A stretch of 64,000 nt of DNA, from assembly GCF_000003815.2 (NCBI RefSeq), contig NC_049994.1, positions 6,141,788 to 6,205,787 of the forward strand, given 5' to 3'. The position numbers were made by a program, and so were the translations under genes. This document shows positions 1 through 64,000 of this stretch, in pieces; positions within the stretch are counted from its first letter, which is position 1; every line of letters starts with the position of its first letter. The notes under the pieces were generated by a model. The model did not search any database and was not told the DNA's origin. It saw only the letters and a program-made list of their open reading frames with translations. This DNA comes from Branchiostoma floridae (Eukaryota > Chordata > Leptocardii > Amphioxiformes > Branchiostomatidae).

Positions 1-3000
1 ATAGTTCCTTCTCGAGATATTCTTGAGCATACGGGCTCTGTTTAGGCGCAACCGCTAACACCTTATTTTAAGCACCGCCTGTCACGGCACCGAGTAAGGG
101 GGTGACTAAATAGCTTGTTTGTAACTTAGGCTTTAAGTTCCGGTCTGGCAAGCTTGGTATGGTTGGAAAGGTCCCTTAGCAAGGAATCGAAAGGTGAAAA
201 CCGTAAAATGTTGGGATAGTTCCTTCTCGAGATATTCTTGAGCATACGGGCTCTGTTTAGGCGCAACCGCTAACACCTTATTTTAAGCACCGCCCGTCAC
301 GGTACCGAGTAAGGGGGTGACTTAATAACGCGTTTTTAGCCTAGGCTTTAATTCCGGTCTGGCAAGCTTGGTATGGTTGAAAAGGTCCCTTAGAAAGGAA
401 TCGAAAGGTGAAAACCGCAAAATGTTGGGATAGTTCCTTCTCGAGATATTCTTGAGTATACGGGCTCTGTTTAGGCGCAACCGCTAACACCTTTCTTAAG
501 CACCGCCCGTCACGGCACCGAGTAAGGGGGTGACTAAATAGCTTGTTTGTAACTTAGGCTTTAAGTTCCGGTCTGGCAAGCTTGGTATGGTTGGAAATGT
601 CCTTTAGCAAGGAATCGAAAGATGAAAACCGCAAAATGTTGGGATAGTTCCTTCTCGAGATATTCTTGAGTATACGGGCTCTGTTTAGGCGCAACCGCTA
701 ACACCTTTTTTAAGCACCGCCCGTCACGGCACCGAGTAAGGGGGTGACTAAATAGCTTGTTTGTAACTTAGGCTTTAAGTTTCGGTCTGGCAAGCTTGGT
801 ATGGTTGGAAAGGTCCCTTAGCAAGGAATCGAAAGGTGAAAACCGCAAAATGTTGGGATACTTCCTTCTCGAGATATTCTTGAGCATACGGGCTCTGTTT
901 AGGCGCAACCGCCTAACACTCTTTTTTTAAGCACCGCCTGTCACGGCACCGGGTAAGGGGGTGACTTAATAACGCGTTTGTAGCTTAGGCTTTAAGTTCC
1001 GGTCTGGAAAGCTTGGTATGGTTGGAAAGGTCCCTTAGCAAGGAATCGAAAGGTGAAAACCGCAAAATGTTGGGATACTTCCTTCTCGAGATATTCTTGA
1101 GCATACGGGCTCTGTTTAGGCGCAACCGCTAACACCTTTTTTTAAGCACCGCCTGTCACGGCACCGGGTAAGGGGGTGACTTAATAACGCGTTTGTAGCT
1201 TAGGCTTTAAGTTCCGGTCTGGAAAGCTTGGTATGGTTGGAAAGGTCCCTTAGCAAGGAATCGAAAGGTGAAAACCGCAAAATGTTGGGATACTTCCTTC
1301 TCGAGATATTCTTGAGCATACGGGCTCTGTTTAGGCGCAACCGCTAACACCTTTTTTTAAGCACCGCCTGTCACGGCACCGGGTAAGGGGGTGACTTAAT
1401 AACGCGTTTGTAGCTTAGGCTTTAAGTTCCGGTCTGGAAAGCTTGGTATGGTTGGAAAGGTCCCTTAGCAAGGAATCGAAAGGTGAAAACCGCAAAATGT
1501 TGGGATACTTCCTTCTCGAGATATTCTTGAGCATACGGGCTCTGTTTAGGCGCAACCGCTAACACCTTTTTTTAAGCACCGCCTGTCACGGCACCGGGTA
1601 AGGGGGTGACTTAATAACGCGTTTGTAGCTTAGGCTTTAAGTTCCGGTCTGGAAAGCTTGGTATGGTTGGAAAGGTCCCTTAGCAAGGAATCGAAAGGTG
1701 AAAACCGCAAAATGTTGGGATACTTCCTTCTCGAGATATTCTTGAGCATACGGGCTCTGTTTAGGCGCAACCGCTAACACCTTTTTTTAAGCACCGCCTG
1801 TCACGGCACCGGGTAAGGGGGTGACTTAATAACGCGTTTGTAGCTTAGGCTTTAAGTTCCGGTCTGGAAAGCTTGGTATGGTTGGAAAGGTCCCTTAGCA
1901 AGGAATCGAAAGGTGAAAACCGCAAAATGTTGGGATACTTCCTTCTCGAGATATTCTTGAGCATACGGGCTCTGTTTAGGCGCAACCGCTAACACCTTTT
2001 TTTAAGCACCGCCTGTCACGGCACCNNNNNNNNNNNNNNNNNNNNNNNNNNNNNNNNNNNNNNNNNNNNNNNNNNNNNNNNNNNNNNNNNNNNNNNNNNN
2101 NNNNNNNNNNNNNNNNNNNNNNNNNNNNNNNNNNNNNNNNNNNNNNNNNNNNNNNNNNNNNNNNNNNNNNNNNNNNNNNNNNNNNNNNNNNNNNNNNNNN
2201 NNNNNNNNNNNNNNNNNNNNNNNNNNNNNNNNNNNNNNNNNNNNNNNNNNNNNNNNNNNNNNNNNNNNNNNNNNNNNNNNNNNNNNNNNNNNNNNNNNNN
2301 NNNNNNNNNNNNNNNNNNNNNNNNNNNNNNNNNNNNNNNNNNNNNNNNNNNNNNNNNNNNNNNNNNNNNNNNNNNNNNNNNNNNNNNNNNNNNNNNNNNN
2401 NNNNNNNNNNNNNNNNNNNNNNNNNNNNNNNNNNNNNNNNNNNNNNNNNNNNNNNNNNNNNNNNNNNNNNNNNNNNNNNNNNNNNNNNNNNNNNNNNNNN
2501 NNNNNNNNNNNNNNNNNNNNNNNNNNNNNNNNNNNNNNNNNNNNNNNNNNNNNNNNNNNNNNNNNNNNNNNNNNNNNNNNNNNNNNNNNNNNNNNNNNNN
2601 NNNNNNNNNNNNNNNNNNNNNNNNNNNNNNNNNNNNNNNNNNNNNNNNNNNNNNNNNNNNNNNNNNNNNNNNNNNNNNNNNNNNNNNNNNNNNNNNNNNN
2701 NNNNNNNNNNNNNNNNNNNNNNNNNNNNNNNNNNNNNNNNNNNNNNNNNNNNNNNNNNNNNNNNNNNNNNNNNNNNNNNNNNNNNNNNNNNNNNNNNNNN
2801 NNNNNNNNNNNNNNNNNNNNNNNNNNNNNNNNNNNNNNNNNNNNNNNNNNNNNNNNNNNNNNNNNNNNNNNNNNNNNNNNNNNNNNNNNNNNNNNNNNNN
2901 NNNNNNNNNNNNNNNNNNNNNNNNNNNNNNNNNNNNNNNNNNNNNNNNNNNNNNNNNNNNNNNNNNNNNNNNNNNNNNNNNNNNNNNNNNNNNNNNNNNN

Positions 3001-6000
3001 NNNNNNNNNNNNNNNNNTTTGGCAAGCTTGGTATGGTTGGAAAGGTCCCTTAGCAAGGAATCGAAAGGTGAAAACCGCACAATGTTGGAATAGTTCCTTC
3101 TCGAGATATTCTTGAGCATACGGGCTCTGTTTAGGCACAACCGCTAACACCTTTCTTAAGCACCGCCCGTCACGGCACGGAGTAAGGGGGTGACTTAATA
3201 GCGCGTTTGTAGCTTAGGCTTTAAGTTCCGGTCTGGCAAGCTTGGTATGGTTGGAAAGGTCCCATAGCAAGGAACCAAAAGGGGAAAACCGCAAAATGTT
3301 GGGATAGTTCCTTCTCGAGATATTCTTGAGCATACGGGCTCTGTTTAGGCGCAACCGCTAACACCTTTTTTAAGCACCGCCCGTCACGGCACCGAGTAAG
3401 GGTTGACGTAATAGCGCGTTTGTAGCTTAGGCTTTAAGTTCCGGTCTGGCAAGCTTGGTATGGTTGGAAAGGTCCCTTAACAAGAAATCGAAAGGTGAAA
3501 ACCGCAAAATGTTGGGAGAGTTCCTTCTCGAGATATTCTTGAGCATACGGGCTCTGTTTAGGCGCAACCGCGAACACCTTTTTTAAGCACCGCCCGTCAC
3601 GGCACTGAGTAAGGGGGTGACTTAATAACGCGTTTGTAGCTTAGGCTTTAAGTTCCGGTCTGGCAAGCTTGGTATGGTTGGAAAGGCCCCTTAGCAAGTA
3701 ATCGAAAGGTGAAAACCGCAAAATGTTGGGATAGTTCCTTCTCGAGATATTCTTGAGCATACGGGCTCTGTTTAGGCGCAACCGCTAACACCTTTCTTAA
3801 GCACCGCCCGTCACGGCATTGAGTAAGGGGGTGACTTAATAGCGCGTTTGTAGCTTAGGCTTTAAGTTCCGGTCTGGCAAGCTTGGTATGGTTGGAAAGG
3901 TCCCTTAACAAGGAATCGAAAAGTGAAAACCGCAAAATGTTGGGATAGTTCCTTCTCGAGATATTCTTCAGCATACGGGCTCTGTTTAGGCGCAACCTCT
4001 AACACCTTTTTTAAGCACCGCCCGTCACGGCAGTAAGGGGGTGACTTAATAACGCGTTTGTATCTTAGGCGTTTGTATCTTAGGCTTTAAGTTCCGGTCT
4101 GGCAAGCTTGGTTTGGTTGGAAAAGTCCCTTAGCAAGGAATCGAAAGGTGAAAACCGCAAATTGTTGGGATAGTTCCTTCTCGAGATATTCTTGAGCATA
4201 CGGGCTCTGTTTAGGCGCAACCGCTAACACCTATTTTAAGCACCGCCCGTCACGGCACCGAGTAAGGGGGTGACTTAATAGCTTGTTTGTAGCTTAGGCT
4301 TTAAGTTCCGGTCTGGCAAACTTGGTATGGTTGGAAAGGTCCTTTAGCAAGGAATCGAAAGGTGAAAACCGCAAAATGTTGGGATAGTTCCTTCTCGAGA
4401 TATTCATGAGCATACGGGCTCTGTTTAGGCGCAACCGCTAACACCTTTCTTAAGCACCGCCCGTCACGGCACCAAGTAAAGGGTTGACTTAATAACGCGT
4501 TTGTAACTTAGGCTTTAAGTTCCGGTTTTGCAAGCTTCGTATGGTTGGAAAGGTCCCTTAGCAAGGAATCGAAAGGTGAAAACCGCAAAATGTTGGGATA
4601 GTTCCTTCTCGAGNNNNNNNNNNNNNNNNNNNNNNNNNNNNNNNNNNNNNNNNNNNNNNNNNNNNNNNNNNNNNNNNNNNNNNNNNNNNNNNNNNNNNNN
4701 NNNNNNNNNNNNNNNNNNNNNNNNNNNNNNNNNNNNNNNNNNNNNNNNNNNNNNNNNNNNNNNNNNNNNNNNNNNNNNNNNNNNNNNNNNNNNNNNNNNN
4801 NNNNNNNNNNNNNNNNNNNNNNNNNNGATATTTTTGAGCATACGGGCTCTGTTTAGGTGCAACCGCTGACACCTTATTTTAAGCACCGCCCGTCACGGCA
4901 CCGAGTAAGGGGTTGACTTAATGGCGCGTTTGTAGCTTAGGCGTTAAGTTCCGGTCTGGCAAGCTTGGTATGGTTGGAAAGGTCCCTTAGCAAGGAATCG
5001 AAAGGTGAAAACCGCAAAATGTTGGGATAGTTCCTTCTCGAGATATTCTTGAGCAGATGGGCTCTGTTAAGGCGCAACCGCTAACACCTTTCTTAAGCAC
5101 CGCCCGTCACGGCACCGAGTAAGGGGGTGACTTCATGCCTGATTTGTAGCTTAGGCTTTAAGTTCCGGTCTGGCAAGCTTGGTATGGTTGGAAAGGTCCC
5201 TTAGCAAGAAATCGAAAGATGAAAACCGCAAAATGTTGGGATAGTTCCTTCTCGAGATATTCTTGAGCATACGGGCTCTGTTTAGGCGCAACCGCTAACA
5301 CCTTATTTTAAGCACCGCCTGTCACGGTACCGAGTAAGGGGGTGACTTAATAGCTTGTTTGTAACTTAGGCTTTAAGTTCCGGTCTGGCAAGCTTGGTAT
5401 GGTTGGAAAGGTCCCTTAGCAAGGAATCGAAAGGTGAAAACCGCAAAATGTTGGGATAGTTCCTTCTCGAGATATTCTTGAGCATACGGGCTCTGTTTAG
5501 GCGCAACCGCTAACACCTTTTTTAAGCACCGCCCGTCACGGCACCGAGTAAGGGGGTGACTTAATAGCGCGTTTGTAGCTTAGGCTTTAAGTTCCGGTTT
5601 GGCAAGCTTGGTATGGTTGGAAAGGTCCCTTAGCAAGGAATCGAAAGGTGAAAACCGCACAATGTTGGAATAGTTCCTTCTCGAGATATTCTTGAGCATA
5701 CGGGCTCTGTTTAGGNNNNNNNNNNNNNNNNNNNNNNNNNNNNNNNNNNNNNNNNNNNNNNNNNNNNNNNNNNNNNNNNNNNNNNNNNNNNNNNNNNNNN
5801 NNNNNNNNNNNNNNNCACCTTTCTTAAGCACCGCCCGTCACGGCACGGAGTAAGGGGGTGACTTAATAGCGCGTTTGTAGCTTAGGCTTTAAGTTCCGGT
5901 CTGGCAAGCTTGGTATGGTTGGAAAGGTCCCTTAGCAAGGAATCAAAAGGGGAAAACCGCAAAATGTTGGGATAGTTCCTTCTCGAGATATTCTTGAGCA

Positions 6001-7887
6001 TACGGGCTCTGTTTAGGCGCAACCGCTAACACCTTTTTTAAGCACCGCCCGTCACGGCACCGAGTAAGGGGGTGACTTTAATAGCGCGTTTGTAGCTTAG
6101 GCTTTAAGTTCCGGTCTGGCAAGCTTGGTATGGTTGGAAAGGTCCCTTAGCAAGGAATCGAAAGGTGAAAACCGCAAAATGTTGGGATAGTTCCTTCTCG
6201 AGATATTCTTGAGCATACGGGCTCTGTTTAGGCGCAACCGATAACACCTTTTTTAAGCACCGCCCGTCACGGCACTGAGTAAGGGGGTGACTTAATAACG
6301 CGTTTGTAACTTAGGCTTTAAGTTCCGGTCTGGCAAGCTTGGTATGGTTGGAAAGGTCCCTTAGCAAGGAATCGAAAGGTGAAAACCGCAAAATGTTGGG
6401 ATAGTTCCTTCTCGAGATATTCTTGAGCATACGGGCTCTGTTTAGGCGCAACCGCTAACACCTTTCTTAAGCACCGCCCGTCACGGCACCGAGTAAGGGG
6501 GTGACTTCATAGCGCGTTTGTAACTTAGGCTTTAAGTTCCGGTCTGGCAAGCTTCGTATGGTTGGAAAGGTCCCTTAGCAAGGAATCGAAAGGTGAAAAC
6601 CCGCAAAATGTTGGAATAGTTCCTTCCTCGAGATATTCTTGAGCATACGNNNNNNNNNNNNNNNNNNNNNNNNNNNNNNNNNNNNNNNNNNNNNNNNNNN
6701 NNNNNNNNNNNNNNNNNNNNNNNNNNNNNNNNNNNNNNNNNNNNNNNNNTGTAACTTAGGCTTTAAGTTCCGGTCTGGCAAGCTTGGTATGGTTGGAAAG
6801 GTCCCTTAGCAAGGAATGGAAAGGTGAAAACCGCAAAATGTTGGGATAGTTCCTTCTCGAGATATTCTTGAGCATACGGGCTCTGTTTAGGCGCAACCGC
6901 TGACACCTTTTTTAAGCACCGCCCGTTACGGCACCGAGTAAGGGGGTGACTTAATAGCGCGTTTGTAGCTTAGGCTTTAAGTTCCGGTCTGGCAATCTTG
7001 GCATGGTTGGAAAGGTCCCTTTGCAAGAAATGGAAAGGTGAAAACCGCAAAATGTTGGGATAGTTTCTTCTCGACATATTCATGAGCATACGGGCTCTGT
7101 TTAGGCGCAACCGCTAACACTTTTCTTAAGCACCGCTCGTCACGGCACCGAGTAAGGGGGTGACTTAATAGCGCGTTTGTAGCTTAGGCTTTAAGTTCCG
7201 GTCTGGCTAGCTTGGTATGGTTGGAAAGGTCCCTTAGCAAGGAATCGAAAGGTGAAAACCGCAAAATGTTGGGATAGTTCCTTCTTGAGATATTCATGAG
7301 CATACGGGCTCTGTTTAGGCGCAACCTCTAACACCTATTTTAAGCACCGCCCGTCACGGCATTGAGTAAGGGGGTGACTTCATAGCGCGTTTGTAGCTTA
7401 GGCTTTAAGTTACGGTCTGGCAAGCTTGGTATGGTTGGAAATGTCCCTTAGCAAGGAATCGAAAGGTGAAAACCGCAAAATGTTGGGATAGTTCCTTCTC
7501 GAGATATTCATGAGCATACGGGCTCTGTTTAGGCGCAACCGCTAACACCTTTCTTAAGCACCGCCCGTCACGGCACCGAGTAAGGGGGTGACTTCATAGC
7601 GCGTTTGTAGCTTAGGCTTTAAGTTCCGGTCTGGCAAGCTTGGTTTGGTTGGAAAGGTCCCTTAGCAAGGAATCGAAAGGTGAAAACCGCAAAATGTTGG
7701 GATAGTTCCTTCTCGAGATATTCTTGAGCATACGGGCTCTGTTTAGGCGCAACCGCTAACACCTTATTTTAAGCACCGCCCGTCACGGCACCGAGTAAGG
7801 GGGTGACTTAATAGCGCGTTTGTAGCTTAGGCGTTAAGTTCCGGTCTGGCAAGCTTGGTTTGGTTGGAAAAGTCCCTTAGCAAGGAA
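1..7887. repeat. Tandem satellite array, unit about 215 bp (left block)
   Basis: Head-to-tail copies recur every 214-217 bases; for example the TTCCTTCTCGAGATATTC landmark starts near 1, 216, 430, 644, 858, 1075, 1290, 1505, 1720 and 1935. Most units carry an XhoI-like CTCGAG, a HindIII-like AAGCTT and the string CACCGCCCGTCACGG. Units differ by scattered substitutions and by the length of a T run before AAGCACC. Assembly gaps of N lie at 2026-3017, 4614-4826, 5716-5815 and 6650-6749, so the copy number is not reliable. No coding potential is evident. The array ends at 7887, where a retrotransposon begins, and resumes at 13677. Confidence 0.97.
2026..3017. other. Assembly gap inside satellite
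   Basis: About 992 N bases flanked on both sides by satellite units. The left flank belongs to a homogenised subtype (CCGCCTGTC, CCGGGTAAG) and the right flank to the more common subtype, so a junction between two sub-arrays probably lies in the gap. Confidence 0.95.
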
Positions 7888-7890
7888 CAT

Positions 7891-7896
7891 TTTATT
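7891..7896 (-). promoter_or_regulatory. Polyadenylation signal of the Tx1/L1-like element
   Basis: AATAAA on the minus strand lies four bases inside the 3' boundary of the retrotransposon and is followed immediately by satellite sequence. There is no poly(A) tract after it. Confidence 0.6.
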
Positions 7897-7999
7897 CATA
7901 AATCAAAATAAATAAGTTACAAAAACAGTGAACCATCCATCCACAAGTATGAAATAATAAAAATAATACAACCAATAAGTAAGAAATAATATAGTAACT

Positions 8000-10969
8000 T
8001 TAAGAGCATAACGTTCCCCATTTGCCCCGGTGTTTCAGCAGTTTTCCCCTCCTTGTTGCAATAGAATATTCAACTTTGTGGAAGAAATTAATATAATTTA
8101 GAAAAGAATGAAAGTTAACATGATTGGCCTTTCTACTTTTATAGATACATATTTTGGCAAGTACAATAACAAGATTGCCTATTTTGGGGGCGTCTGAATG
8201 CAAATTACCAAAAATAACATTAAAAGCATTGAGGTGAAGTTTTAACCCTGTCTTCTGTTGAAACCTATTTTGAATGTTTTGCCAAAAGGACACTAAATTA
8301 GGACAATCCCAAAAGACATGTTGGTACGTTTCTTCTTCTGCGTGGCAAAAGGAACATAGTGGACTGTCTATACATTTCCAAATGTACAATAACCTATTTG
8401 TTGGTAAGAATTTATGTACAATTCTATATTTGAAAAATCTTGTGGTTGGGTCTATTGTGCAGTGGATAATAGAAGTGTAGACTTGTCTCCAGGGGATTGG
8501 GGTGTCAAAGAGGTACAGCCATGACAACTGAACATTATGTGACACATCTATCAACTTGTAAGACATTAAAAAGAACTTATACATACTTTTGTTAATCTTA
8601 ATATTCTTAAGCCATGTACTATCATATTGATCTGGAATACAAGTAAAAAGATGAGGTGACTCAAGCAAACTAGCCTTCCATTTTGAAGGAATTGCAGTGT
8701 ACAGCTGCAAGTACTGGAGGGGGCTACAAACATTACTATATTTCATACAGAATTGATTATATGACATTAAGGAACAATCTGAATTTAAAATATCATTTAT
8801 AAACAAAATACCTCTATTCAAAAATGAACTTAAAAAGAAAGGTTTCCCTCCAATAAGAATATTAGAATTCATACACAGTAATTGTTGCCTGACTTCAGCT
8901 GGAGTTGTGGGGGTCTTGTGCTGATATTGGTACCATGCATTTGCAATATCAGATAGAAATGGGTTTAGCTTGAAATACTGTAAGCTATCCAACTGCAAGA
9001 AAGGTAATAGTTCAAATCCAACAGAAAGATATAAACCTAATGACCAGGAGGTGAACCAATCAGGGTTAAAATATAATTTTGGCATCCATGACGCCTTAAT
9101 AGTGAGTGCAAAGGCGTATAAATTGATTAAATTCAGACCGCCATTATCAATTGAATTGTAAATAGTTTTCCTGCTTACTCTTTCAGGACCCCCATTCCAA
9201 ATAAAGTAGAATATTTTCTTCTCATGATGGTCAAAGAAAGACTTACTCGGGTTGGGGAGTACCTGGAAAAGATTAGTGAATTGGGAAACAATCAAAGAAT
9301 TTATAACTGTGACTTTTCCAAACAATGATAATCTTTTCCCTTTCCAGGGGAACAACAATCTATCCAATTTTGCTAAACGTGGCTCAAAATTACAATTAAC
9401 AATGGAATCTAGATCCTGAGGTATATATATTCCTAAAAGGTTAACATCACCATCAACACATTGAATGGGTAGATGTGTAGGTAGTTTAAACTTTCTGTTT
9501 TTTAAAGAACCAATTTTGAGTATTTTGCACTTATCAAAATTCAAAGACAAACCAGAAAGTAACGAGAAACTGTCTAAATCTTCAATTAGGGCATAAAAGG
9601 ATGCTAAATTGGGAGCAAAGGGGAAATTGGTATCATCTGCATATTGTGAAATTTTAAAGGGTCTTCCATGAATAGATAAACCAGTCAAGTTTTGATTACT
9701 ACGAATCTTAATGGCTAACAATTCTACAACAATAATAAATAAATAGGGGCTTAGGGGACAACCTTGTCTCACACCACGGTATAAGGAAAAGGAATTTGAC
9801 AAATAGCCATTATTTAACACAGAACTTGTAATATTAGAGTACAAGGTTTTCACCCAAGCTATAAACTGCGGGCCGAAGTTAAAAAATTGTAATGCTTTTA
9901 ACATGAAATCCCATCGTACAGAATCAAAGGCTTTTTGAAAATCAGCAATAAAAACAAGGCCTGGTTTATCCTCGTTTTCATAATAATCAATTAAATCTAA
10001 TATGCGCCGAATATTATCTCCAATAAATCTTCCTTTAATAAAGCCTGTCTGATCATTATCAATAATATCTGAAATAACTAATTTAACACGTAAAGCTAAA
10101 CATTTAGAAACAATCCTTGTGTCGCAGCATAATAATGTAAGAGGTCGCCAGTTATTTAAAAGTGTAGGGTCTTTATATTCCCCATTGCTCCCATGTTTTA
10201 ATAATAAAGAGATTATTCCTTGTCTTTGTGTGTCAGATAAGTGGCCTTGTGACAAGGAGTAATTAAAACAATCCAGCATAGGGGCTTTAAAAATAGCAAA
10301 GAAATGTCTGTAAACTTCCACCGGAATTCCATCAATCCCAGGTGTTTTTCCATTAGAAAAAGAATTTATAGCATTAAATAGTTCCTCCTCAGTAATCAGG
10401 CCCTCACATGCATCCAGCTGCTCATTAGACAAAATTCTATCATATTCATCAGGGAAAAAATCTTCACAATTCTTAGGGGTCAAGGGAATTGGAGGTTCTT
10501 CAAAAGAGTAGAGAGAGGAATAAAAGTCGACTTCTTTTTGTAAAATTTCTTTGGGATCACAGGTAAAGGTTTCATCAGATATCTTTAACTTTTGAATGTT
10601 TTTCCGAGTATAGTTTCTGTGGACTAATTTAAAAAAATATTTAGTGCATTTCTCCCCACATTCCATCCATTGAGCTTTTGATCGTACTAAGATTCCTTGT
10701 AAACGTATATTGTAAAGTAACTCCAGCTGTTTTTGTGTATCATCCAACTCATCTGGAATAGAATCTGGGGGAGAAGACATGTTATCAATTTGACTTTGTA
10801 AATTATTAATGTTGTCAATTAATTCTTTTTCTCTGGCTAAATATTGTTTGTTTTTCCAACTTGAAAACTTTATAGAATGACCACGGAAAAAACCTTTTGC
10901 TGCTTCCCATACAGAATGGGGATTTGCTGTTCCACAATTATTTGAAAAAAATTCTTTCATAATTTCCAC
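8000..10969 (-). CDS. Retrotransposon ORF2, reverse transcriptase part
   Basis: A 989-residue open frame encodes the reverse transcriptase of a non-LTR retrotransposon, which copies the element RNA at the nicked target. Visible RT motifs in order are the GKTPGIDGIP block, NNWRPLTLL, DQTGFIKGRFIGDN, FIADFQKAFDSV, GVRQGCPLSPYLFI and the catalytic QYADDT box. A CCHC-like cluster (CSFCH...H...C) sits near the C terminus. It is separated from the endonuclease ORF by one frame shift at an A8 run (plus-strand T8 near 10972-10979); removing one base would join the two into a single polyprotein of about 1,250 residues, the normal L1/Tx1 ORF2 size. The apparent start here is therefore not a real initiation site. 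The body is otherwise open, so the copy is young or was recently active. Confidence 0.9.
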   Translation of the reverse strand: MEIMKEFFSNNCGTANPHSVWEAAKGFFRGHSIKFSSWKNKQYLAREKELIDNINNLQSQIDNMSSPPDSIPDELDDTQKQLELLYNIRLQGILVRSKAQWMECGEKCTKYFFKLVHRNYTRKNIQKLKISDETFTCDPKEILQKEVDFYSSLYSFEEPPIPLTPKNCEDFFPDEYDRILSNEQLDACEGLITEEELFNAINSFSNGKTPGIDGIPVEVYRHFFAIFKAPMLDCFNYSLSQGHLSDTQRQGIISLLLKHGSNGEYKDPTLLNNWRPLTLLCCDTRIVSKCLALRVKLVISDIIDNDQTGFIKGRFIGDNIRRILDLIDYYENEDKPGLVFIADFQKAFDSVRWDFMLKALQFFNFGPQFIAWVKTLYSNITSSVLNNGYLSNSFSLYRGVRQGCPLSPYLFIIVVELLAIKIRSNQNLTGLSIHGRPFKISQYADDTNFPFAPNLASFYALIEDLDSFSLLSGLSLNFDKCKILKIGSLKNRKFKLPTHLPIQCVDGDVNLLGIYIPQDLDSIVNCNFEPRLAKLDRLLFPWKGKRLSLFGKVTVINSLIVSQFTNLFQVLPNPSKSFFDHHEKKIFYFIWNGGPERVSRKTIYNSIDNGGLNLINLYAFALTIKASWMPKLYFNPDWFTSWSLGLYLSVGFELLPFLQLDSLQYFKLNPFLSDIANAWYQYQHKTPTTPAEVRQQLLCMNSNILIGGKPFFLSSFLNRGILFINDILNSDCSLMSYNQFCMKYSNVCSPLQYLQLYTAIPSKWKASLLESPHLFTCIPDQYDSTWLKNIKINKSMYKFFLMSYKLIDVSHNVQLSWLYLFDTPIPWRQVYTSIIHCTIDPTTRFFKYRIVHKFLPTNRLLYIWKCIDSPLCSFCHAEEETYQHVFWDCPNLVSFWQNIQNRFQQKTGLKLHLNAFNVIFGNLHSDAPKIGNLVIVLAKICIYKSRKANHVNFHSFLNYINFFHKVEYSIATRRGKLLKHRGKWGTLCS

Positions 10970-11768
10970 AGTTTTTTTTATGAAATAGTTTATCCTCTAG
11001 CAAAGAAGTATTGAATTTCCAAAATCCTTTCCCCCTTGGGAATTCTGCAGTAATGAAGGATAGTGCAATTAAATTGTGATCAGATCTAAATCTGTCACCA
11101 ATGATACATTTATTAACTCTATTTATTAAAGAAAAGCTAACAAGAAAATAATCAATTCTGCTTGCTTGTAGCCTTCTTCTCCATGTATACCTGATATCCT
11201 TAGGGTTTCTAAACCTCCATATATCATGTAAATCATACTTACATTTTAACTCAGAAATACATTCTAAAGCTTTGGTATGGTAAGAACGGTTTGTAGAATG
11301 TCTATCTACTAAAGGATTCTGCACCGTGTTAAAATCACCGGTAATTATCAAGTTTTCATTACAATCTACAAAGTTCTCTAATTCTACAGACAAATTGGTA
11401 AAGAATTCAGGCGAATCTTCATTTGGAGCATGCAAATTCACCAAGCAAAATCTGTAACTATCAATAGTTAAATCAATGATCACCCATCTTCCATTGATAT
11501 CTGTTTTGATTTGATGGATATCAGGGTTGATATTATTCTTAAATAAGATGGCTGTACCTCTTTGACTGGAAGTGCCATGTGAAAAGATAATAGATCCCCC
11601 CCATTCATTTTGCCACATAGTCTCAACAGATAAGGTAGAGTGAGTCTCTTGAAGACAAATAATATTATACGGCTTATCATTTAACCAAGTGAAAACCTCC
11701 TTACGTTTAATAAAATTACCAAGGCCATTACAGTTGTAACTAGATATCTGAAGCTGTACCTGTGTCAT
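10938..11768 (-). CDS. Retrotransposon ORF2, endonuclease part
   Basis: A 276-residue frame matches the AP-endonuclease-like domain of L1-type elements, which nicks the genomic target for target-primed reverse transcription. Motifs in order: SYNCNGLGN near the start, the CLQETH metal-binding Glu, NLHAPN, ITGDFN (catalytic Asp/Asn), RIDYFLVS and RSDHNLI (catalytic His). The domain looks intact. Its ATG at 11768-11766 overlaps the stop of a small upstream open frame (12016-11765) in an ATGA arrangement, which could allow reinitiation; this is only suggestive. The frame runs into the RT frame and ends after an A8 run. Confidence 0.88.
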   Translation of the reverse strand: MTQVQLQISSYNCNGLGNFIKRKEVFTWLNDKPYNIICLQETHSTLSVETMWQNEWGGSIIFSHGTSSQRGTAILFKNNINPDIHQIKTDINGRWVIIDLTIDSYRFCLVNLHAPNEDSPEFFTNLSVELENFVDCNENLIITGDFNTVQNPLVDRHSTNRSYHTKALECISELKCKYDLHDIWRFRNPKDIRYTWRRRLQASRIDYFLVSFSLINRVNKCIIGDRFRSDHNLIALSFITAEFPRGKGFWKFNTSLLEDKLFHKKNCGNYERIFFK

Positions 11769-12642
11769 GGCTTCTGGGATGGGTGTTGTATGGAGGGAAA
11801 ACTGCTGAGGTCATCTGTGTAAGAGAGGTCATCTGGGCAAGAAAATTCATCTGGGCAAGATGGGGATGATGAAATCATAACATCTGTACTAGCAAAAGGG
11901 AACAAAACTAAACAAATATCAACATAAATCAAATATAATGCAACTGGATGGTTCACAAAAACATAAATGTACAGGGTCACAATAGCCCTGTGCTTCCTGT
12001 CTCCTGGCAGCATCATTCAAATGTAGCACTGTGTGTCTGCCATAAATCTTATCATTAATCGTACTATTCCACAAGAAAACAAAAGATCATACAAACAAAA
12101 ACAGAACTCATATTTACATAACATAATTACTGTCTTAGTATGATCAAAGAAAGTAAGTATGGGAATTGGTCTGATTCAAGAAATCATAACAACATAATCA
12201 CCACTTTGGTATAAATCAAACAGAAATGGAAATCAAAAACAACATAACATGATCTCTGCTTTAGTACAAATCAAGCAAATTCAAAAACTCAAAACAACAT
12301 AACATAAATAAAGGAATCAGTGTGGTTCAAAAAACTCAAAACTTACATAACATAATCAAATTCTTTGCAAGGAAGTCAAATAAATAAACATAGGCAATAA
12401 CACTGAATTTAAGCAGAGCATAGTTCATGAACCATAACTTGTATCAAGAAAAACTCATGTACAAATCCACACTTGCATTATAGTGATAACTTTAATATGC
12501 AAACTGCACTTTTTAAATACACAATGATTGTTCAGGGATAAACAAGATATTCAACTGGTATGGTATCAATACTCAATACTCATAGTTCACGAAAATACAA
12601 GGTCTACAGCATCCACTGTTTTCAGAGTTTTACCATCAACAA
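11769..12642 (-). other. Inter-ORF spacer of the retrotransposon
   Basis: About 870 AT-rich bases lie between ORF1 and the endonuclease. They contain degenerate repeats built around ACATAACATAATCA, visible near 12115, 12190, 12240, 12295 and 12345. A short open frame of 83 codons (12016-11765) has no recognisable domain. Confidence 0.55.
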
Positions 12643-13626
12643 TCAACGTTGCACGAGTGTCTTTTTGTGGGACTCGGATGAACNNNNNNNNNNNNNNNNN
12701 NNNNNNNNNNNNNNNNNNNNNNNNNNNNNNNNNNNNNNNNNNNNNNNNNNNNNNNNNNNNNNNNNNNNNNNNNNNNNNNNNNNCCTATCAGTCTTGGCCT
12801 TGGCAATCACACTGTCTCTCTCTGGCATCAGTTTGGCCCTGGCTTGCTGCAATGGACGTGGTAAGTGTTCGTGTACAGCATGGCCCTTCTTCTTGTCTCC
12901 TGGTAGCTTCCTCCATGCGCCCAGGATCAGCTCCCTGTGTTGCAGACTCACCAGTCGCACCAGCATGGCTGGGTTGGGTTGGTTCTGTGTAGGACGGGAC
13001 AGCCGGTGTACTGCAACAAACGGTGGAACCAAGTTCATACCAAGATGGCCGGACAGGAAACTGAGGACGACTTGATCCGGGGACTCTTCCTGGTGGTGCA
13101 CTAAACCGCGGATAATAATGTCCGATTTCATCGAGTATCTTTCGGCAAGTAACATATCACGGATCCGCTCCCGCTTTTCAACTTTCAGTGCTTGCTGTAG
13201 ATCCTCAATTTCCTTGTTCTGAAAGCTGACACTGTCACGCAAGTCATCCACTTCGGTCGCCATTTTTTCTAGCTTAGTGTTAACGCTCTGTATCTGTACG
13301 GACAGCTCCTCTCGGACAGACTTAAACTCAGCCATAACCTCATTATGCAGTGACTTACTTTGCGTAGACAGTAGATGTACAAGAGGTCTTAGTTCCGGTG
13401 AAATACTGTCCAAGTTGGGGTCCTCGTCGCTCGCCATCTTCGTAGGTGTGGGAGGGGGGCACTTCTTCTGTGCTCCGAGCTGCGTATCTGGGCTCGTTTG
13501 GTCACTGCTGCTCTGTCTTGCCCGTTTTACCTGCTTCCGCATACCCACAGGGGACACAGGCACTCGTATCTGGCGAAGTAGTATTAGAGGCCAAAGAAAA
13601 AAGGTGGAAAACAGCTTTTTGGGCAC
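12643..13626 (-). CDS. Retrotransposon ORF1, nucleic-acid-binding protein
   Basis: An open frame of about 327 codons lies upstream of ORF2, with a 100-base gap of N (12684-12783) near its C terminus. The first third is basic and low-complexity. A heptad-rich coiled coil follows (roughly residues 80-155, from LVHLLSTQSKSLHNEV to LQQALKVEKRERIRD). After that comes an RRM-like region with DIIIRGL and AMLVRLVSLQHRELIL and a basic HLPRPLQQARAKLMPER stretch. Coiled coil, RRM and C-terminal domain in that order is the layout of L1-type ORF1 proteins, which trimerise and coat the element RNA. The true start may be the internal MASDED (around 13437) rather than the first ATG. The sequence beyond the gap is uncertain. 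Confidence 0.75.
   Translation of the reverse strand: MPKKLFSTFFLWPLILLRQIRVPVSPVGMRKQVKRARQSSSDQTSPDTQLGAQKKCPPPTPTKMASDEDPNLDSISPELRPLVHLLSTQSKSLHNEVMAEFKSVREELSVQIQSVNTKLEKMATEVDDLRDSVSFQNKEIEDLQQALKVEKRERIRDMLLAERYSMKSDIIIRGLVHHQEESPDQVVLSFLSGHLGMNLVPPFVAVHRLSRPTQNQPNPAMLVRLVSLQHRELILGAWRKLPGDKKKGHAVHEHLPRPLQQARAKLMPERDSVIAKAKTDRXXXXXXXXXXXXXXXXXXXXXXXXXXXXXXXXXXSSESHKKTLVQR
12684..12783. other. Assembly gap in retrotransposon ORF1
   Basis: Exactly 100 N bases, a size typical of a placeholder gap, so the real length of the ORF1 C terminus is unknown. Confidence 0.95.
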
Positions 13627-13653
13627 ACACAGTACAACATGTACTACCTACTC

Positions 13654-13666
13654 GCCGCCATCTTGG
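13654..13666 (-). promoter_or_regulatory. YY1-type site at the 5' end of the retrotransposon
   Basis: On the minus strand CCAAGATGGCGGC lies within about 10 bases of the 5' boundary of the element. AAGATGGCGGC is the YY1 consensus. Human L1 has the same kind of site just inside its 5' end, where it positions transcription start. The role here is inferred from position and motif. Confidence 0.55.
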
Positions 13667-13676
13667 ATTCTTTAGG

Positions 13677-14502
13677 TTAGGCTTTAAGTTCCGGTCTGGC
13701 AAACTTGGTATGGTTGGAAAGGTCCCTTAGCAAGAAATCGAAAGGTGAAAACCGCAAAATGTTGGGATAGTTCCTTCTCGAGATATGCATGAGCATACGG
13801 GCTCTGTTTAGGCGCAACCGCTACTACATTTTTGAAGCACCGCCCGTCAATTCACCGAGTAAGGGGGTGACTTAATAGCGCGTTTGTAGCTTAGGCTTTA
13901 AGTTCCGGTCTGGCAAGCTTGGTATGGTTGGAAAGGTCTCTTAGCAAGGAATCGAAAGGCGAAAACCGCAAAATGTTGGGATAGTTCCTTCTCGAGATAT
14001 TCATGAGCATACGGGCTCTGTTTAGCCGCAACCGCTAACACCTTTTTTAAGCACCGCCCGTCACGGCACCGAGTAAGGGGGTGACTTAATAGCGCGTTTG
14101 TAGCTCAGGCTTTAAGTTCCGGTCTGTCAAGCTTGGTATGGTTGGAAAGGTCCCTTAGCAAGGAATCGAATGGTGAAAACCGCAAAATGTTGGGATAGTT
14201 CCTTCTCGAAAAATTCTTGAGCATACGGGCTCTGTTTAGGCGCAACCGCTAACACCTTTTTTAAGCACCGCCCGTCACGGCACCGAGTAAGGGGGTGACT
14301 TAATAGCGCGTTTGTAGCTTAGGCTTTAAGTTCCGGTCTGGCAAGCTTGGTTTTGTTGGAAAAGTCCCTTAGCAAGGAATCGAAAGGTGAAAACCGCAAA
14401 ATGTTGGGATAGTTCCTTCTCGAGATATTCTTGAGCATACGGGCTCTGTTTAGGCGCAACCGCTATCACCTTTTTTAAGCACCGCCCGTCACGGCACCGA
14501 GT
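13677..14502. repeat. Tandem satellite array (right block)
   Basis: About four further copies of the same 215-bp unit, in the same orientation as the left block. They are somewhat more diverged (for example CGCTACTACATTTTTGAAGC near 13820) and end abruptly in ACGGCACCGAG at about 14502, where single-copy sequence starts. Confidence 0.95.
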
Positions 14503-14886
14503 TGTTTAACGTCTGTTATTTCGCTAGACACAAGGTACAATTGTCACTCAAAGTATTTTGCTCTTACGCACTTGTGATTATCATAACTTGATACGCACCT
14601 GCCTATCGTTTGTTTGTCTGTCTGTCTGTTTGTTTGTTTGTCGACTAGCTGGTTGGTTGGTTTGCAGTAAACATAATAATTCTAGTTGCAAATGATTTTC
14701 GTACGTATAGTTTGGCTATGTAAGGAGTGAATGAATGTGGGGAATGACATGGATTCAGATTCTTTACTTAAGCAACATGTATATTAACGTGATCTAATTA
14801 ACACCTGATCTTGTGGACACGTGACGTCAGCAATTGGTCGATCGTGGCAGGAAGTTTACCCCCCCCCCCCCGTCTCTGTTCTTTAG
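14503..14886. other. Intron sequence upstream of the first visible ACE exon
   Basis: Non-coding. It holds a short TTTG/TCTG repeat near 14607-14642 and a C tract at about 14860-14871, followed by the TCTCTGTTCTTTAG splice acceptor. No signal-peptide exon was found here. Confidence 0.6.
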
Positions 14887-17800
14887 TTGGTGATAAATCC
14901 GTGGATGAAACCGAGGCTCGTGTGTGGCTACGACAGTACAACGAAGGACTGCGCAACCGCACTATATCGACAACTGAAGCCAGCTGGGCCCATAGTACCA
15001 ACATGAACCCCACAACTGCAGCGGCTGCGATACAAGCTCAGAATCAACTTAAGGAATGGGCGTTAAAGAAACGAAAGGAAGCTAAGAGGTTTGTAACATT
15101 GCTAATGTCGCTGTGATATGTTTGAAACACAAATTTTCAACGGTGGTAGGCTCTATATTATTGAGTGAGTAGTAATGCACATTTCATGTGTGTCATTGTA
15201 TTCTTGGTTGTCCATGAATGTATTTTGCATATTATTGTAAACGTAAGTAGCCAACTGTTCATCTATGTTTCACCAGTAGGTAAGGTATGTCAACGTTGAT
15301 GTTGATTAATCTATTTTGATTGATAACACATCGCCAAACACAGCTAGTTCCCGCTACACACATTTCTATGTTATCTAAATATCTAGCACTATAAAGGTAA
15401 ATTACTAGCAGTTTGACCATCTCATTTGAAACAGATTCACTCCAGCTATATATTCAGAAGACCTGAGGAGACAATTCTGGTTGATTTCGCTAGATGGCAC
15501 TCCAGAGGATGCTAACGAACTCAGGTAAAATTATGCTCGGATTGCGATGATAAATGGTACGGGGTTAGATCTTGGGAAGACGAAAGTCGCGATCAAGTCT
15601 GGGCCTCCTAGCGGCTGCACTTGATACTGCAGCAGAACTTCCACTTTTTTATCTTTTGTACTGCACATGCTATGGTCTTGTTCTCACTGGTAGAGAAATG
15701 TAATCATTGCAATGTATCTTATATAACGTATCACGTGATACAAGTAGTACATATCGAATATTTATATTCTAGGTGCCCGTGTTTCGTACCAGATTTTTCA
15801 TTTACTGATACTTCATATATTCGGTTTTGATTGTATATTGATACTTGATGGATCTCTTTTTTAGACAATTGTCCAAGCTCCAAAATGAAATCGAAAGTCT
15901 GTACAGCACGGGCAAGGCATGCCGGGATGAAAACGGAAACGAGGCTTGTCATCCGCTCGAACCTGACCTTGAACACATCTTCGCGACATCACGTGACTAT
16001 AACGAACTGCAGTGGGCGTGGCTAGGCTTTCGCGACGCGGTTGGTCCGGCTATGAGAGAGAAATTCGCGCGACTGGTAGAACTGAAAAACAGCGGAGCAC
16101 GAGAACATGGTGAGAAAATGAAGTTAATGTTGCTATAAATATACCATCTTATACTACTGTTCGCGGTAGCTCCATGCACTGTAGTCTCTTACTGCCATGG
16201 AAAATAATGGCGGTGAAGCGGCCACCGCAAAAACCGCGAACATTAAACCACCGTGAAAATTACTGTATTTACAATACCATCTTATACCATCTTAAACCTC
16301 CACAAGTTACGTTGACCAGCAAGCATTGGTCTTAGAAATTTAGTGCATGGATCTATTTTTAACTGCGTTGTTCTAGATATATTGGCATAAAATAAAATAG
16401 GCCAGAAAGAGGCATTGTGCGATATTAGTTTCCATTTGTCGATCAACTCCTATTATCTTCATTTATAAGCTCTTTCATCGATCAGATCGCATGAGCAGCG
16501 ACGGGAATTCTAGGTAATATGTCAAAGTTTAAAGGCCCCGTAAAAGAAAACAGTCCTTGTCTCACACATTGTTCCGATTTGCATAAACAGTGTCACGACG
16601 GGTTTTGTTTTGTTTTTGTGGGCCTTTACCTTTGACATTGTATTACCTAGAATTCCTGTCGCCGCACATGCGTTCTGATCTCTGTGAAAGGACTTATTAG
16701 TGTAATTTACCAGTGTAACAAAAACGGACTATTTCATATACATATCTTATAACTTAGTCGCATTCTCTCCATTTTCACAGGATTTGGTAACTTTTGGGAA
16801 CGCCTTGAAGCGCCGTTTGAGATAGAAAACTTGCTGGACGTTGCTAACGACCTGTGGACTCAGATCAGACCCCTGTACATCCAGCTACATGCTTACGTAA
16901 GGAGAAAACTAGCCACTTTCTATGGCGAAGACAAGGTCTCAACAACAGGGCCAATACCTGCACACCTACTAGGTAGGTATTGTTAGCTTAGGGCACATTT
17001 CCAAACTGGGGCCCGGTCGGGATGTTTGCGGAAACGAAAAACAAATTTAAGTGTTCACCAAGGAATATACACAAATTATTCTCGTGACTAATTTTTTAAA
17101 AGTTTCTACCCAGTCCAATATATGTAACATAATAATTAATTCTATGCAAAAGAGAAATCTAGCAGCAACAATGCGAAACGCATTACGCAAGACAGTTAAC
17201 GTAATGTATTGAGTAATGCCATTACCTGACGAAATCGTTGTCCAATAAACTTTGACTTTGACTTTTCTCTCTCTTGCAGGAAACATTTGGGCTAAGTGGT
17301 GGGGCAACATTTACGATTTGGTGGCACCCTACCCAGACCAACCGGATATGAACGTCACTTCCGTCCTGTTGCAAAAGGGATATGACCCACTGCGCATGTT
17401 CAAGACTGCAGAGGAGTTCTTCACCTCCCTTGGTTTGCGGGAACTACCAGAGGTTAGTATATGTGTCTAGTGTGTTTGTACTGGTCAAAAAATATCTTTT
17501 CATCAAAACGCAAGTAGACATCAAAGAAATGAGATATAGACGCCGTGCCTTCTTTTAAACCTGGCAGCATATTCAATTTTTTTATATAGGGTTGGGAAAA
17601 CGAAAGTAAAGTTTGATGAATTAATGTGTCATTTAACCCTATCTAGACGGGGGGGGGGGGGGTTAAAAGTGCCCGCGCCCACTTTGACGTTGTGTAACTG
17701 CCGAACGTCGTAAGCTAGGACTACGAAACTTGGCGACTTTTCCTAAAATATTGTTAGCAACAGTTCTGCGAAAAAAATTTTAGTTTATGATTTTTCATGT

Positions 17801-20800
17801 TGCCATGGCAGCGGGTTTCTGACAGGCATATTTTACCAAATTTACTAATTTCAGTTAGAATTATGAGATTTCATGGTTTTATTGCTAGAACACACTTGTT
17901 CATCTACATCATTAACATCCTGTGTAATTTTAGATTACATTCATAACTAAATATTCATAATTTATGCTAATTTGATGACGTCATGGGTCAAAATCCAAGA
18001 TGACGGACAATGTCATTATCAACGGTAAATACATGTTATTTTCACGCAAATTCCGTCAAAATCCTTTATTTTTCTACAAAACACAATCACTTGAACCTTT
18101 TTAGCCTACTTCTATTGGTTTTGGGGGTTATATGTAGAAAAAAACATATTTTAGAAAATTCAAGCTTGTCAATCCAAGATGGCGGACAAATGACGTCATT
18201 TTTATGGCGTCAGTGTCGTCGTCATTGGCAGCAAAAGACTTGACAGACTAAGATACCTATAAGATACCTTTATAGTCATTGTTTTGTTTAATACCTTTGA
18301 GTATGGCGAAAATTCCATAATTAGACGGTTTTAGCCAAAAATATGACATTATGACGTCATAATTACGTCACATTACGTCATAACGATACCATAATAACGG
18401 AACATATAAAACTCGACCAGTACATCATGCCTACCAAATTTGGTGATCGTAACCCAAGCCGTTTTGAAATTACGAAGGGGGGGGGGGACAATTCTCTGGT
18501 TTGGGAAACGTCTCAAAATCCAAGAAAATGATTATGAATTCCAATAAATGTATCACATAGATGCAAGTAAACCTAGGAGTATTGTTGACTCATTCTGCCA
18601 GATTTGTCTCCCATGCTGCAGGTTTTCTGGGAGAAGTCTATGATCGTCCGCCCCGAGAACAGGGAAGTGTCATGCCACCCAACATCCTGGGACTTCTATC
18701 ACCATAGCGACGTCAGGTGAGTCAAGCCTAGTGACCACAGCCTCCGTTGCAGCCTCAGAACGGGACTAATTTTAATTTTAATTTTAATTTTAATTTTAAT
18801 TTTAATTTTAATTTTAATTTTAATTTTAATTTTAATTTTAATTTTAATTTCAATTTCAATTTCAATTTCAATTTCAATTTCAATTTCAATTCTAATTCTA
18901 ATTCTAATTCTAATTCTAATTCTAATTCTAATTCTAATTCTAATTCTAATTCTAATTCTAATTCTAATTCTAATTCTAATTCTAATTTAGATTTCAATTT
19001 CAATTTCAATTTCAATTTCAATTTCAATTTCAATTTCAATTTCAATTCTAATTCTAATTCTAATTCTAATTTCAATTTTAATCATATTGTCTCCATTTAG
19101 AGATGTATGGCTACAACCTCCGTCGGGAAGAAGACCCATTAAGCCCCAAACAACGATTGTTTTTCTATTTTGCTTTTGGACAAAGACAATATGGACTGCA
19201 CTAAACTTAGTAACTCATATCAACAGTGCCACATACACATAACATAAAGGTAGACCTTTTCTTTTTACCTCCCCGACCGAAGTCGGGTACCCATTTTTTT
19301 TACACCTGGCTGTAGTGATGAAGGCCTTTCCCAAAGGCACAACGTCAGGGGCAAGGCGAGTATCGAACTCGGGACCTTTAGATTCCGAGCCGAACGCTCT
19401 ACCAGAGATTATTTGAAACTGGCTACTATTCTACTAGCTATCTGTTGACTGTTGAATATTCGGCTTCCCAGGGTGAAGATGTGTACAGAGGTGAACCGTG
19501 AGTTCCTGGGGACAATTCATCACGAGCTGGGACACATCCAGTATTTCCTGCAGTACGAGGTACGTTTTTGTTTATTATGCGTATGTATGGATGTTGTTTT
19601 CCTTATCTGGTGTTGCGGTTAGGTTTTCTTTCCCTGAGCTTGTCAGATTTTTTGTGACAGAACCAACCACTGCTAAGGATCTTAGACAGCCTTTTGTGTA
19701 CCAAGACAGCTGAACTTTGCAGGACACATACTTCAAGATAATGTGACGGGTCTTTTGGTATAATATAACCAGCTGCTGCCGCGCAGCGTGCCTGCGAAGA
19801 TGGTGTGTTACGCCGAACGGCGGTTATACCGGCTGTATAGATACAGATACAGAAACAGAAATGATCGTACGACGGTCGCAGGACGTTTGTGACCAAGCCC
19901 TTAAGAGTAGTGTTTGTCTACAGGACCAGCCTATGCTGTACAGGGACGGTGCGAACCCGGGGTTCCACGAGGCTGTAGGCGACACCGTGGCCCTGTCCGC
20001 CATGACACCTGCACATCTCCGTACTGTGGGGCTGCTGGAAGACTGGCCAGATACGCACGGTAAAAACATACATTTTTTTTCTATTTGCATTCTGAACAGA
20101 CGAGGACGTTGACAATATGGCACTGCACTCAAGTTAGAAACTTATGTTAACAATTAGAAACTTATATCAACAGTGCCACATACACAATACATATTGGAGG
20201 TAAAGATAGTCTTCGGCAAACCATTTCCCCTACCCATTTTACACCTGGGTGAGGTGAGGAAGGCCGTGTTAAGTGCCTTTCCCAATGGCACAATGTTGGG
20301 AGCACGGCGGGTATCGAACTCGGGACCTCTAGATTCCGAGCACGGAACGCTCTACCAGCTACGCCACACAATGTCGTATATACAGAATGAACGTCGGATA
20401 GTCCACTAAACGAAAATGGACCATTACTTTGAGTATCGCCCATTTATAAGTTTTCACAGATAATCAGGTTCAGATCCGGGCCTGGACCTGATCCAAACCG
20501 TACCTGTACCTGAATGTTCTGTACCGGTACCTACCCCTAACATATACACTTCTTCTAGATGTTGTCAATCACTACCAGACCTGTTTTAAAATGATAATCG
20601 TTTTCGAAATTCAATGTAAGTTCATCTGTGACGGGAGTCAACATATTGTTACAGTCCGTACACATCCGTACACAAAATAAAGACAAGTTGAATTTTGACA
20701 AGGTGAAGATACTAAATTCCAAACAAGATTACTTTCTTAGCGGAGTGAAAGTTACTTCAGAGCCCATCGACTTTCCCTCGACCAAGACGGGGGCCGATAC

Positions 20801-23800
20801 TAACTTCCAAACACTTTTGACCCATTGCTGACGTCACACTTCCGGTCTGGATGTGTGAAATAGGCTTTGGGTCAGTTAAACTTAATAACAAGGATCAGGG
20901 GACTGATCGAAAACGTGTTGGTAAGCGCTTTATGTTGTGCACGGATACAAACTTTAAAATTGTAACAATATGATAATCGTTCGTCCACACAGAAAGCGAC
21001 ATCAACTTTCTGTTGAGGGTAGCCCTGGACAAGATCCCGGCCCTGGCCATGCATCTGATGATTGACACTTGGCAGAGTCGCGTCTTCAGCGGCGAGATAA
21101 CTCCAGACGAGTACAACAGGGAGTGGTGGAAACTCAGGTAAGGCCTTATCAACATTACTTATATTTGTTGGCTGTGCTTTTGTTGTTTTTCCCAGACTGA
21201 ACTCTAGTATTAGCAGGTGTGTGCCTCATTAAGAAGTGATCATCACTAGACCATGGCCGTTAGGTGTTTGATGTGCTGGAAAACATAACATAATATAACA
21301 TAACATAAAACTGAATTACCAAGGGAGACCCCTGGTGAAATAAACCCCTGGTGCAGGTTTTATTTGTAGCGAACTGTAGATAGTTTATTATGAAAACACA
21401 ATGAACTATCTAAATTGATACCCAATAGTTTTGTAAGGTTTCCTGTTAGGTTTGGAGATACCCCTTGTTCTGCAATGTCCGATATTTTGCCACTACTGGC
21501 ATAATGACTAAGGGAAAATGCTTTGTGGTCGAAATTCATTTCTTCACAGCGGACAGTTATAAAGATTAAATGGTTATTTAGAAGAACCCATGGTTAGATA
21601 TGAAGCAAACTGGTAGAATGTGGTTCTGCTGTAAAACACTGCGTCTGAAAACCTCCGTCCGTGCTTTGAATTGATTGAACACGTGGACTTGACCTTGTCG
21701 TGCCGTACCATGACCGGTAATACGTTTAATGTCTCATGATTACCCAACAGATTATCCGGGTCCACTTATCTTCGGACCGAAAATGATCATTTGCATGTTC
21801 TAAAGTTGTCCCCAGCATTTTAACCTTGGCCTTGTAATGCCTAGTAGCACAAAGGGCAGCAAGATTCCTTGCTGTTTCAGTAGCAGCCGGTACTAGTATA
21901 TTGCTACGAGGAGGGGTATTAGCCCTTCTCTTTTAACGTCATCGAGGCACCTCTTCAAACACGGGACCCCCATTCTACGTCCCTCCCAAAAGATAGGTGC
22001 AGCCACAAATGAGATACCCTACCCAGGATTGAGCCAGAGTCTCCCAGTTACCAACTGTTTAGAACCAGGAGCTCAACTGTGAGGCTGCTACCAATTGAGC
22101 TTCTCAAGAGCACACACGCACACCGATATCACAACTGCAGCAACACATCGTAGTGAAATCAGTGAAATAGCTAAATAATATTGTAAACAAAACAATAAAA
22201 CAATACACGTAACCTATTGCAAAACAAACGAGTCATTTCCCTTTCGTAATATGATCTGACAAATCTTATAACGGAGCCAACACGAGTAACGGAGCGTAGT
22301 TCATCACTCATTGACGTAATCTTGACGTCAAACTCCAGCAAATACTCCAGCAGTGGTGTATACAAGGGAGGACTGAGTGATCATCACCTCGTCTACACTC
22401 ACCGTGGCCTGAAGCAGCCCAAACCCGCACCTAAGTGGATTTCCGCGAGGATCTTTAAGAGATTCAGGGAGGAAGACTTCATAGCGGATTTAGAGAGAGT
22501 CCCGTGGTCAACGATCACGGTCTTTGACTCTGTACAGGACATGTGGTCTGCCTGGAAATCTCTGTTTGAAACCGTGTGTAATAAACATGCCCCAATCAAG
22601 AAGTTCAAGGTCAAAGGAACGGAACGGCCACCCTGGCTCTCCGACGATATTCGGGAGATCATGTCCCTACGTGACCAGGCGAGATGTACGGCCGAACGAA
22701 CGGGGAATGAAAAGGACTGGGAAACATACAGACATCTGAGAAATCACACCAAAAGACTGGTTGCCTCCAGAAAGAGGAGCCATTACACCGAGGAGATAAA
22801 CAAGGGTTCAACTAACGATATGTGGAAATCCCTCAAGTCTCTTTTGGGTAAATCCAAGTCAGGCAGTATTCTAAGCATGAAGGACGACACGGGAGAGACG
22901 AGCTCCTCGCCAGATATAGCCCACAAACTGAACAACTATTTTGGGACAGTAGCTGAAAAGCTGGCTGATTCTATCAAGAAAACCATGCCATCGTTTAGCC
23001 CCTTGGTCTACGTAAGAAGATGCCTCGCGCGTTTCTCTTTCAAGTTAATAACAGCAGACTTTGTCAAACAGGAGCTTAAACTGCTATCTTCAAACAAAGC
23101 TACTGGCCTCGACCATCTCAATAACAGGCTTTTGAAGGCTGCGGCCGAGGTGATCGCTCAACCTCTAACAACCATTTTGAATGAATCGCTGAAAAAACAT
23201 GAGTTCCCGGAGGACTGGAAGAGAGCGAGGGTGACACCAATCCACAAGGCTGGCGATAGGTCCCTACCAAACAATTACAGACCCGTCAGTATTTTACCGG
23301 CAGTGTCAAAAATCCTGGAGAGAGCTGTGCATATCCAGCTTTACGAGTATTGTACGGAAAACAACATACTCTCTGAGGTTCAATCAGGTTTTCGACCCAA
23401 ACACTCTACTCAATCTGCGACGCACTTACTTGTTGAGAAATGGTTCACAGCCATGAACTCTGGAAACCTCACCGGGGCTGTGTTTATCGATCTGTCTAAA
23501 GCGTTCGATACTTTGGACCATTCTATCCTGCTTCAAAAATTGTTCAAGTACGGTATCCAAGGTGGAGCTCTTGACTGGTTCGCTTCCTACCTCTCCGGAA
23601 GACAGCACTGTACTTCTGTAAATGGAGTCCTTTCTAGCTTCCACACAGTGAAGTACGGCGTTCCACAAGGCTCGATTTTGGGACCACTTTTATTCATTAT
23701 TTATGTAAATGACATGCCTAACTGTATTCAAAATTGTGAAATTTCAATGTATGCCGATGATACGGTTATTCACTTCAGCAGCAAGGATTCTGGGACCATC

Positions 23801-26800
23801 GAGAATGCCCTTCAGACAGATCTCGAAAGGTTGTCTCAATGGTTTGCAGTGAACTATCTGTCGATAAACGAAGGAAAGTGCAAGTGTATGCTAATAGGTA
23901 CAGATAAAAAACTGAAAACTTGTACAAACCCCAGATTGGCCGTAAATGGTCAATTTATCAATCTATGCTACATGTACAAATACTTGGGTATATTCATTGA
24001 TAATCAACTGAATTGGAAGCGGCACGTCAAAGACGTCCTTAGCAAGTTAAGACGAGCATTAAGTATTATGAAACATGTCAGTCCATTTGTATCTACATCA
24101 GCACTTCGCACTCTATACAATACAATCTTTCTGCCGTACATCACATATGGAAGTACTGTTTGGGATACTGCACCGGAGCAAGACCTTCAAAAACTCCAAC
24201 GAATGCAGAACAGGGCCGGGAAGCTGCTACTGAGGGCCCACTACAGAACACCCTCGGCCGAAGTGCTGACTCGTCTCGGATGGAAGAACATCAAATCCAT
24301 ACACAGACAACAGAAGGCGTTGCTCACATACAAGGCTCTAAACAACTTACTGCCAGTCTACATGAGGAACTTGTTTACATACTGTAGGGAAAGGTCAACT
24401 AGATCAACGCGACAAAGCGAATCCAACCTACTATACTTACCCATGGTCCACAGGGAAGCGTATCGAAGATGTATAACGTACTCAGGCACAGTTCTGTGGA
24501 ATAGTCTGAGAGAGAACGTGAGGCAGGCGCCCTCTTTATCGTCGTTTAAGAACTTAACTCGACTAGAAATTATGTAACTATGGACTATGAGATGGACTGA
24601 TATTATGTTGAAGACGAAAGGATCTATGGAATGGTGAATTGTATGATGATGAATTGCATCTTTTGTGTAGTGCATTGTATTTAGAAGGTATTTAGACCTC
24701 TGACCTCCTCCACCCTTGAAATCTTGAAAAACGGCTCAGGCCGAATGATGTATCAAGGTTAAATAAAGGTTGAAAAAAAAAAAAAAAAAAAGTAACACAA
24801 ACGGCAGGAGATTATCACTTAGACTTATGTTTTGTGGCGAAACGACTTGTGCCTTGTGGCGAAACGACTTACTTTGTGGCGAAATGACGTTGGCAAACTG
24901 ACAAAACGACCTGTAACCTCAATGATATATGATAGTTACGTTCAATCAACCTTGATATAACTTCGTCATGGGCATTAATCTATTCGCAAACGATATGTGA
25001 AAGATGCGTCTCTTTAGAAACACGAATAGCCTGTATGGTAAAGCCTGGGGTATATTGGGTTCTTCTTGCAATTAACACAATATCTTCATGACTACAATTT
25101 TGATAGTTGTATTTTATCTCTTAATTGACTCCCCTAGCTGTGCATATCACGATACTTTGCACACATGTGTACCTAGCATACAATGTGAAATCATCTTGCG
25201 CAAAAACACATTCAAGCATTGGCATAAGAACTTCTTCAGTTCTTCACTTTATTGTTTACTTCAATACCACTTGCAGGAAAACTTAAGATTTACACCCAGA
25301 AAAGTCAATTAGTCTTGTGCTTGGTATTAGCTCTACTCCTTTTGCATAGGCCACATGCAAGCGAACAACACTTCCAACAAAGCAATAACACACTAGTTAT
25401 AACAGCCACAATCAGGGCTAAGACGTCTAACAGATAATACTGGTAGAAGGGCAGTTCGATTGCCCTCGACCTCAGATGAGGGAGGCCGCCATGTTTGATG
25501 ACGTGTTCTATCCACCATGTTGCTCGCTCCATGGGTGACTGTGGTTGGTCCTGGAGGTGGGTGGAGATGTATTTGGCTTTCTCCTTATATCTGAAATTAA
25601 AATGACAAGTCCCTTGAAATGAGGACTGTTTTGCGAATACACCAGTGACAGGCCAATGTTGTTTACATGACTCGGATAGGATTTTAAAACGTCAATGGAC
25701 ATCGGATGCTTCACCAAACAGAATCCTTGTAAGGAATGGGCCATTGTTTTGAGCATATCGCCCATTCACAGTTTAACATATATGATTAGATCCAGGTTCA
25801 GGTTTCGAGGCATTTAGAAATAAAATGCTTGTTCCAAAAGACGATGGCAATAGCTTATTGTATAAAGGATAGCACACTTACCTGGGATTGGAAACAACCG
25901 TAGTGATGGCCTGGTAAACTTCTTCTGACGTCACGCTGTGGATGTCCAGTGTCACAGCCATCCCTCGGGCCTCCACCCGGGCAATGTTGTCGTGTTGGTC
26001 ACCGAACAGAGGCATGCCGATCAAGGGAACCCCGTGGTACATGGCCTCTGATACACCGTTGTAGCCACAGTGTGATACAAACGCCTTTGTCTTGGGATGA
26101 GCTGTTCGTAGGAATGAAAAGATTTTTCTTCTATTGATTTTCGACGAGGACAATGTGGCACTGCACTGAAGTAGGTAACTTATATTAACAGTGCCACATA
26201 CACAGTACAGGCATAACGTAAAGGGAGTGTTTTCTCTCTACCTCCCCGACCGAAGTCAGGTACCTATTTTTACACTTGAGTGAAGTGAGGAAGGTCGTGT
26301 TAAGTGCTTTTCCCAAGGACACAACGTCGGGGGCACGGCGAGTATTGAACTGGGGACCTACAGATTTCGAGTCGAACGCTCTACCAGTTACGCCGCACAC
26401 AACGCCACAAATGAAAGGACTGCATAAATTATAGAAAATACTTTCAATTCAAGGCAAAGTAGCAAAGAATTCGAAATGAACATTGCTTACGTAAAATGTT
26501 TGTACTACAAAAGACATATTTTATTCAAAGCGCTGCATGGACTTTGTGTCAGTCTCCGGATATAGCGGATCCTGCGAAAAGAACTCTGCAACAGACTTGA
26601 GTCAGCTTACAGATGTGCCCTATGTGACAGAGGCTGTCATTCTAGTATAGGACTGTTTAGCCAAAGTCGACGCTGAAGGACTGATATCAATTAGGATTTT
26701 CCCATGGTCAATATTAAGGAGGCCATATACTCTCCGGATATCAAATAGCTTACCGAGTAAGTCGCTCTGGGGTACCCACTGCATGGTCTTGGTGTTGGAG

Positions 26801-29800
26801 CCCAGACTTGGAGGTGGCGCCCCAGCGTAGCGCCACACAACCTTCTGCGGCAGACGGGCAAAGGCAGCGGCCAGCATGTCGGCTGTCTCTGCCGGCATAG
26901 CCGCTATCATGGAGCCGAACGTTACAATCACGACTCCGGCATCTCCAGAGCTCTGCATGAACGTCTCCAGGTTCTATGGTGATGATGGTGCAAGAATCTA
27001 AGAGTTTTGACCTATATTGGATTAGTGCCTCGGCATTGTTTCCTGCTTTTGAAGTTTTACAATGCAACTTTACATTCAAGTGGATAAAACAATTGAAATG
27101 TAGAAAAGACATAAACTCAACTCGAGCCTGGCGCCATCTATTTATCTTAATACCCTGTGACGGAGGGTAACATCCAACGACAGAGTATTGTGATCGGTTG
27201 ATGTGATGAGTGAGTAGGTTTGAAACAGCATCTATACTCATTAAGTTTGTCAATCAAAACCGATAGGAAAGTAGGGAAATACGAGAGCTGCCCAGGAAAT
27301 TCCCTACCCAATAACTAAGACGCAGTTTTTGAACACGCAAATAAGAAAACAGGAAAAATCATTGTTTGTCCATTAACAGGTTAAAATAGAATGTCGGTGA
27401 TGAAGCTTCCTGTACTGTAACGTATCCGTGTTATAGATTTGATTGACTCACCTCACTGAGCGGCTTGACTTTGTCAGCCATGTGACCCGCTATGCTGACC
27501 ATATTTGGCATGATAGGTTTAGGGAAGTCAAACATGAGGTCTGATTGGTAGAGCCATACGTCGGTTCTTGCCAAGGCAGCAGACATGGTGTAGTTGTCCC
27601 CGATGGTTCTGTTTGTGGACAAAAAAAAACATGTGGAACTTTTCACTGATTGTAGAGAGTATCGTATAGAGGGAGTCAGCCTTGCAGGATTTTAAAACGC
27701 CAGTAGGAGTCGAATGCTCAAAATATTTTTTTTACAGACAATAAGCTTCAGGGTTAGGTCCGGACCTAGACCTGATCCCCTGGACCTGAACCGGACCTGG
27801 ACCTGAATTTTCTGTACCGGTATCCACCCCTAGTTCAGACCCATGATTATCCTTAGCGTAGCAAGGATCTTGCTGTCTCAATACCAGGGTATTTTTTTTA
27901 CAGGGAGGGTTTGCTAGCTCTTCAATTCTGACGTGCTACAACTGCAGCCTAAACCGAGATGCCCTACCCTGGATTGAACCGGGGGCTCCCAGTTACCAAC
28001 TTATTGGAACTGGGAGCTCAACTGTGAGGCTACTATCAGTTGAGCTAGCTACTAGGGACATCCCATATCATACAAGACCGACAAACAACAATACATGATA
28101 CATCCACATACCTTCTTGCCAAAACGTTGTAAGTTCTCTCGACAACTGGCCGCGCCACAGCATTTATCAGTACATAAGCTAAAACGTTCATGACTCTTTG
28201 GAAAAATGTCATCCTATCCGACAACCCTAAGCCCATTGTTGGTACGTAGGCAAGAGGGGTGGGGACGCCACTAGTACGAGTGTCTGCAACACATCACAAA
28301 GTACCAAGGGGTCGTGAATAGTTTCATCAGGTTAGTGTAAATACTCATATAGCAAAGTTCTTCCAACACAACCAAAATAGTACCCACTTCCAACGTTTCG
28401 GTGTCTATCAGATAGCATCATCAGGGTAGAATGGCTGGATCTACTTCTCATTGCTACTTATAGCCGATGTAGGTGGCGCTGCAGCAGTGAGAATGCTGTC
28501 CCTAACGTGACTCAGTTTGTATCCCCCGATCCCCCCTCATCTCTGCTCTGTTCATAACCGGGAGCTGACTTCCTGATCCAGAGTGCCTCCTATCCAGTGA
28601 GTCCGTCTGTTTTTCTCACTGTTTTTCTCAATGACTCTGGTCCCCTCCCATGCAGTCTATTGCACAATGATTTCTGTTAGAAACGTTGGAGGTGAGTACT
28701 ATTTTGGTTGAACTTAACTTTACTTGTTCCTTAGTCACGACTTATATTCATATAATTATCACAACTGACCAGTTTCGATAGCCGTCTGTTACCTTCATCA
28801 AGGCAATACTGACTGGCCATATCTCACAGTCCAGCATGGTGTCCCAAATGAATACTTTTGTCATACATGCGGTCCCAAATATCTATCGTAAGTGTTTCTT
28901 ATCATAATATAACCAAAATCATATATTTACCGACACATTCCATAAACTAAATAGATATGTTAGTCTGGCTAGAAAGTTTTTGAAGCCATTTAATTTTGTA
29001 CAAATGTAAGAAGCTAGACAGAATGTAATAGTCAACAAAATGTATAAAGAGTTTAAGACGCACCTATTCCAAGAGGTATAGACCGTAGGGTGCAGACAAG
29101 AGGCAGGTCCAGGTACTGAGCCACGATTGGTCCACATGAAATTGCAGGGTACGTCAGCACTACGTCATAGTGGCCGTTCTTCAGTCTGGTCATCAGCCGG
29201 CTGTCACTCAACATTCCCTCACAGAGACCGAAGATGCCAGAGAGCGCGTTTCCAAACACTTCTAGGTAGCCTAGTGCTCCAAGTGAAGAAAATGCCTGTA
29301 GTAATTTGTCACAAAGATCTGATTAGTTGGGGTAGGTTAGAAGTTTACGTTATCTAAAGTTAGGGATGGAAAGATATGTCTAGAAGACTAATCTCCAAGC
29401 AGATCCTACGGTAGCATAAGATAGTATCAAAAGCTGCCAGAGTAGTGCAGCCGGCCTAGGAGTGTGTTTGGCTACCCGTGGCTAATGACTACTAGTACCT
29501 TTTGCCAGCTGTACTCCTTAGCCAGCTTTGATACTATCTTATGCCACTGGTAAATCTGCCTGGAGATAAAGTAGACTCGATTACAAGATGGCTGATATAG
29601 ATAATCCAGATATACTGGTTCATATACTATTATATGCATCCCTCGGTGTCGAAACACACACTACATAGGAATAAACACATAGTAATTCATCATATTGTTC
29701 ACACAACGCCGTTACTTCATTTTGAAAACGATTGGCTCGGAACACTTACGATGATTGGTGGGAGAGTTTTCAAGGTCTCTTTCATCAATGGCGGTTTTTC

Positions 29801-32800
29801 GGGATCCCCAAACGTTTCGAAGCGAAAGCTCGGAAATTTTCGCATCAGATCGGTCTTTTCACTAGCAGGAGCCACCACGGTGACGACATGTCCTCGGGAG
29901 GACAAGGCTTCGGCAATCTTCGCCACGTCCAACCACGGGCTGCCGAACGTCACTGTCGCCACCAGAATGTCCGCAGCTTGAGCGCATTGTGACAAAATGG
30001 CAGCAACAACCAGGAGATGGAAACCCGTCCACATTTCTGTTTTAGCTGGGCTACGATGAGTCTTCTGCGTCAGGAGTTTTAAACTTTAAAGAAAAGAAAG
30101 AGTTTGGTTTGGTTTGGTTATACAGATCTCCATTAGTGACTGATATGTCACTATTCTTCCTGGAGTCCGGGTGATTTGTAGAGAATCACCAATTCTAGAC
30201 GGAAGTATTTGCATAATCTCACACCGCACCATCGCACGTCTGGGGGTTCAAATAAGTGGCAGATCAAATAATCTTGATGAAAAGTAATAGTCTTAGATAG
30301 ATAAACTTCAGCTTTACCCGAAATGCATTTTATATTGCCATATGTTTTTATTAGCATGTTTTAAACTGATCTTGCAAAAGTAATGTTGCTGCAGGGTTTT
30401 ATATTCAGTATGGTGCATCGGTCTTTAAAAAAAAGAGCAAACAATTAAAAAATGATCACTAAAAGGGTCGAAATTGAATATTTCCCCTCAATAATGACTG
30501 TTAAAATAGCTTTTTGCGTGTAATTCGTCGTACGCCCCCCTCCCCCTAGAAGTAAGGTCACGGAAAGGTCAAAGAATTTGACCCTGCCAGTAACGTTACA
30601 CGTGAAACGCCATGTTCTCGCGGTCCAATATACACATGGTAACCTGATACTGAAATGTACGTATTTAGAATGCCAATAACAATATGAATGGGAATGGGAT
30701 ATTAGTCCCATTCATATCCTTCCGCATTCAGCACTCTACTGATAGCAATTTGTGATCTCATCCAGTCAATAATTCTCTAACCGCAATGCCATTGAGATGT
30801 TAATGTCATCCACTGTTCTTAAACGTTCGCTCGTGACTAAATCTAGCTAAACGTAGCATATGCATTACCTGTTGAGTAAAAGCAGTAGAATCGCGATGTG
30901 GCGAGTGTAATGAGCCCCGGTAGAAATCGGATGACACCGGCCGGGCTAAGACCGATGTCAACTTTGCTTAGCGTCTTTATCGTCTGCAGGTCAAAGTGCA
31001 ACGCTCCAAAGGTCATACATGCTAGCTAGCATGATGACCGGTAGGGCGTTCTGTACGCCTTACACAATATATCTCATTTGGGGAGCAATTGGGTCTCCTC
31101 ACCGAGAGTTTATAGCTTTAAACCTCCTCTTACTCACGAGAATCAGAATGATTCCTTTTGCCTGAATCACCAATGGGAGCTCAGGATTCCGTTACTATGG
31201 AAACCGGTCCCATGGTAACGACAGTCTCAGTCTCGTAATTATTAGCCTATGTCGCATATATTCATAACGCAACAGGATTAAGATGCTCCCAATTCTAGAC
31301 TTTTAGAGGTGTTGGCTATTAAGGGCCCGCCAAGTCGAAGAACTGCTTGGTTAAGCCAGGCTAGTTCTGGAGGGGTAGTACTTGACTCAAGTTACTGTTA
31401 AACCATGTAATCTCATCAAGTAATGTTACTCGTGTGATGTGCTGCCGACGTTCATAGTGTTGTTACATACCATGTGCCATGTACATCACTCAAATATAAA
31501 ACCTCTTGAGGGTACATTTTCATTAGAATGGAAATATGTGACGTTTTTCGTCTAAAATAAATGTACTGGAATGGGTTAATCAAAAGTGCGACTGACTTAA
31601 TAGTATTTTTCTTTCCCAGATTGGAGTACCAGGGACTGTCGCCTCCTGCACAAAGAACAGAAGAAGATTTTGATGCTGGGTCCAAGTTTCACATTGTCTA
31701 CGGATTTGCCATGATGAGGTAAAAAAAGTTTACAGTATACTAGGCATGCTAAGGTACACTAACTCTTTGGTCCATAACAATTGACAAATTCTATATGGAA
31801 CAACGTTTTGAATAAAACGATATATAAAACTTTCGGTATTGAGCCATGACGAAGTTTCGTTAGGCCTATAGACATGTTTTGAAGGGATAAACGACCCGAA
31901 CAGTCCCATTGTATTTATGTCTCTCTTTGAAAGGATCGCCTAATAGGCTTTGATTCTTGTGAATGCACACGAAAACATTCTACAGCGTTTGCTAATCCCC
32001 AATCTTCCCACAGGTACTTTGTAAGCTACATTGTCCAGTTCCATTTCCACGAGGCCCTGTGTAGGGAGGCGGGATATCTGCAGGGTCCGCTCCATAGGTG
32101 TGACATCTACGGGTCATCTGATGCTGGGGAGAGACTACGGTAAGGATCGGAACAGTGGCTGTCTGCGTGCTAGATGAAAAATGTAGCTACAGTACTAATT
32201 GCTCAGGCAGTGGAAAAGGGAAGAAATTCGTCAAGAGTAAGCCTTGGTATATAATTACGTCATATTCTAAGTGCTTGACCCATAGAAAAGAGTCTTCATT
32301 GATGTTGGAGAAAACGTCCTCAACTGCCCATGTGTTGAATCTCAAGTCTAGCCTTAATAATGCTAAACAGATCATACAAGAAGTAGAAGATATGATGCCT
32401 GCGTGAAATGGCTTTTTTGTTATTGACAGAACGTCTTGTCTTATAATCATTGATTGTGACCTTCTTCTAGAATCTGTCTAGTGCGTCTGTTGCCTCCATC
32501 AGGCAACACACATGCATACAACACGAAGATAGGAAATGAGATAACCCTCATACCCTATTTTGGGACCTTTGACCTAACTTCCTGTCAGTGACCCTATCGA
32601 TTTTGGCCGAGGGCCAAGCCAACATTAATATCCTGCCAGTTTTTGGTTACATCATTTCCCGCCTCACATCCACACACTCTAGAATCAATGTACTAACAAC
32701 TACGGACAAACATTAAGACAAACAGATACACAAACTGAAAACAATACATCCGTGAAAAGAATTGAATGAAGGATAATTTAGATACTAGTGTATTACTGTC

Positions 32801-32992
32801 TACCCAACCGTGATCTACCCTATGATTTGTTACAGTGAGATGCTGAGGATGGGAAACAGTCAACCCTGGCCAGAAGCCATGAGGACCATGACTGGACAGA
32901 ACAAGATGGTGACGTCCGCAATTTTGGAGTATTTTCAGCCGCTCATGGAATGGTTAAAGGAACAGAATAAGAAGGAGAGTTTAGGTTGGTAG
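14887..32992 (+). CDS. ACE: Angiotensin-converting enzyme (peptidase M2), 5' end outside window
   Basis: Zinc dipeptidyl carboxypeptidase that removes C-terminal dipeptides from peptides such as angiotensin I and bradykinin. Exons: 14887-15088, 15435-15524, 15865-16109, 16781-16972, 17280-17452, 18622-18716, 19472-19559, 19924-20059, 20993-21137, 31620-31718, 32014-32139 and 32836-32992. All junctions are GT-AG and the phases close over 582 codons including the stop. The exons cover one M2 domain from EASWAHSTN onward. The zinc site HELGH is in exon 7 and the third ligand Glu in GFHEAVGD (exon 8). The chloride-binding Arg of the RYF motif spans the exon 10/11 junction. The protein ends at KKESLGW with no membrane anchor, so a soluble enzyme is predicted, as in other invertebrates. 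Two substrate-pocket residues differ from human (see findings). The signal-peptide exon is not in the window. The intron 21138-31619 contains a LINE and a whole UGT gene. Confidence 0.95.
16155..16275. repeat. Short interspersed repeat, CGCGGTAGC family
   Basis: Lies in an ACE intron. It shares CCATGCACTGTAGTCTCTTA and the closing AACATTAAACCACCG with another copy at about 59735-59905. The ends are complementary (TTCGCGGTAG against ACCGTGAAA or ACCGCGAAA), so it is a small fold-back or MITE-like element. Confidence 0.6.
16468..16697. mobile_element. Fold-back MITE with arms of about 75 bp
   Basis: The left arm (about 16468-16550) reads through GGGAATTCTAGGTAATA and AAAGGCCCC. The right arm (about 16618-16697) is its reverse complement with a few mismatches (GGGCCTTTACC, then TATTACCTAGAATTCC). 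The loop is short. It lies in the ACE intron before the exon at 16781. Confidence 0.7.
17461..18621. other. ACE intron with G tracts and TGACGTCA-type motifs
   Basis: Non-coding. It contains G tracts at about 17649-17662 and 18478-18488, several ATGACGTCAT or TTACGTCA motifs (17970-18000, 18190, 18350-18385) and two CCAAGATGGCGG-like strings. It looks like an old interspersed repeat; the family was not identified. Confidence 0.4.
18764..19083. repeat. Hexanucleotide microsatellite in three variant blocks
   Basis: About 320 bases of a six-base repeat. TTTTAA copies come first, then TTTCAA, then TTCTAA, a single TTTAGA, TTTCAA again, a few TTCTAA, and a final return to TTTCAA and TTTTAA. The block order shows stepwise expansion of point variants. 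It lies in an ACE intron and is open in all frames only because six is a multiple of three. Confidence 0.97.
19177..19412 (-). mobile_element. tRNA-derived SINE, family A
   Basis: Read on the minus strand, it starts with a tRNA-like head (a CTGGTAGAGCG-type A box and a GAGTTCGATAC-type B box), followed by a body containing CCTTTGGGAAAGGCC and a CACTGTTGATATGAG tail. Related copies lie at 20098-20368 and 26142-26402, with a fragment near 59945-60060. Confidence 0.75.
20098..20368 (-). mobile_element. tRNA-derived SINE, family A
   Basis: A fuller copy of the same family in the next ACE intron. The head reads GTAGCTGGTAGAGCG, with GAGTTCGATACCCG as B box, on the minus strand. The body includes CCTTCCTCACCTCACCC. 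Confidence 0.78.
20370..20545. repeat. GGTACCGG-type MITE fragment
   Basis: Ends in TTCTGTACCGGTACCTACCC after a run of AGGTTC/GGACCTG words. Partial copy of the family seen complete at about 47953-48400 and 58495-58926. Confidence 0.6.
21138..22249. other. ACE intron, 5' part before LINE
   Basis: Non-coding. It contains a short ATAACATAAC repeat near 21285-21312 and a SINE at 21865-22110. No exon was recognised between the splice donor at 21138 and the LINE. Confidence 0.5.
21865..22110 (-). mobile_element. tRNA-headed SINE, family B
   Basis: On the minus strand it reads a tRNA-like head (GCTCAATTGGTAGCAGCC, then GGCTCAATCC) followed by a body with GGGAGGGACGTAGAATGGGG and GAGGTGCCTCGATGACGTT. 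The same body occurs behind a 5S rRNA-like head at about 41850-42013 and behind a tRNA head at about 60690-60925. Confidence 0.72.
22250..24577 (+). pseudogene. 5'-truncated LINE ORF2 (CR1/L2/jockey-like)
   Basis: An open frame that continues upstream of the first start-like codon to a stop at 22247-22249. It begins in the C-terminal part of the endonuclease ([20 protein letters not shown], then [10 protein letters not shown]). The full RT domain follows: [69 protein letters not shown] and KYLGIFID. The first two thirds of the endonuclease are missing, so it cannot make a complete enzyme. It lies in the sense direction in the large ACE intron. Confidence 0.85.
22250..24792 (+). mobile_element. 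CR1/L2/jockey-type LINE, truncated at 5' end
   Basis: Reverse transcriptase ORF followed by a short 3' UTR with TTAAATAAAGGTTG and a poly(A) run of about 20 at 24772-24791. The 5' border is not exact; homology fades above 22250. The insertion lies in the 10.5-kb ACE intron. Confidence 0.8.
24829..24912. repeat. Short tandem repeat, TTGTGGCGAAACGACTT
   Basis: Three imperfect copies of a motif of about 20-28 bases (TTTGTGGCGAAACGACTT) just downstream of the LINE. Confidence 0.7.
25248..25253 (-). promoter_or_regulatory. Candidate poly(A) signal of the first UGT gene
   Basis: AATAAA on the minus strand about 52 bases past the UGT stop codon. It is the only AATAAA noticed close to the stop. Confidence 0.4.
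25305..30034 (-). CDS. UGT: UDP-glucuronosyltransferase, copy 1, nested in ACE intron
   Basis: ER membrane enzyme that moves a sugar from a UDP-sugar to small lipophilic acceptors. Exons on the minus strand: 30034-29750, 29295-29064, 28283-28112, 27608-27452, 26973-26754, 26101-25882 and 25590-25305. They total 1,572 bases (523 residues plus stop), and every junction keeps phase and GT-AG. A signal peptide starts at MWTGFHLL. The UGT signature runs from WVPQSDLL to GDQHDN, with SHCGYNG in the middle. A C-terminal membrane span ([19 protein letters not shown]) is followed by a KHKTN tail that fits a KxKxx ER-retrieval signal. The usual catalytic His of the N-terminal S-H-W motif is Pro (GSPW). 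The gene lies wholly within the ACE intron 21138-31619, antisense to ACE. Sugar donor and acceptor cannot be told from the sequence. Confidence 0.94.
26142..26402 (-). mobile_element. tRNA-derived SINE, family A
   Basis: Third copy of the family, in the UGT intron between exons 5 and 6. The minus-strand head has a GGTAGAGCGTTCGACTCG segment and the CCTTGGGAAAAGC body. Confidence 0.75.
27640..27832. repeat. GGTACCGG-type MITE fragment
   Basis: A partial copy ending in TTCTGTACCGGTATCCACCC, with GGACCTG words inside, in a UGT intron. A more degraded piece of the same family lies at about 25595-25815. Confidence 0.6.
27840..28060 (-). mobile_element. tRNA-headed SINE
   Basis: The minus strand shows GCTCAACTGATAGTAGCC (A-box-like) and CGGTTCAATCCAGGG (B box), followed by a body that differs from family B. 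It lies in a UGT intron. Confidence 0.65.
28361..28720. mobile_element. MITE with 30-bp terminal inverted repeats
   Basis: The left end AACCAAAATAGTACCCAC plus TTCCAACGTTTC (about 28370-28399) pairs with the reverse complement of the right end at about 28680-28710 with two mismatches. A related copy is at about 35625-35910 in the second UGT gene. It lies in UGT copy 1 intron 2. Confidence 0.75.
29413..29548. mobile_element. Fold-back element with about 20-bp arms
   Basis: GCATAAGATAGTATCAAAAG near 29414 pairs with CTTTGATACTATCTTATGCC near 29528. A partial relative (GGCATAGGATAGTATCTAAA) is at about 36875. Confidence 0.72.
30035..31619. other. ACE intron upstream of UGT copy 1
   Basis: Contains the presumed promoter of UGT copy 1 just above 30034. 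No TATA box or further exon was recognised. Near 31190-31225 there are two X-box-like halves (GTTACTATGGAAAC and CCCATGGTAAC). Otherwise nothing distinctive. Confidence 0.4.
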
Positions 32993-33624
32993 TGTAAGAA
33001 AGCATACAGACAGATAGACACAGTATCTAATATATGGTAGATAGTGCAACTGATTGTACAAAGTTCCAATTCGTCAATCTAAATGATTTACAAAACTTCA
33101 TTTACACACGACGAACCAGAAGGTGACATTGATGTTAGTGTTAGGATTCCTGTGGCAACCTTTCTGTAAGAACAGCCTATAGGATATTGTCTTTGTCTCA
33201 TCAGCTACATGTACTAGAATATCAACATAGACGAGATCAACGTATACAAATGTCACGAGAAAATGACGAAGAAAAAACGAAATGTAACCCTGATGTCTTT
33301 ATTGAATGCATTTTTCAAACAATTTGTTTTTAAATTTTCACTACTTTCTAAGTTCTATGTCGATAACATGACCCTTCTGTTACACAATACTACAACTCCA
33401 GTGCTTTTCTTCCCATTTTGTTTCTTAAATTTATTATTTTGATGATCTGCAAATAATCTTAGTTAGTATTAAGCATAGCCACTTTTGTGTATTTACATTC
33501 TAAAAAGTTACAGCTCCAAGCGCGCCTGTTGCATTGAAAGGAAAACCAAAGTAGACTTCGACATTTTTCTAATACATGTGCAGATTGACTTATTTTTCTC
33601 TGTGACACATTTGGCACACAGACG
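32993..33624. other. Space between the ACE and UGT copy 2 stop codons
   Basis: The two genes converge here, so this stretch holds both 3' UTRs. AATAAA on the minus strand at 33303-33298 is a fair poly(A) signal for UGT copy 2. No AATAAA was seen soon after the ACE stop. Confidence 0.5.
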
Positions 33625-36600
33625 TTAGTTAGATTTCTGTTTGATGTTGGTGCTACTCCGTTTGCAAATGCCACATGCAAACAAACAACACTTCCAGCAA
33701 ACCAACAACACAACAGCAATGACAGATACGATCAAAGCTATCACGTCCAACAGATAGTACTGGTAGAAGGGCAGCTCAACTGCCCTCGACTTCAGATGAG
33801 GGAGGCCGCCATGTTTGATGACGTGTTCTATCCACCATATTGCTCGCTCCATGGGTAACTGTGGTTGGTCTTGGCGGTAGGTGGAGACGAATTTGGCTTT
33901 CTCCTTATACCTAGAAAGATAAATTGGTCACATTTCAATGATGATAGCAGTTATGATAACCAGCTTAGACTGACAGGAACATAAAATTCGATGGTGGAAT
34001 TTATCAGACGATATCAAGCTTTAACTCTTGTTACAGACGATGTCAAGATGAGATCCCCATTCTTTCTGGTTTATCGGTCATGTTTTATACAATTTAAAAA
34101 ATTCTACTGCAGTAACATGAAATAAAGATATTGAACCAGCGTTGGTAAAAATACATAATGAATAGATAAAATATTCCTGAACTCAACAATTGGATACATT
34201 GCAATATTCCACTGGTCGCTCAGACTTCATTAGTTGTCTGACCCGAACGATCTAGTCACGTGACCCACTGTATGCATGACTTCATCAGTGGGTCAAATGT
34301 CGCCGGAAGTCGATATCGACCCCCATCCTCTCTTGGATGTCTCTTCGCCCTCTCTCGCAAATAGACATTATTAGACAATCTCTCTATTTGCGAGAGAAGG
34401 CAAAGGGATCCGGTAGCTATAATCGGTTTAGAAACTAACTTCGGTACCAGAATACCCCAGCCCAGATGAGAGGTTATTAATTTATTAAGTTCATTTATGT
34501 TATTTCTAAGAACATTTAACCGCCACGTTTTTACCTGGGATCGGAAATAACGGTAGTGATGGCCTGGTAAACCTCGTCTGACGTCACACTGTGGATGTCT
34601 AGTGTCACGGCCATCCCTCGGGCCTCCACCCGGGCAATGTTGTCGTGTTGGTCACCGAACAGAGGCATGCCGATCAAGGGAACCCCGTGGTACATGGCCT
34701 CTGATACACCGTTGTAGCCACAGTGTGATACAAAGGCCTTTGTCTTGGGATGGGCTGTTCGTATGAATGAATACAAGTCAAAGATAGGAGTCTGTGACAT
34801 CAATGCATAAACGTTATCTACTAAACATAGAACTACAGACAAGCTCTGATATGGTAATTTCATAGACTTGTAACAGTGGGGTTCAAATGCCGCCCAACTG
34901 ACCATGGACTGTTCATTTTGACGTAACGGTTTAGCGGTTGGTTTTGTGATCTGGCGACAAGGGTTCGAATATCGGGAGCTCATTTCTTTCATTGGTTCCC
35001 ATGCCGTCCCTGTGAGTAACAGGCTAAGATGTGCCACACAGGGATAACGATCTCGGAGATTAGAGGACGAATCTTATAAAAAGGGGGGAGGAGTGTAACA
35101 GTGAGGTTCAAGCGCCGCCAATCTGACCATGCCAAATAGGACTATTACTTTTGGAGTAATGGTTAGAGTTTGGGTTTGTGATCTGGCGGCCCGGGTTCGA
35201 TTCCCGGAAGCCAGGAGACTGTTTCTACTCCTTTCTTATAGAATTCACGGTGCATGAATAACATTTACCTAATAAGTCGCTCTGAGGTACCCACTGCATG
35301 GTCTTGGTGTTGGAGCCCAGACTTGGAGGTGGCGTCCCAGCGTAGCGCCACACAACCTTCTGCGGCAGACGGGCAAAGGCAGCGGCCAGCATGTCGGCTG
35401 TCTCTGCCGGCATAGCCGCTATCATGGAGCCGAACGTTACAATCACGACTCCGGCATCTCCAGAGCTCTGCATGAACCTTTCGAGATCCTGTATGTGTTC
35501 GGGAGAATACAAGAGTTAGCACCAGTCTTCATTCGTACCGTATACGTAACATAAATTGACTACGTCATTTGTTCTGAAATTTTCATTCGTAAATAATTTC
35601 ATCATGTTGGTAATTATTCATATAGTAAGGTTCTTGTAAACACAACCAGGGTAGTAGAGGGAAACAGACGAACTCGCTGGATAAAGGAGGTTGTTTGAAT
35701 CAAGAAGTCAGCTCCGGTCATGAACAGAGATGAAGGGGGATACAAACTGAGTCGCGTTTGGGGCGGCATTCTTGCTGGTGCAGCGCCACCTACATCGGTT
35801 AGAAGACAAGTAGCAGCGAGAAGCAGCTGAGATGTAGTCATTTCAACCCTGATGATGGTGTCTGACAGCCATGGAAACGTTGAATGTGAGTACTAGTTGT
35901 GTTTACAAGAACGTCTGGAAGCCAAATGTAATTCCAAGCATTTCTGTGAAGAAGTTGACAAGGAAATGTCGACGGTAATGCAATGTTCCTTCACGTTTTG
36001 TTCAATCATTATAAAACTCACCTCACTGAGCGGCTTGACCTCTTCTGCCATGTGACCCGCTATGTTGACCATATTTGGCATGATAGGTTTAGGGAAGTCA
36101 AACATGAGGTCTGATTGGTAGAGCCACACGTCGGTTCTTGCCAAGGCAGCAGACATGGTGTAGTTGTTTCCAATCGTTCTGTTCGTGTGGAAAAAAAAAT
36201 TCTGCAATGTCACCCATATCGTCTAATCAGGCGAGACAAGGGGGATACAGACTTAGTCACATTTTGGTCAGCAGTCTTGCAATAACGTAAACTTGCGGTG
36301 AGCAGTAGCATAAAACTATGACTTTTAGGCTCTCACGAAGGCAGCTGAGCGCCTGTTGAAAGTTTGACTCTATAATCCTGAATCACAATTTCTAAGATTC
36401 TACCACCACGATAGTTATTCACGTACTAGGCACACTTACCTTCTTGCAATATCGTCTATGTTCCTCTCCATGAAGAGTCCTATTGTGGTCAGCCCAAAGT
36501 AGAACAGGGTGTTCTTGACCCTCTGTAAGAAGGTCATCTTATCGGTCAATCCTGACGTCACAGTCGGTATGTAGGAAACAGGATTGGGGACACCGGTGGC

Positions 36601-37662
36601 CCGGATATCTGTAACAAAGCATCAAACGACGGTAAAAGAATTATCATATAAAACAAAGCAAACATCATATTTCACAATTCTACAGTAGAATGCATAATCT
36701 ATGCATAATCCGATAAATTTGTAGTGATTCCTAAATGACAACGAAGAAGACTTCCCTAGAAAATACAGGGAAGGTATCTCTAATGTATATATCTATTTGC
36801 ACAATGTGTATATACTATAGTCTAACAGCTTCACATATACACGTAGCTTTAAAATAGTACAAATTATCAATATTGGCATAGGATAGTATCTAAATCGTAA
36901 AGAGAACGCTTTGCTTTTGATAGTGTAATATGCTATCCTTACGCTACCCTGTCCATGTCAAATTCCATTTCATTGTCTTTGACTTTGTCAGCAGGGTTAG
37001 GCCTTTATAGTAGCCACTTGCTAGTANNNNNNNNNNNNNNNNNNNNNNNNNNNNNNNNNNNNNNNNNNNNNNNNNNNNNNNNNNNNNNNNNNNNNNNNNN
37101 NNNNNNNNNNNNNNNNNNNNNNNNNNNNNNNNNNNNNNNNNNNNNNNNNNNNNNNNNNNNNNNNNNNNNNNNNNNNNNNNNNNNNNNNNNNNNNNNNNNN
37201 NNNNNNNNNNNNNNNNNNNNNNNNNNNNNNNNNNNNNNNNNNNNNNNNNNCCACATGACGTCCCAGGGTACGTCAGCACTACGTCATAGTGGCTGTTCTT
37301 CAGTCTGGTCATCAGCCGGCTGTCACTCAACATTCCCTCACAATTTTCCTGGAGGCCAGATGTCATTCTATTCCCCAAGGCCAGGAATTCTAGCCATGTG
37401 AGTGAAGAGAATGCCTAAAACAGTTTTCACACAGATAGATGGTAAGTTTAGTAACATAGGAAGGGAATCGAACTCCGCAAATTCAGATGCAGTGTACCTT
37501 TGCCTTGATCTCATTTGCCACTTTGAGCATTTTATTGGGATAAAATTGTACTTTGGGATCATTGATTCATCAAAACTTCATAGTTGAAATAAGGATTTAT
37601 TTAGCCATACAGACACACACACACAAACACACACACACACACAGTCACACACACACAAACAC

Positions 37663-37695
<33 letters not shown>

Positions 37696-38176
37696 AACAC
37701 ACCCACACCCCCACACACACACAGTCACACACACACATTTGGTAGCAAATCATCATTAACTTTCATTAAGGTTGTTGAAGATTCTAGGTGGTTTCGAACT
37801 CAATACACTCAATTTTGTATGTAGTAGATTGATTCCATTGGTCGCTAAAATACGCTTACTAGTAGCTCAAAATGCAAAATTTACTTACAAATGTTTGCGG
37901 CACAGTCTTTAGGTTATTTTTCATCATCGGTGGTTTTTCGGGATCTCCGAAAACTTCATAGCGCAAGCTCGGCCATTTCCGCATCAGGTCGGCCTTTTCA
38001 CTGGCAGGAGCCACCACGGTTACCACATGTCCTCGGGAGGCCAAGGCTTCGGCAATCTTCGCCACGTCCAACCACGGGCTGCCGAACGTCATCGTCGCCA
38101 CCAGGATGTCCCCAGCTTGAGCGAGTGGAGACAAAATGGCAGCAACGGCCAGGAGCAGGTGGAAACCGGTCCACAT
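33625..38176 (-). CDS. UGT: UDP-glucuronosyltransferase, copy 2
   Basis: Second UGT gene, with the same seven-exon plan as copy 1: 38176-37889, 37414 to the gap edge at 37251 (remainder in the N gap), 36608-36440, 36178-36022, 35488-35269, 34754-34535 and 33910-33625. If exon 2 has the same length as in copy 1 the protein is again 523 residues. The signal peptide is [16 protein letters not shown]. The N-terminal motif is GSPW, with Pro where most UGTs have the catalytic His. SHCGYNG and GDQHDN in the donor-binding signature are present. A membrane span is followed by KQKSN, which fits ER retrieval. Exons 4-6 are nearly identical to copy 1, whereas exon 3 is strongly diverged, as are the introns. 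The gene converges on the 3' end of ACE. Confidence 0.92.
34346..34403. repeat. Hairpin with about 22-bp arms
   Basis: CCCTCTCTCGCAAATAGA and TCTATTTGCGAGAGAAGG are reverse complements with one or two mismatches around a short loop, in UGT copy 2 intron 6. Confidence 0.7.
34866..35222 (+). mobile_element. Two neighbouring tRNA-like SINE copies, family C
   Basis: Two related units (about 34866-34985 and 35092-35222) begin with GTTCAAGCGCCGCCAATCTG-like sequence. They contain GGTTAGAGTTTGGGTTTGTG (A-box region) and CCCGGGTTCGATTCCCGG (B box, clean in the second copy). They lie in UGT copy 2 intron 5. An inverted relative is at about 46985-47160. Confidence 0.65.
35625..35910. mobile_element. 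MITE related to the 28361-28720 element
   Basis: It ends in GGAAACGTTGAATGTGAGTA, then CTAGTTGTGTTTAC. It starts with GTAAACACAACCAGGGTAGT, giving imperfect inverted ends, and shares GCAGCGCCACCTACATCGG (inverted) with the other copy. Confidence 0.65.
37027..37250. other. Assembly gap inside UGT copy 2
   Basis: 224 N bases hide the 3' part of exon 2 and its splice donor. About 68 coding bases should lie here by comparison with copy 1. Confidence 0.95.
37608..37738. repeat. CA dinucleotide microsatellite
   Basis: About 130 bases of CA repeats with interspersed AAAC and AGTC variants, in UGT copy 2 intron 1. Confidence 0.97.
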
Positions 38177-38822
38177 TTTTTTAGCAGCGGGAGCGGTACG
38201 TTGTCTTAGTGAGGTGCACCGAATGTTCCACGTCAGGACCTAAAAGGTTAATGAAAGAATTATTTTGCTTTGAATGTAATACAAACAAACTGAAGTTTAC
38301 ATTTGAGACCAAGGGGGTGAATGGTTATTGTAAAAACATTGTAGAATCTGCCTAATGAAACATAATGTACAACAAAGTCACAGTTTTTTTGTCATTTTCC
38401 ATATCATACGTTGAATCTACCTTACTTTACGGCGCAGGAATATCAATTGTGATGAATGAATGCAACTTTTATGTGTTTGAACCTCCTGCAATTTGCGAAC
38501 TTCCTATCGCCACCTGAGCCATATTTTATGAGACAAAGGATCCCGGAGGCTAACAAACATTTTTCACCGCCTCTGAGTTGTCATGCATTTGTCTGGTCAG
38601 CAAATGTTTTTCAAGGTCTTTGGTCCGGCTGGGGATTTTCGGCAGAATAAAGAAAGCTATCTGCCACCAAAAAATTAAGACCATAGCATGCCCAGAACAA
38701 AAGATACAAAAAGCAAGCAGAGTTTCGGCACCCGCAGTCTGTTTTGACTTGTTTAGGCAATTTCGTCGGGCTTTGTAGTTTGTACCGGCCCGTCAGTCGG
38801 GCATGACAAAAACGGTACGAAT
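38177..38822. other. Upstream region of UGT copy 2
   Basis: Presumed promoter and 5' UTR territory. No TATA box, exon or repeat was recognised. Confidence 0.35.
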
Positions 38823-39230
38823 AGACCGCGTTGCACAGTGGTATTGTGTTCGCCTCGTGACCGAGAGGTTGTGGGATCGAATCCGCCTGCCGTGCTGCCG
38901 ATATTGTGCCCTTGGGAAAGGCACTTTACACGACTTTCCTCACTTTACTCAAGTGAAAATGAGTCGTCCCTCGGATAGGACGTTAAATGGAGGTCCCGTG
39001 TCTGAGGAGAGCCATACCCCGGACACGTTAAAGAACCCGCCACATGTGCGATGGTGCGGTGTGAGCGGTTCAAAACCTGCAGTACCTTGGCCGCACCTGG
39101 GGCAATTACTGTCGTATTGAGATCACCTGAATGGCAGCTCGCTCCAGACCCTTGCGATTTAGCCCCGCCTATTGTAAGCTCCTCGCAATTCAAGCCCCTG
39201 GCTGCAAAGAGTGAGTAGTCGGCCCACCCA
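38823..39230 (+). mobile_element. Long tRNA-derived SINE, about 400 bp
   Basis: It starts with a tRNA-like head (TTGCACAGTGGTATTGTG, then GGGATCGAATCC). The shared segment CCCTTGGGAAAGGCACTTTA follows, then CGACTTTCCTCAC. A long body includes GTGCGATGGTGCGGTGTGAG. The GGGAAAGGC core is also present, inverted, in the family A SINEs, so the two families share a middle domain. Confidence 0.75.
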
Positions 39231-40018
39231 ATAACAACAACAATAACAAATAGAAAACCCGACAAAAATGCCTACATCACGTAGAAAACAGCCGGAGCCG
39301 AACCGAACAAAATCCGGAGGTTCTGTTGTACTTGTAGTACCAAGGTCACGCAACAGGGGGCCCGAAATAGACCTTGACCTTCGTCTTGCCAACTCCTGTC
39401 CAAATGCGAATTCATCACAATCCATCTATTCAGAGGTTGACAGTTATGTGACCACACACACCCCAAAACACAAACACACCAAAAACAATACATGCCTTAC
39501 CTCCTTTCATGGAGGTAACAAACTGCGTTCGTGCTTTCTTTCCAACAAAACTTTGGACATAAACGATATCCGTTAGCCTTGTCAGCTTTATTTATTCAGC
39601 ATCCAACGGTCGCTAAACGTTGACGGAGTATACATAGTGAGCGGAATGAATCTGACAAGGCTTCACTCCACAATACGCGAACAGAATAGAGAAACAAACA
39701 AATTCAAAGTCCACCCGAAAGGTGTCACAATTCTAGCGGACGAAAACTAATCCACAGACTGTTGCATGACTGATAGGGCGTGACGTGAATACAAGGAATC
39801 TACGAGAATGAACACAAACAAGGATTATGTCCATAGCACCGTAACTAATACGATAATCGCACCCTCAGAACTAATTTAAACACCAGTAGTAGCTCAGTGT
39901 TGGGAAATTCAATCCTGGGAACTCACCACGCACGCGACCGTGTTCCAGAAAAAGCTCGTGTACTTTGTAGACAACTTTATACTAGCATCATATTCTCATG
40001 CTTTAAAGCTACGTATAT
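39231..40018. other. Intergenic sequence
   Basis: No gene, RNA or clear repeat recognised. A short CACACACACC run is present near 39450. Confidence 0.35.
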
Positions 40019-40940
40019 AGTCAAGTCAAGTCAAGTCAAGTTTATTGCACAATGATTGCAACAGGTACAATGTATGGCAAATTACGTATAACTAACAACT
40101 ACAAACTACTTACATCAGTATACTAGTCTAGCAAGATAGAAAATATGGCGGCATAGTGTATTTCACATTGTTAAGGCACTACTTCTCTTTTGCATAGCAT
40201 TATATATAAATTGACCTAGGTGCACAGATATGGAGTCAGGACATGATAGAAGTACATCGAATATTTCTCTGCTTGTTTTAGGTAATGTTGTTCCGTTATT
40301 ATACATTGTCAATAACTTTTTCCTTTCTTCATTGTAATAAGGGCATATCATCAGGAAATGATATTCGTCTTCAACACTGTCTTTGCAGATGGGACACATT
40401 CTCTTTTCAGCTGGTATATTTTTGTGACGACCCTTTTCAATTTCCAAAGCATGTGCTCCAATCCTTAGTTTTGTTATGCTATTAGTAAATGATCTGTTTT
40501 GAATTGATAACAGGTATTTTTCTAGAGCGAAGGTTGTTTTGATTTTCGAATATGTTGCCAGTTTACTAAAGTTTCTTATCTTTTGTCTCCAGTTCGAAAG
40601 AAATGTGTCCTTTAGGCGTTCCTTAAACATGTTTCCAAAATATTTGGCATCGACATTAGGGTTTAGCCAAACATTTTGGAAACCATGCCTGCATAGCATA
40701 TCTTGTACATGTGTAATCCATTCATGTTCTTGCACAACAGCAATGTCGTATGCTTTTTTAACAATTCTATCATTAGACATATTGTGCAATCGAAGCCAAT
40801 ATTTAATCAGTTGTGTCTGGGTGTCTATATACAGTGGAAACATACCTAGTTCGCCCAGTTCGGCGGCATTCACAGAACTTCTAGGAACGCTAAGCAAATA
40901 TTATCTTACAGTAGTTAAGTAGTACATGTTCTAGATCGGG
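40019..40940 (-). mobile_element. LINE 3' fragment with CTTGA microsatellite tail
   Basis: Read on the minus strand, a retrotransposon C-terminal ORF is followed by a 3' UTR ending in GCAATAAACTTGACTTGAC with four to five CTTGA repeats (40019-40040). Terminal pentanucleotide repeats after AATAAA are a known way for some non-LTR elements to end instead of a poly(A) tail. Confidence 0.7.
40163..40897 (-). pseudogene. C-terminal fragment of a non-LTR retrotransposon ORF2
   Basis: 244 open codons without an RT domain. A zinc-knuckle-like segment (MCPICKDSVEDEYHFLMICP) after KGRHKNIPAEKR is typical of the region downstream of RT in several LINE clades. The RT and endonuclease parts are missing, so it is a dead fragment. 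The frame is still open, so it is not very old. Confidence 0.65.
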
Positions 40941-41124
40941 AATCTCGTAAGAAATAATAGGCTGCTCTGGTGTTACATTCTGATTTCTAAGGGCGTCTGA
41001 TTGATATATAATATTCAGTTTGTCAGTATACTTCCTAAATCGAACAAGAACAAAGTTGACTAGGACCTCCTTGGTGTATCGGCAATACATCCAAAACAAC
41101 TCAAACGCCTCTTGCGTAATGATG

Positions 41125-41235
41125 AGGGACCTGAATGAGGGTCTACAATTGCGTCGATGTAGGTTAGACATCCAGGTAATAAGATACGCCCAAAAGTAGT
41201 TACTCAAGCAACTGGATAAGGGTAGGCTATTGTAT
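41125..41235. repeat. Small interspersed repeat (also at 46155-46260)
   Basis: Shares GGTTAGACATCCAGGTAATA and GTAGTTACTCAAGCAACTGG with a copy at about 46155-46260. Confidence 0.6.
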
Positions 41236-41539
41236 TTTCCGTAATTCATAGGGAAATTAATCTTATCTACGTACTTCGTAGCGAGGAGACCAAATTTAAC
41301 GTAATTGAAATCTACTAATTGCCTCCCTTGATTTAGCGTAATACGTAGGGGGGTTCTTCAGAATTCAGCCTAACTTGATGATCGTTGTCGGGACCCCCAT
41401 GCAGACCCTCCTGAATGCGTTCGGTACAAAGCAAACATCTGCTCCGTAAATGTGCCTCACATGCGTTTGTCAATCTACCCTTGACCGTTCTTCTATAACG
41501 GGTATGACTGAATATAGCAAAACGTAACGTTAACGTTAC

Positions 41540-41753
41540 CTGGTAATTTGATGCACTGTAGAATCAGCCGACCTCTGAAAAACTGTGCCTGGACCAAGCC
41601 GAACCCACTCTGACAGCAGAACGTAATGTCGGGAAAATCGGCAAGTGACCGCGCGGTCGTGTCAATGCGCTTAGTCATACAGGACAGGGCAAAGGTCAAC
41701 CGTGTCATGTTGGAGGTCCCCATGGCCCCGCCCACCTCCCATGTTTTGTTCAT
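41540..41753 (-). CDS. Putative orphan first coding exon, unknown product
   Basis: An open stretch on the minus strand starts with an ATG at 41753 and ends at a good splice donor (CCAG|GTAACGTTAACG). It encodes about 71 residues starting MNKTWEVGGAMGTSN and containing LADFPDITFCCQSGFGL. GC content is higher than in the flanks, and the donor ends it neatly, which favours a real exon. No partner exon was recognised below 41540, where a LINE fragment lies. The protein family was not recognised. The start could also be the second Met. Confidence 0.4.
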
Positions 41754-41757
41754 CGTA

Positions 41758-41785
41758 GCAAGGACGTTATATCATAACGTCCTTG
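41758..41785. repeat. Perfect short palindrome
   Basis: AAGGACGTTAT and ATAACGTCCTT are exact reverse complements around a three-base centre, directly upstream of the putative exon 41540-41753. Confidence 0.8.
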
Positions 41786-41849
41786 ATCGTAGACATGTGC
41801 ACTTTTTCAACGTGGTGAACAATAATGATAATATTTTGCAGCCAGTAGG

Positions 41850-42013
41850 TACCCAAAGTGGGTAACGAGGCTGTTTAACGTGGTCGAGGCACCTCCTCGA
41901 GCACGGGACCCCCGTTTTACGTCCCTCCCGGAAGACGATTTCGTTGAAAGCTTCGTGAGGCTACAGCAATCCGGATGTCCTTGGTTGGGGGACTCCCATC
42001 CAAGTACTGCCCG
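41850..42013 (-). mobile_element. SINE with 5S rRNA-derived head and family B body
   Basis: On the minus strand, 42013-41959 matches the 3' half of 5S rRNA, including AGTACTTGGATGGGAG and GCTGTAG. It continues into GGGAGGGACGTAAAACGGGG and GAGGTGCCTCGACCACGTT, the same body found behind tRNA heads at 21865-22110 and 60690-60925. The 5S head is 5'-truncated, and internal promoter elements of 5S are largely lost. Confidence 0.75.
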
Positions 42014-43586
42014 GTCCGCGAACAGAAGAACATGCAAAACTTTTTGCATCTTCCTTTGCAAGCTTCAGTGTTATCTCATTTGATTTATCAGTGTAATATT
42101 CTAGATTATTTTACCATGGTCAATATTGATCGAAGGAGGCCATATTTATATTCTAAATTATGATATAAATTACTGCATTGATGGCCATACCTTATAACGT
42201 GATTTATGTTTGGTAGTTTAAGTAGAGCCATGCTTGTGAAATACATTTTTTGTACAACTCTGTAGAAAAAGTGGATTACCGGCATATAGTAAAATGACAC
42301 AGGATTTAAGCAACAAACTGTTTTTCACGTAAAATATGAGACAAACTGTTTTTATAGACAGAAATATTTTGGCGACTTTTCAATCGCATTCAATTTCATT
42401 ATAATAGGAGGTTGTACTAAGGAAAACATGACTTCTGTTGTTGCCAGCTGCAACTACTATGCCTACAATATATGAAAAAAAAGTTCATATCAAAGTTAAT
42501 GCCAAGCTAGAAGTGTTGGATGAAGCAGTACTAGTGGGCTTTAAAGAGTGGTGCTAGTATCAATTTTCAAAACACAATAACATACATTGTATATTATTCC
42601 TGATCCTCCATGTTTGCATCATGAAAAAGCTAGTTATATTTGGTTTAAAACAGTGTATTTCTTGGCAGCCAAAAAGACACAAACGAAAGATTTAACAAAT
42701 GACAAATTTAACCAATGATACATCTGTATTTAACATTTACTATAACGTTACACATTCAGAACAATAAACTGACAACACCATAACCATACATGTTACAGTT
42801 TAACTTTGTAGTAATAGTCTTTTGCATTGCCCTCTGCATGTAAGCGACTTTGGGTTCTGCATTTCTTTGTACAAATGTACTTTTCAGAAGAGTGGAGCTA
42901 CCATAGCCAAAAATATGTGCCATTCTCTGAGCTTACATTTGGTCAGTTTTGATGAATGGATTATTTGAATTCAGTGAAACATCACTGCAGCATAGCCTGG
43001 GTACCATCCTCCACTGTTGCTTATTGATCATACAGAACATGACTAGTGAGTGTTGGATGTGTTTGTTAAGCGCTCCTCAAATGTTTTGATTATTGTTACT
43101 GTCTTGAGTTTATAGTGTCTGAATTTTGTGTTCGTACTCCTAAGAAGACCCAGCCATCATGTAGAAGTGTTTGAGTTTGTTCAGTACTAGTTTGATATCG
43201 TTAATATTTTGTTGTGCCACTTCTCTGGATGACCAAGCAGCATTCAAGATGGCGATGGCGTTCGACACAAACAGCTCCAATATCTTTAATCTTCTTCAGC
43301 TAATGGAGTCATCCTCTTTTGCAAATGTCCATGAAGCCTACATCAAGTTTATTCAAGACTACTTGAGGAACGTGAACATGTAAAGAAGTTACAGTCTGCA
43401 GACAGGAAAGCATATAAGTTTGTGAAACAAAAAGCTGTGAACAATTCTTTTCAAGCAAGCAATAAGAATGAGCTCGCATTAGCCATAGTGAATGGTATCC
43501 AGGCTTACTACAGCTGATAAAGTTTTGTACATGACTGCTATGCACATACTAATTTCTGTATCTGGATGGATTTGTTCCATACTGAG
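42014..43586. other. Intergenic AT-rich sequence below MTPAP
   Basis: No gene recognised. AATAAA on the minus strand at about 43353-43348 could serve the MTPAP transcript if its last exon extends to 43587. Confidence 0.35.
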
Positions 43587-46500
43587 TCACTTCCACCATA
43601 GCAGATCACACCCTGCAGCAGTACTATCTCCTGTTTCCATTTTTGGTCCTTTTGTCCGCCCTGGACTTTGCAGATTTGAGCACAGACTTGAACTTGGCAG
43701 GTTCTGTGAGGTGTATTCTCGGTCCGACATTCCTTTTGGAATTCCCTGACTTGATGGAGTCAAGATTGGAGTGAATTCCTTCTGGTCCATAAGTCTTTTC
43801 TTCCTTCTGTTATGCCCAGAGAGAATGGACACTAGTCCCCAGGGGGTGACTCCACCCTTTTGAACCAACCTCAGGTTGGAGGAAGTCAGGCTGTTCTGCC
43901 ATCCAGGCAGCCTCCCTGGACAACTGGACGAACTTTTCCAGCTGGTGCATGCTGACGTTTTTACTTAGGTTGAGTTGCTGCTCGAATGGATTCTACAAGA
44001 AAAGGAAAACTCATGAATTTTACTTCAAGTTTTAAAACTACATGTACATAGAATTTGTTATCATGTCAAGATTAGGCCACACCAATTTAATTCGTTGGTT
44101 CTCGGAATCGCCGCTTCAAATTTTCCCAATTTAGAAAAAAAAAAAATTCCGTTCAGTAAAAAAATCGTGCTGCAAAACTTTTGTTCCCTTAGAGAAACAG
44201 AACGTCTGGAAAGTACCAGTGCATTTACTTTTTCTCACCCCTAAGTCCTTTGTTACAAATTGATTCATATCTTTTTTGTTGCAAAGTATATTTAGGAACA
44301 AATAAATCATCGTAAAATGCCTATTTCATGGGCATAACATAACGTAACAGAACCAGAACAGAAGTTCGGCTGAGCATGTGCTCTCTCTCACACACACTTT
44401 CACGTGCAAATTTTCAATTGAAACACAGAAATCAGCACCCAAGCAAACAACTCAATAAATCACCAATACTTTTTCACTTTTGTACCTCCATAGCCAACAT
44501 GTTTTGATAAGCCTGAAATGCCAAAAGCCTTCCAAATGGAGATGAAAATGAAGTCGGAAAATGCCGGGCGGCCATCTTTCTTCTTCAAAGCCTGCAAGTC
44601 AAAAAAGCGCCCCCACGCTGTTTGCAGTGGAACTGCAGGCAGATTTGGCTAGATACTAGTAGTACCATTTCAGTGCTGATTTCAGTGATTGCATGTAACA
44701 TTAGGTTTTTTCTAGGAAGTTTAATCAAACTGCATCTTAATTATTTGTCAACAAATAAATGTACATGTAACAAAAAGAGAGAATAAACCTATGGTTTTAT
44801 ACAACATGTAGTTCAGTACTTTGGCTTGTTCATGTATTTTGGGGGAGTGGAAGTATTTGTAATTTTGTTTCCAATTTGCACCAGTTGACCATGAAATATA
44901 TTTAGAGCCTTGGATAGACAGATTCTTATCAACTCAGAGAGCAAATAAGTCTTCCAGCAATGGTATTTTATTTCTAGAGGCAAACTTAAATAATGTTTGT
45001 TGTTGTCTTTGCATCTCTGTAAAAATACTATATTGGTCTATTTGAGATGTTTTGTGAACATTTCTGTCAACTGTAGCAACTGTACATAATTTAATGTATA
45101 TTGTACAAATTCATGCCAACATGCAATTTTGCATGTAATTTTAACTGATTATTAATAATAACTATTTCTAGCACACGTATACCATGGGTTCAGGTCTGGA
45201 CTAACCAGCCTGGACCTGAACCCAGACTTGTTGCAATTTTTTTTTTTTTTCGCCCTGTCGCTTCAATTTTTTTAGGAAAAAATCCGAGAACCAACTAATT
45301 AAATTGGTATGGACTTAGGCAATGTTGACTTTACAATATCAGGATGACATTATCTGGAAACCCCAAAACTGGACCATGGTGCAAGCCTAGGAATAAGAAA
45401 AGGTTTGGAAAAAAAAGTTACCTTCATTATGATATGAGATCTAAGTTGTCAGGAAAGATGAACAAATGATTAAAAATACAGAGTTTGGTAAACCAAACAA
45501 AAGATTCTTTATTCTTGTTCTTTCTCACCTTCTTCTTTGACATCGGGACTGACTTTGGTATTCCATAAATTTGTAGCCATTTTCTAAACATTTATTTTCA
45601 ATTCATGGCATACATTGGCTCATTTTGCAGATGCTTTGTACAGTTTACATAAAGTTCAAATCTCCTTTTTTAAACAGTTGAAAATTAATGTGAGTAAGGA
45701 TGTCATCCATACAATCAAACCAATATAAAGTAGTAGGCATCCTTCCATCTTTGCAGATGATGGTAGTGCTATATGGCTTTACAAAATTTGATGGAAATCG
45801 ACAAATGTTACAATATAATAAAATGACATCATAAATTACACAAAAAGTTCTGACCTGTATATACAGGGCATCAAAGTTCTTTTTCTCCTGCATCTCTCCT
45901 GTACGTAGGTTCAGCCCACAGTTCTTGAAGTTGAAATTGCTGTAGAATTCGAAGAACTCCAGAAGAAGCTCATCTACAGAATATCCAGAACAATGTTAAT
46001 ATTGTGGTTAAGGGTGAAAATTCAACTGACGAACAGCCAATCTTTACATCTTTGTATGTTCCTCTGTGTGTGTGTCTGTCTGCACGTGTGTTTGTGTATG
46101 TCTGTGCTTGTGTGTGTATCATGCATGTGGGTGTGAAAGTATAGATGCGATTACGTTGATGAAGGTTAGACATCCAGGTAATAGGATATGCCGAAAAGTA
46201 GTTACTCAAGCAACTGGATATGGTTTTGGAAACAGACGTTTCAGTTAGCATCCACTTTCTTTGTAGTGGATCATAACTACATGTTTCTGAAATGTCTGAC
46301 TGTTTCCCAAATCATATCCTGGACCAGTTGCTTGTCAGTAACTGCTTCTTGGCCTGATATAGAATGATGCAATTCTTTCTAGACAAACGTTTAACAAATT
46401 TCCTTCTAACTTTCATCCTGCTTTGTGCTCATCTTTTTTGTGCATCTTTTTTTCATCTTTTGTGGTCATAGTCTAATATTTTTTTCCACGTATTTTCCTC

Positions 46501-49500
46501 CCACTTCTATACTTTTATACCACAATCGAGTTCCTAAGGCCTGTCAAAACAATTCTATACTAAACAGTTCAATGGAAGGAAAATGATAAACATTCATCCT
46601 GGAATTGCAAATATTTTATTTTTAGGAATTGTTTATCAATTGCAATAGTTTACGAATTGCAGCTTCAACTAATGTCTAAGTATATTGGTTTTCATTGTTT
46701 CCACATACCTGTACTGTCTGTGTTTTCTGACGGCTGCACCTTGGTCAGATCACTCACAAGTGTGCAGTCATTTCCCTCCAGAACACAGGTGTCGGCCTTA
46801 TCTGTGGAACATGCAACATGGATAAGTTTAAATACATTATTCCATTTCTTAGATATGTCTGACCCTTACCTCCCTCATGTCAAAGACAAGTCCCTCCTGC
46901 ACCTGATGGCGCTTAGAGCAGTGCCCAGTCCAGGATAGAACCCTAGCCTTGGTGGGAGCGCCAAATACATGTACTAACCACTTGACCATTCAGTGTAAGA
47001 AAGGTGTAGAAACAGAAAGAAACAATATCCTGACTCCAGGGATTTAAACTCGCGCCGATCACGGGCCACCAGACCACAAAGCCAGAATGCAACCGATTAC
47101 GCCAAAAGCCTCAAAGCCATTAGGCATGGTCGGTTCATGGTGCTTGAACCTAACTTTTACAACATCTTAATCCTGTTCATCATTATACATAGTAGTGCTA
47201 AGACGGACCAATCATTGGAAGTTCTGGAATGGAAATTGGTCAGATTTGGTTAAATACATGTAGATGTAGTTTGTTATATATATATATGTATTGATTGTAC
47301 ATTGTATGGCTCTCAGGGAAGAAGCCCAATCAGCCTGTGAAATCATATAACACATGCTATGATTAACACAGAAACATAGATAAACAAAGATAATTGCTGT
47401 ACACAAGCGCCACCTACCAGCCAGCCCCTTCAGTGCATCAATGGCAGGGAGCACAGGCTTGTCTGTGTACTGTAGGAAGAATATCACCAGCGCTGTCAGG
47501 GAGAAGTTGGTTATCCAGCCTCCAGGCATACTACTGGTGATATGGTGCATACGTGCCCAGTGTCGGACTGCGTATACGAGCGGCCGTACCCGAGGGTCGA
47601 TACGGGAGTACAGGTTGAGTAGCTCGCTGCTCTTCAGTGCAATGCTAGAGAGAAAGTATGGAGATTTGTCATTGGACAGATGGTGATTATTTGTACTTTT
47701 CATTCAGAGACAAACCAAAAAGGGTTTTAGGAAAAACATTAAATGTAACAATACCAAAAGGCTCTGCTACAATGTTATTCTATTTGAGTCTTAATCCTAC
47801 TAGTATGTATATTATATCGTTTTGTTAATCCAATTTCAATCCTAATCTTAGGTTACATCATCATCTTGTTAATCCTGTTTAAAGCATCAGCACATGCATG
47901 TGCTATTCAATTTTCTTTCATTTTTTTTTTCATATGCAGTGTACATTTGTACACTAGGGGTGGGTACCGGTACAGAAAATTCAGGTCCAGGTACGGTCCA
48001 GGTCTAGATGATCAGGTCCAGGTCTGGACCTGAACCTGGACCTTATTGTTTGTGAATGGGCAATACTCAACACAATGGTCCATTTCGATACAAGGGAATG
48101 TTTGGTGGAGTATCCTATCGTCATGTAAACAACACTAACTGTCTTAGGGTCTGTTCAGTTACACCAAGTTTGACTGTAGAAACTTTGTAAAAATGACTAT
48201 AAACTCTCCTCTACTATGCTTATTATTTTCTTGGACAAATAAACGTCAAAAAACGTAAATGCCTGCCGCTATAATCTGTTAGTTTTCTAATCGGTCCAAC
48301 ATCCAGTCTTACTACTACTGATTTTTTCAGGTCCACAACCGATCCCAAGTTTCCCCCGGCCACAAGAAAAAAACGGTTTTGAGCTGGTACCACCCCTAAT
48401 GTACACGTACCTGTTGTTAGATGTCAGGTCACATTGTATGCCCGATGCCTCGTGCATAAACTTGACCAATGGACAGCGAGCGTGCAGGATGTACTGCAGT
48501 TGGCGACAGCTGGGTACGAACTCCGCCAGACTCTGTCCCACCGTGGACAGGAGGTTCTGGGTCGCTGCTCTCTCCGTAGGCACAGTCCTCACTTCGTACT
48601 CCATTCGCGGGAAAGACTTCTTCTGTAGGATTCAATCAACGTTATGCTGGTGTGTTATGCCAAAGGGCGGTTACACCGGTCATACAGATCAGGGCTCTAG
48701 CCAGCGTCCGTCGGAAATTTGCTGCGTGTGACGGAAAAATTTTAAAACCAATCCGTCAACTTTGACGGACAAAAATCTGACAAAAGCTCCTTGGTGGAAG
48801 CTACAGGCTGCTTGGGGACGCCGTCCACGGCCGTAAAAGCCACACACTGTTTTGCTATTGTTATGATTGTTGATAATGTGTGTCGGTGCCCTTTCGCATA
48901 CGATAATCTCATTAAAACCCGTTTTTCAAGGTCTCAGTTCAGTCTCTCTAACTCCTAGAATAGTGTTTTCGCGACAGTGGGAATTGGCTGACGGAAAAAA
49001 ATGTTGAGCTGGCTAGAGCCCTGATACAGATACAGAAAACTTTTCAGAATGTATCAGATACAAGGAATAGCATACATCACGGCTGCCAGACAGTACTAGT
49101 GCCTGTCATTGTACCTGGTGTAACAGACCTGTACCTACTATGTAAACCTCTGTCTCCAGCTTTAATTTTTTCCATCCCACTCATTGTTTGGGAGCCCATG
49201 TTGTCCACTTTCTTGGTTGAATCTGTCATTCTAAGCTAATGAAAACACATTTCTATCAAATTTATATACTGACATTCAGATTTTTCGGAGAGATCGGGTG
49301 AAATTTTTGTCCTTCCCAACGAGTAACTTTTAGTCCCAGACAGGTCCTGGAGACTGCTCTGTACCCAAACTTGTCATTGTACCAGTCCTGATGTTACGTT
49401 TGAGTACTCAGCCCTAGCCTAGTAAACAATACATTCAAGCGATCGCTGTTGTTGTTTATATCCGGGGTATTTCACGGCTGGTGCCTACCAGGACGTCAGC

Positions 49501-52370
49501 AGATTGGATTGAAAATTTATATTGAAATTAGCAGATCAAATTACAGGTTAGTATGTAAATCAATATTTTGGCAAACACCTGCTTTTTGCCTACCACTGCA
49601 TCACTGTGACATCATCACGATTGCTCGTATGTATCTTCATGTATGTGGAGAAAATACAGAGATTGAAATACATATGCCATTTCAGTATAAACCCACCTTC
49701 TTGGTTCTGTGTTGCTCCACGTTCAGGTTCAAGTACATGTCAAGGTCACAGCCCTTGTTGCCAAAGCCGTTGACAGAGGAGCCAAAGGGGTGCACAATGC
49801 ATCCTGGGAAGTAGCCTGTGATGGCGTCCTCCACCAAAGAGCAGACCAGGAATCTCAGCCGTGTTTCGCCCTCCGTTAGCTGTGTCTCTCGGACTAAAAC
49901 TTGCATCTGTTCCTCCATCTGTCAAAATAGAAAAGAGATAAGATATATCAAGCTTATATATGTACTATAGCACTATATGTTCTGTGAAGCCTGAGTCTGC
50001 ATGTATAAAAGTATGAGTCAATGAAAGCACCTTATGCAAGATTTCTTAATTGATATACATTGTACAAATGTGTATCTATTGAGATTTCCCACATTTGTGG
50101 AAGGACCCAGTGACCAGGTTGAGCGGTGTGTCGGACTCCCACTGGCGTTTTAAAACCCCATCTTCATGTAGACAACATTAGCTGCCTGACCAAGATTGAC
50201 TGTTAAAACTTGGTAGAAATGACTCAACTACTTCAACCTTGCTATTTTCTTGTACCGGCATGCCCAAAAATGTGTGAATGCCTGACAATATAATTTGCTC
50301 ATTTTCTAATTGGTCTAAGATCAACTGAATTTTTTCCAGTCCGGTCTAACATAAAAGACTGATTTTGTACCGATTTTGTAACAATTTTGCACCAGTTACC
50401 CACCCCTACACGTGAAGGAATGAAAAATTGCTATACTAACAGACTGAGCTGCACACAGCTTGGTTGCCAGGATGGAGAACTTCTGATCTGCAGTCATCTC
50501 CCCCATGCCGGGTCTCCTACTGGCGTTGTCCATCCAGTTACTGGTGCGGAAGCACAGCAGGCGTGACCTGTAGGGGAGGATCTCCAGAATGGACCTGAAG
50601 TGGGAGGTGTTCAGTAGGCTGTGGACTGAACCTCTAGACTTGTACTCCAGTAAGGTGTACAGCTCCTGGAAATGTATGACAGAAGTACATAAGGCAATGG
50701 CGCAATTGTAAAGAAAGGTACATTTTTGTAGTCTCATAGCCTAATTGAGATTGTAGGGGCAGCAGGCTTTTAGCCAGGTACTAGTAGGTGTACAGGTGTA
50801 CATTGTACACCCTGTTAAAAAAATAACACAAATTGTACACCCTTACACTGGGGAGCAGATCCTCTGACAAGCATGAAATTCTGATTGACCAGGGATGCTA
50901 CAGGTCACATGTGGCCTGTCTGACAGTAAATTTGCTTCATTCCCCCAAATTTGCACCTCAAAATGTGGGAAATGAGAGTTATAAATTTCAGAATTTTCTG
51001 AGTGAGGATGTCCCCAGACCCCCTACAATACTCGCGCCTGCAGCGCTCACCTAATGGCAAGAAATTTGGACACCCTATGAAAAAATCCTAGCTAAAAGCC
51101 TGAGGGGCAGTCAGGCTTTTAGCCAGGCATGCGTCAAGTCAAGGTATTATTTCGACACGCTTTGAAATTCTTAAAATAACTAGAAAAATTGGATGTACCA
51201 GATGCCCTTACACTGGGGAGCAGATCCTCTGATAAGCATGAAATTCTGATTGACCAGGGATGCCACTAGGTCATCTGTGGTCACAGTCTTCTACTGTGAC
51301 CTCTCTGACAGTAATTTTGCCCCTCAGGATACCTTAGAATGCACCATTTTAACTTCAAATCATGGTCTCTTTGCTTTCTATAAATGAAATATGGTTTGTG
51401 GCGTTTTAGAAACTTGGATGTGATAAGATGCCTATGGGAAAATTATGGTCAAACTTTATTATCTATCGGCCCAGGCCCCAGGGTTACTTTTAAGTTATGG
51501 TTAAAAATTGACATCAGCTATCATACCTGGTTTCCATAGGTGAAACAGTTTTGCACCTCCCCGAAGTGAGAGCAGAACTTGGTGAGCTCATCTTCTGTAG
51601 CTTTCCCCACGTGTCTGACGAGCACGCTCCGTAACGCCTCCTGTCTTCGCTCCTCCTGGATATCCGAAAATCTGCGCAGATCCACGCCTGGTCTGGGGAC
51701 ATCTGTAGTTTCAAACGATACAGTAAATTCATTTATCTTTGCAAATTGCAGGCATTTAATTTCAAAGCTGGATTGGAAAGGATGTTTTGTATTCAGGATG
51801 TTTTAAGTTTACAGTTGAAACAATACAATAAGTAATAACACGGGGCTACAGATTATGCTGTCACAACATCATAATAAAAGATCAATAATTTTTCGGCAAG
51901 CATTTTGCACACGTAACGTTACAAAATATATCTAACGTTAACGTTAACGTTACTATCATATTTTGCATAGAATTATGGTAAAGAATACTATTCATTTGAA
52001 CACTGTCACCGTAATTAAGGTCCAACAATGATATATAGTAATCGATTGACGTGTAAGAATGTTGCTGTCATCAAATGAGCAATGAAATCAAAACGATCGA
52101 AACCACACTTATACAAAATAGTACTGAATTCATGATCATAATTTGGTTGTGCAACTGGTTAGCCACAGGCCCCCCTCCCCATTTCTACAAACCATTGTCT
52201 ATGTTTGAAGAAATCTCCGGCTCGGACGACACTACAGTCTCTGAATTTGACACCTGGGTTGTACATCGTCTTATAAACTTGTAGAATACCGACGATCTTC
52301 TCGACAGTCCACAATTTCTCTCTAAACACCAACGCAACGCCGCCCCCTTCCTCATCATGGGCGCCGCCAT
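43587..52370 (-). CDS. MTPAP: Mitochondrial poly(A) polymerase
   Basis: Non-canonical poly(A) polymerase that adds tails to mitochondrial RNAs in the matrix. Minus-strand exons: 52370-52193, 51702-51527, 50665-50441, 49918-49697, 48622-48411, 47644-47418, 46801-46709, 45973-45855 and a last exon from 43992. The start [14 protein letters not shown] is Arg-rich without acidic residues, as expected for a mitochondrial presequence. Exons 2-3 encode the RRM-like domain ([20 protein letters not shown]). Exon 4 carries the nucleotidyltransferase motif [11 protein letters not shown]...CDLDMYL and exon 5 the third catalytic Asp ([10 protein letters not shown]). Exons 6-9 form the PAP-associated domain ([14 protein letters not shown]). 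In the last exon the conserved WGLVSIL lies in another frame, so a one-base frameshift near 43865-43880 is likely; the shifted frame stops at 43587, the unshifted one at about 43810. The gene is divergent from TUT1. Confidence 0.9.
44079..45316. mobile_element. Non-autonomous DNA transposon with about 30-bp inverted ends
   Basis: The left end ACCAATTTAATTCGTTGGTT continues in CTCGGA; the right end, reverse-complemented, matches it with two mismatches. TTAGGC occurs next to both ends. The interior has no ORF but is related to the interior of the transposon at 53550-54757 (shared AAAACACAGAAAT and TCACCAATACTTTTTCAC-like segments). It sits in MTPAP intron 8. Confidence 0.7.
46060..46125. repeat. 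TG-rich microsatellite
   Basis: Imperfect TG repeats with TC and TA variants in MTPAP intron 7. Confidence 0.85.
46985..47160 (-). mobile_element. tRNA-like SINE, family C, inverted copy
   Basis: Minus-strand reading gives GGCGTAATCGGTTGCATTCT, GGTGGCCCGTGATC and GAGTTTAAATCCCTGG, a diverged version of the units at 34866-35222. It lies in MTPAP intron 6. Confidence 0.55.
47953..48400. mobile_element. GGTACCGG-type MITE, near full length
   Basis: Begins ACTAGGGGTGGGTACCGGTA and ends GGTACCACCCCTAA, giving inverted ends. The interior has AGGTCCAGGTC-type words and a GGCAATACTCAACACAATGG segment. The family has at least seven pieces in this window. Lies in MTPAP intron 5. Confidence 0.75.
48690..49023. 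mobile_element. hAT-type MITE with 8-bp target duplication
   Basis: Perfect 16-bp inverted ends CAGGGCTCTAGCCAGC (48690-48705 and, inverted, 49008-49023) are flanked by ATACAGAT on both sides (48682-48689 and 49024-49031). An 8-bp duplication and CAGGG ends are typical of the hAT superfamily. The interior has no ORF. Lies in MTPAP intron 4. Confidence 0.88.
50098..50408. repeat. GGTACCGG-type MITE, diverged copy
   Basis: Shares GGCGTTTTAAAAC, the CTTGGTAGAAATGACT segment and the closing GTTACCCACCCCTA with other copies. Lies in MTPAP intron 3. Confidence 0.55.
50840..51330. repeat. Two diverged direct copies of an interspersed repeat
   Basis: TACACTGGGGAGCAGATCCT occurs near 50845 and again near 51209, each followed by AGCATGAAATTCTGATTGAC and a CAGGGATGC segment. 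A third relative is near 62840-62925 in TUT1. They lie in MTPAP intron 2. Confidence 0.7.
51915..51955. repeat. TAACGT short tandem repeat
   Basis: TAACGTTAACGTTAACGTTA lies in MTPAP intron 1, close to the shared promoter. The same hexamer occurs at the splice donor near 41520-41540. Confidence 0.8.
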
Positions 52371-52373
52371 CTT
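52363..52373 (-). promoter_or_regulatory. YY1-type motif over the MTPAP start codon
   Basis: Minus-strand AAGATGGCGGC is a full YY1 consensus and contains the MTPAP initiator ATG. YY1 sites over the start region are common in promoters of nuclear genes for mitochondrial proteins. It also provides a good initiation context (AAGATGG). Confidence 0.6.
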
Positions 52374-52692
52374 GGTTTCTATATCGCACTCGTTCCTAGA
52401 ACTTTACATACAAAAATCACGATAAAGATCATTCTTATGATTATATGAAGTGTATTGGCACAAAATATTTTAATTAGGTCTAATAAACAAATGTCTGCGA
52501 AATAAACGATCAGCTAGGGTCGAAATTTATATATTTCTTGTGAGCCATGGGCACGAGAATGGGGTCAAATGAGGTCATCTATCAGTTGAACTCTAACCTC
52601 CATGCATGTGCGTTGGAATGACGTTTTCACAAAGTTTTTGTTTTCAGTTGAAACGTTTCTATCTGTACTAGTTTGTCGTGTCCCACAGTAAA
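52371..52692. promoter_or_regulatory. Presumed bidirectional promoter, MTPAP and TUT1
   Basis: Only 322 bases separate the two divergent start codons. No TATA box at a sensible distance was noted, which fits a housekeeping promoter. Transcription starts cannot be placed from the sequence alone. Confidence 0.6.
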
Positions 52693-55600
52693 ATGGCATC
52701 AGGAGCGGGACCCTCACACAAGTCACGACATGTTTGTGAGCTCTGTGATGTCAGAGTAGAGTCTGGTGAGTTTGGACACCTCCTTGGTTTGGACATGTTT
52801 TGTTTTCCTGTATTTGGGGAGGGGGGCAATCATTTTTGAGTGACACTTAGCTGTAAGCCTTGAGTTTTAACTCAAAATTTTATATGGTAAATGCATTCAC
52901 AGACATAAAGAGCAGCAGCAATACAACAATTACTCCTAGATCCTACATCTGATAAAATCTGATAGAATGTTTAACGTTGTCAAAATAGGACACATTATTA
53001 TTATTAATCTCAAAAATCTGAAGTTTCTAAAAGTTTTTTGAAATTCAATAATGTTAAGTGCACCAAAGGTGTTTAATTGTCTTGTCCAATCTTGCTGAAT
53101 GTTTTGACTTTGGTGAATGAGGTCAATTGCCCTACTGTTAGTATGTCCCGACACCCTGTGCTACGACATCCCTTGATACTCATACTGTTCAATATGTAAT
53201 GTTGATATGAAAAAGGTACATGTAGGTATGGAAGTCTACCATCTACAGAGGTTGGGGATCTGGAGGTTCAGGAGCAGGGCTAGAGGATCCAAAGCAGGGA
53301 AAAGGCACCAACGTAAGATCCCCACCATTATCGGAAATAGATACGAGTCGCCTATATTTGCTCCGAACCGCAGTGATGTATACACATGCAAATCTCACCT
53401 GCTTGATTTGAAGCGCAGTGATGTATACACATGCAAATCTCACCTGCACCCTATTAACACTGATCCTGTCCGAAAATCTCGTCAGAATGGCATGCCAAGC
53501 ATCCTGTTGACAAACGCCCGTTCTTTGGTCAACAAACTGGACGAATTTACTCTCACCTCTCAAATAAACGTACCGGTACGTTTATTTTTTTCCGCCTCAA
53601 AATCCACTCGGTACGTCCTTATTTTAGACGGTACGTTTATTTTTTTTTCAAATTGGGGCTTTCTTTACTAACCAGGGACCCCAAAAATATTGAAACTTTG
53701 GTATTTTCTGCCCATATTTCCGCTGTATTTTTGCTTAAAATTCACTATTTTTCGGACGAGGCAGCGCGGATTTCCCTGCCGCTAGCGGTATGACCCAAAC
53801 ATCCTATTTAAACTAGGGATGCGTACCGGTACGCCGGATCGGTGCTGGATGTGCAAAAACTTTTCGGTTCATGTCCAAAAATAAGTGATTCGGTACTGCA
53901 CTCACTTATATCCTTTTTGTTTTAGACCATTTTAACCTTCCAAAAATCTTGAAATTCGCGCTGAACAAAGACGAAAACATTGCCAAACATCAAGGCCGAG
54001 CTCAAACACATGCTACACACACAGTCACTCAGATCCGTAAATTCTCGATCAAAACACAGAAATTAACCACCAACCAAACAAACTAAAAAGTTACCAATAC
54101 TTTTCCACTATTTTTCACCCGTAGTCAACTTGTTTTAATGTTCCAGCAACAAAAAAATCCTTCCAAAATAAAGCACATCGTTCAATCGGCTCGAAAACAT
54201 CCGCCATGTTGGATTTATCAACTCACGCCGAATCTCGCGGTAATGCGCGAGAGAATGAATATTTTCTGCAGTACCGTTATCTTTTAATAGGGGGCAGTGT
54301 CTATGACCTCCTTGGTTTCTGCAACATTGAAAATAGCACAAGTGGTGAATAAAATATGGTATTCTACTAAGTTGGAATGTTTCTTCAAAATGTTATTTTG
54401 TAACAATGATTATAAAATAAAGTTCTGTTTTTATTTCTTCAATTTTTATTTTCATTCATTTTTTACTTTTATTATAATCTTTGTTGATGTTGTGACACTC
54501 AGATAAAGAAAATATGTGCAATAACATAGGAATTATTCTGTTCATTATTTATACAATTAACTGATATGGTACTCAGGCATAAATGAATAAAAAGAGCCTA
54601 CCTGCTTATGACTGAAGTAGCATGGGCACAGTTTACATGTCAATTTTATATTTTTCCGGGGGGTACTTTTATTCCAGGGGGTACTTTTATTAAATTTTGA
54701 AGATTTGTCCGGGGGGTACTTTTATTCCAGGGGGTACTTCTATTTGAGAGGTGAGAGTAGCCTTGTTCTGGCGTCCAATCAGATTGACGTCTCAGTTGTA
54801 ACGGAGACTTGGTTCTCTGCTAACCTACCTGCAGAAGCTTCGAGCATTGAGGGCTATAACCTTTACCGGAAAGACCGTTCTGACAGGAGAGGAGGAGGAG
54901 TCGCTATGTACGTAAAAAACGACATCGCAAGCACACCCCTGGATGTAGTGGTACCTGAGGAATTGGAGTGCGTATGGGTTCACCTCAGACCACCAAGGCT
55001 CCCAAGGGAGGTTACATCCCTCGCCCTTTGTGCTGTCTACAACCCTCCAGCCTCAATTCACGAAAACACTTTACTCGATCACCTTTCGGAATCTGTTGAC
55101 GTGCTCCGCAACTCTCATCCTGATGTAGGTTTAGTCATCCTGGGCGATCTCAATCGCCTTGACATCTCTGAGCTGTGCTGTTACAGTTCTTTACAGCAAA
55201 TCGTCAAAGCTCCAACTCGTGGCGTAGCAGTTCTGGATCAGATACTGACCAATCTGAGTAGTTTCTACAACTCTCCACTCATCGCTCCCCCGGTTGGTCT
55301 CAGTGATCACAACTGTGTCATTCTGTCCAGTAAACAAAGAACGACACCCAATGCAATCCACAAAAAAGTAGTGCGTCCGATGCGCGACTCTGATTCCAGG
55401 GCATTTGGGTCCTGGATCACCACTCATTCGTGGGACGAAGTTCTGCAAGCCACCTCAGCTGAGAGCAAGTGCAACGCTTTCTACCACACACTGAAGTGCG
55501 CAGTGGATAAGTACTTCCCGACCAAAGTGGTATCCCTCCACTGCAGAGACAAACCCTGGGTCACTCCAGCCATCAAAGCCCTAATTGCTAAACGCCAAAA

Positions 55601-58600
55601 TGCATTTTCCAAGGGTCATGTTAGTGTCTGGAAACGGCTTCGGAATCGAGTTGCTAGAGAGATAACCTCGGCTAAACAACACCATTACCGGGACAAAGTT
55701 AAGCACCTCAAGACTGCCGACCCGAAAGAATGGTATCGAAACATCAAAGACATGACCGGTATACGTCCCGACAGTGGCAACGCAATCCAGGGCATCAGCG
55801 CCACCTGTCCTAAGGATGCCGCTGATGCCATCAACCAGCACCTGGCGGCGGCCTCCCAACTGTTCCCACCTTTGTCCTTAGATGAACTTCCGTCCTTCCT
55901 GCCTGCTTGTAACCCTCCTCCCAAGGTTACAGTGTGGGACATGTATCACCAACTTCGCAAAGTGAAGCTAGGCAAAGCTGCAGGTGTAGATGATGTCTCT
56001 CCCCGCCTGGTGAGAGAGTTCGCCTTCGAGCTGAGCTTGCCTTTGTGCGACATTTTTAACACCTCGCTGGCTGCAGGATCCGTGCCATCTATGTGGAAAA
56101 AAGCCAACGTTGTCCCCATTCCCAAGGAGAACCCACCGCGCCTTGAAAAGTTGCGACCAATCTCTTTAACCTCAATCTTCGCTAAGATTTGTGAAGATTT
56201 CGTCGCCAAGTGGTGCCTACAGGACATTCTTCCCTACATAGACAACCGTCAGTTTGGTTCACTTAAGGGTAGGTCCACGACACACTGCCTGACAAGTCTT
56301 GTTCATAGTCTGGCCAGCACTACCGACAAACCCGGTCATACCAGCACCTTGGTACTCACGGACTTTACGCGTGCGTTTGACCGTGTTCATCACCTGACTG
56401 CGATGAAGAAACTCCTTGAACTTGGTGTTCGTCGTTCTATCCTCCCTTGGATCTGCGATTTTCTTTCACACAGACAGCAGCGAGTCACCTACAAAGGGAC
56501 TTTTTCTGACTGGGAAACCCTTACCTGTGGAGTACCCCAAGGTACGAAGCTTGGTCCCCTGATCTTTCTTGTCCTCATTAACGATGCAGTCCCCCAGGAA
56601 GTTACCTCAGCAGAGGCCTGGAAATATGTCGACGACATGTCGCTCGCTGAGGCCAGTCTTGCAACACAACCTTCCAAAGTTCAAACCGATCTGGACAATC
56701 TTGTCAGCTGGACTGACAAGAACTACATGCAGCTTAACCCAACTAAATGCATGGTGATGTACATTTGCTTCCTGCGAAGACCGCCTGAAACTCCCAAACT
56801 GTTTGTTGGCACATCTGAACTCGAAGTTGTGCACATGGCCAAGGTCCTGGGTGTAATACTACAAGCAAACTTGAAGTGGACTGCACATGTAGTAATGATT
56901 GTGGGCAAAGCTAACCGCCGCCTTTACATGGTTAGGTGTTTGAAGAAACACGGTCTGAGCACTAGCGACTTAGTACTTGTGTACATAGGGTTTGTCCGCC
57001 CCACCCTGGAATACGCCTGCCAGGTTTGGCACCCTGGTCTTACAGTAGAACAATCACGTATGATAGAGCGTATCCAGGTTAGAGCCTGTAAGATTATCCT
57101 TGGTCGCTCCTACAGTTCCTACAGTTCGGCACTGCAGGTGTGTGATCTGGAACATTTGCATGTAAGACGTAAGGCTCACTGCCTGAGGTTTGCTAGATCA
57201 CTTGTTAATTCTGAGGTATTCAACTGGCTACCACCACGCCGCTCTGAGGCACATGGTAGAGACCTCAGAAACGCTGACAACTTCACTCAGTTTAAGTGTA
57301 GAACGGCTCGCTTTAGGAACACTACGCTCCCATACTGTGTCGACCTTTTAAATTCATGTTAGACTTCAGATGTCACTTTTTAATATTCCTTAATAGTGAT
57401 GTTTTAGATTGAAATGAGACTTTATTACTGACATATATATATCTACTATGTGTGTGTAGATCCACACTTTTACATTGTACAGCTGAGTGCGAATTGCGAT
57501 TAGAATAAGTTGATTACTGCACATATGCAGGGATTTCCATTATACTCTCTTGTGTACTTAGTACGAGGCAATTTAGTCTCCGGACTACCAGCTTGTACTT
57601 GATTTTGTGTGCGTTCAATAAATAAACCAGTTCTCTCTCAAGTCCCATGGTCTTTTAGAGTTGTTATCCACTGTGTCTATAATTATGACAGACTAAGATT
57701 GGGAATGGCACGGGAAGGTAAAGCCTTCTTCTCGTGGCCTTTTACTTCCCCTTCTGACCATGTCGCAGTTACTGGCATTGGAACCCACCTGGATGCATTG
57801 AGGAAAGTAAACATGGTGCCTTCCCCAAGGGCATAATACCTAATCCTATCCCTAATGGCTAGCAAAGTGGTGTCAGAACATTAAAATGGGGAAACAGTGG
57901 AGCAATACCATAATTTGTAGAAGGCATCAGGACATACATATGAGCAAATGGCTGCCCCTGCTGAATGACTGTTGATGTTACCTCCTGTAGGGTCCACACT
58001 CCAGGCTCACTTCTCAGGGAAGCGGCACCAGCGACTGCTGGGCCTGAAGGAGGGACGTCAGAACCAGGCAGACAGGAGCGTGTTTATCACCGGCTTTGGA
58101 AAGGGAACCTCTGAACTGGAACTCACAGACTACTTCAGCAAATATGGCGATGTTTCCAATGTCTTCATGGACAAAGACAAAGTAGGTGTTATTAAAGAGG
58201 GAGAGATTTGGTAATGCTATGTACAAAAAGATAATTTAAGCAAATCTCCACATTAGAACAGGACTGTCTCTATGTCCTGAGATGTAAAATTTGCTTTGTG
58301 GACAAAAATTTTATCCATCAAAATAATCAGAACTTTAATATGACATGAAATTGATGAACATGTATTTTCACGTAGGTCAATGTATTTATACTTTATTCCA
58401 AATGCGAGACCAGATCACTCATACATGACAGTACTGTCATTGATGATATTTTGTTGTTCTATATGCATTTAGCCAAGTAGTACTATTGTCTATATTAGGG
58501 GCGGGTACCGGTACAGAAAATTCAGGTCCAGGTCCGGTTCAGGTCCAAAGGATTAGGTCCAGGTCCGGACCTGAACCTGGACCTGATGCAGTATGACTCA

Positions 58601-61600
58601 TACCAATGGTCCATTTTACTACAAAAAAATCTGTTTGGTGGAGTATTAGACTTACACTGGCGTTTTAAAACCATACAACGCTAACTGCACCTGTACGATT
58701 GGCTGTAAAACTTGGTAGAAATTACTATAAATTCTACTCTACTTCACTCTTGTTATTTTCTTCCACCTGCAAGCGCTAAAACGTGTGAATGCCTGATAAA
58801 ATAATCTGTTAATTTTTTAATCGGTCCAACGTCCGGTCCACCTAATTTTTTCAGGTTTTTCTGGACCGGTCCAATAAGAAAAACCGGTTTTGTACCGGTA
58901 CGCAGTACTGATACCCAGCCCTAGTCTATATAGCTAGTGTAGTAGTTGTTATTGGTTGCTATACATTGTACCTTGTGTGATTGTTGGGCAATAACGTTCA
59001 TTCATAAGTGACAGATTTAAACAATGAAAATTAACAACTTTGTCTCCCAAATATTGAGTGGGACAGAAAAAATCCAAAGCTGGAAACAGTCCTTCATTTG
59101 GAGGGTTGATAAGATCAAAATGGTCGCCATCTTTGGACAACTCATATTTCTTCTTGCAGGGTACCTACGCTATTGTAGAGTTCATCACCAAGGACATCGC
59201 CCAGACTGTACTGCAGGCATCACCCCACACTCTGCATGATGAACTGACTGACTGACTCCTGCATTTAAAGGGTTGATAAGATCAAAATTATAACCATATT
59301 TTTTGACAACTTCTATCTCTTCTACTTGCAGGGTACCTTCGCTATTGTAGAGTTCAGCACCAAGGACATCGCCCAGACTGTACTGCAGGCATCGCCCCAC
59401 ACTCTGCATGATGAACTGACTGTCTGACTCCTCCATTTAAAGGGTAGATAAGATCAAAATCATAACAGTCTTTGGCCAACTTCTATTTCCTCTACTTGCA
59501 GGGTACCTATGCTATTGTAGAGTTCAGCACCAAGGACATCACCCAGGCTGTACTGCAGGCATCACCCCACACTCTCCATGGTGCAGAGCTGACTGTCAAA
59601 CACAGAGAAGTGAAGGCCTTCTCTCCTAAGAGCAAACACAAGAGGCAGATGGGGACAGGAGAGGGTCAGGCTGCAGACCAAGAGGAACTGTTAAGAGCAA
59701 TGTGTGGTCAGCAGTCGGTAAGGCATATGCATCTAAGTTTGCGGGGATTTAATTTCGCGTTGGCGGGAAAAGCAACTTTTCGCGGTAGCACCATGCACTG
59801 TAGTCTCTTACTGCAATGGAAAAATGTTATAAGTTCGCGGTGAAGCAGCCACTGTAAAAACAGCAAATATTAAACCACCGCGAAAGTTTCTGCATTTATA
59901 GTATACAGTCCTGAAATCCAGAAATTACATGATTGTGTAAAATTTTGACAGCTTAGCCTAGACGCTCAGTGGGCATTTCCTATGCCTTTCCCAATTGCAC
60001 AACATTGGGGCATAGTAAGTATCGAACCCAAAACCTATTGGTTCTGAGCCCAGCACTTTATTTTTACGATACCAACACCACTTTTCTAAGCTTTAGCAGT
60101 ATCTTTGGCTGTTCCCATCTGGTATGCTATTGGCAACATGGACTAGCTGGATTTCAGACTACACCAATAAATACAAAAGCTTTTAGATAGGACTAGACCA
60201 ATCTAATTCTTTATATACAATTTTACATTTCTTGCACGTGTCCACACAGGTTGAGGATCAGATGAGCATGCTGGTGCAATACCACCAGATCCCACCAGAG
60301 GGAGTTCGTGTCAGGTACCTCGTATGCAGTCTGATACAGGAGGTGTTGAAGGAGTTTTTCCCCGCCTGCAGAATTTTCCCCTTTGGTTCATCCGTGAACG
60401 GGTTTGGCAGGCCAGGATGTGATCTGGACTTGTACCTGGACTTTGGACGCTCAAAATTTGACTACCAGTTCGCAACATCCTCAAGCAGTATTTCAGAAAA
60501 GGTGAGAAATCTGTTTGGTATATTTCTCCATTATTGTGTGCTTTTACAAAGTTTTAGATTTATCAAATTCTGTCGTTTGTAATAAGAACTGGAATAGTGA
60601 TAATTTGAGAAACCATTATGTATGTAGATAAAACAAAATAATTGTTAATTCTAAACATTTGAAATTTTCTATGTCAAAAAAGCAAGGATGTCCCTGTAGC
60701 TCAAGTGGTAGTAGCCTCACAGGTGAGGTTCCAAATACAGTACATGTCGTTGGTAACCCGTACATATATCATGTACATGTACATGTAGTTGGTAACTGGC
60801 AGACCCCAGTTCAATCATGAGATGGACATTTTCGGATGGGGCTACACACTTTTAGAAGCGACGTAAAATGGGGCTCTCATGTTCAAGTAGATGCCTCAAC
60901 CATGCTAAAGCAACCCTTTCCTATACAATAGCCCTTTACACAGAAACGGTAAATAAACTTGCTGCCCTATGTGCCAGTAGACACTACAAGGGTCTAAATG
61001 AATAAACAATGTCAATGAAGCAATAGAGCCTATTCTGCATCATAGTACATGTACATACATTGTTTATATAGAAACAAGAAGCCTTTCCAGGGTTGCAGAG
61101 ATTTTAATAAAGTTATATGCTTATACCACTTGCAGAATTCGACAGATCCTAACAGAGAAGAAGCTACAGAAGAGACTGTAGACTCTGCAGACATGAACTC
61201 CACAGAGAAAACTGAGTTGGACAGTGAAACTGTGGTCTCCATGGAGGACATCGAGTCAGCCTCAGTTGAGGAGCTTCTGGACCTGCTGGCCAGCATCTTA
61301 AAGAGATGCGCACCTGGTTGTGCCAAGGTGCAGGTGGTTCCTTCTGCCAGGTGTCCTGTGGTTAAGTTTGTTCACAAAGACACGGGACTCCATTGTGACA
61401 TCTCTATCAACAACAGGTATGATTCTTTGTAGAAATGTTTGTAAAACATGTAAAACAATTCTTTGATTGCCACTGTATGGGTTTCAAGGCTTGCAAATTT
61501 TGCAGTTTTATTGAGAAAGGAAGACAGTCCTATCCAAATCAGGTAAACAACACTAACTGCCTCTGTGTTAGACCAAGTTTGACTGTACTTTGCTCTTGTT

Positions 61601-64000
61601 CTTTTCTTGAATCTGGAAGCCCCAAGCACTCGAACGTCTGTCAGTATACAGTTCATTTTCGAATCGGTTCAGCATCTGGTCCACTAATTTTTTTTCAGTT
61701 CCATTTTTTCTGTACTGATCCAACAAGAATAAACAGTTTTGTACCGGTATACCACTAATCAATGGACTACATGTATGCATGTAGTAGTAGTAGTAGTCCA
61801 CTGTATTCTGCTGATGCAGTGGTCTGGACACTGTGCATCAGCAACCAGTCTTTTATGTTACCTATTAGTAAGTAAATGTAGATTTTTTAATAAATGCCAT
61901 GATATTTACCCAGATCTTTCTCCCCTCCCCAGACTTGCTCTCCATAACACAGAGCTGCTGCACCAGTACAGAACAGCCAACCCAGGGCTGGGGCCACTGG
62001 TGTTTGTGGTCAGGGAGTGGGCCAGACTGTGTGGTATAGCTGGTAACAGTGCGGGAGGGGGGCCACGACTCACCAACTATGCCCTGACATGGCTGGTAGT
62101 GTACTACCTACAGATGGAGGGAGTTCTACCATCAGTACAGGAACTCAGGGATGTGTGTGGTGAGTTTTGTCTTATTACCGCTGGTGTTTGTAGTGAGGGA
62201 GTGGGCCAGACTGTGTGGGGTAGCTGGTAAAAGTGTGGGAGGGGGGCCACAACTCATCAACTATGCCCTGACATGGCTGGTAGTGTACTACCTACAGACG
62301 GAGGGAGTTCTACCATCAGTACAGGAACTCAGGGATGTGTGTGGTGAGTTTTGTCTTATTACCGCTGGTGTTTGTAGTGAGGGAGTGGGCCAGACTGTGT
62401 GGGGTAGCTGGTAACAGTGCGGGAGGGGGGCCACAACTCATCAACTATGCCCTGACATGGGTGGTAGTGTACTACCTACAGACAGAGGGTGTTCTGCCAT
62501 CAGTGCAAGTACTGAGACAGGGATGTGTGTGGTGAGTTTTGTTTCATGATGGTCAGGAATTTGATCTAAATACAGGTGTTTTGATGATGTTTTGCATTTT
62601 AGTATAAGCCAAAGTTCATGAAGAAATCTAGGCTGCTAGTAAAGTTTTGGCCACTGACTATAGGCCACAGTGACTTAATGTAACAGTTATGGATGGCAAC
62701 TTCCGGAGACTCCAAAACCAATGAAAAAAAAAAGAAGAAAAATCCAGCAAAAAAATGCTATTAAACCATAGGACTAAACAAATTCAGTCCATTTTTTCCC
62801 AGGTTTGGTTTGTCTTCTAAACCATGTGCCCCTTGAACCTCAGAGCACTGACCCTCTGGCAAGCATAGAATTTTGATTGACCAGGGATACTATTGGGTCA
62901 CATGTGGTCACAGTTTTTTTAGAACAAGGAAAAATCAATGAACGCTTGGATGTCATCCATAACATTTAGTCAGTGTGGCCTAACATGTATGTAAAAATGA
63001 TTATTATTATCATCATTGCATATTGTTATGATGAAAGGGAAAAAATATAATTAAGAAATATACGGAATGTATGAGTTCCAGTATAAATATACTTGATGCT
63101 TTATTATCAAGAAAAAAAGGGAAAAATTCAAGAACTCTTTAATTTACATTTCCTGTTTTTACAGAGCCCACTGAGGTGTTGTTGGTAGATGGTTGGGACT
63201 GTTCCTTTACAAGACAGATGGAGAAATTCCCAAACAAGGGGAAAACTCCCTCACAAGGTATCTACAAATTAATTAAAGATCCTTCCATTGAGCTGGTTGC
63301 TACACAATAGGATTATGATATTTCTCTGCAAGATTCTGTATGTATGATCTATAATCTATTTAAAAGATGTTACCATTAGTATTTTTTTATCTTTGCTCTT
63401 GTTTTCACTTAACTTATTTTAACATTATTCAAAATGTTACTCTTTATATAGGTATATGTCCTTCTGCCAACCTCTAAATCTTTCAGTTGAACACAGAGTG
63501 CCTCAGAGTCTATAATATTGAGATTCTGAACTATAATTGTTGAACATCTATTTTATGTTTTCCCTACAGTTCAACTGCTGAAGGGATTCTTCCACTTTTT
63601 CAGTAAATTTGAGTTTGAAACTTCAGTGGTATCTCCTCTCACTGGCCAGCACCTGTCAGTTACCAAAGTTTCAGCCAATCAGATCATCTCCACAGCTGAT
63701 GTGCAAGGAGAATCACAGCAATCAACCAATCAGGTGTCAGCTTCCCAGCATGCATTAGAGGGCAAGACAGCCAATGAGGGCTCAGACAGCTGTCAACAGT
63801 TCAAGATTGGACCAATCAACATACAGGATCCATTTGAGTTAAGCCATAATGTAGCTGGAAATGTCAACGAAAAAACTGCACAAAGAATTTCAGAGGAATT
63901 CAGCAAGGCAGCCGAGATTTGTGCGAAGCAGAATTTTGGCACAAAGATGCCATATTTACCAGAGTCAGTGGCTTGGGGGGTCGCTAAGTTGCTGAAAAAT
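52693..64000 (+). CDS. TUT1: Terminal uridylyltransferase 1 / Star-PAP, 3' end outside window
   Basis: Nuclear nucleotidyltransferase; in vertebrates it uridylates U6 snRNA and adenylates selected mRNAs. Exons: 52693-52765, 57991-58181, 59502-59717, 60250-60501, 61136-61416, 61933-62159, 63165-63257 and 63570 to the window end. Exon 1 has the two Cys of a C2H2 finger (CELC) and exon 2 the two His (QAHFSGKRH). The RRM follows (RSVFITGFGKGTSELELTDY), completed in exon 3 (GTYAIVEF). Exon 4 holds GSSVNGFG...CDLDLYLD, the catalytic pair of Asp, and exon 5 the third Asp (GLHCDISINN). Exon 5 also has an acidic insert before the LLASILKR helix. Exons 6-8 encode the PAP-associated domain (NYALTWLVVYYL, VDGWDCSF, INIQDPFELSHNVAGNV). 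All phases close. It is divergent from its paralogue MTPAP. Exons 3 and 6 have tandem partial duplicates. Confidence 0.92.
53374..53452 (+). repeat. 33-bp direct repeat inside the LINE ORF
   Basis: GCAGTGATGTATACACATGC and the 13 bases after it occur twice, 45 bases apart. They encode a repeated RSDVYTCKSHL in the part of the LINE ORF before the endonuclease. Confidence 0.9.
53550..54757. mobile_element. TA-flanked non-autonomous DNA transposon inside the LINE
   Basis: Perfect 17-bp inverted ends CTCTCACCTCTCAAATA (53550-53566 and inverted at 54741-54757) are flanked by TA on both sides (53548-53549 and 54758-54759), as in Tc1/mariner-like elements. Removing the element and one TA puts the two halves of the LINE ORF in the same frame. 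Repeated subterminal words are GGTACGTTTATTT on the left and GGGGTACTTTTATT (four times) on the right. No ORF inside. Confidence 0.85.
54760..57362 (+). pseudogene. LINE ORF2: endonuclease and reverse transcriptase, interrupted
   Basis: The long open part of a CR1-type ORF2. Endonuclease motifs: VVTETWF, GGGVAMYVKN, VILGDLN and GLSDHNCVIL. RT motifs: KAAGVDDVSPRLV, KLRPISLTSIFAKICEDFV, LTDFTRAFDRVHH, CGVPQGTKLGPLIFLVLIND and KYVDDMSLAE, the catalytic box with Val in place of Ala. The C terminus has the RMIERIQVRACKIILG region. The N-terminal end of the endonuclease (TNARSLVNKLDEF) lies at about 53510-53549 on the far side of the inserted transposon. The ORF is open apart from that insertion, so it was probably intact when hit. 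Confidence 0.85.
58495..58926. mobile_element. GGTACCGG-type MITE, near full length
   Basis: Starts TTAGGGGCGGGTACCGGTAC and ends in TACCGGTACGCAGTACTGAT, then ACCCAGCCCTAG, giving inverted ends. The interior matches the copy at 47953-48400. It lies in TUT1 intron 2. A shorter piece lies at about 61515-61765. Confidence 0.75.
59160..59421 (+). pseudogene. Two truncated duplicates of the start of TUT1 exon 3
   Basis: Copies starting at 59160 and 59332 repeat the CTTGCAG acceptor and the first 80 or so bases of exon 3 (GTYAIVEF or GTFAIVEF to SPHTLHDELT). They then run into a TGA where the true exon (59502) continues. The period is about 171 bp. Neither copy has a splice donor. Use of either acceptor would put a stop in the RRM. 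Confidence 0.85.
59735..59905. repeat. Short interspersed repeat, CGCGGTAGC family
   Basis: Second copy of the element at 16155-16275. The ends GGGATTTAATTTCGCG and AAACCACCGCGAAAGTTTC are partly complementary. Lies in TUT1 intron 3. Confidence 0.6.
60690..60925 (+). mobile_element. tRNA-headed SINE, family B
   Basis: Starts with GTAGCTCAAGTGGTAGTAGC (A box) and has CCCAGTTCAATCATGAG (B-box region). The body is GCGACGTAAAATGGGG and AGATGCCTCAACCATG. Lies in TUT1 intron 4, sense direction. Confidence 0.72.
62160..62534 (+). repeat. Tandem duplication of the 3' half of TUT1 exon 6
   Basis: Two further copies of a unit of about 184 bp follow exon 6, each ending in the same GTGTGTG|GTGAGT donor. 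In the copies GTGTTTGTGGTC has become GTGTTTGTAGTG, creating an AG acceptor-like site after a T-rich stretch. The first copy would form a 150-base exon (62194-62343) with the same phase at both ends and no stop. The second would be 154 bases (62378-62531) because of a four-base net insertion near its end. Confidence 0.85.

Follow-up and report, generated by a model that had tools for sequence, protein, structure and literature searches.

The closest described counterparts of the genes considered here are TUT1 and MTPAP, whose relationship has been approached through protein phylogeny. Modepalli & Moran 2017 (PMC5509036) describe MTPAP as probably derived from TUT1 (TUTase1 from TUTase6) in Urbilateria, and as absent from cnidarians, sponges and non-animals. 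The amphioxus locus described below agrees with that account in the two genes involved, the direction of descent and the proposed age, but differs from the protein phylogeny of PMC5509036 by adding intron positions and linkage. Within the main text of that paper, the terms intron, synteny, linked and chromosome have zero occurrences, and in the literature passages searched no intron or linkage statements on TUT1/MTPAP were found. The duplication is already known; what is added here is the linkage and the intron evidence, which includes one intron inside the RL/RRM domain.

A second comparison is offered by the bidirectional promoters of amphioxus, studied in B. lanceolatum by CAGE and microsynteny (Marletaz et al. 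2018, PMC6292497). That study places 25% of neighbouring amphioxus genes in bidirectional promoters. Of 372 putatively ancestral bidirectional promoters, it finds the majority missing from vertebrates, with 54.5% gone already in stem vertebrates, against few amphioxus-specific losses (5.3%).

The window analysed here is a stretch of 64,000 nucleotides from Branchiostoma floridae (C16:6141788-6205787), and the genome searched alongside it amounts to 513 Mb in 431 contigs. MTPAP, on the minus strand, and TUT1, on the plus strand, form a head-to-head pair in this window. The original prediction put 322 bases between start codons on opposite strands, and this is borne out, with the start codon of MTPAP at 52370 (-) and that of TUT1 at 52693 (+). 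Both gene models were built from homology and splice sites, without transcript support. All internal splice junctions in both models are AG/GT, MTPAP intron 8 included, and the region from 43001 to 64000 has an N count of 0. The phase series 0-1, 1-0, 0-0, 0-0, 0-2, 2-1, 1-1 is common to MTPAP and TUT1, and exons 6 and 7 measure 227 bp and 93 bp in each, just as had been predicted. Cumulative coding length is also equal in the two genes at introns 5, 6 and 7 (1013, 1240 and 1333), an agreement that is partly coincidence because the upstream exons differ in length.

Several other features occupy the remainder of the window. A repeat unit of ~214 bases with a conserved frame (CRDGRCLKKVLAVAPKQSPYAQEYLEKELSQHFAVF...) is present in many copies, interrupted by N runs, at 344-7593 and 13901-14318 (-). 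A retroelement at 8003-11810 (-) has two long frames, one of 998 aa with a reverse transcriptase (PF00078, zf-RVT) and one of 290 aa that appears endonuclease-like by eye. Exons of an angiotensin-converting-enzyme-like peptidase (PF01401) are found at 14802-15113 and 17249-17467 (+), and UDP-glucuronosyltransferase exons (PF00201) at 26623-26973 and 33628-33927 (-). By eye, frames similar to the latter recur at about 25-38 kb, which suggests tandem UDP-glucuronosyltransferase copies.

MTPAP has nine exons, running from 52370 down to 43810 (-). Exon 1 (52193..52370, phase 0-1) contains the start codon and a basic leader, with 9 K/R and 1 D/E in its first 40 aa and a maximum hydrophobic moment of 0.53. 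The RL domain begins in exon 2 (51527..51702, phase 1-0) and is completed in exon 3 (50441..50665, phase 0-0), which also encodes a linker. GSSVNGFG and the DxD catalytic motif are in exon 4 (49697..49918, phase 0-0), and the later part of the palm, with the third Asp, is in exon 5 (48411..48622, phase 0-2). These are followed by the 227 bp exon 6 (47418..47644, phase 2-1), the 93 bp exon 7 (46709..46801, phase 1-1), exon 8 with the PAP-associated domain (45855..45973, phase 1-0) and exon 9 (43810..43992). The intron preceding exon 9 is without a counterpart: this intron 8 (phase 0) is unmatched in TUT1, the exon 8 of which is unbroken at that place. Pfam detects RL (PF17797, 4e-12), the MTPAP-like palm (PF22600, 5.8e-38) and the PAP-associated domain (PF03828, 1.8e-08) in the MTPAP model, in which the RRM_1 and zinc-finger families have no Pfam match. 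By analogy with the vertebrate families, the product would be located in mitochondria and would act in ATP-specific polyadenylation there.

The 3' end of MTPAP had been placed at 43587, and here the original prediction has to be corrected, since that position belongs to a different frame from the one in which exon 9 starts; the in-register frame stops at 43810. A PWGLVS stretch, presumably typical of the vertebrate MTPAP C-terminus, is found within 43587-43992 (-) in the frame that stops at 43587. This change of frame may be due to a small indel, in the assembly or in this allele, or to a splice that was not recognised.

TUT1 has eight exons and encodes a protein of 937 aa, with a stop codon outside the window at C16:6206837. 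Its C2H2 zinc finger begins in exon 1 (52693..52765, phase 0-1) and ends in exon 2 (57991..58181, phase 1-0), which also encodes the first part of the RRM/RL domain. The remainder of that domain and a linker are in exon 3 (59502..59717, phase 0-0), GSSVNGFG and the DxD motif in exon 4 (60250..60501, phase 0-0), and an acidic linker and the later palm with the third Asp in exon 5 (61136..61416, phase 0-2). Exon 6 (61933..62159, phase 2-1) is the 227 bp exon and exon 7 (63165..63257, phase 1-1) the 93 bp exon. Exon 8, which starts in phase 1 at 63570 and continues past the window end at 64000, encodes the PAP-associated domain and a C-terminal extension; all eight exons are on the plus strand. 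Pfam matches comprise a zinc finger (PF12874, 1.2e-05), RRM (PF00076, 8.6e-08), the palm (PF22600, 5.7e-34) and the PAP-associated domain (PF03828, 4.1e-07), and RL is also found. A nuclear function is predicted for TUT1, again from the vertebrate families. The expectation that the domains fall in the same exons of the two genes held for GSSVNGFG (exon 4) and the PAP-associated domain (exon 8); it did not hold for the RRM as such, as RRM_1 scores in TUT1 only and RL in both.

The introns of TUT1 contain additional sequences of note. A reverse-transcriptase frame (PF00078, E 2e-23) is present in the sense strand of intron 1, at 54900-57359 (+). At 59160 and 59332, just upstream of the true exon 3, its 5' part is repeated in two decayed versions, identical to it at 78/97 and 77/97 bases; both keep the acceptor TTGCAG|GG and have an early in-frame stop. 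Within intron 6, at 62178-62531, the 3' part of exon 6 recurs twice in tandem, with 94% identity across 166 bases in one copy and 89% across 170 in the other. Each copy ends in the same donor sequence, with no acceptor evident by eye.

Among proteins of solved structure, the MTPAP model matches vertebrate MTPAP best (5a2v, E 4e-135), then TUT1 (8idf, 4.6e-57), with TUT4/7 appearing later, and the best match of the TUT1 model is human TUT1 (8idf, E 1.3e-94), followed by MTPAP (7e-65) and again later by TUT4/7. Domain order and catalytic motifs are like those of human TUT1 (TENT1) and human/chicken MTPAP (TENT6). The two amphioxus genes are old paralogues: MTPAP has 46% identity with chicken MTPAP (212/464) and 31% with amphioxus TUT1 (155/497). 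FastTree bootstraps were obtained for a quartet of 416 columns and for a 115-column set that includes TENT2, TENT3 and TENT4 from the same genome. The quartet groups amphioxus and human TUT1 in 200/200 bootstraps. In the 115-column tree, MTPAP and TUT1 are grouped in 52/60 bootstraps and the MTPAP clade is recovered in 59/60. The two TUT1 sequences are together in only 18/60 of them, with the rival grouping of amphioxus TUT1 and MTPAP in 33/60, and 115 columns are too few for that tree to tell a sister position of MTPAP from one nested within TUT1.

Searches of the genome for relatives recover a small set of genes. A 222-residue piece of MTPAP, used as query, finds MTPAP itself, TUT1 and a single exon of TUT4/7 (10 candidates scored, 7 matches), and searches with the PAP-associated and palm families match MTPAP, TUT1 and three other TENT genes. 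No further copy of MTPAP or TUT1 was found in the genome with this query and these families. In viral and prokaryote contigs, the search for encoded relatives gave 73 and 69 pattern matches, of which 0 were confirmed.

The comparison of intron positions provides the main evidence on how the two genes are related. The original prediction had called for the introns to be mapped on a protein alignment, and for the amphioxus pair this has now been done, with intron columns read from an alignment of four sequences. Introns 2, 3, 5, 6 and 7 (5/7) have an identical column and phase in MTPAP and TUT1. The other two agree in phase only: intron 4 is at columns 277 and 282, in an unalignable linker, and intron 1 is at columns 59 and 49, in the leader of one protein and the zinc finger of the other. 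MTPAP intron 8 is the one extra, unshared intron. When 7 + 7 introns were placed at random on 440 codons, with assumed phase frequencies, 191,653 of the 200,000 trials gave 0 coincidences; the maximum of 3 occurred once, and 5 was never reached. The match of the phase series by itself has P ~1e-3 under assumed phase frequencies, and at about 1 in 1000 it leaves the proof resting on the alignment and not on the series. The paralogy proposed for MTPAP and TUT1 is upheld, in that the common intron positions strongly support a duplication at the DNA level.

Intron 2 is located within the domain matched by the Pfam RL model in both genes. A review (PMC7988573) describes TENT1 as the only TENT with an RRM; unlike that view, the amphioxus genes have one intron common to the RL of MTPAP and the RRM of TUT1. 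Because the intron within the RL of MTPAP matches one within the RRM of TUT1, we argue that the MTPAP RL domain is a decayed TUT1 RRM. The genome search with the RL family detected a single place, MTPAP exon 2, and says little about RL elsewhere because the intron-split RL of TUT1 was itself missed.

The three other TENT genes of this genome served as controls. Judged from their motifs, we take the gene on C15 to be TUT4/7 (TENT3), the gene on C2 to be GLD2-like (TENT2) and the gene on C6 to be PAPD5/7-like (TENT4). The exons of their catalytic cores were read by eye and then aligned, with partial coverage. None of the 14 intron marks in these cores matches an MTPAP/TUT1 intron in both column and phase, in a comparison in which two of the TENT2 marks may be both ends of one intron, introns 2 and 3 are left out, the place of intron 6 is unread in TENT2 and TENT3 and its segment missing from TENT4, and intron 7 is unreached in TENT2. 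The place of intron 5 is read through by TENT2 and TENT4 exons, and that of intron 7 by TENT3 and TENT4 exons (TENT3 being placed by motif, outside the alignment). As far as they could be read, these two introns seem specific to the MTPAP/TUT1 pair. The TUT4/7 gene (C15, about 588-648 kb) has an intron two columns, or 4 nt, from shared intron 5, which is either a slid homologue or an independent gain. Another TENT3 intron precedes shared intron 6 by about six columns, and there are phase-0 introns near shared intron 4 in both TENT2 and TENT3. Because of the TENT3 intron near intron 5 and the phase-0 introns of TENT2 and TENT3 near intron 4, part of the intron set may predate the duplication.

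The surroundings of the two genes were compared with those of their human counterparts, which we take to be at 10p11 (MTPAP) and 11q12 (TUT1). The landmarks used were EPC, BAMBI and Par3 near human MTPAP and EEF1G, seipin and INTS5 near human TUT1. On the MTPAP side, EPC is on C16 (28.1 bits, a weak match), BAMBI on C10 and Par3 on C10 and C5, so that 1/3 is on C16; on the TUT1 side, EEF1G and seipin are on C1 and INTS5 is on C8, or 0/3. Chromosome-scale synteny was set aside as proof that both human loci derive from C16, as the six landmarks are scattered and neither support nor exclude ancestral linkage.

Blastn between the two sides gives 7 matches. In 3 of them a coding exon of one gene (4, 5 or 6) pairs with its counterpart in the other gene; another links exon 6 with the copy inside intron 6, and the remaining 3 fall in non-coding sequence at a distance from the axis. 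Around the duplication axis, no non-coding symmetry was found besides a 13-nt G-rich exact inverted match between 52169-52181 and 52815-52827, in the first intron of each gene, and this is probably low-complexity chance.

The spacer between the start codons (52371..52692) is AT-rich, with a GC content of 36% and a CpG o/e of 1.07 over its 322 bases, and AAGATGGCGGC, which we take to be a YY1-like motif, overlaps the MTPAP start codon. The spacer is presumed to be a bidirectional promoter. As in the ancestral bidirectional promoters of B. lanceolatum reported by Marletaz et al. 2018 (PMC6292497), there is a divergent pair, a short spacer and a YY1-like motif at one start codon, and the human partners are separated. 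Unlike that set, which was inferred from CAGE and microsynteny, the pair here was recognised from its sequence, and its partners are paralogues of each other.

The locus is best explained by a single inverted duplication, at the DNA level, of a TUT1-like gene that had introns. It would have taken place in the bilaterian ancestor, and the head-to-head layout would have been kept here and split toward human; we give this a probability of about three in four. The introns common to both genes show that the copy was made at the DNA level and not via mRNA, and the simplest route to two adjacent genes in divergent orientation is an inverted duplication at the promoter. A rival reading accepts old paralogues with homologous introns and makes the head-to-head layout secondary, the product of a chance rearrangement in the amphioxus lineage. 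It draws on the fact that the linkage is known from this one genome and that the chromosome landmarks are scattered, but we consider it unlikely, as chance divergent adjacency of a gene to its own sister paralogue would be expected about once in tens of thousands (a figure inferred from gene number), and amphioxus-specific losses of ancestral bidirectional promoters are few (5.3%; PMC6292497).

The remaining alternatives concern the introns themselves. If the shared introns were the ancestral series of all TENT genes, they would be uninformative about a TUT1-MTPAP duplication, and the TENT3 introns 4 nt from intron 5 and about six columns from intron 6, the phase-0 introns of TENT2 and TENT3 near intron 4, and the position of introns 2 and 3 outside the TENT comparison all leave room for this. 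It is nonetheless improbable given that 0/14 marks of TENT2/3/4 coincide in column and phase, and that the place of intron 5 lies within continuous exons in TENT2 and TENT4, as does that of intron 7 in TENT3 and TENT4. Later gene conversion between the neighbouring copies, in place of an old duplication, could also have produced the match, as inverted neighbour copies can convert each other and the two first introns share the 13-nt exact inverted match. The greater identity of MTPAP to chicken MTPAP (46%) than to its own TUT1 (31%) indicates that there has been no overall homogenisation of coding sequence, which makes conversion very improbable. It is harder still to credit phases that agree by accident, or introns gained independently at favoured sites: chance could yield the phase series alone about once in 1000, but not readily the exact column and phase of 5 introns in proteins that are only 31% identical.

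Under the preferred reading, a single inverted duplication in the bilaterian ancestor would have left two intron-bearing copies of a TUT1-like gene. The one on the plus strand would have kept the zinc finger and the C-terminal extension and would still be the nuclear U6 snRNA uridylyltransferase, TUT1. The one on the minus strand would have shed the zinc finger, acquired a basic leader through its first exon and let its RRM decay into RL; with an extra 3' intron gained (or kept), it would have become the mitochondrial poly(A) polymerase, MTPAP. The original head-to-head layout around the presumed 322-base divergent promoter would most likely have been kept here and separated in the lineage to human. 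Ancestral linkage with a shared promoter is a likely reading and the most economical one, because it is very unlikely that two old paralogues would meet again by chance as a divergent pair. A pair that survives in amphioxus and is split in vertebrates also fits the published pattern of bidirectional-promoter loss (PMC6292497).

The most different part of the two genes is exon 1, which encodes a portion of the zinc finger in TUT1 and the basic leader in MTPAP and ends in phase 1 in both. A bolder proposal, which we regard as doubtful, is that the duplication broke inside intron 1, so that the MTPAP copy, lacking TUT1 exon 1, used the antisense side of the promoter and a new phase-1 leader exon. 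Sequence on the antisense side would then have become a phase-1 first exon, spliced onto the old exon 2 and encoding the basic leader. If this were true, one event would account for the head-to-head layout, for the absence of a zinc finger from MTPAP, for the common phase of intron 1 and for the gain of mitochondrial targeting.

The intron positions of this pair are a line of evidence, separate from protein trees, for the origin of animal mitochondrial polyadenylation in a copied nuclear RNA-tailing gene, and for equating the RL domain of MTPAP with the RRM of TUT1. Should the same divergent arrangement turn up in other phyla, a single promoter may have served both the U6 tailing that belongs to splicing and mitochondrial mRNA tailing since early bilaterians, and the uncoupling of TUT1 and MTPAP would then have happened in vertebrates.
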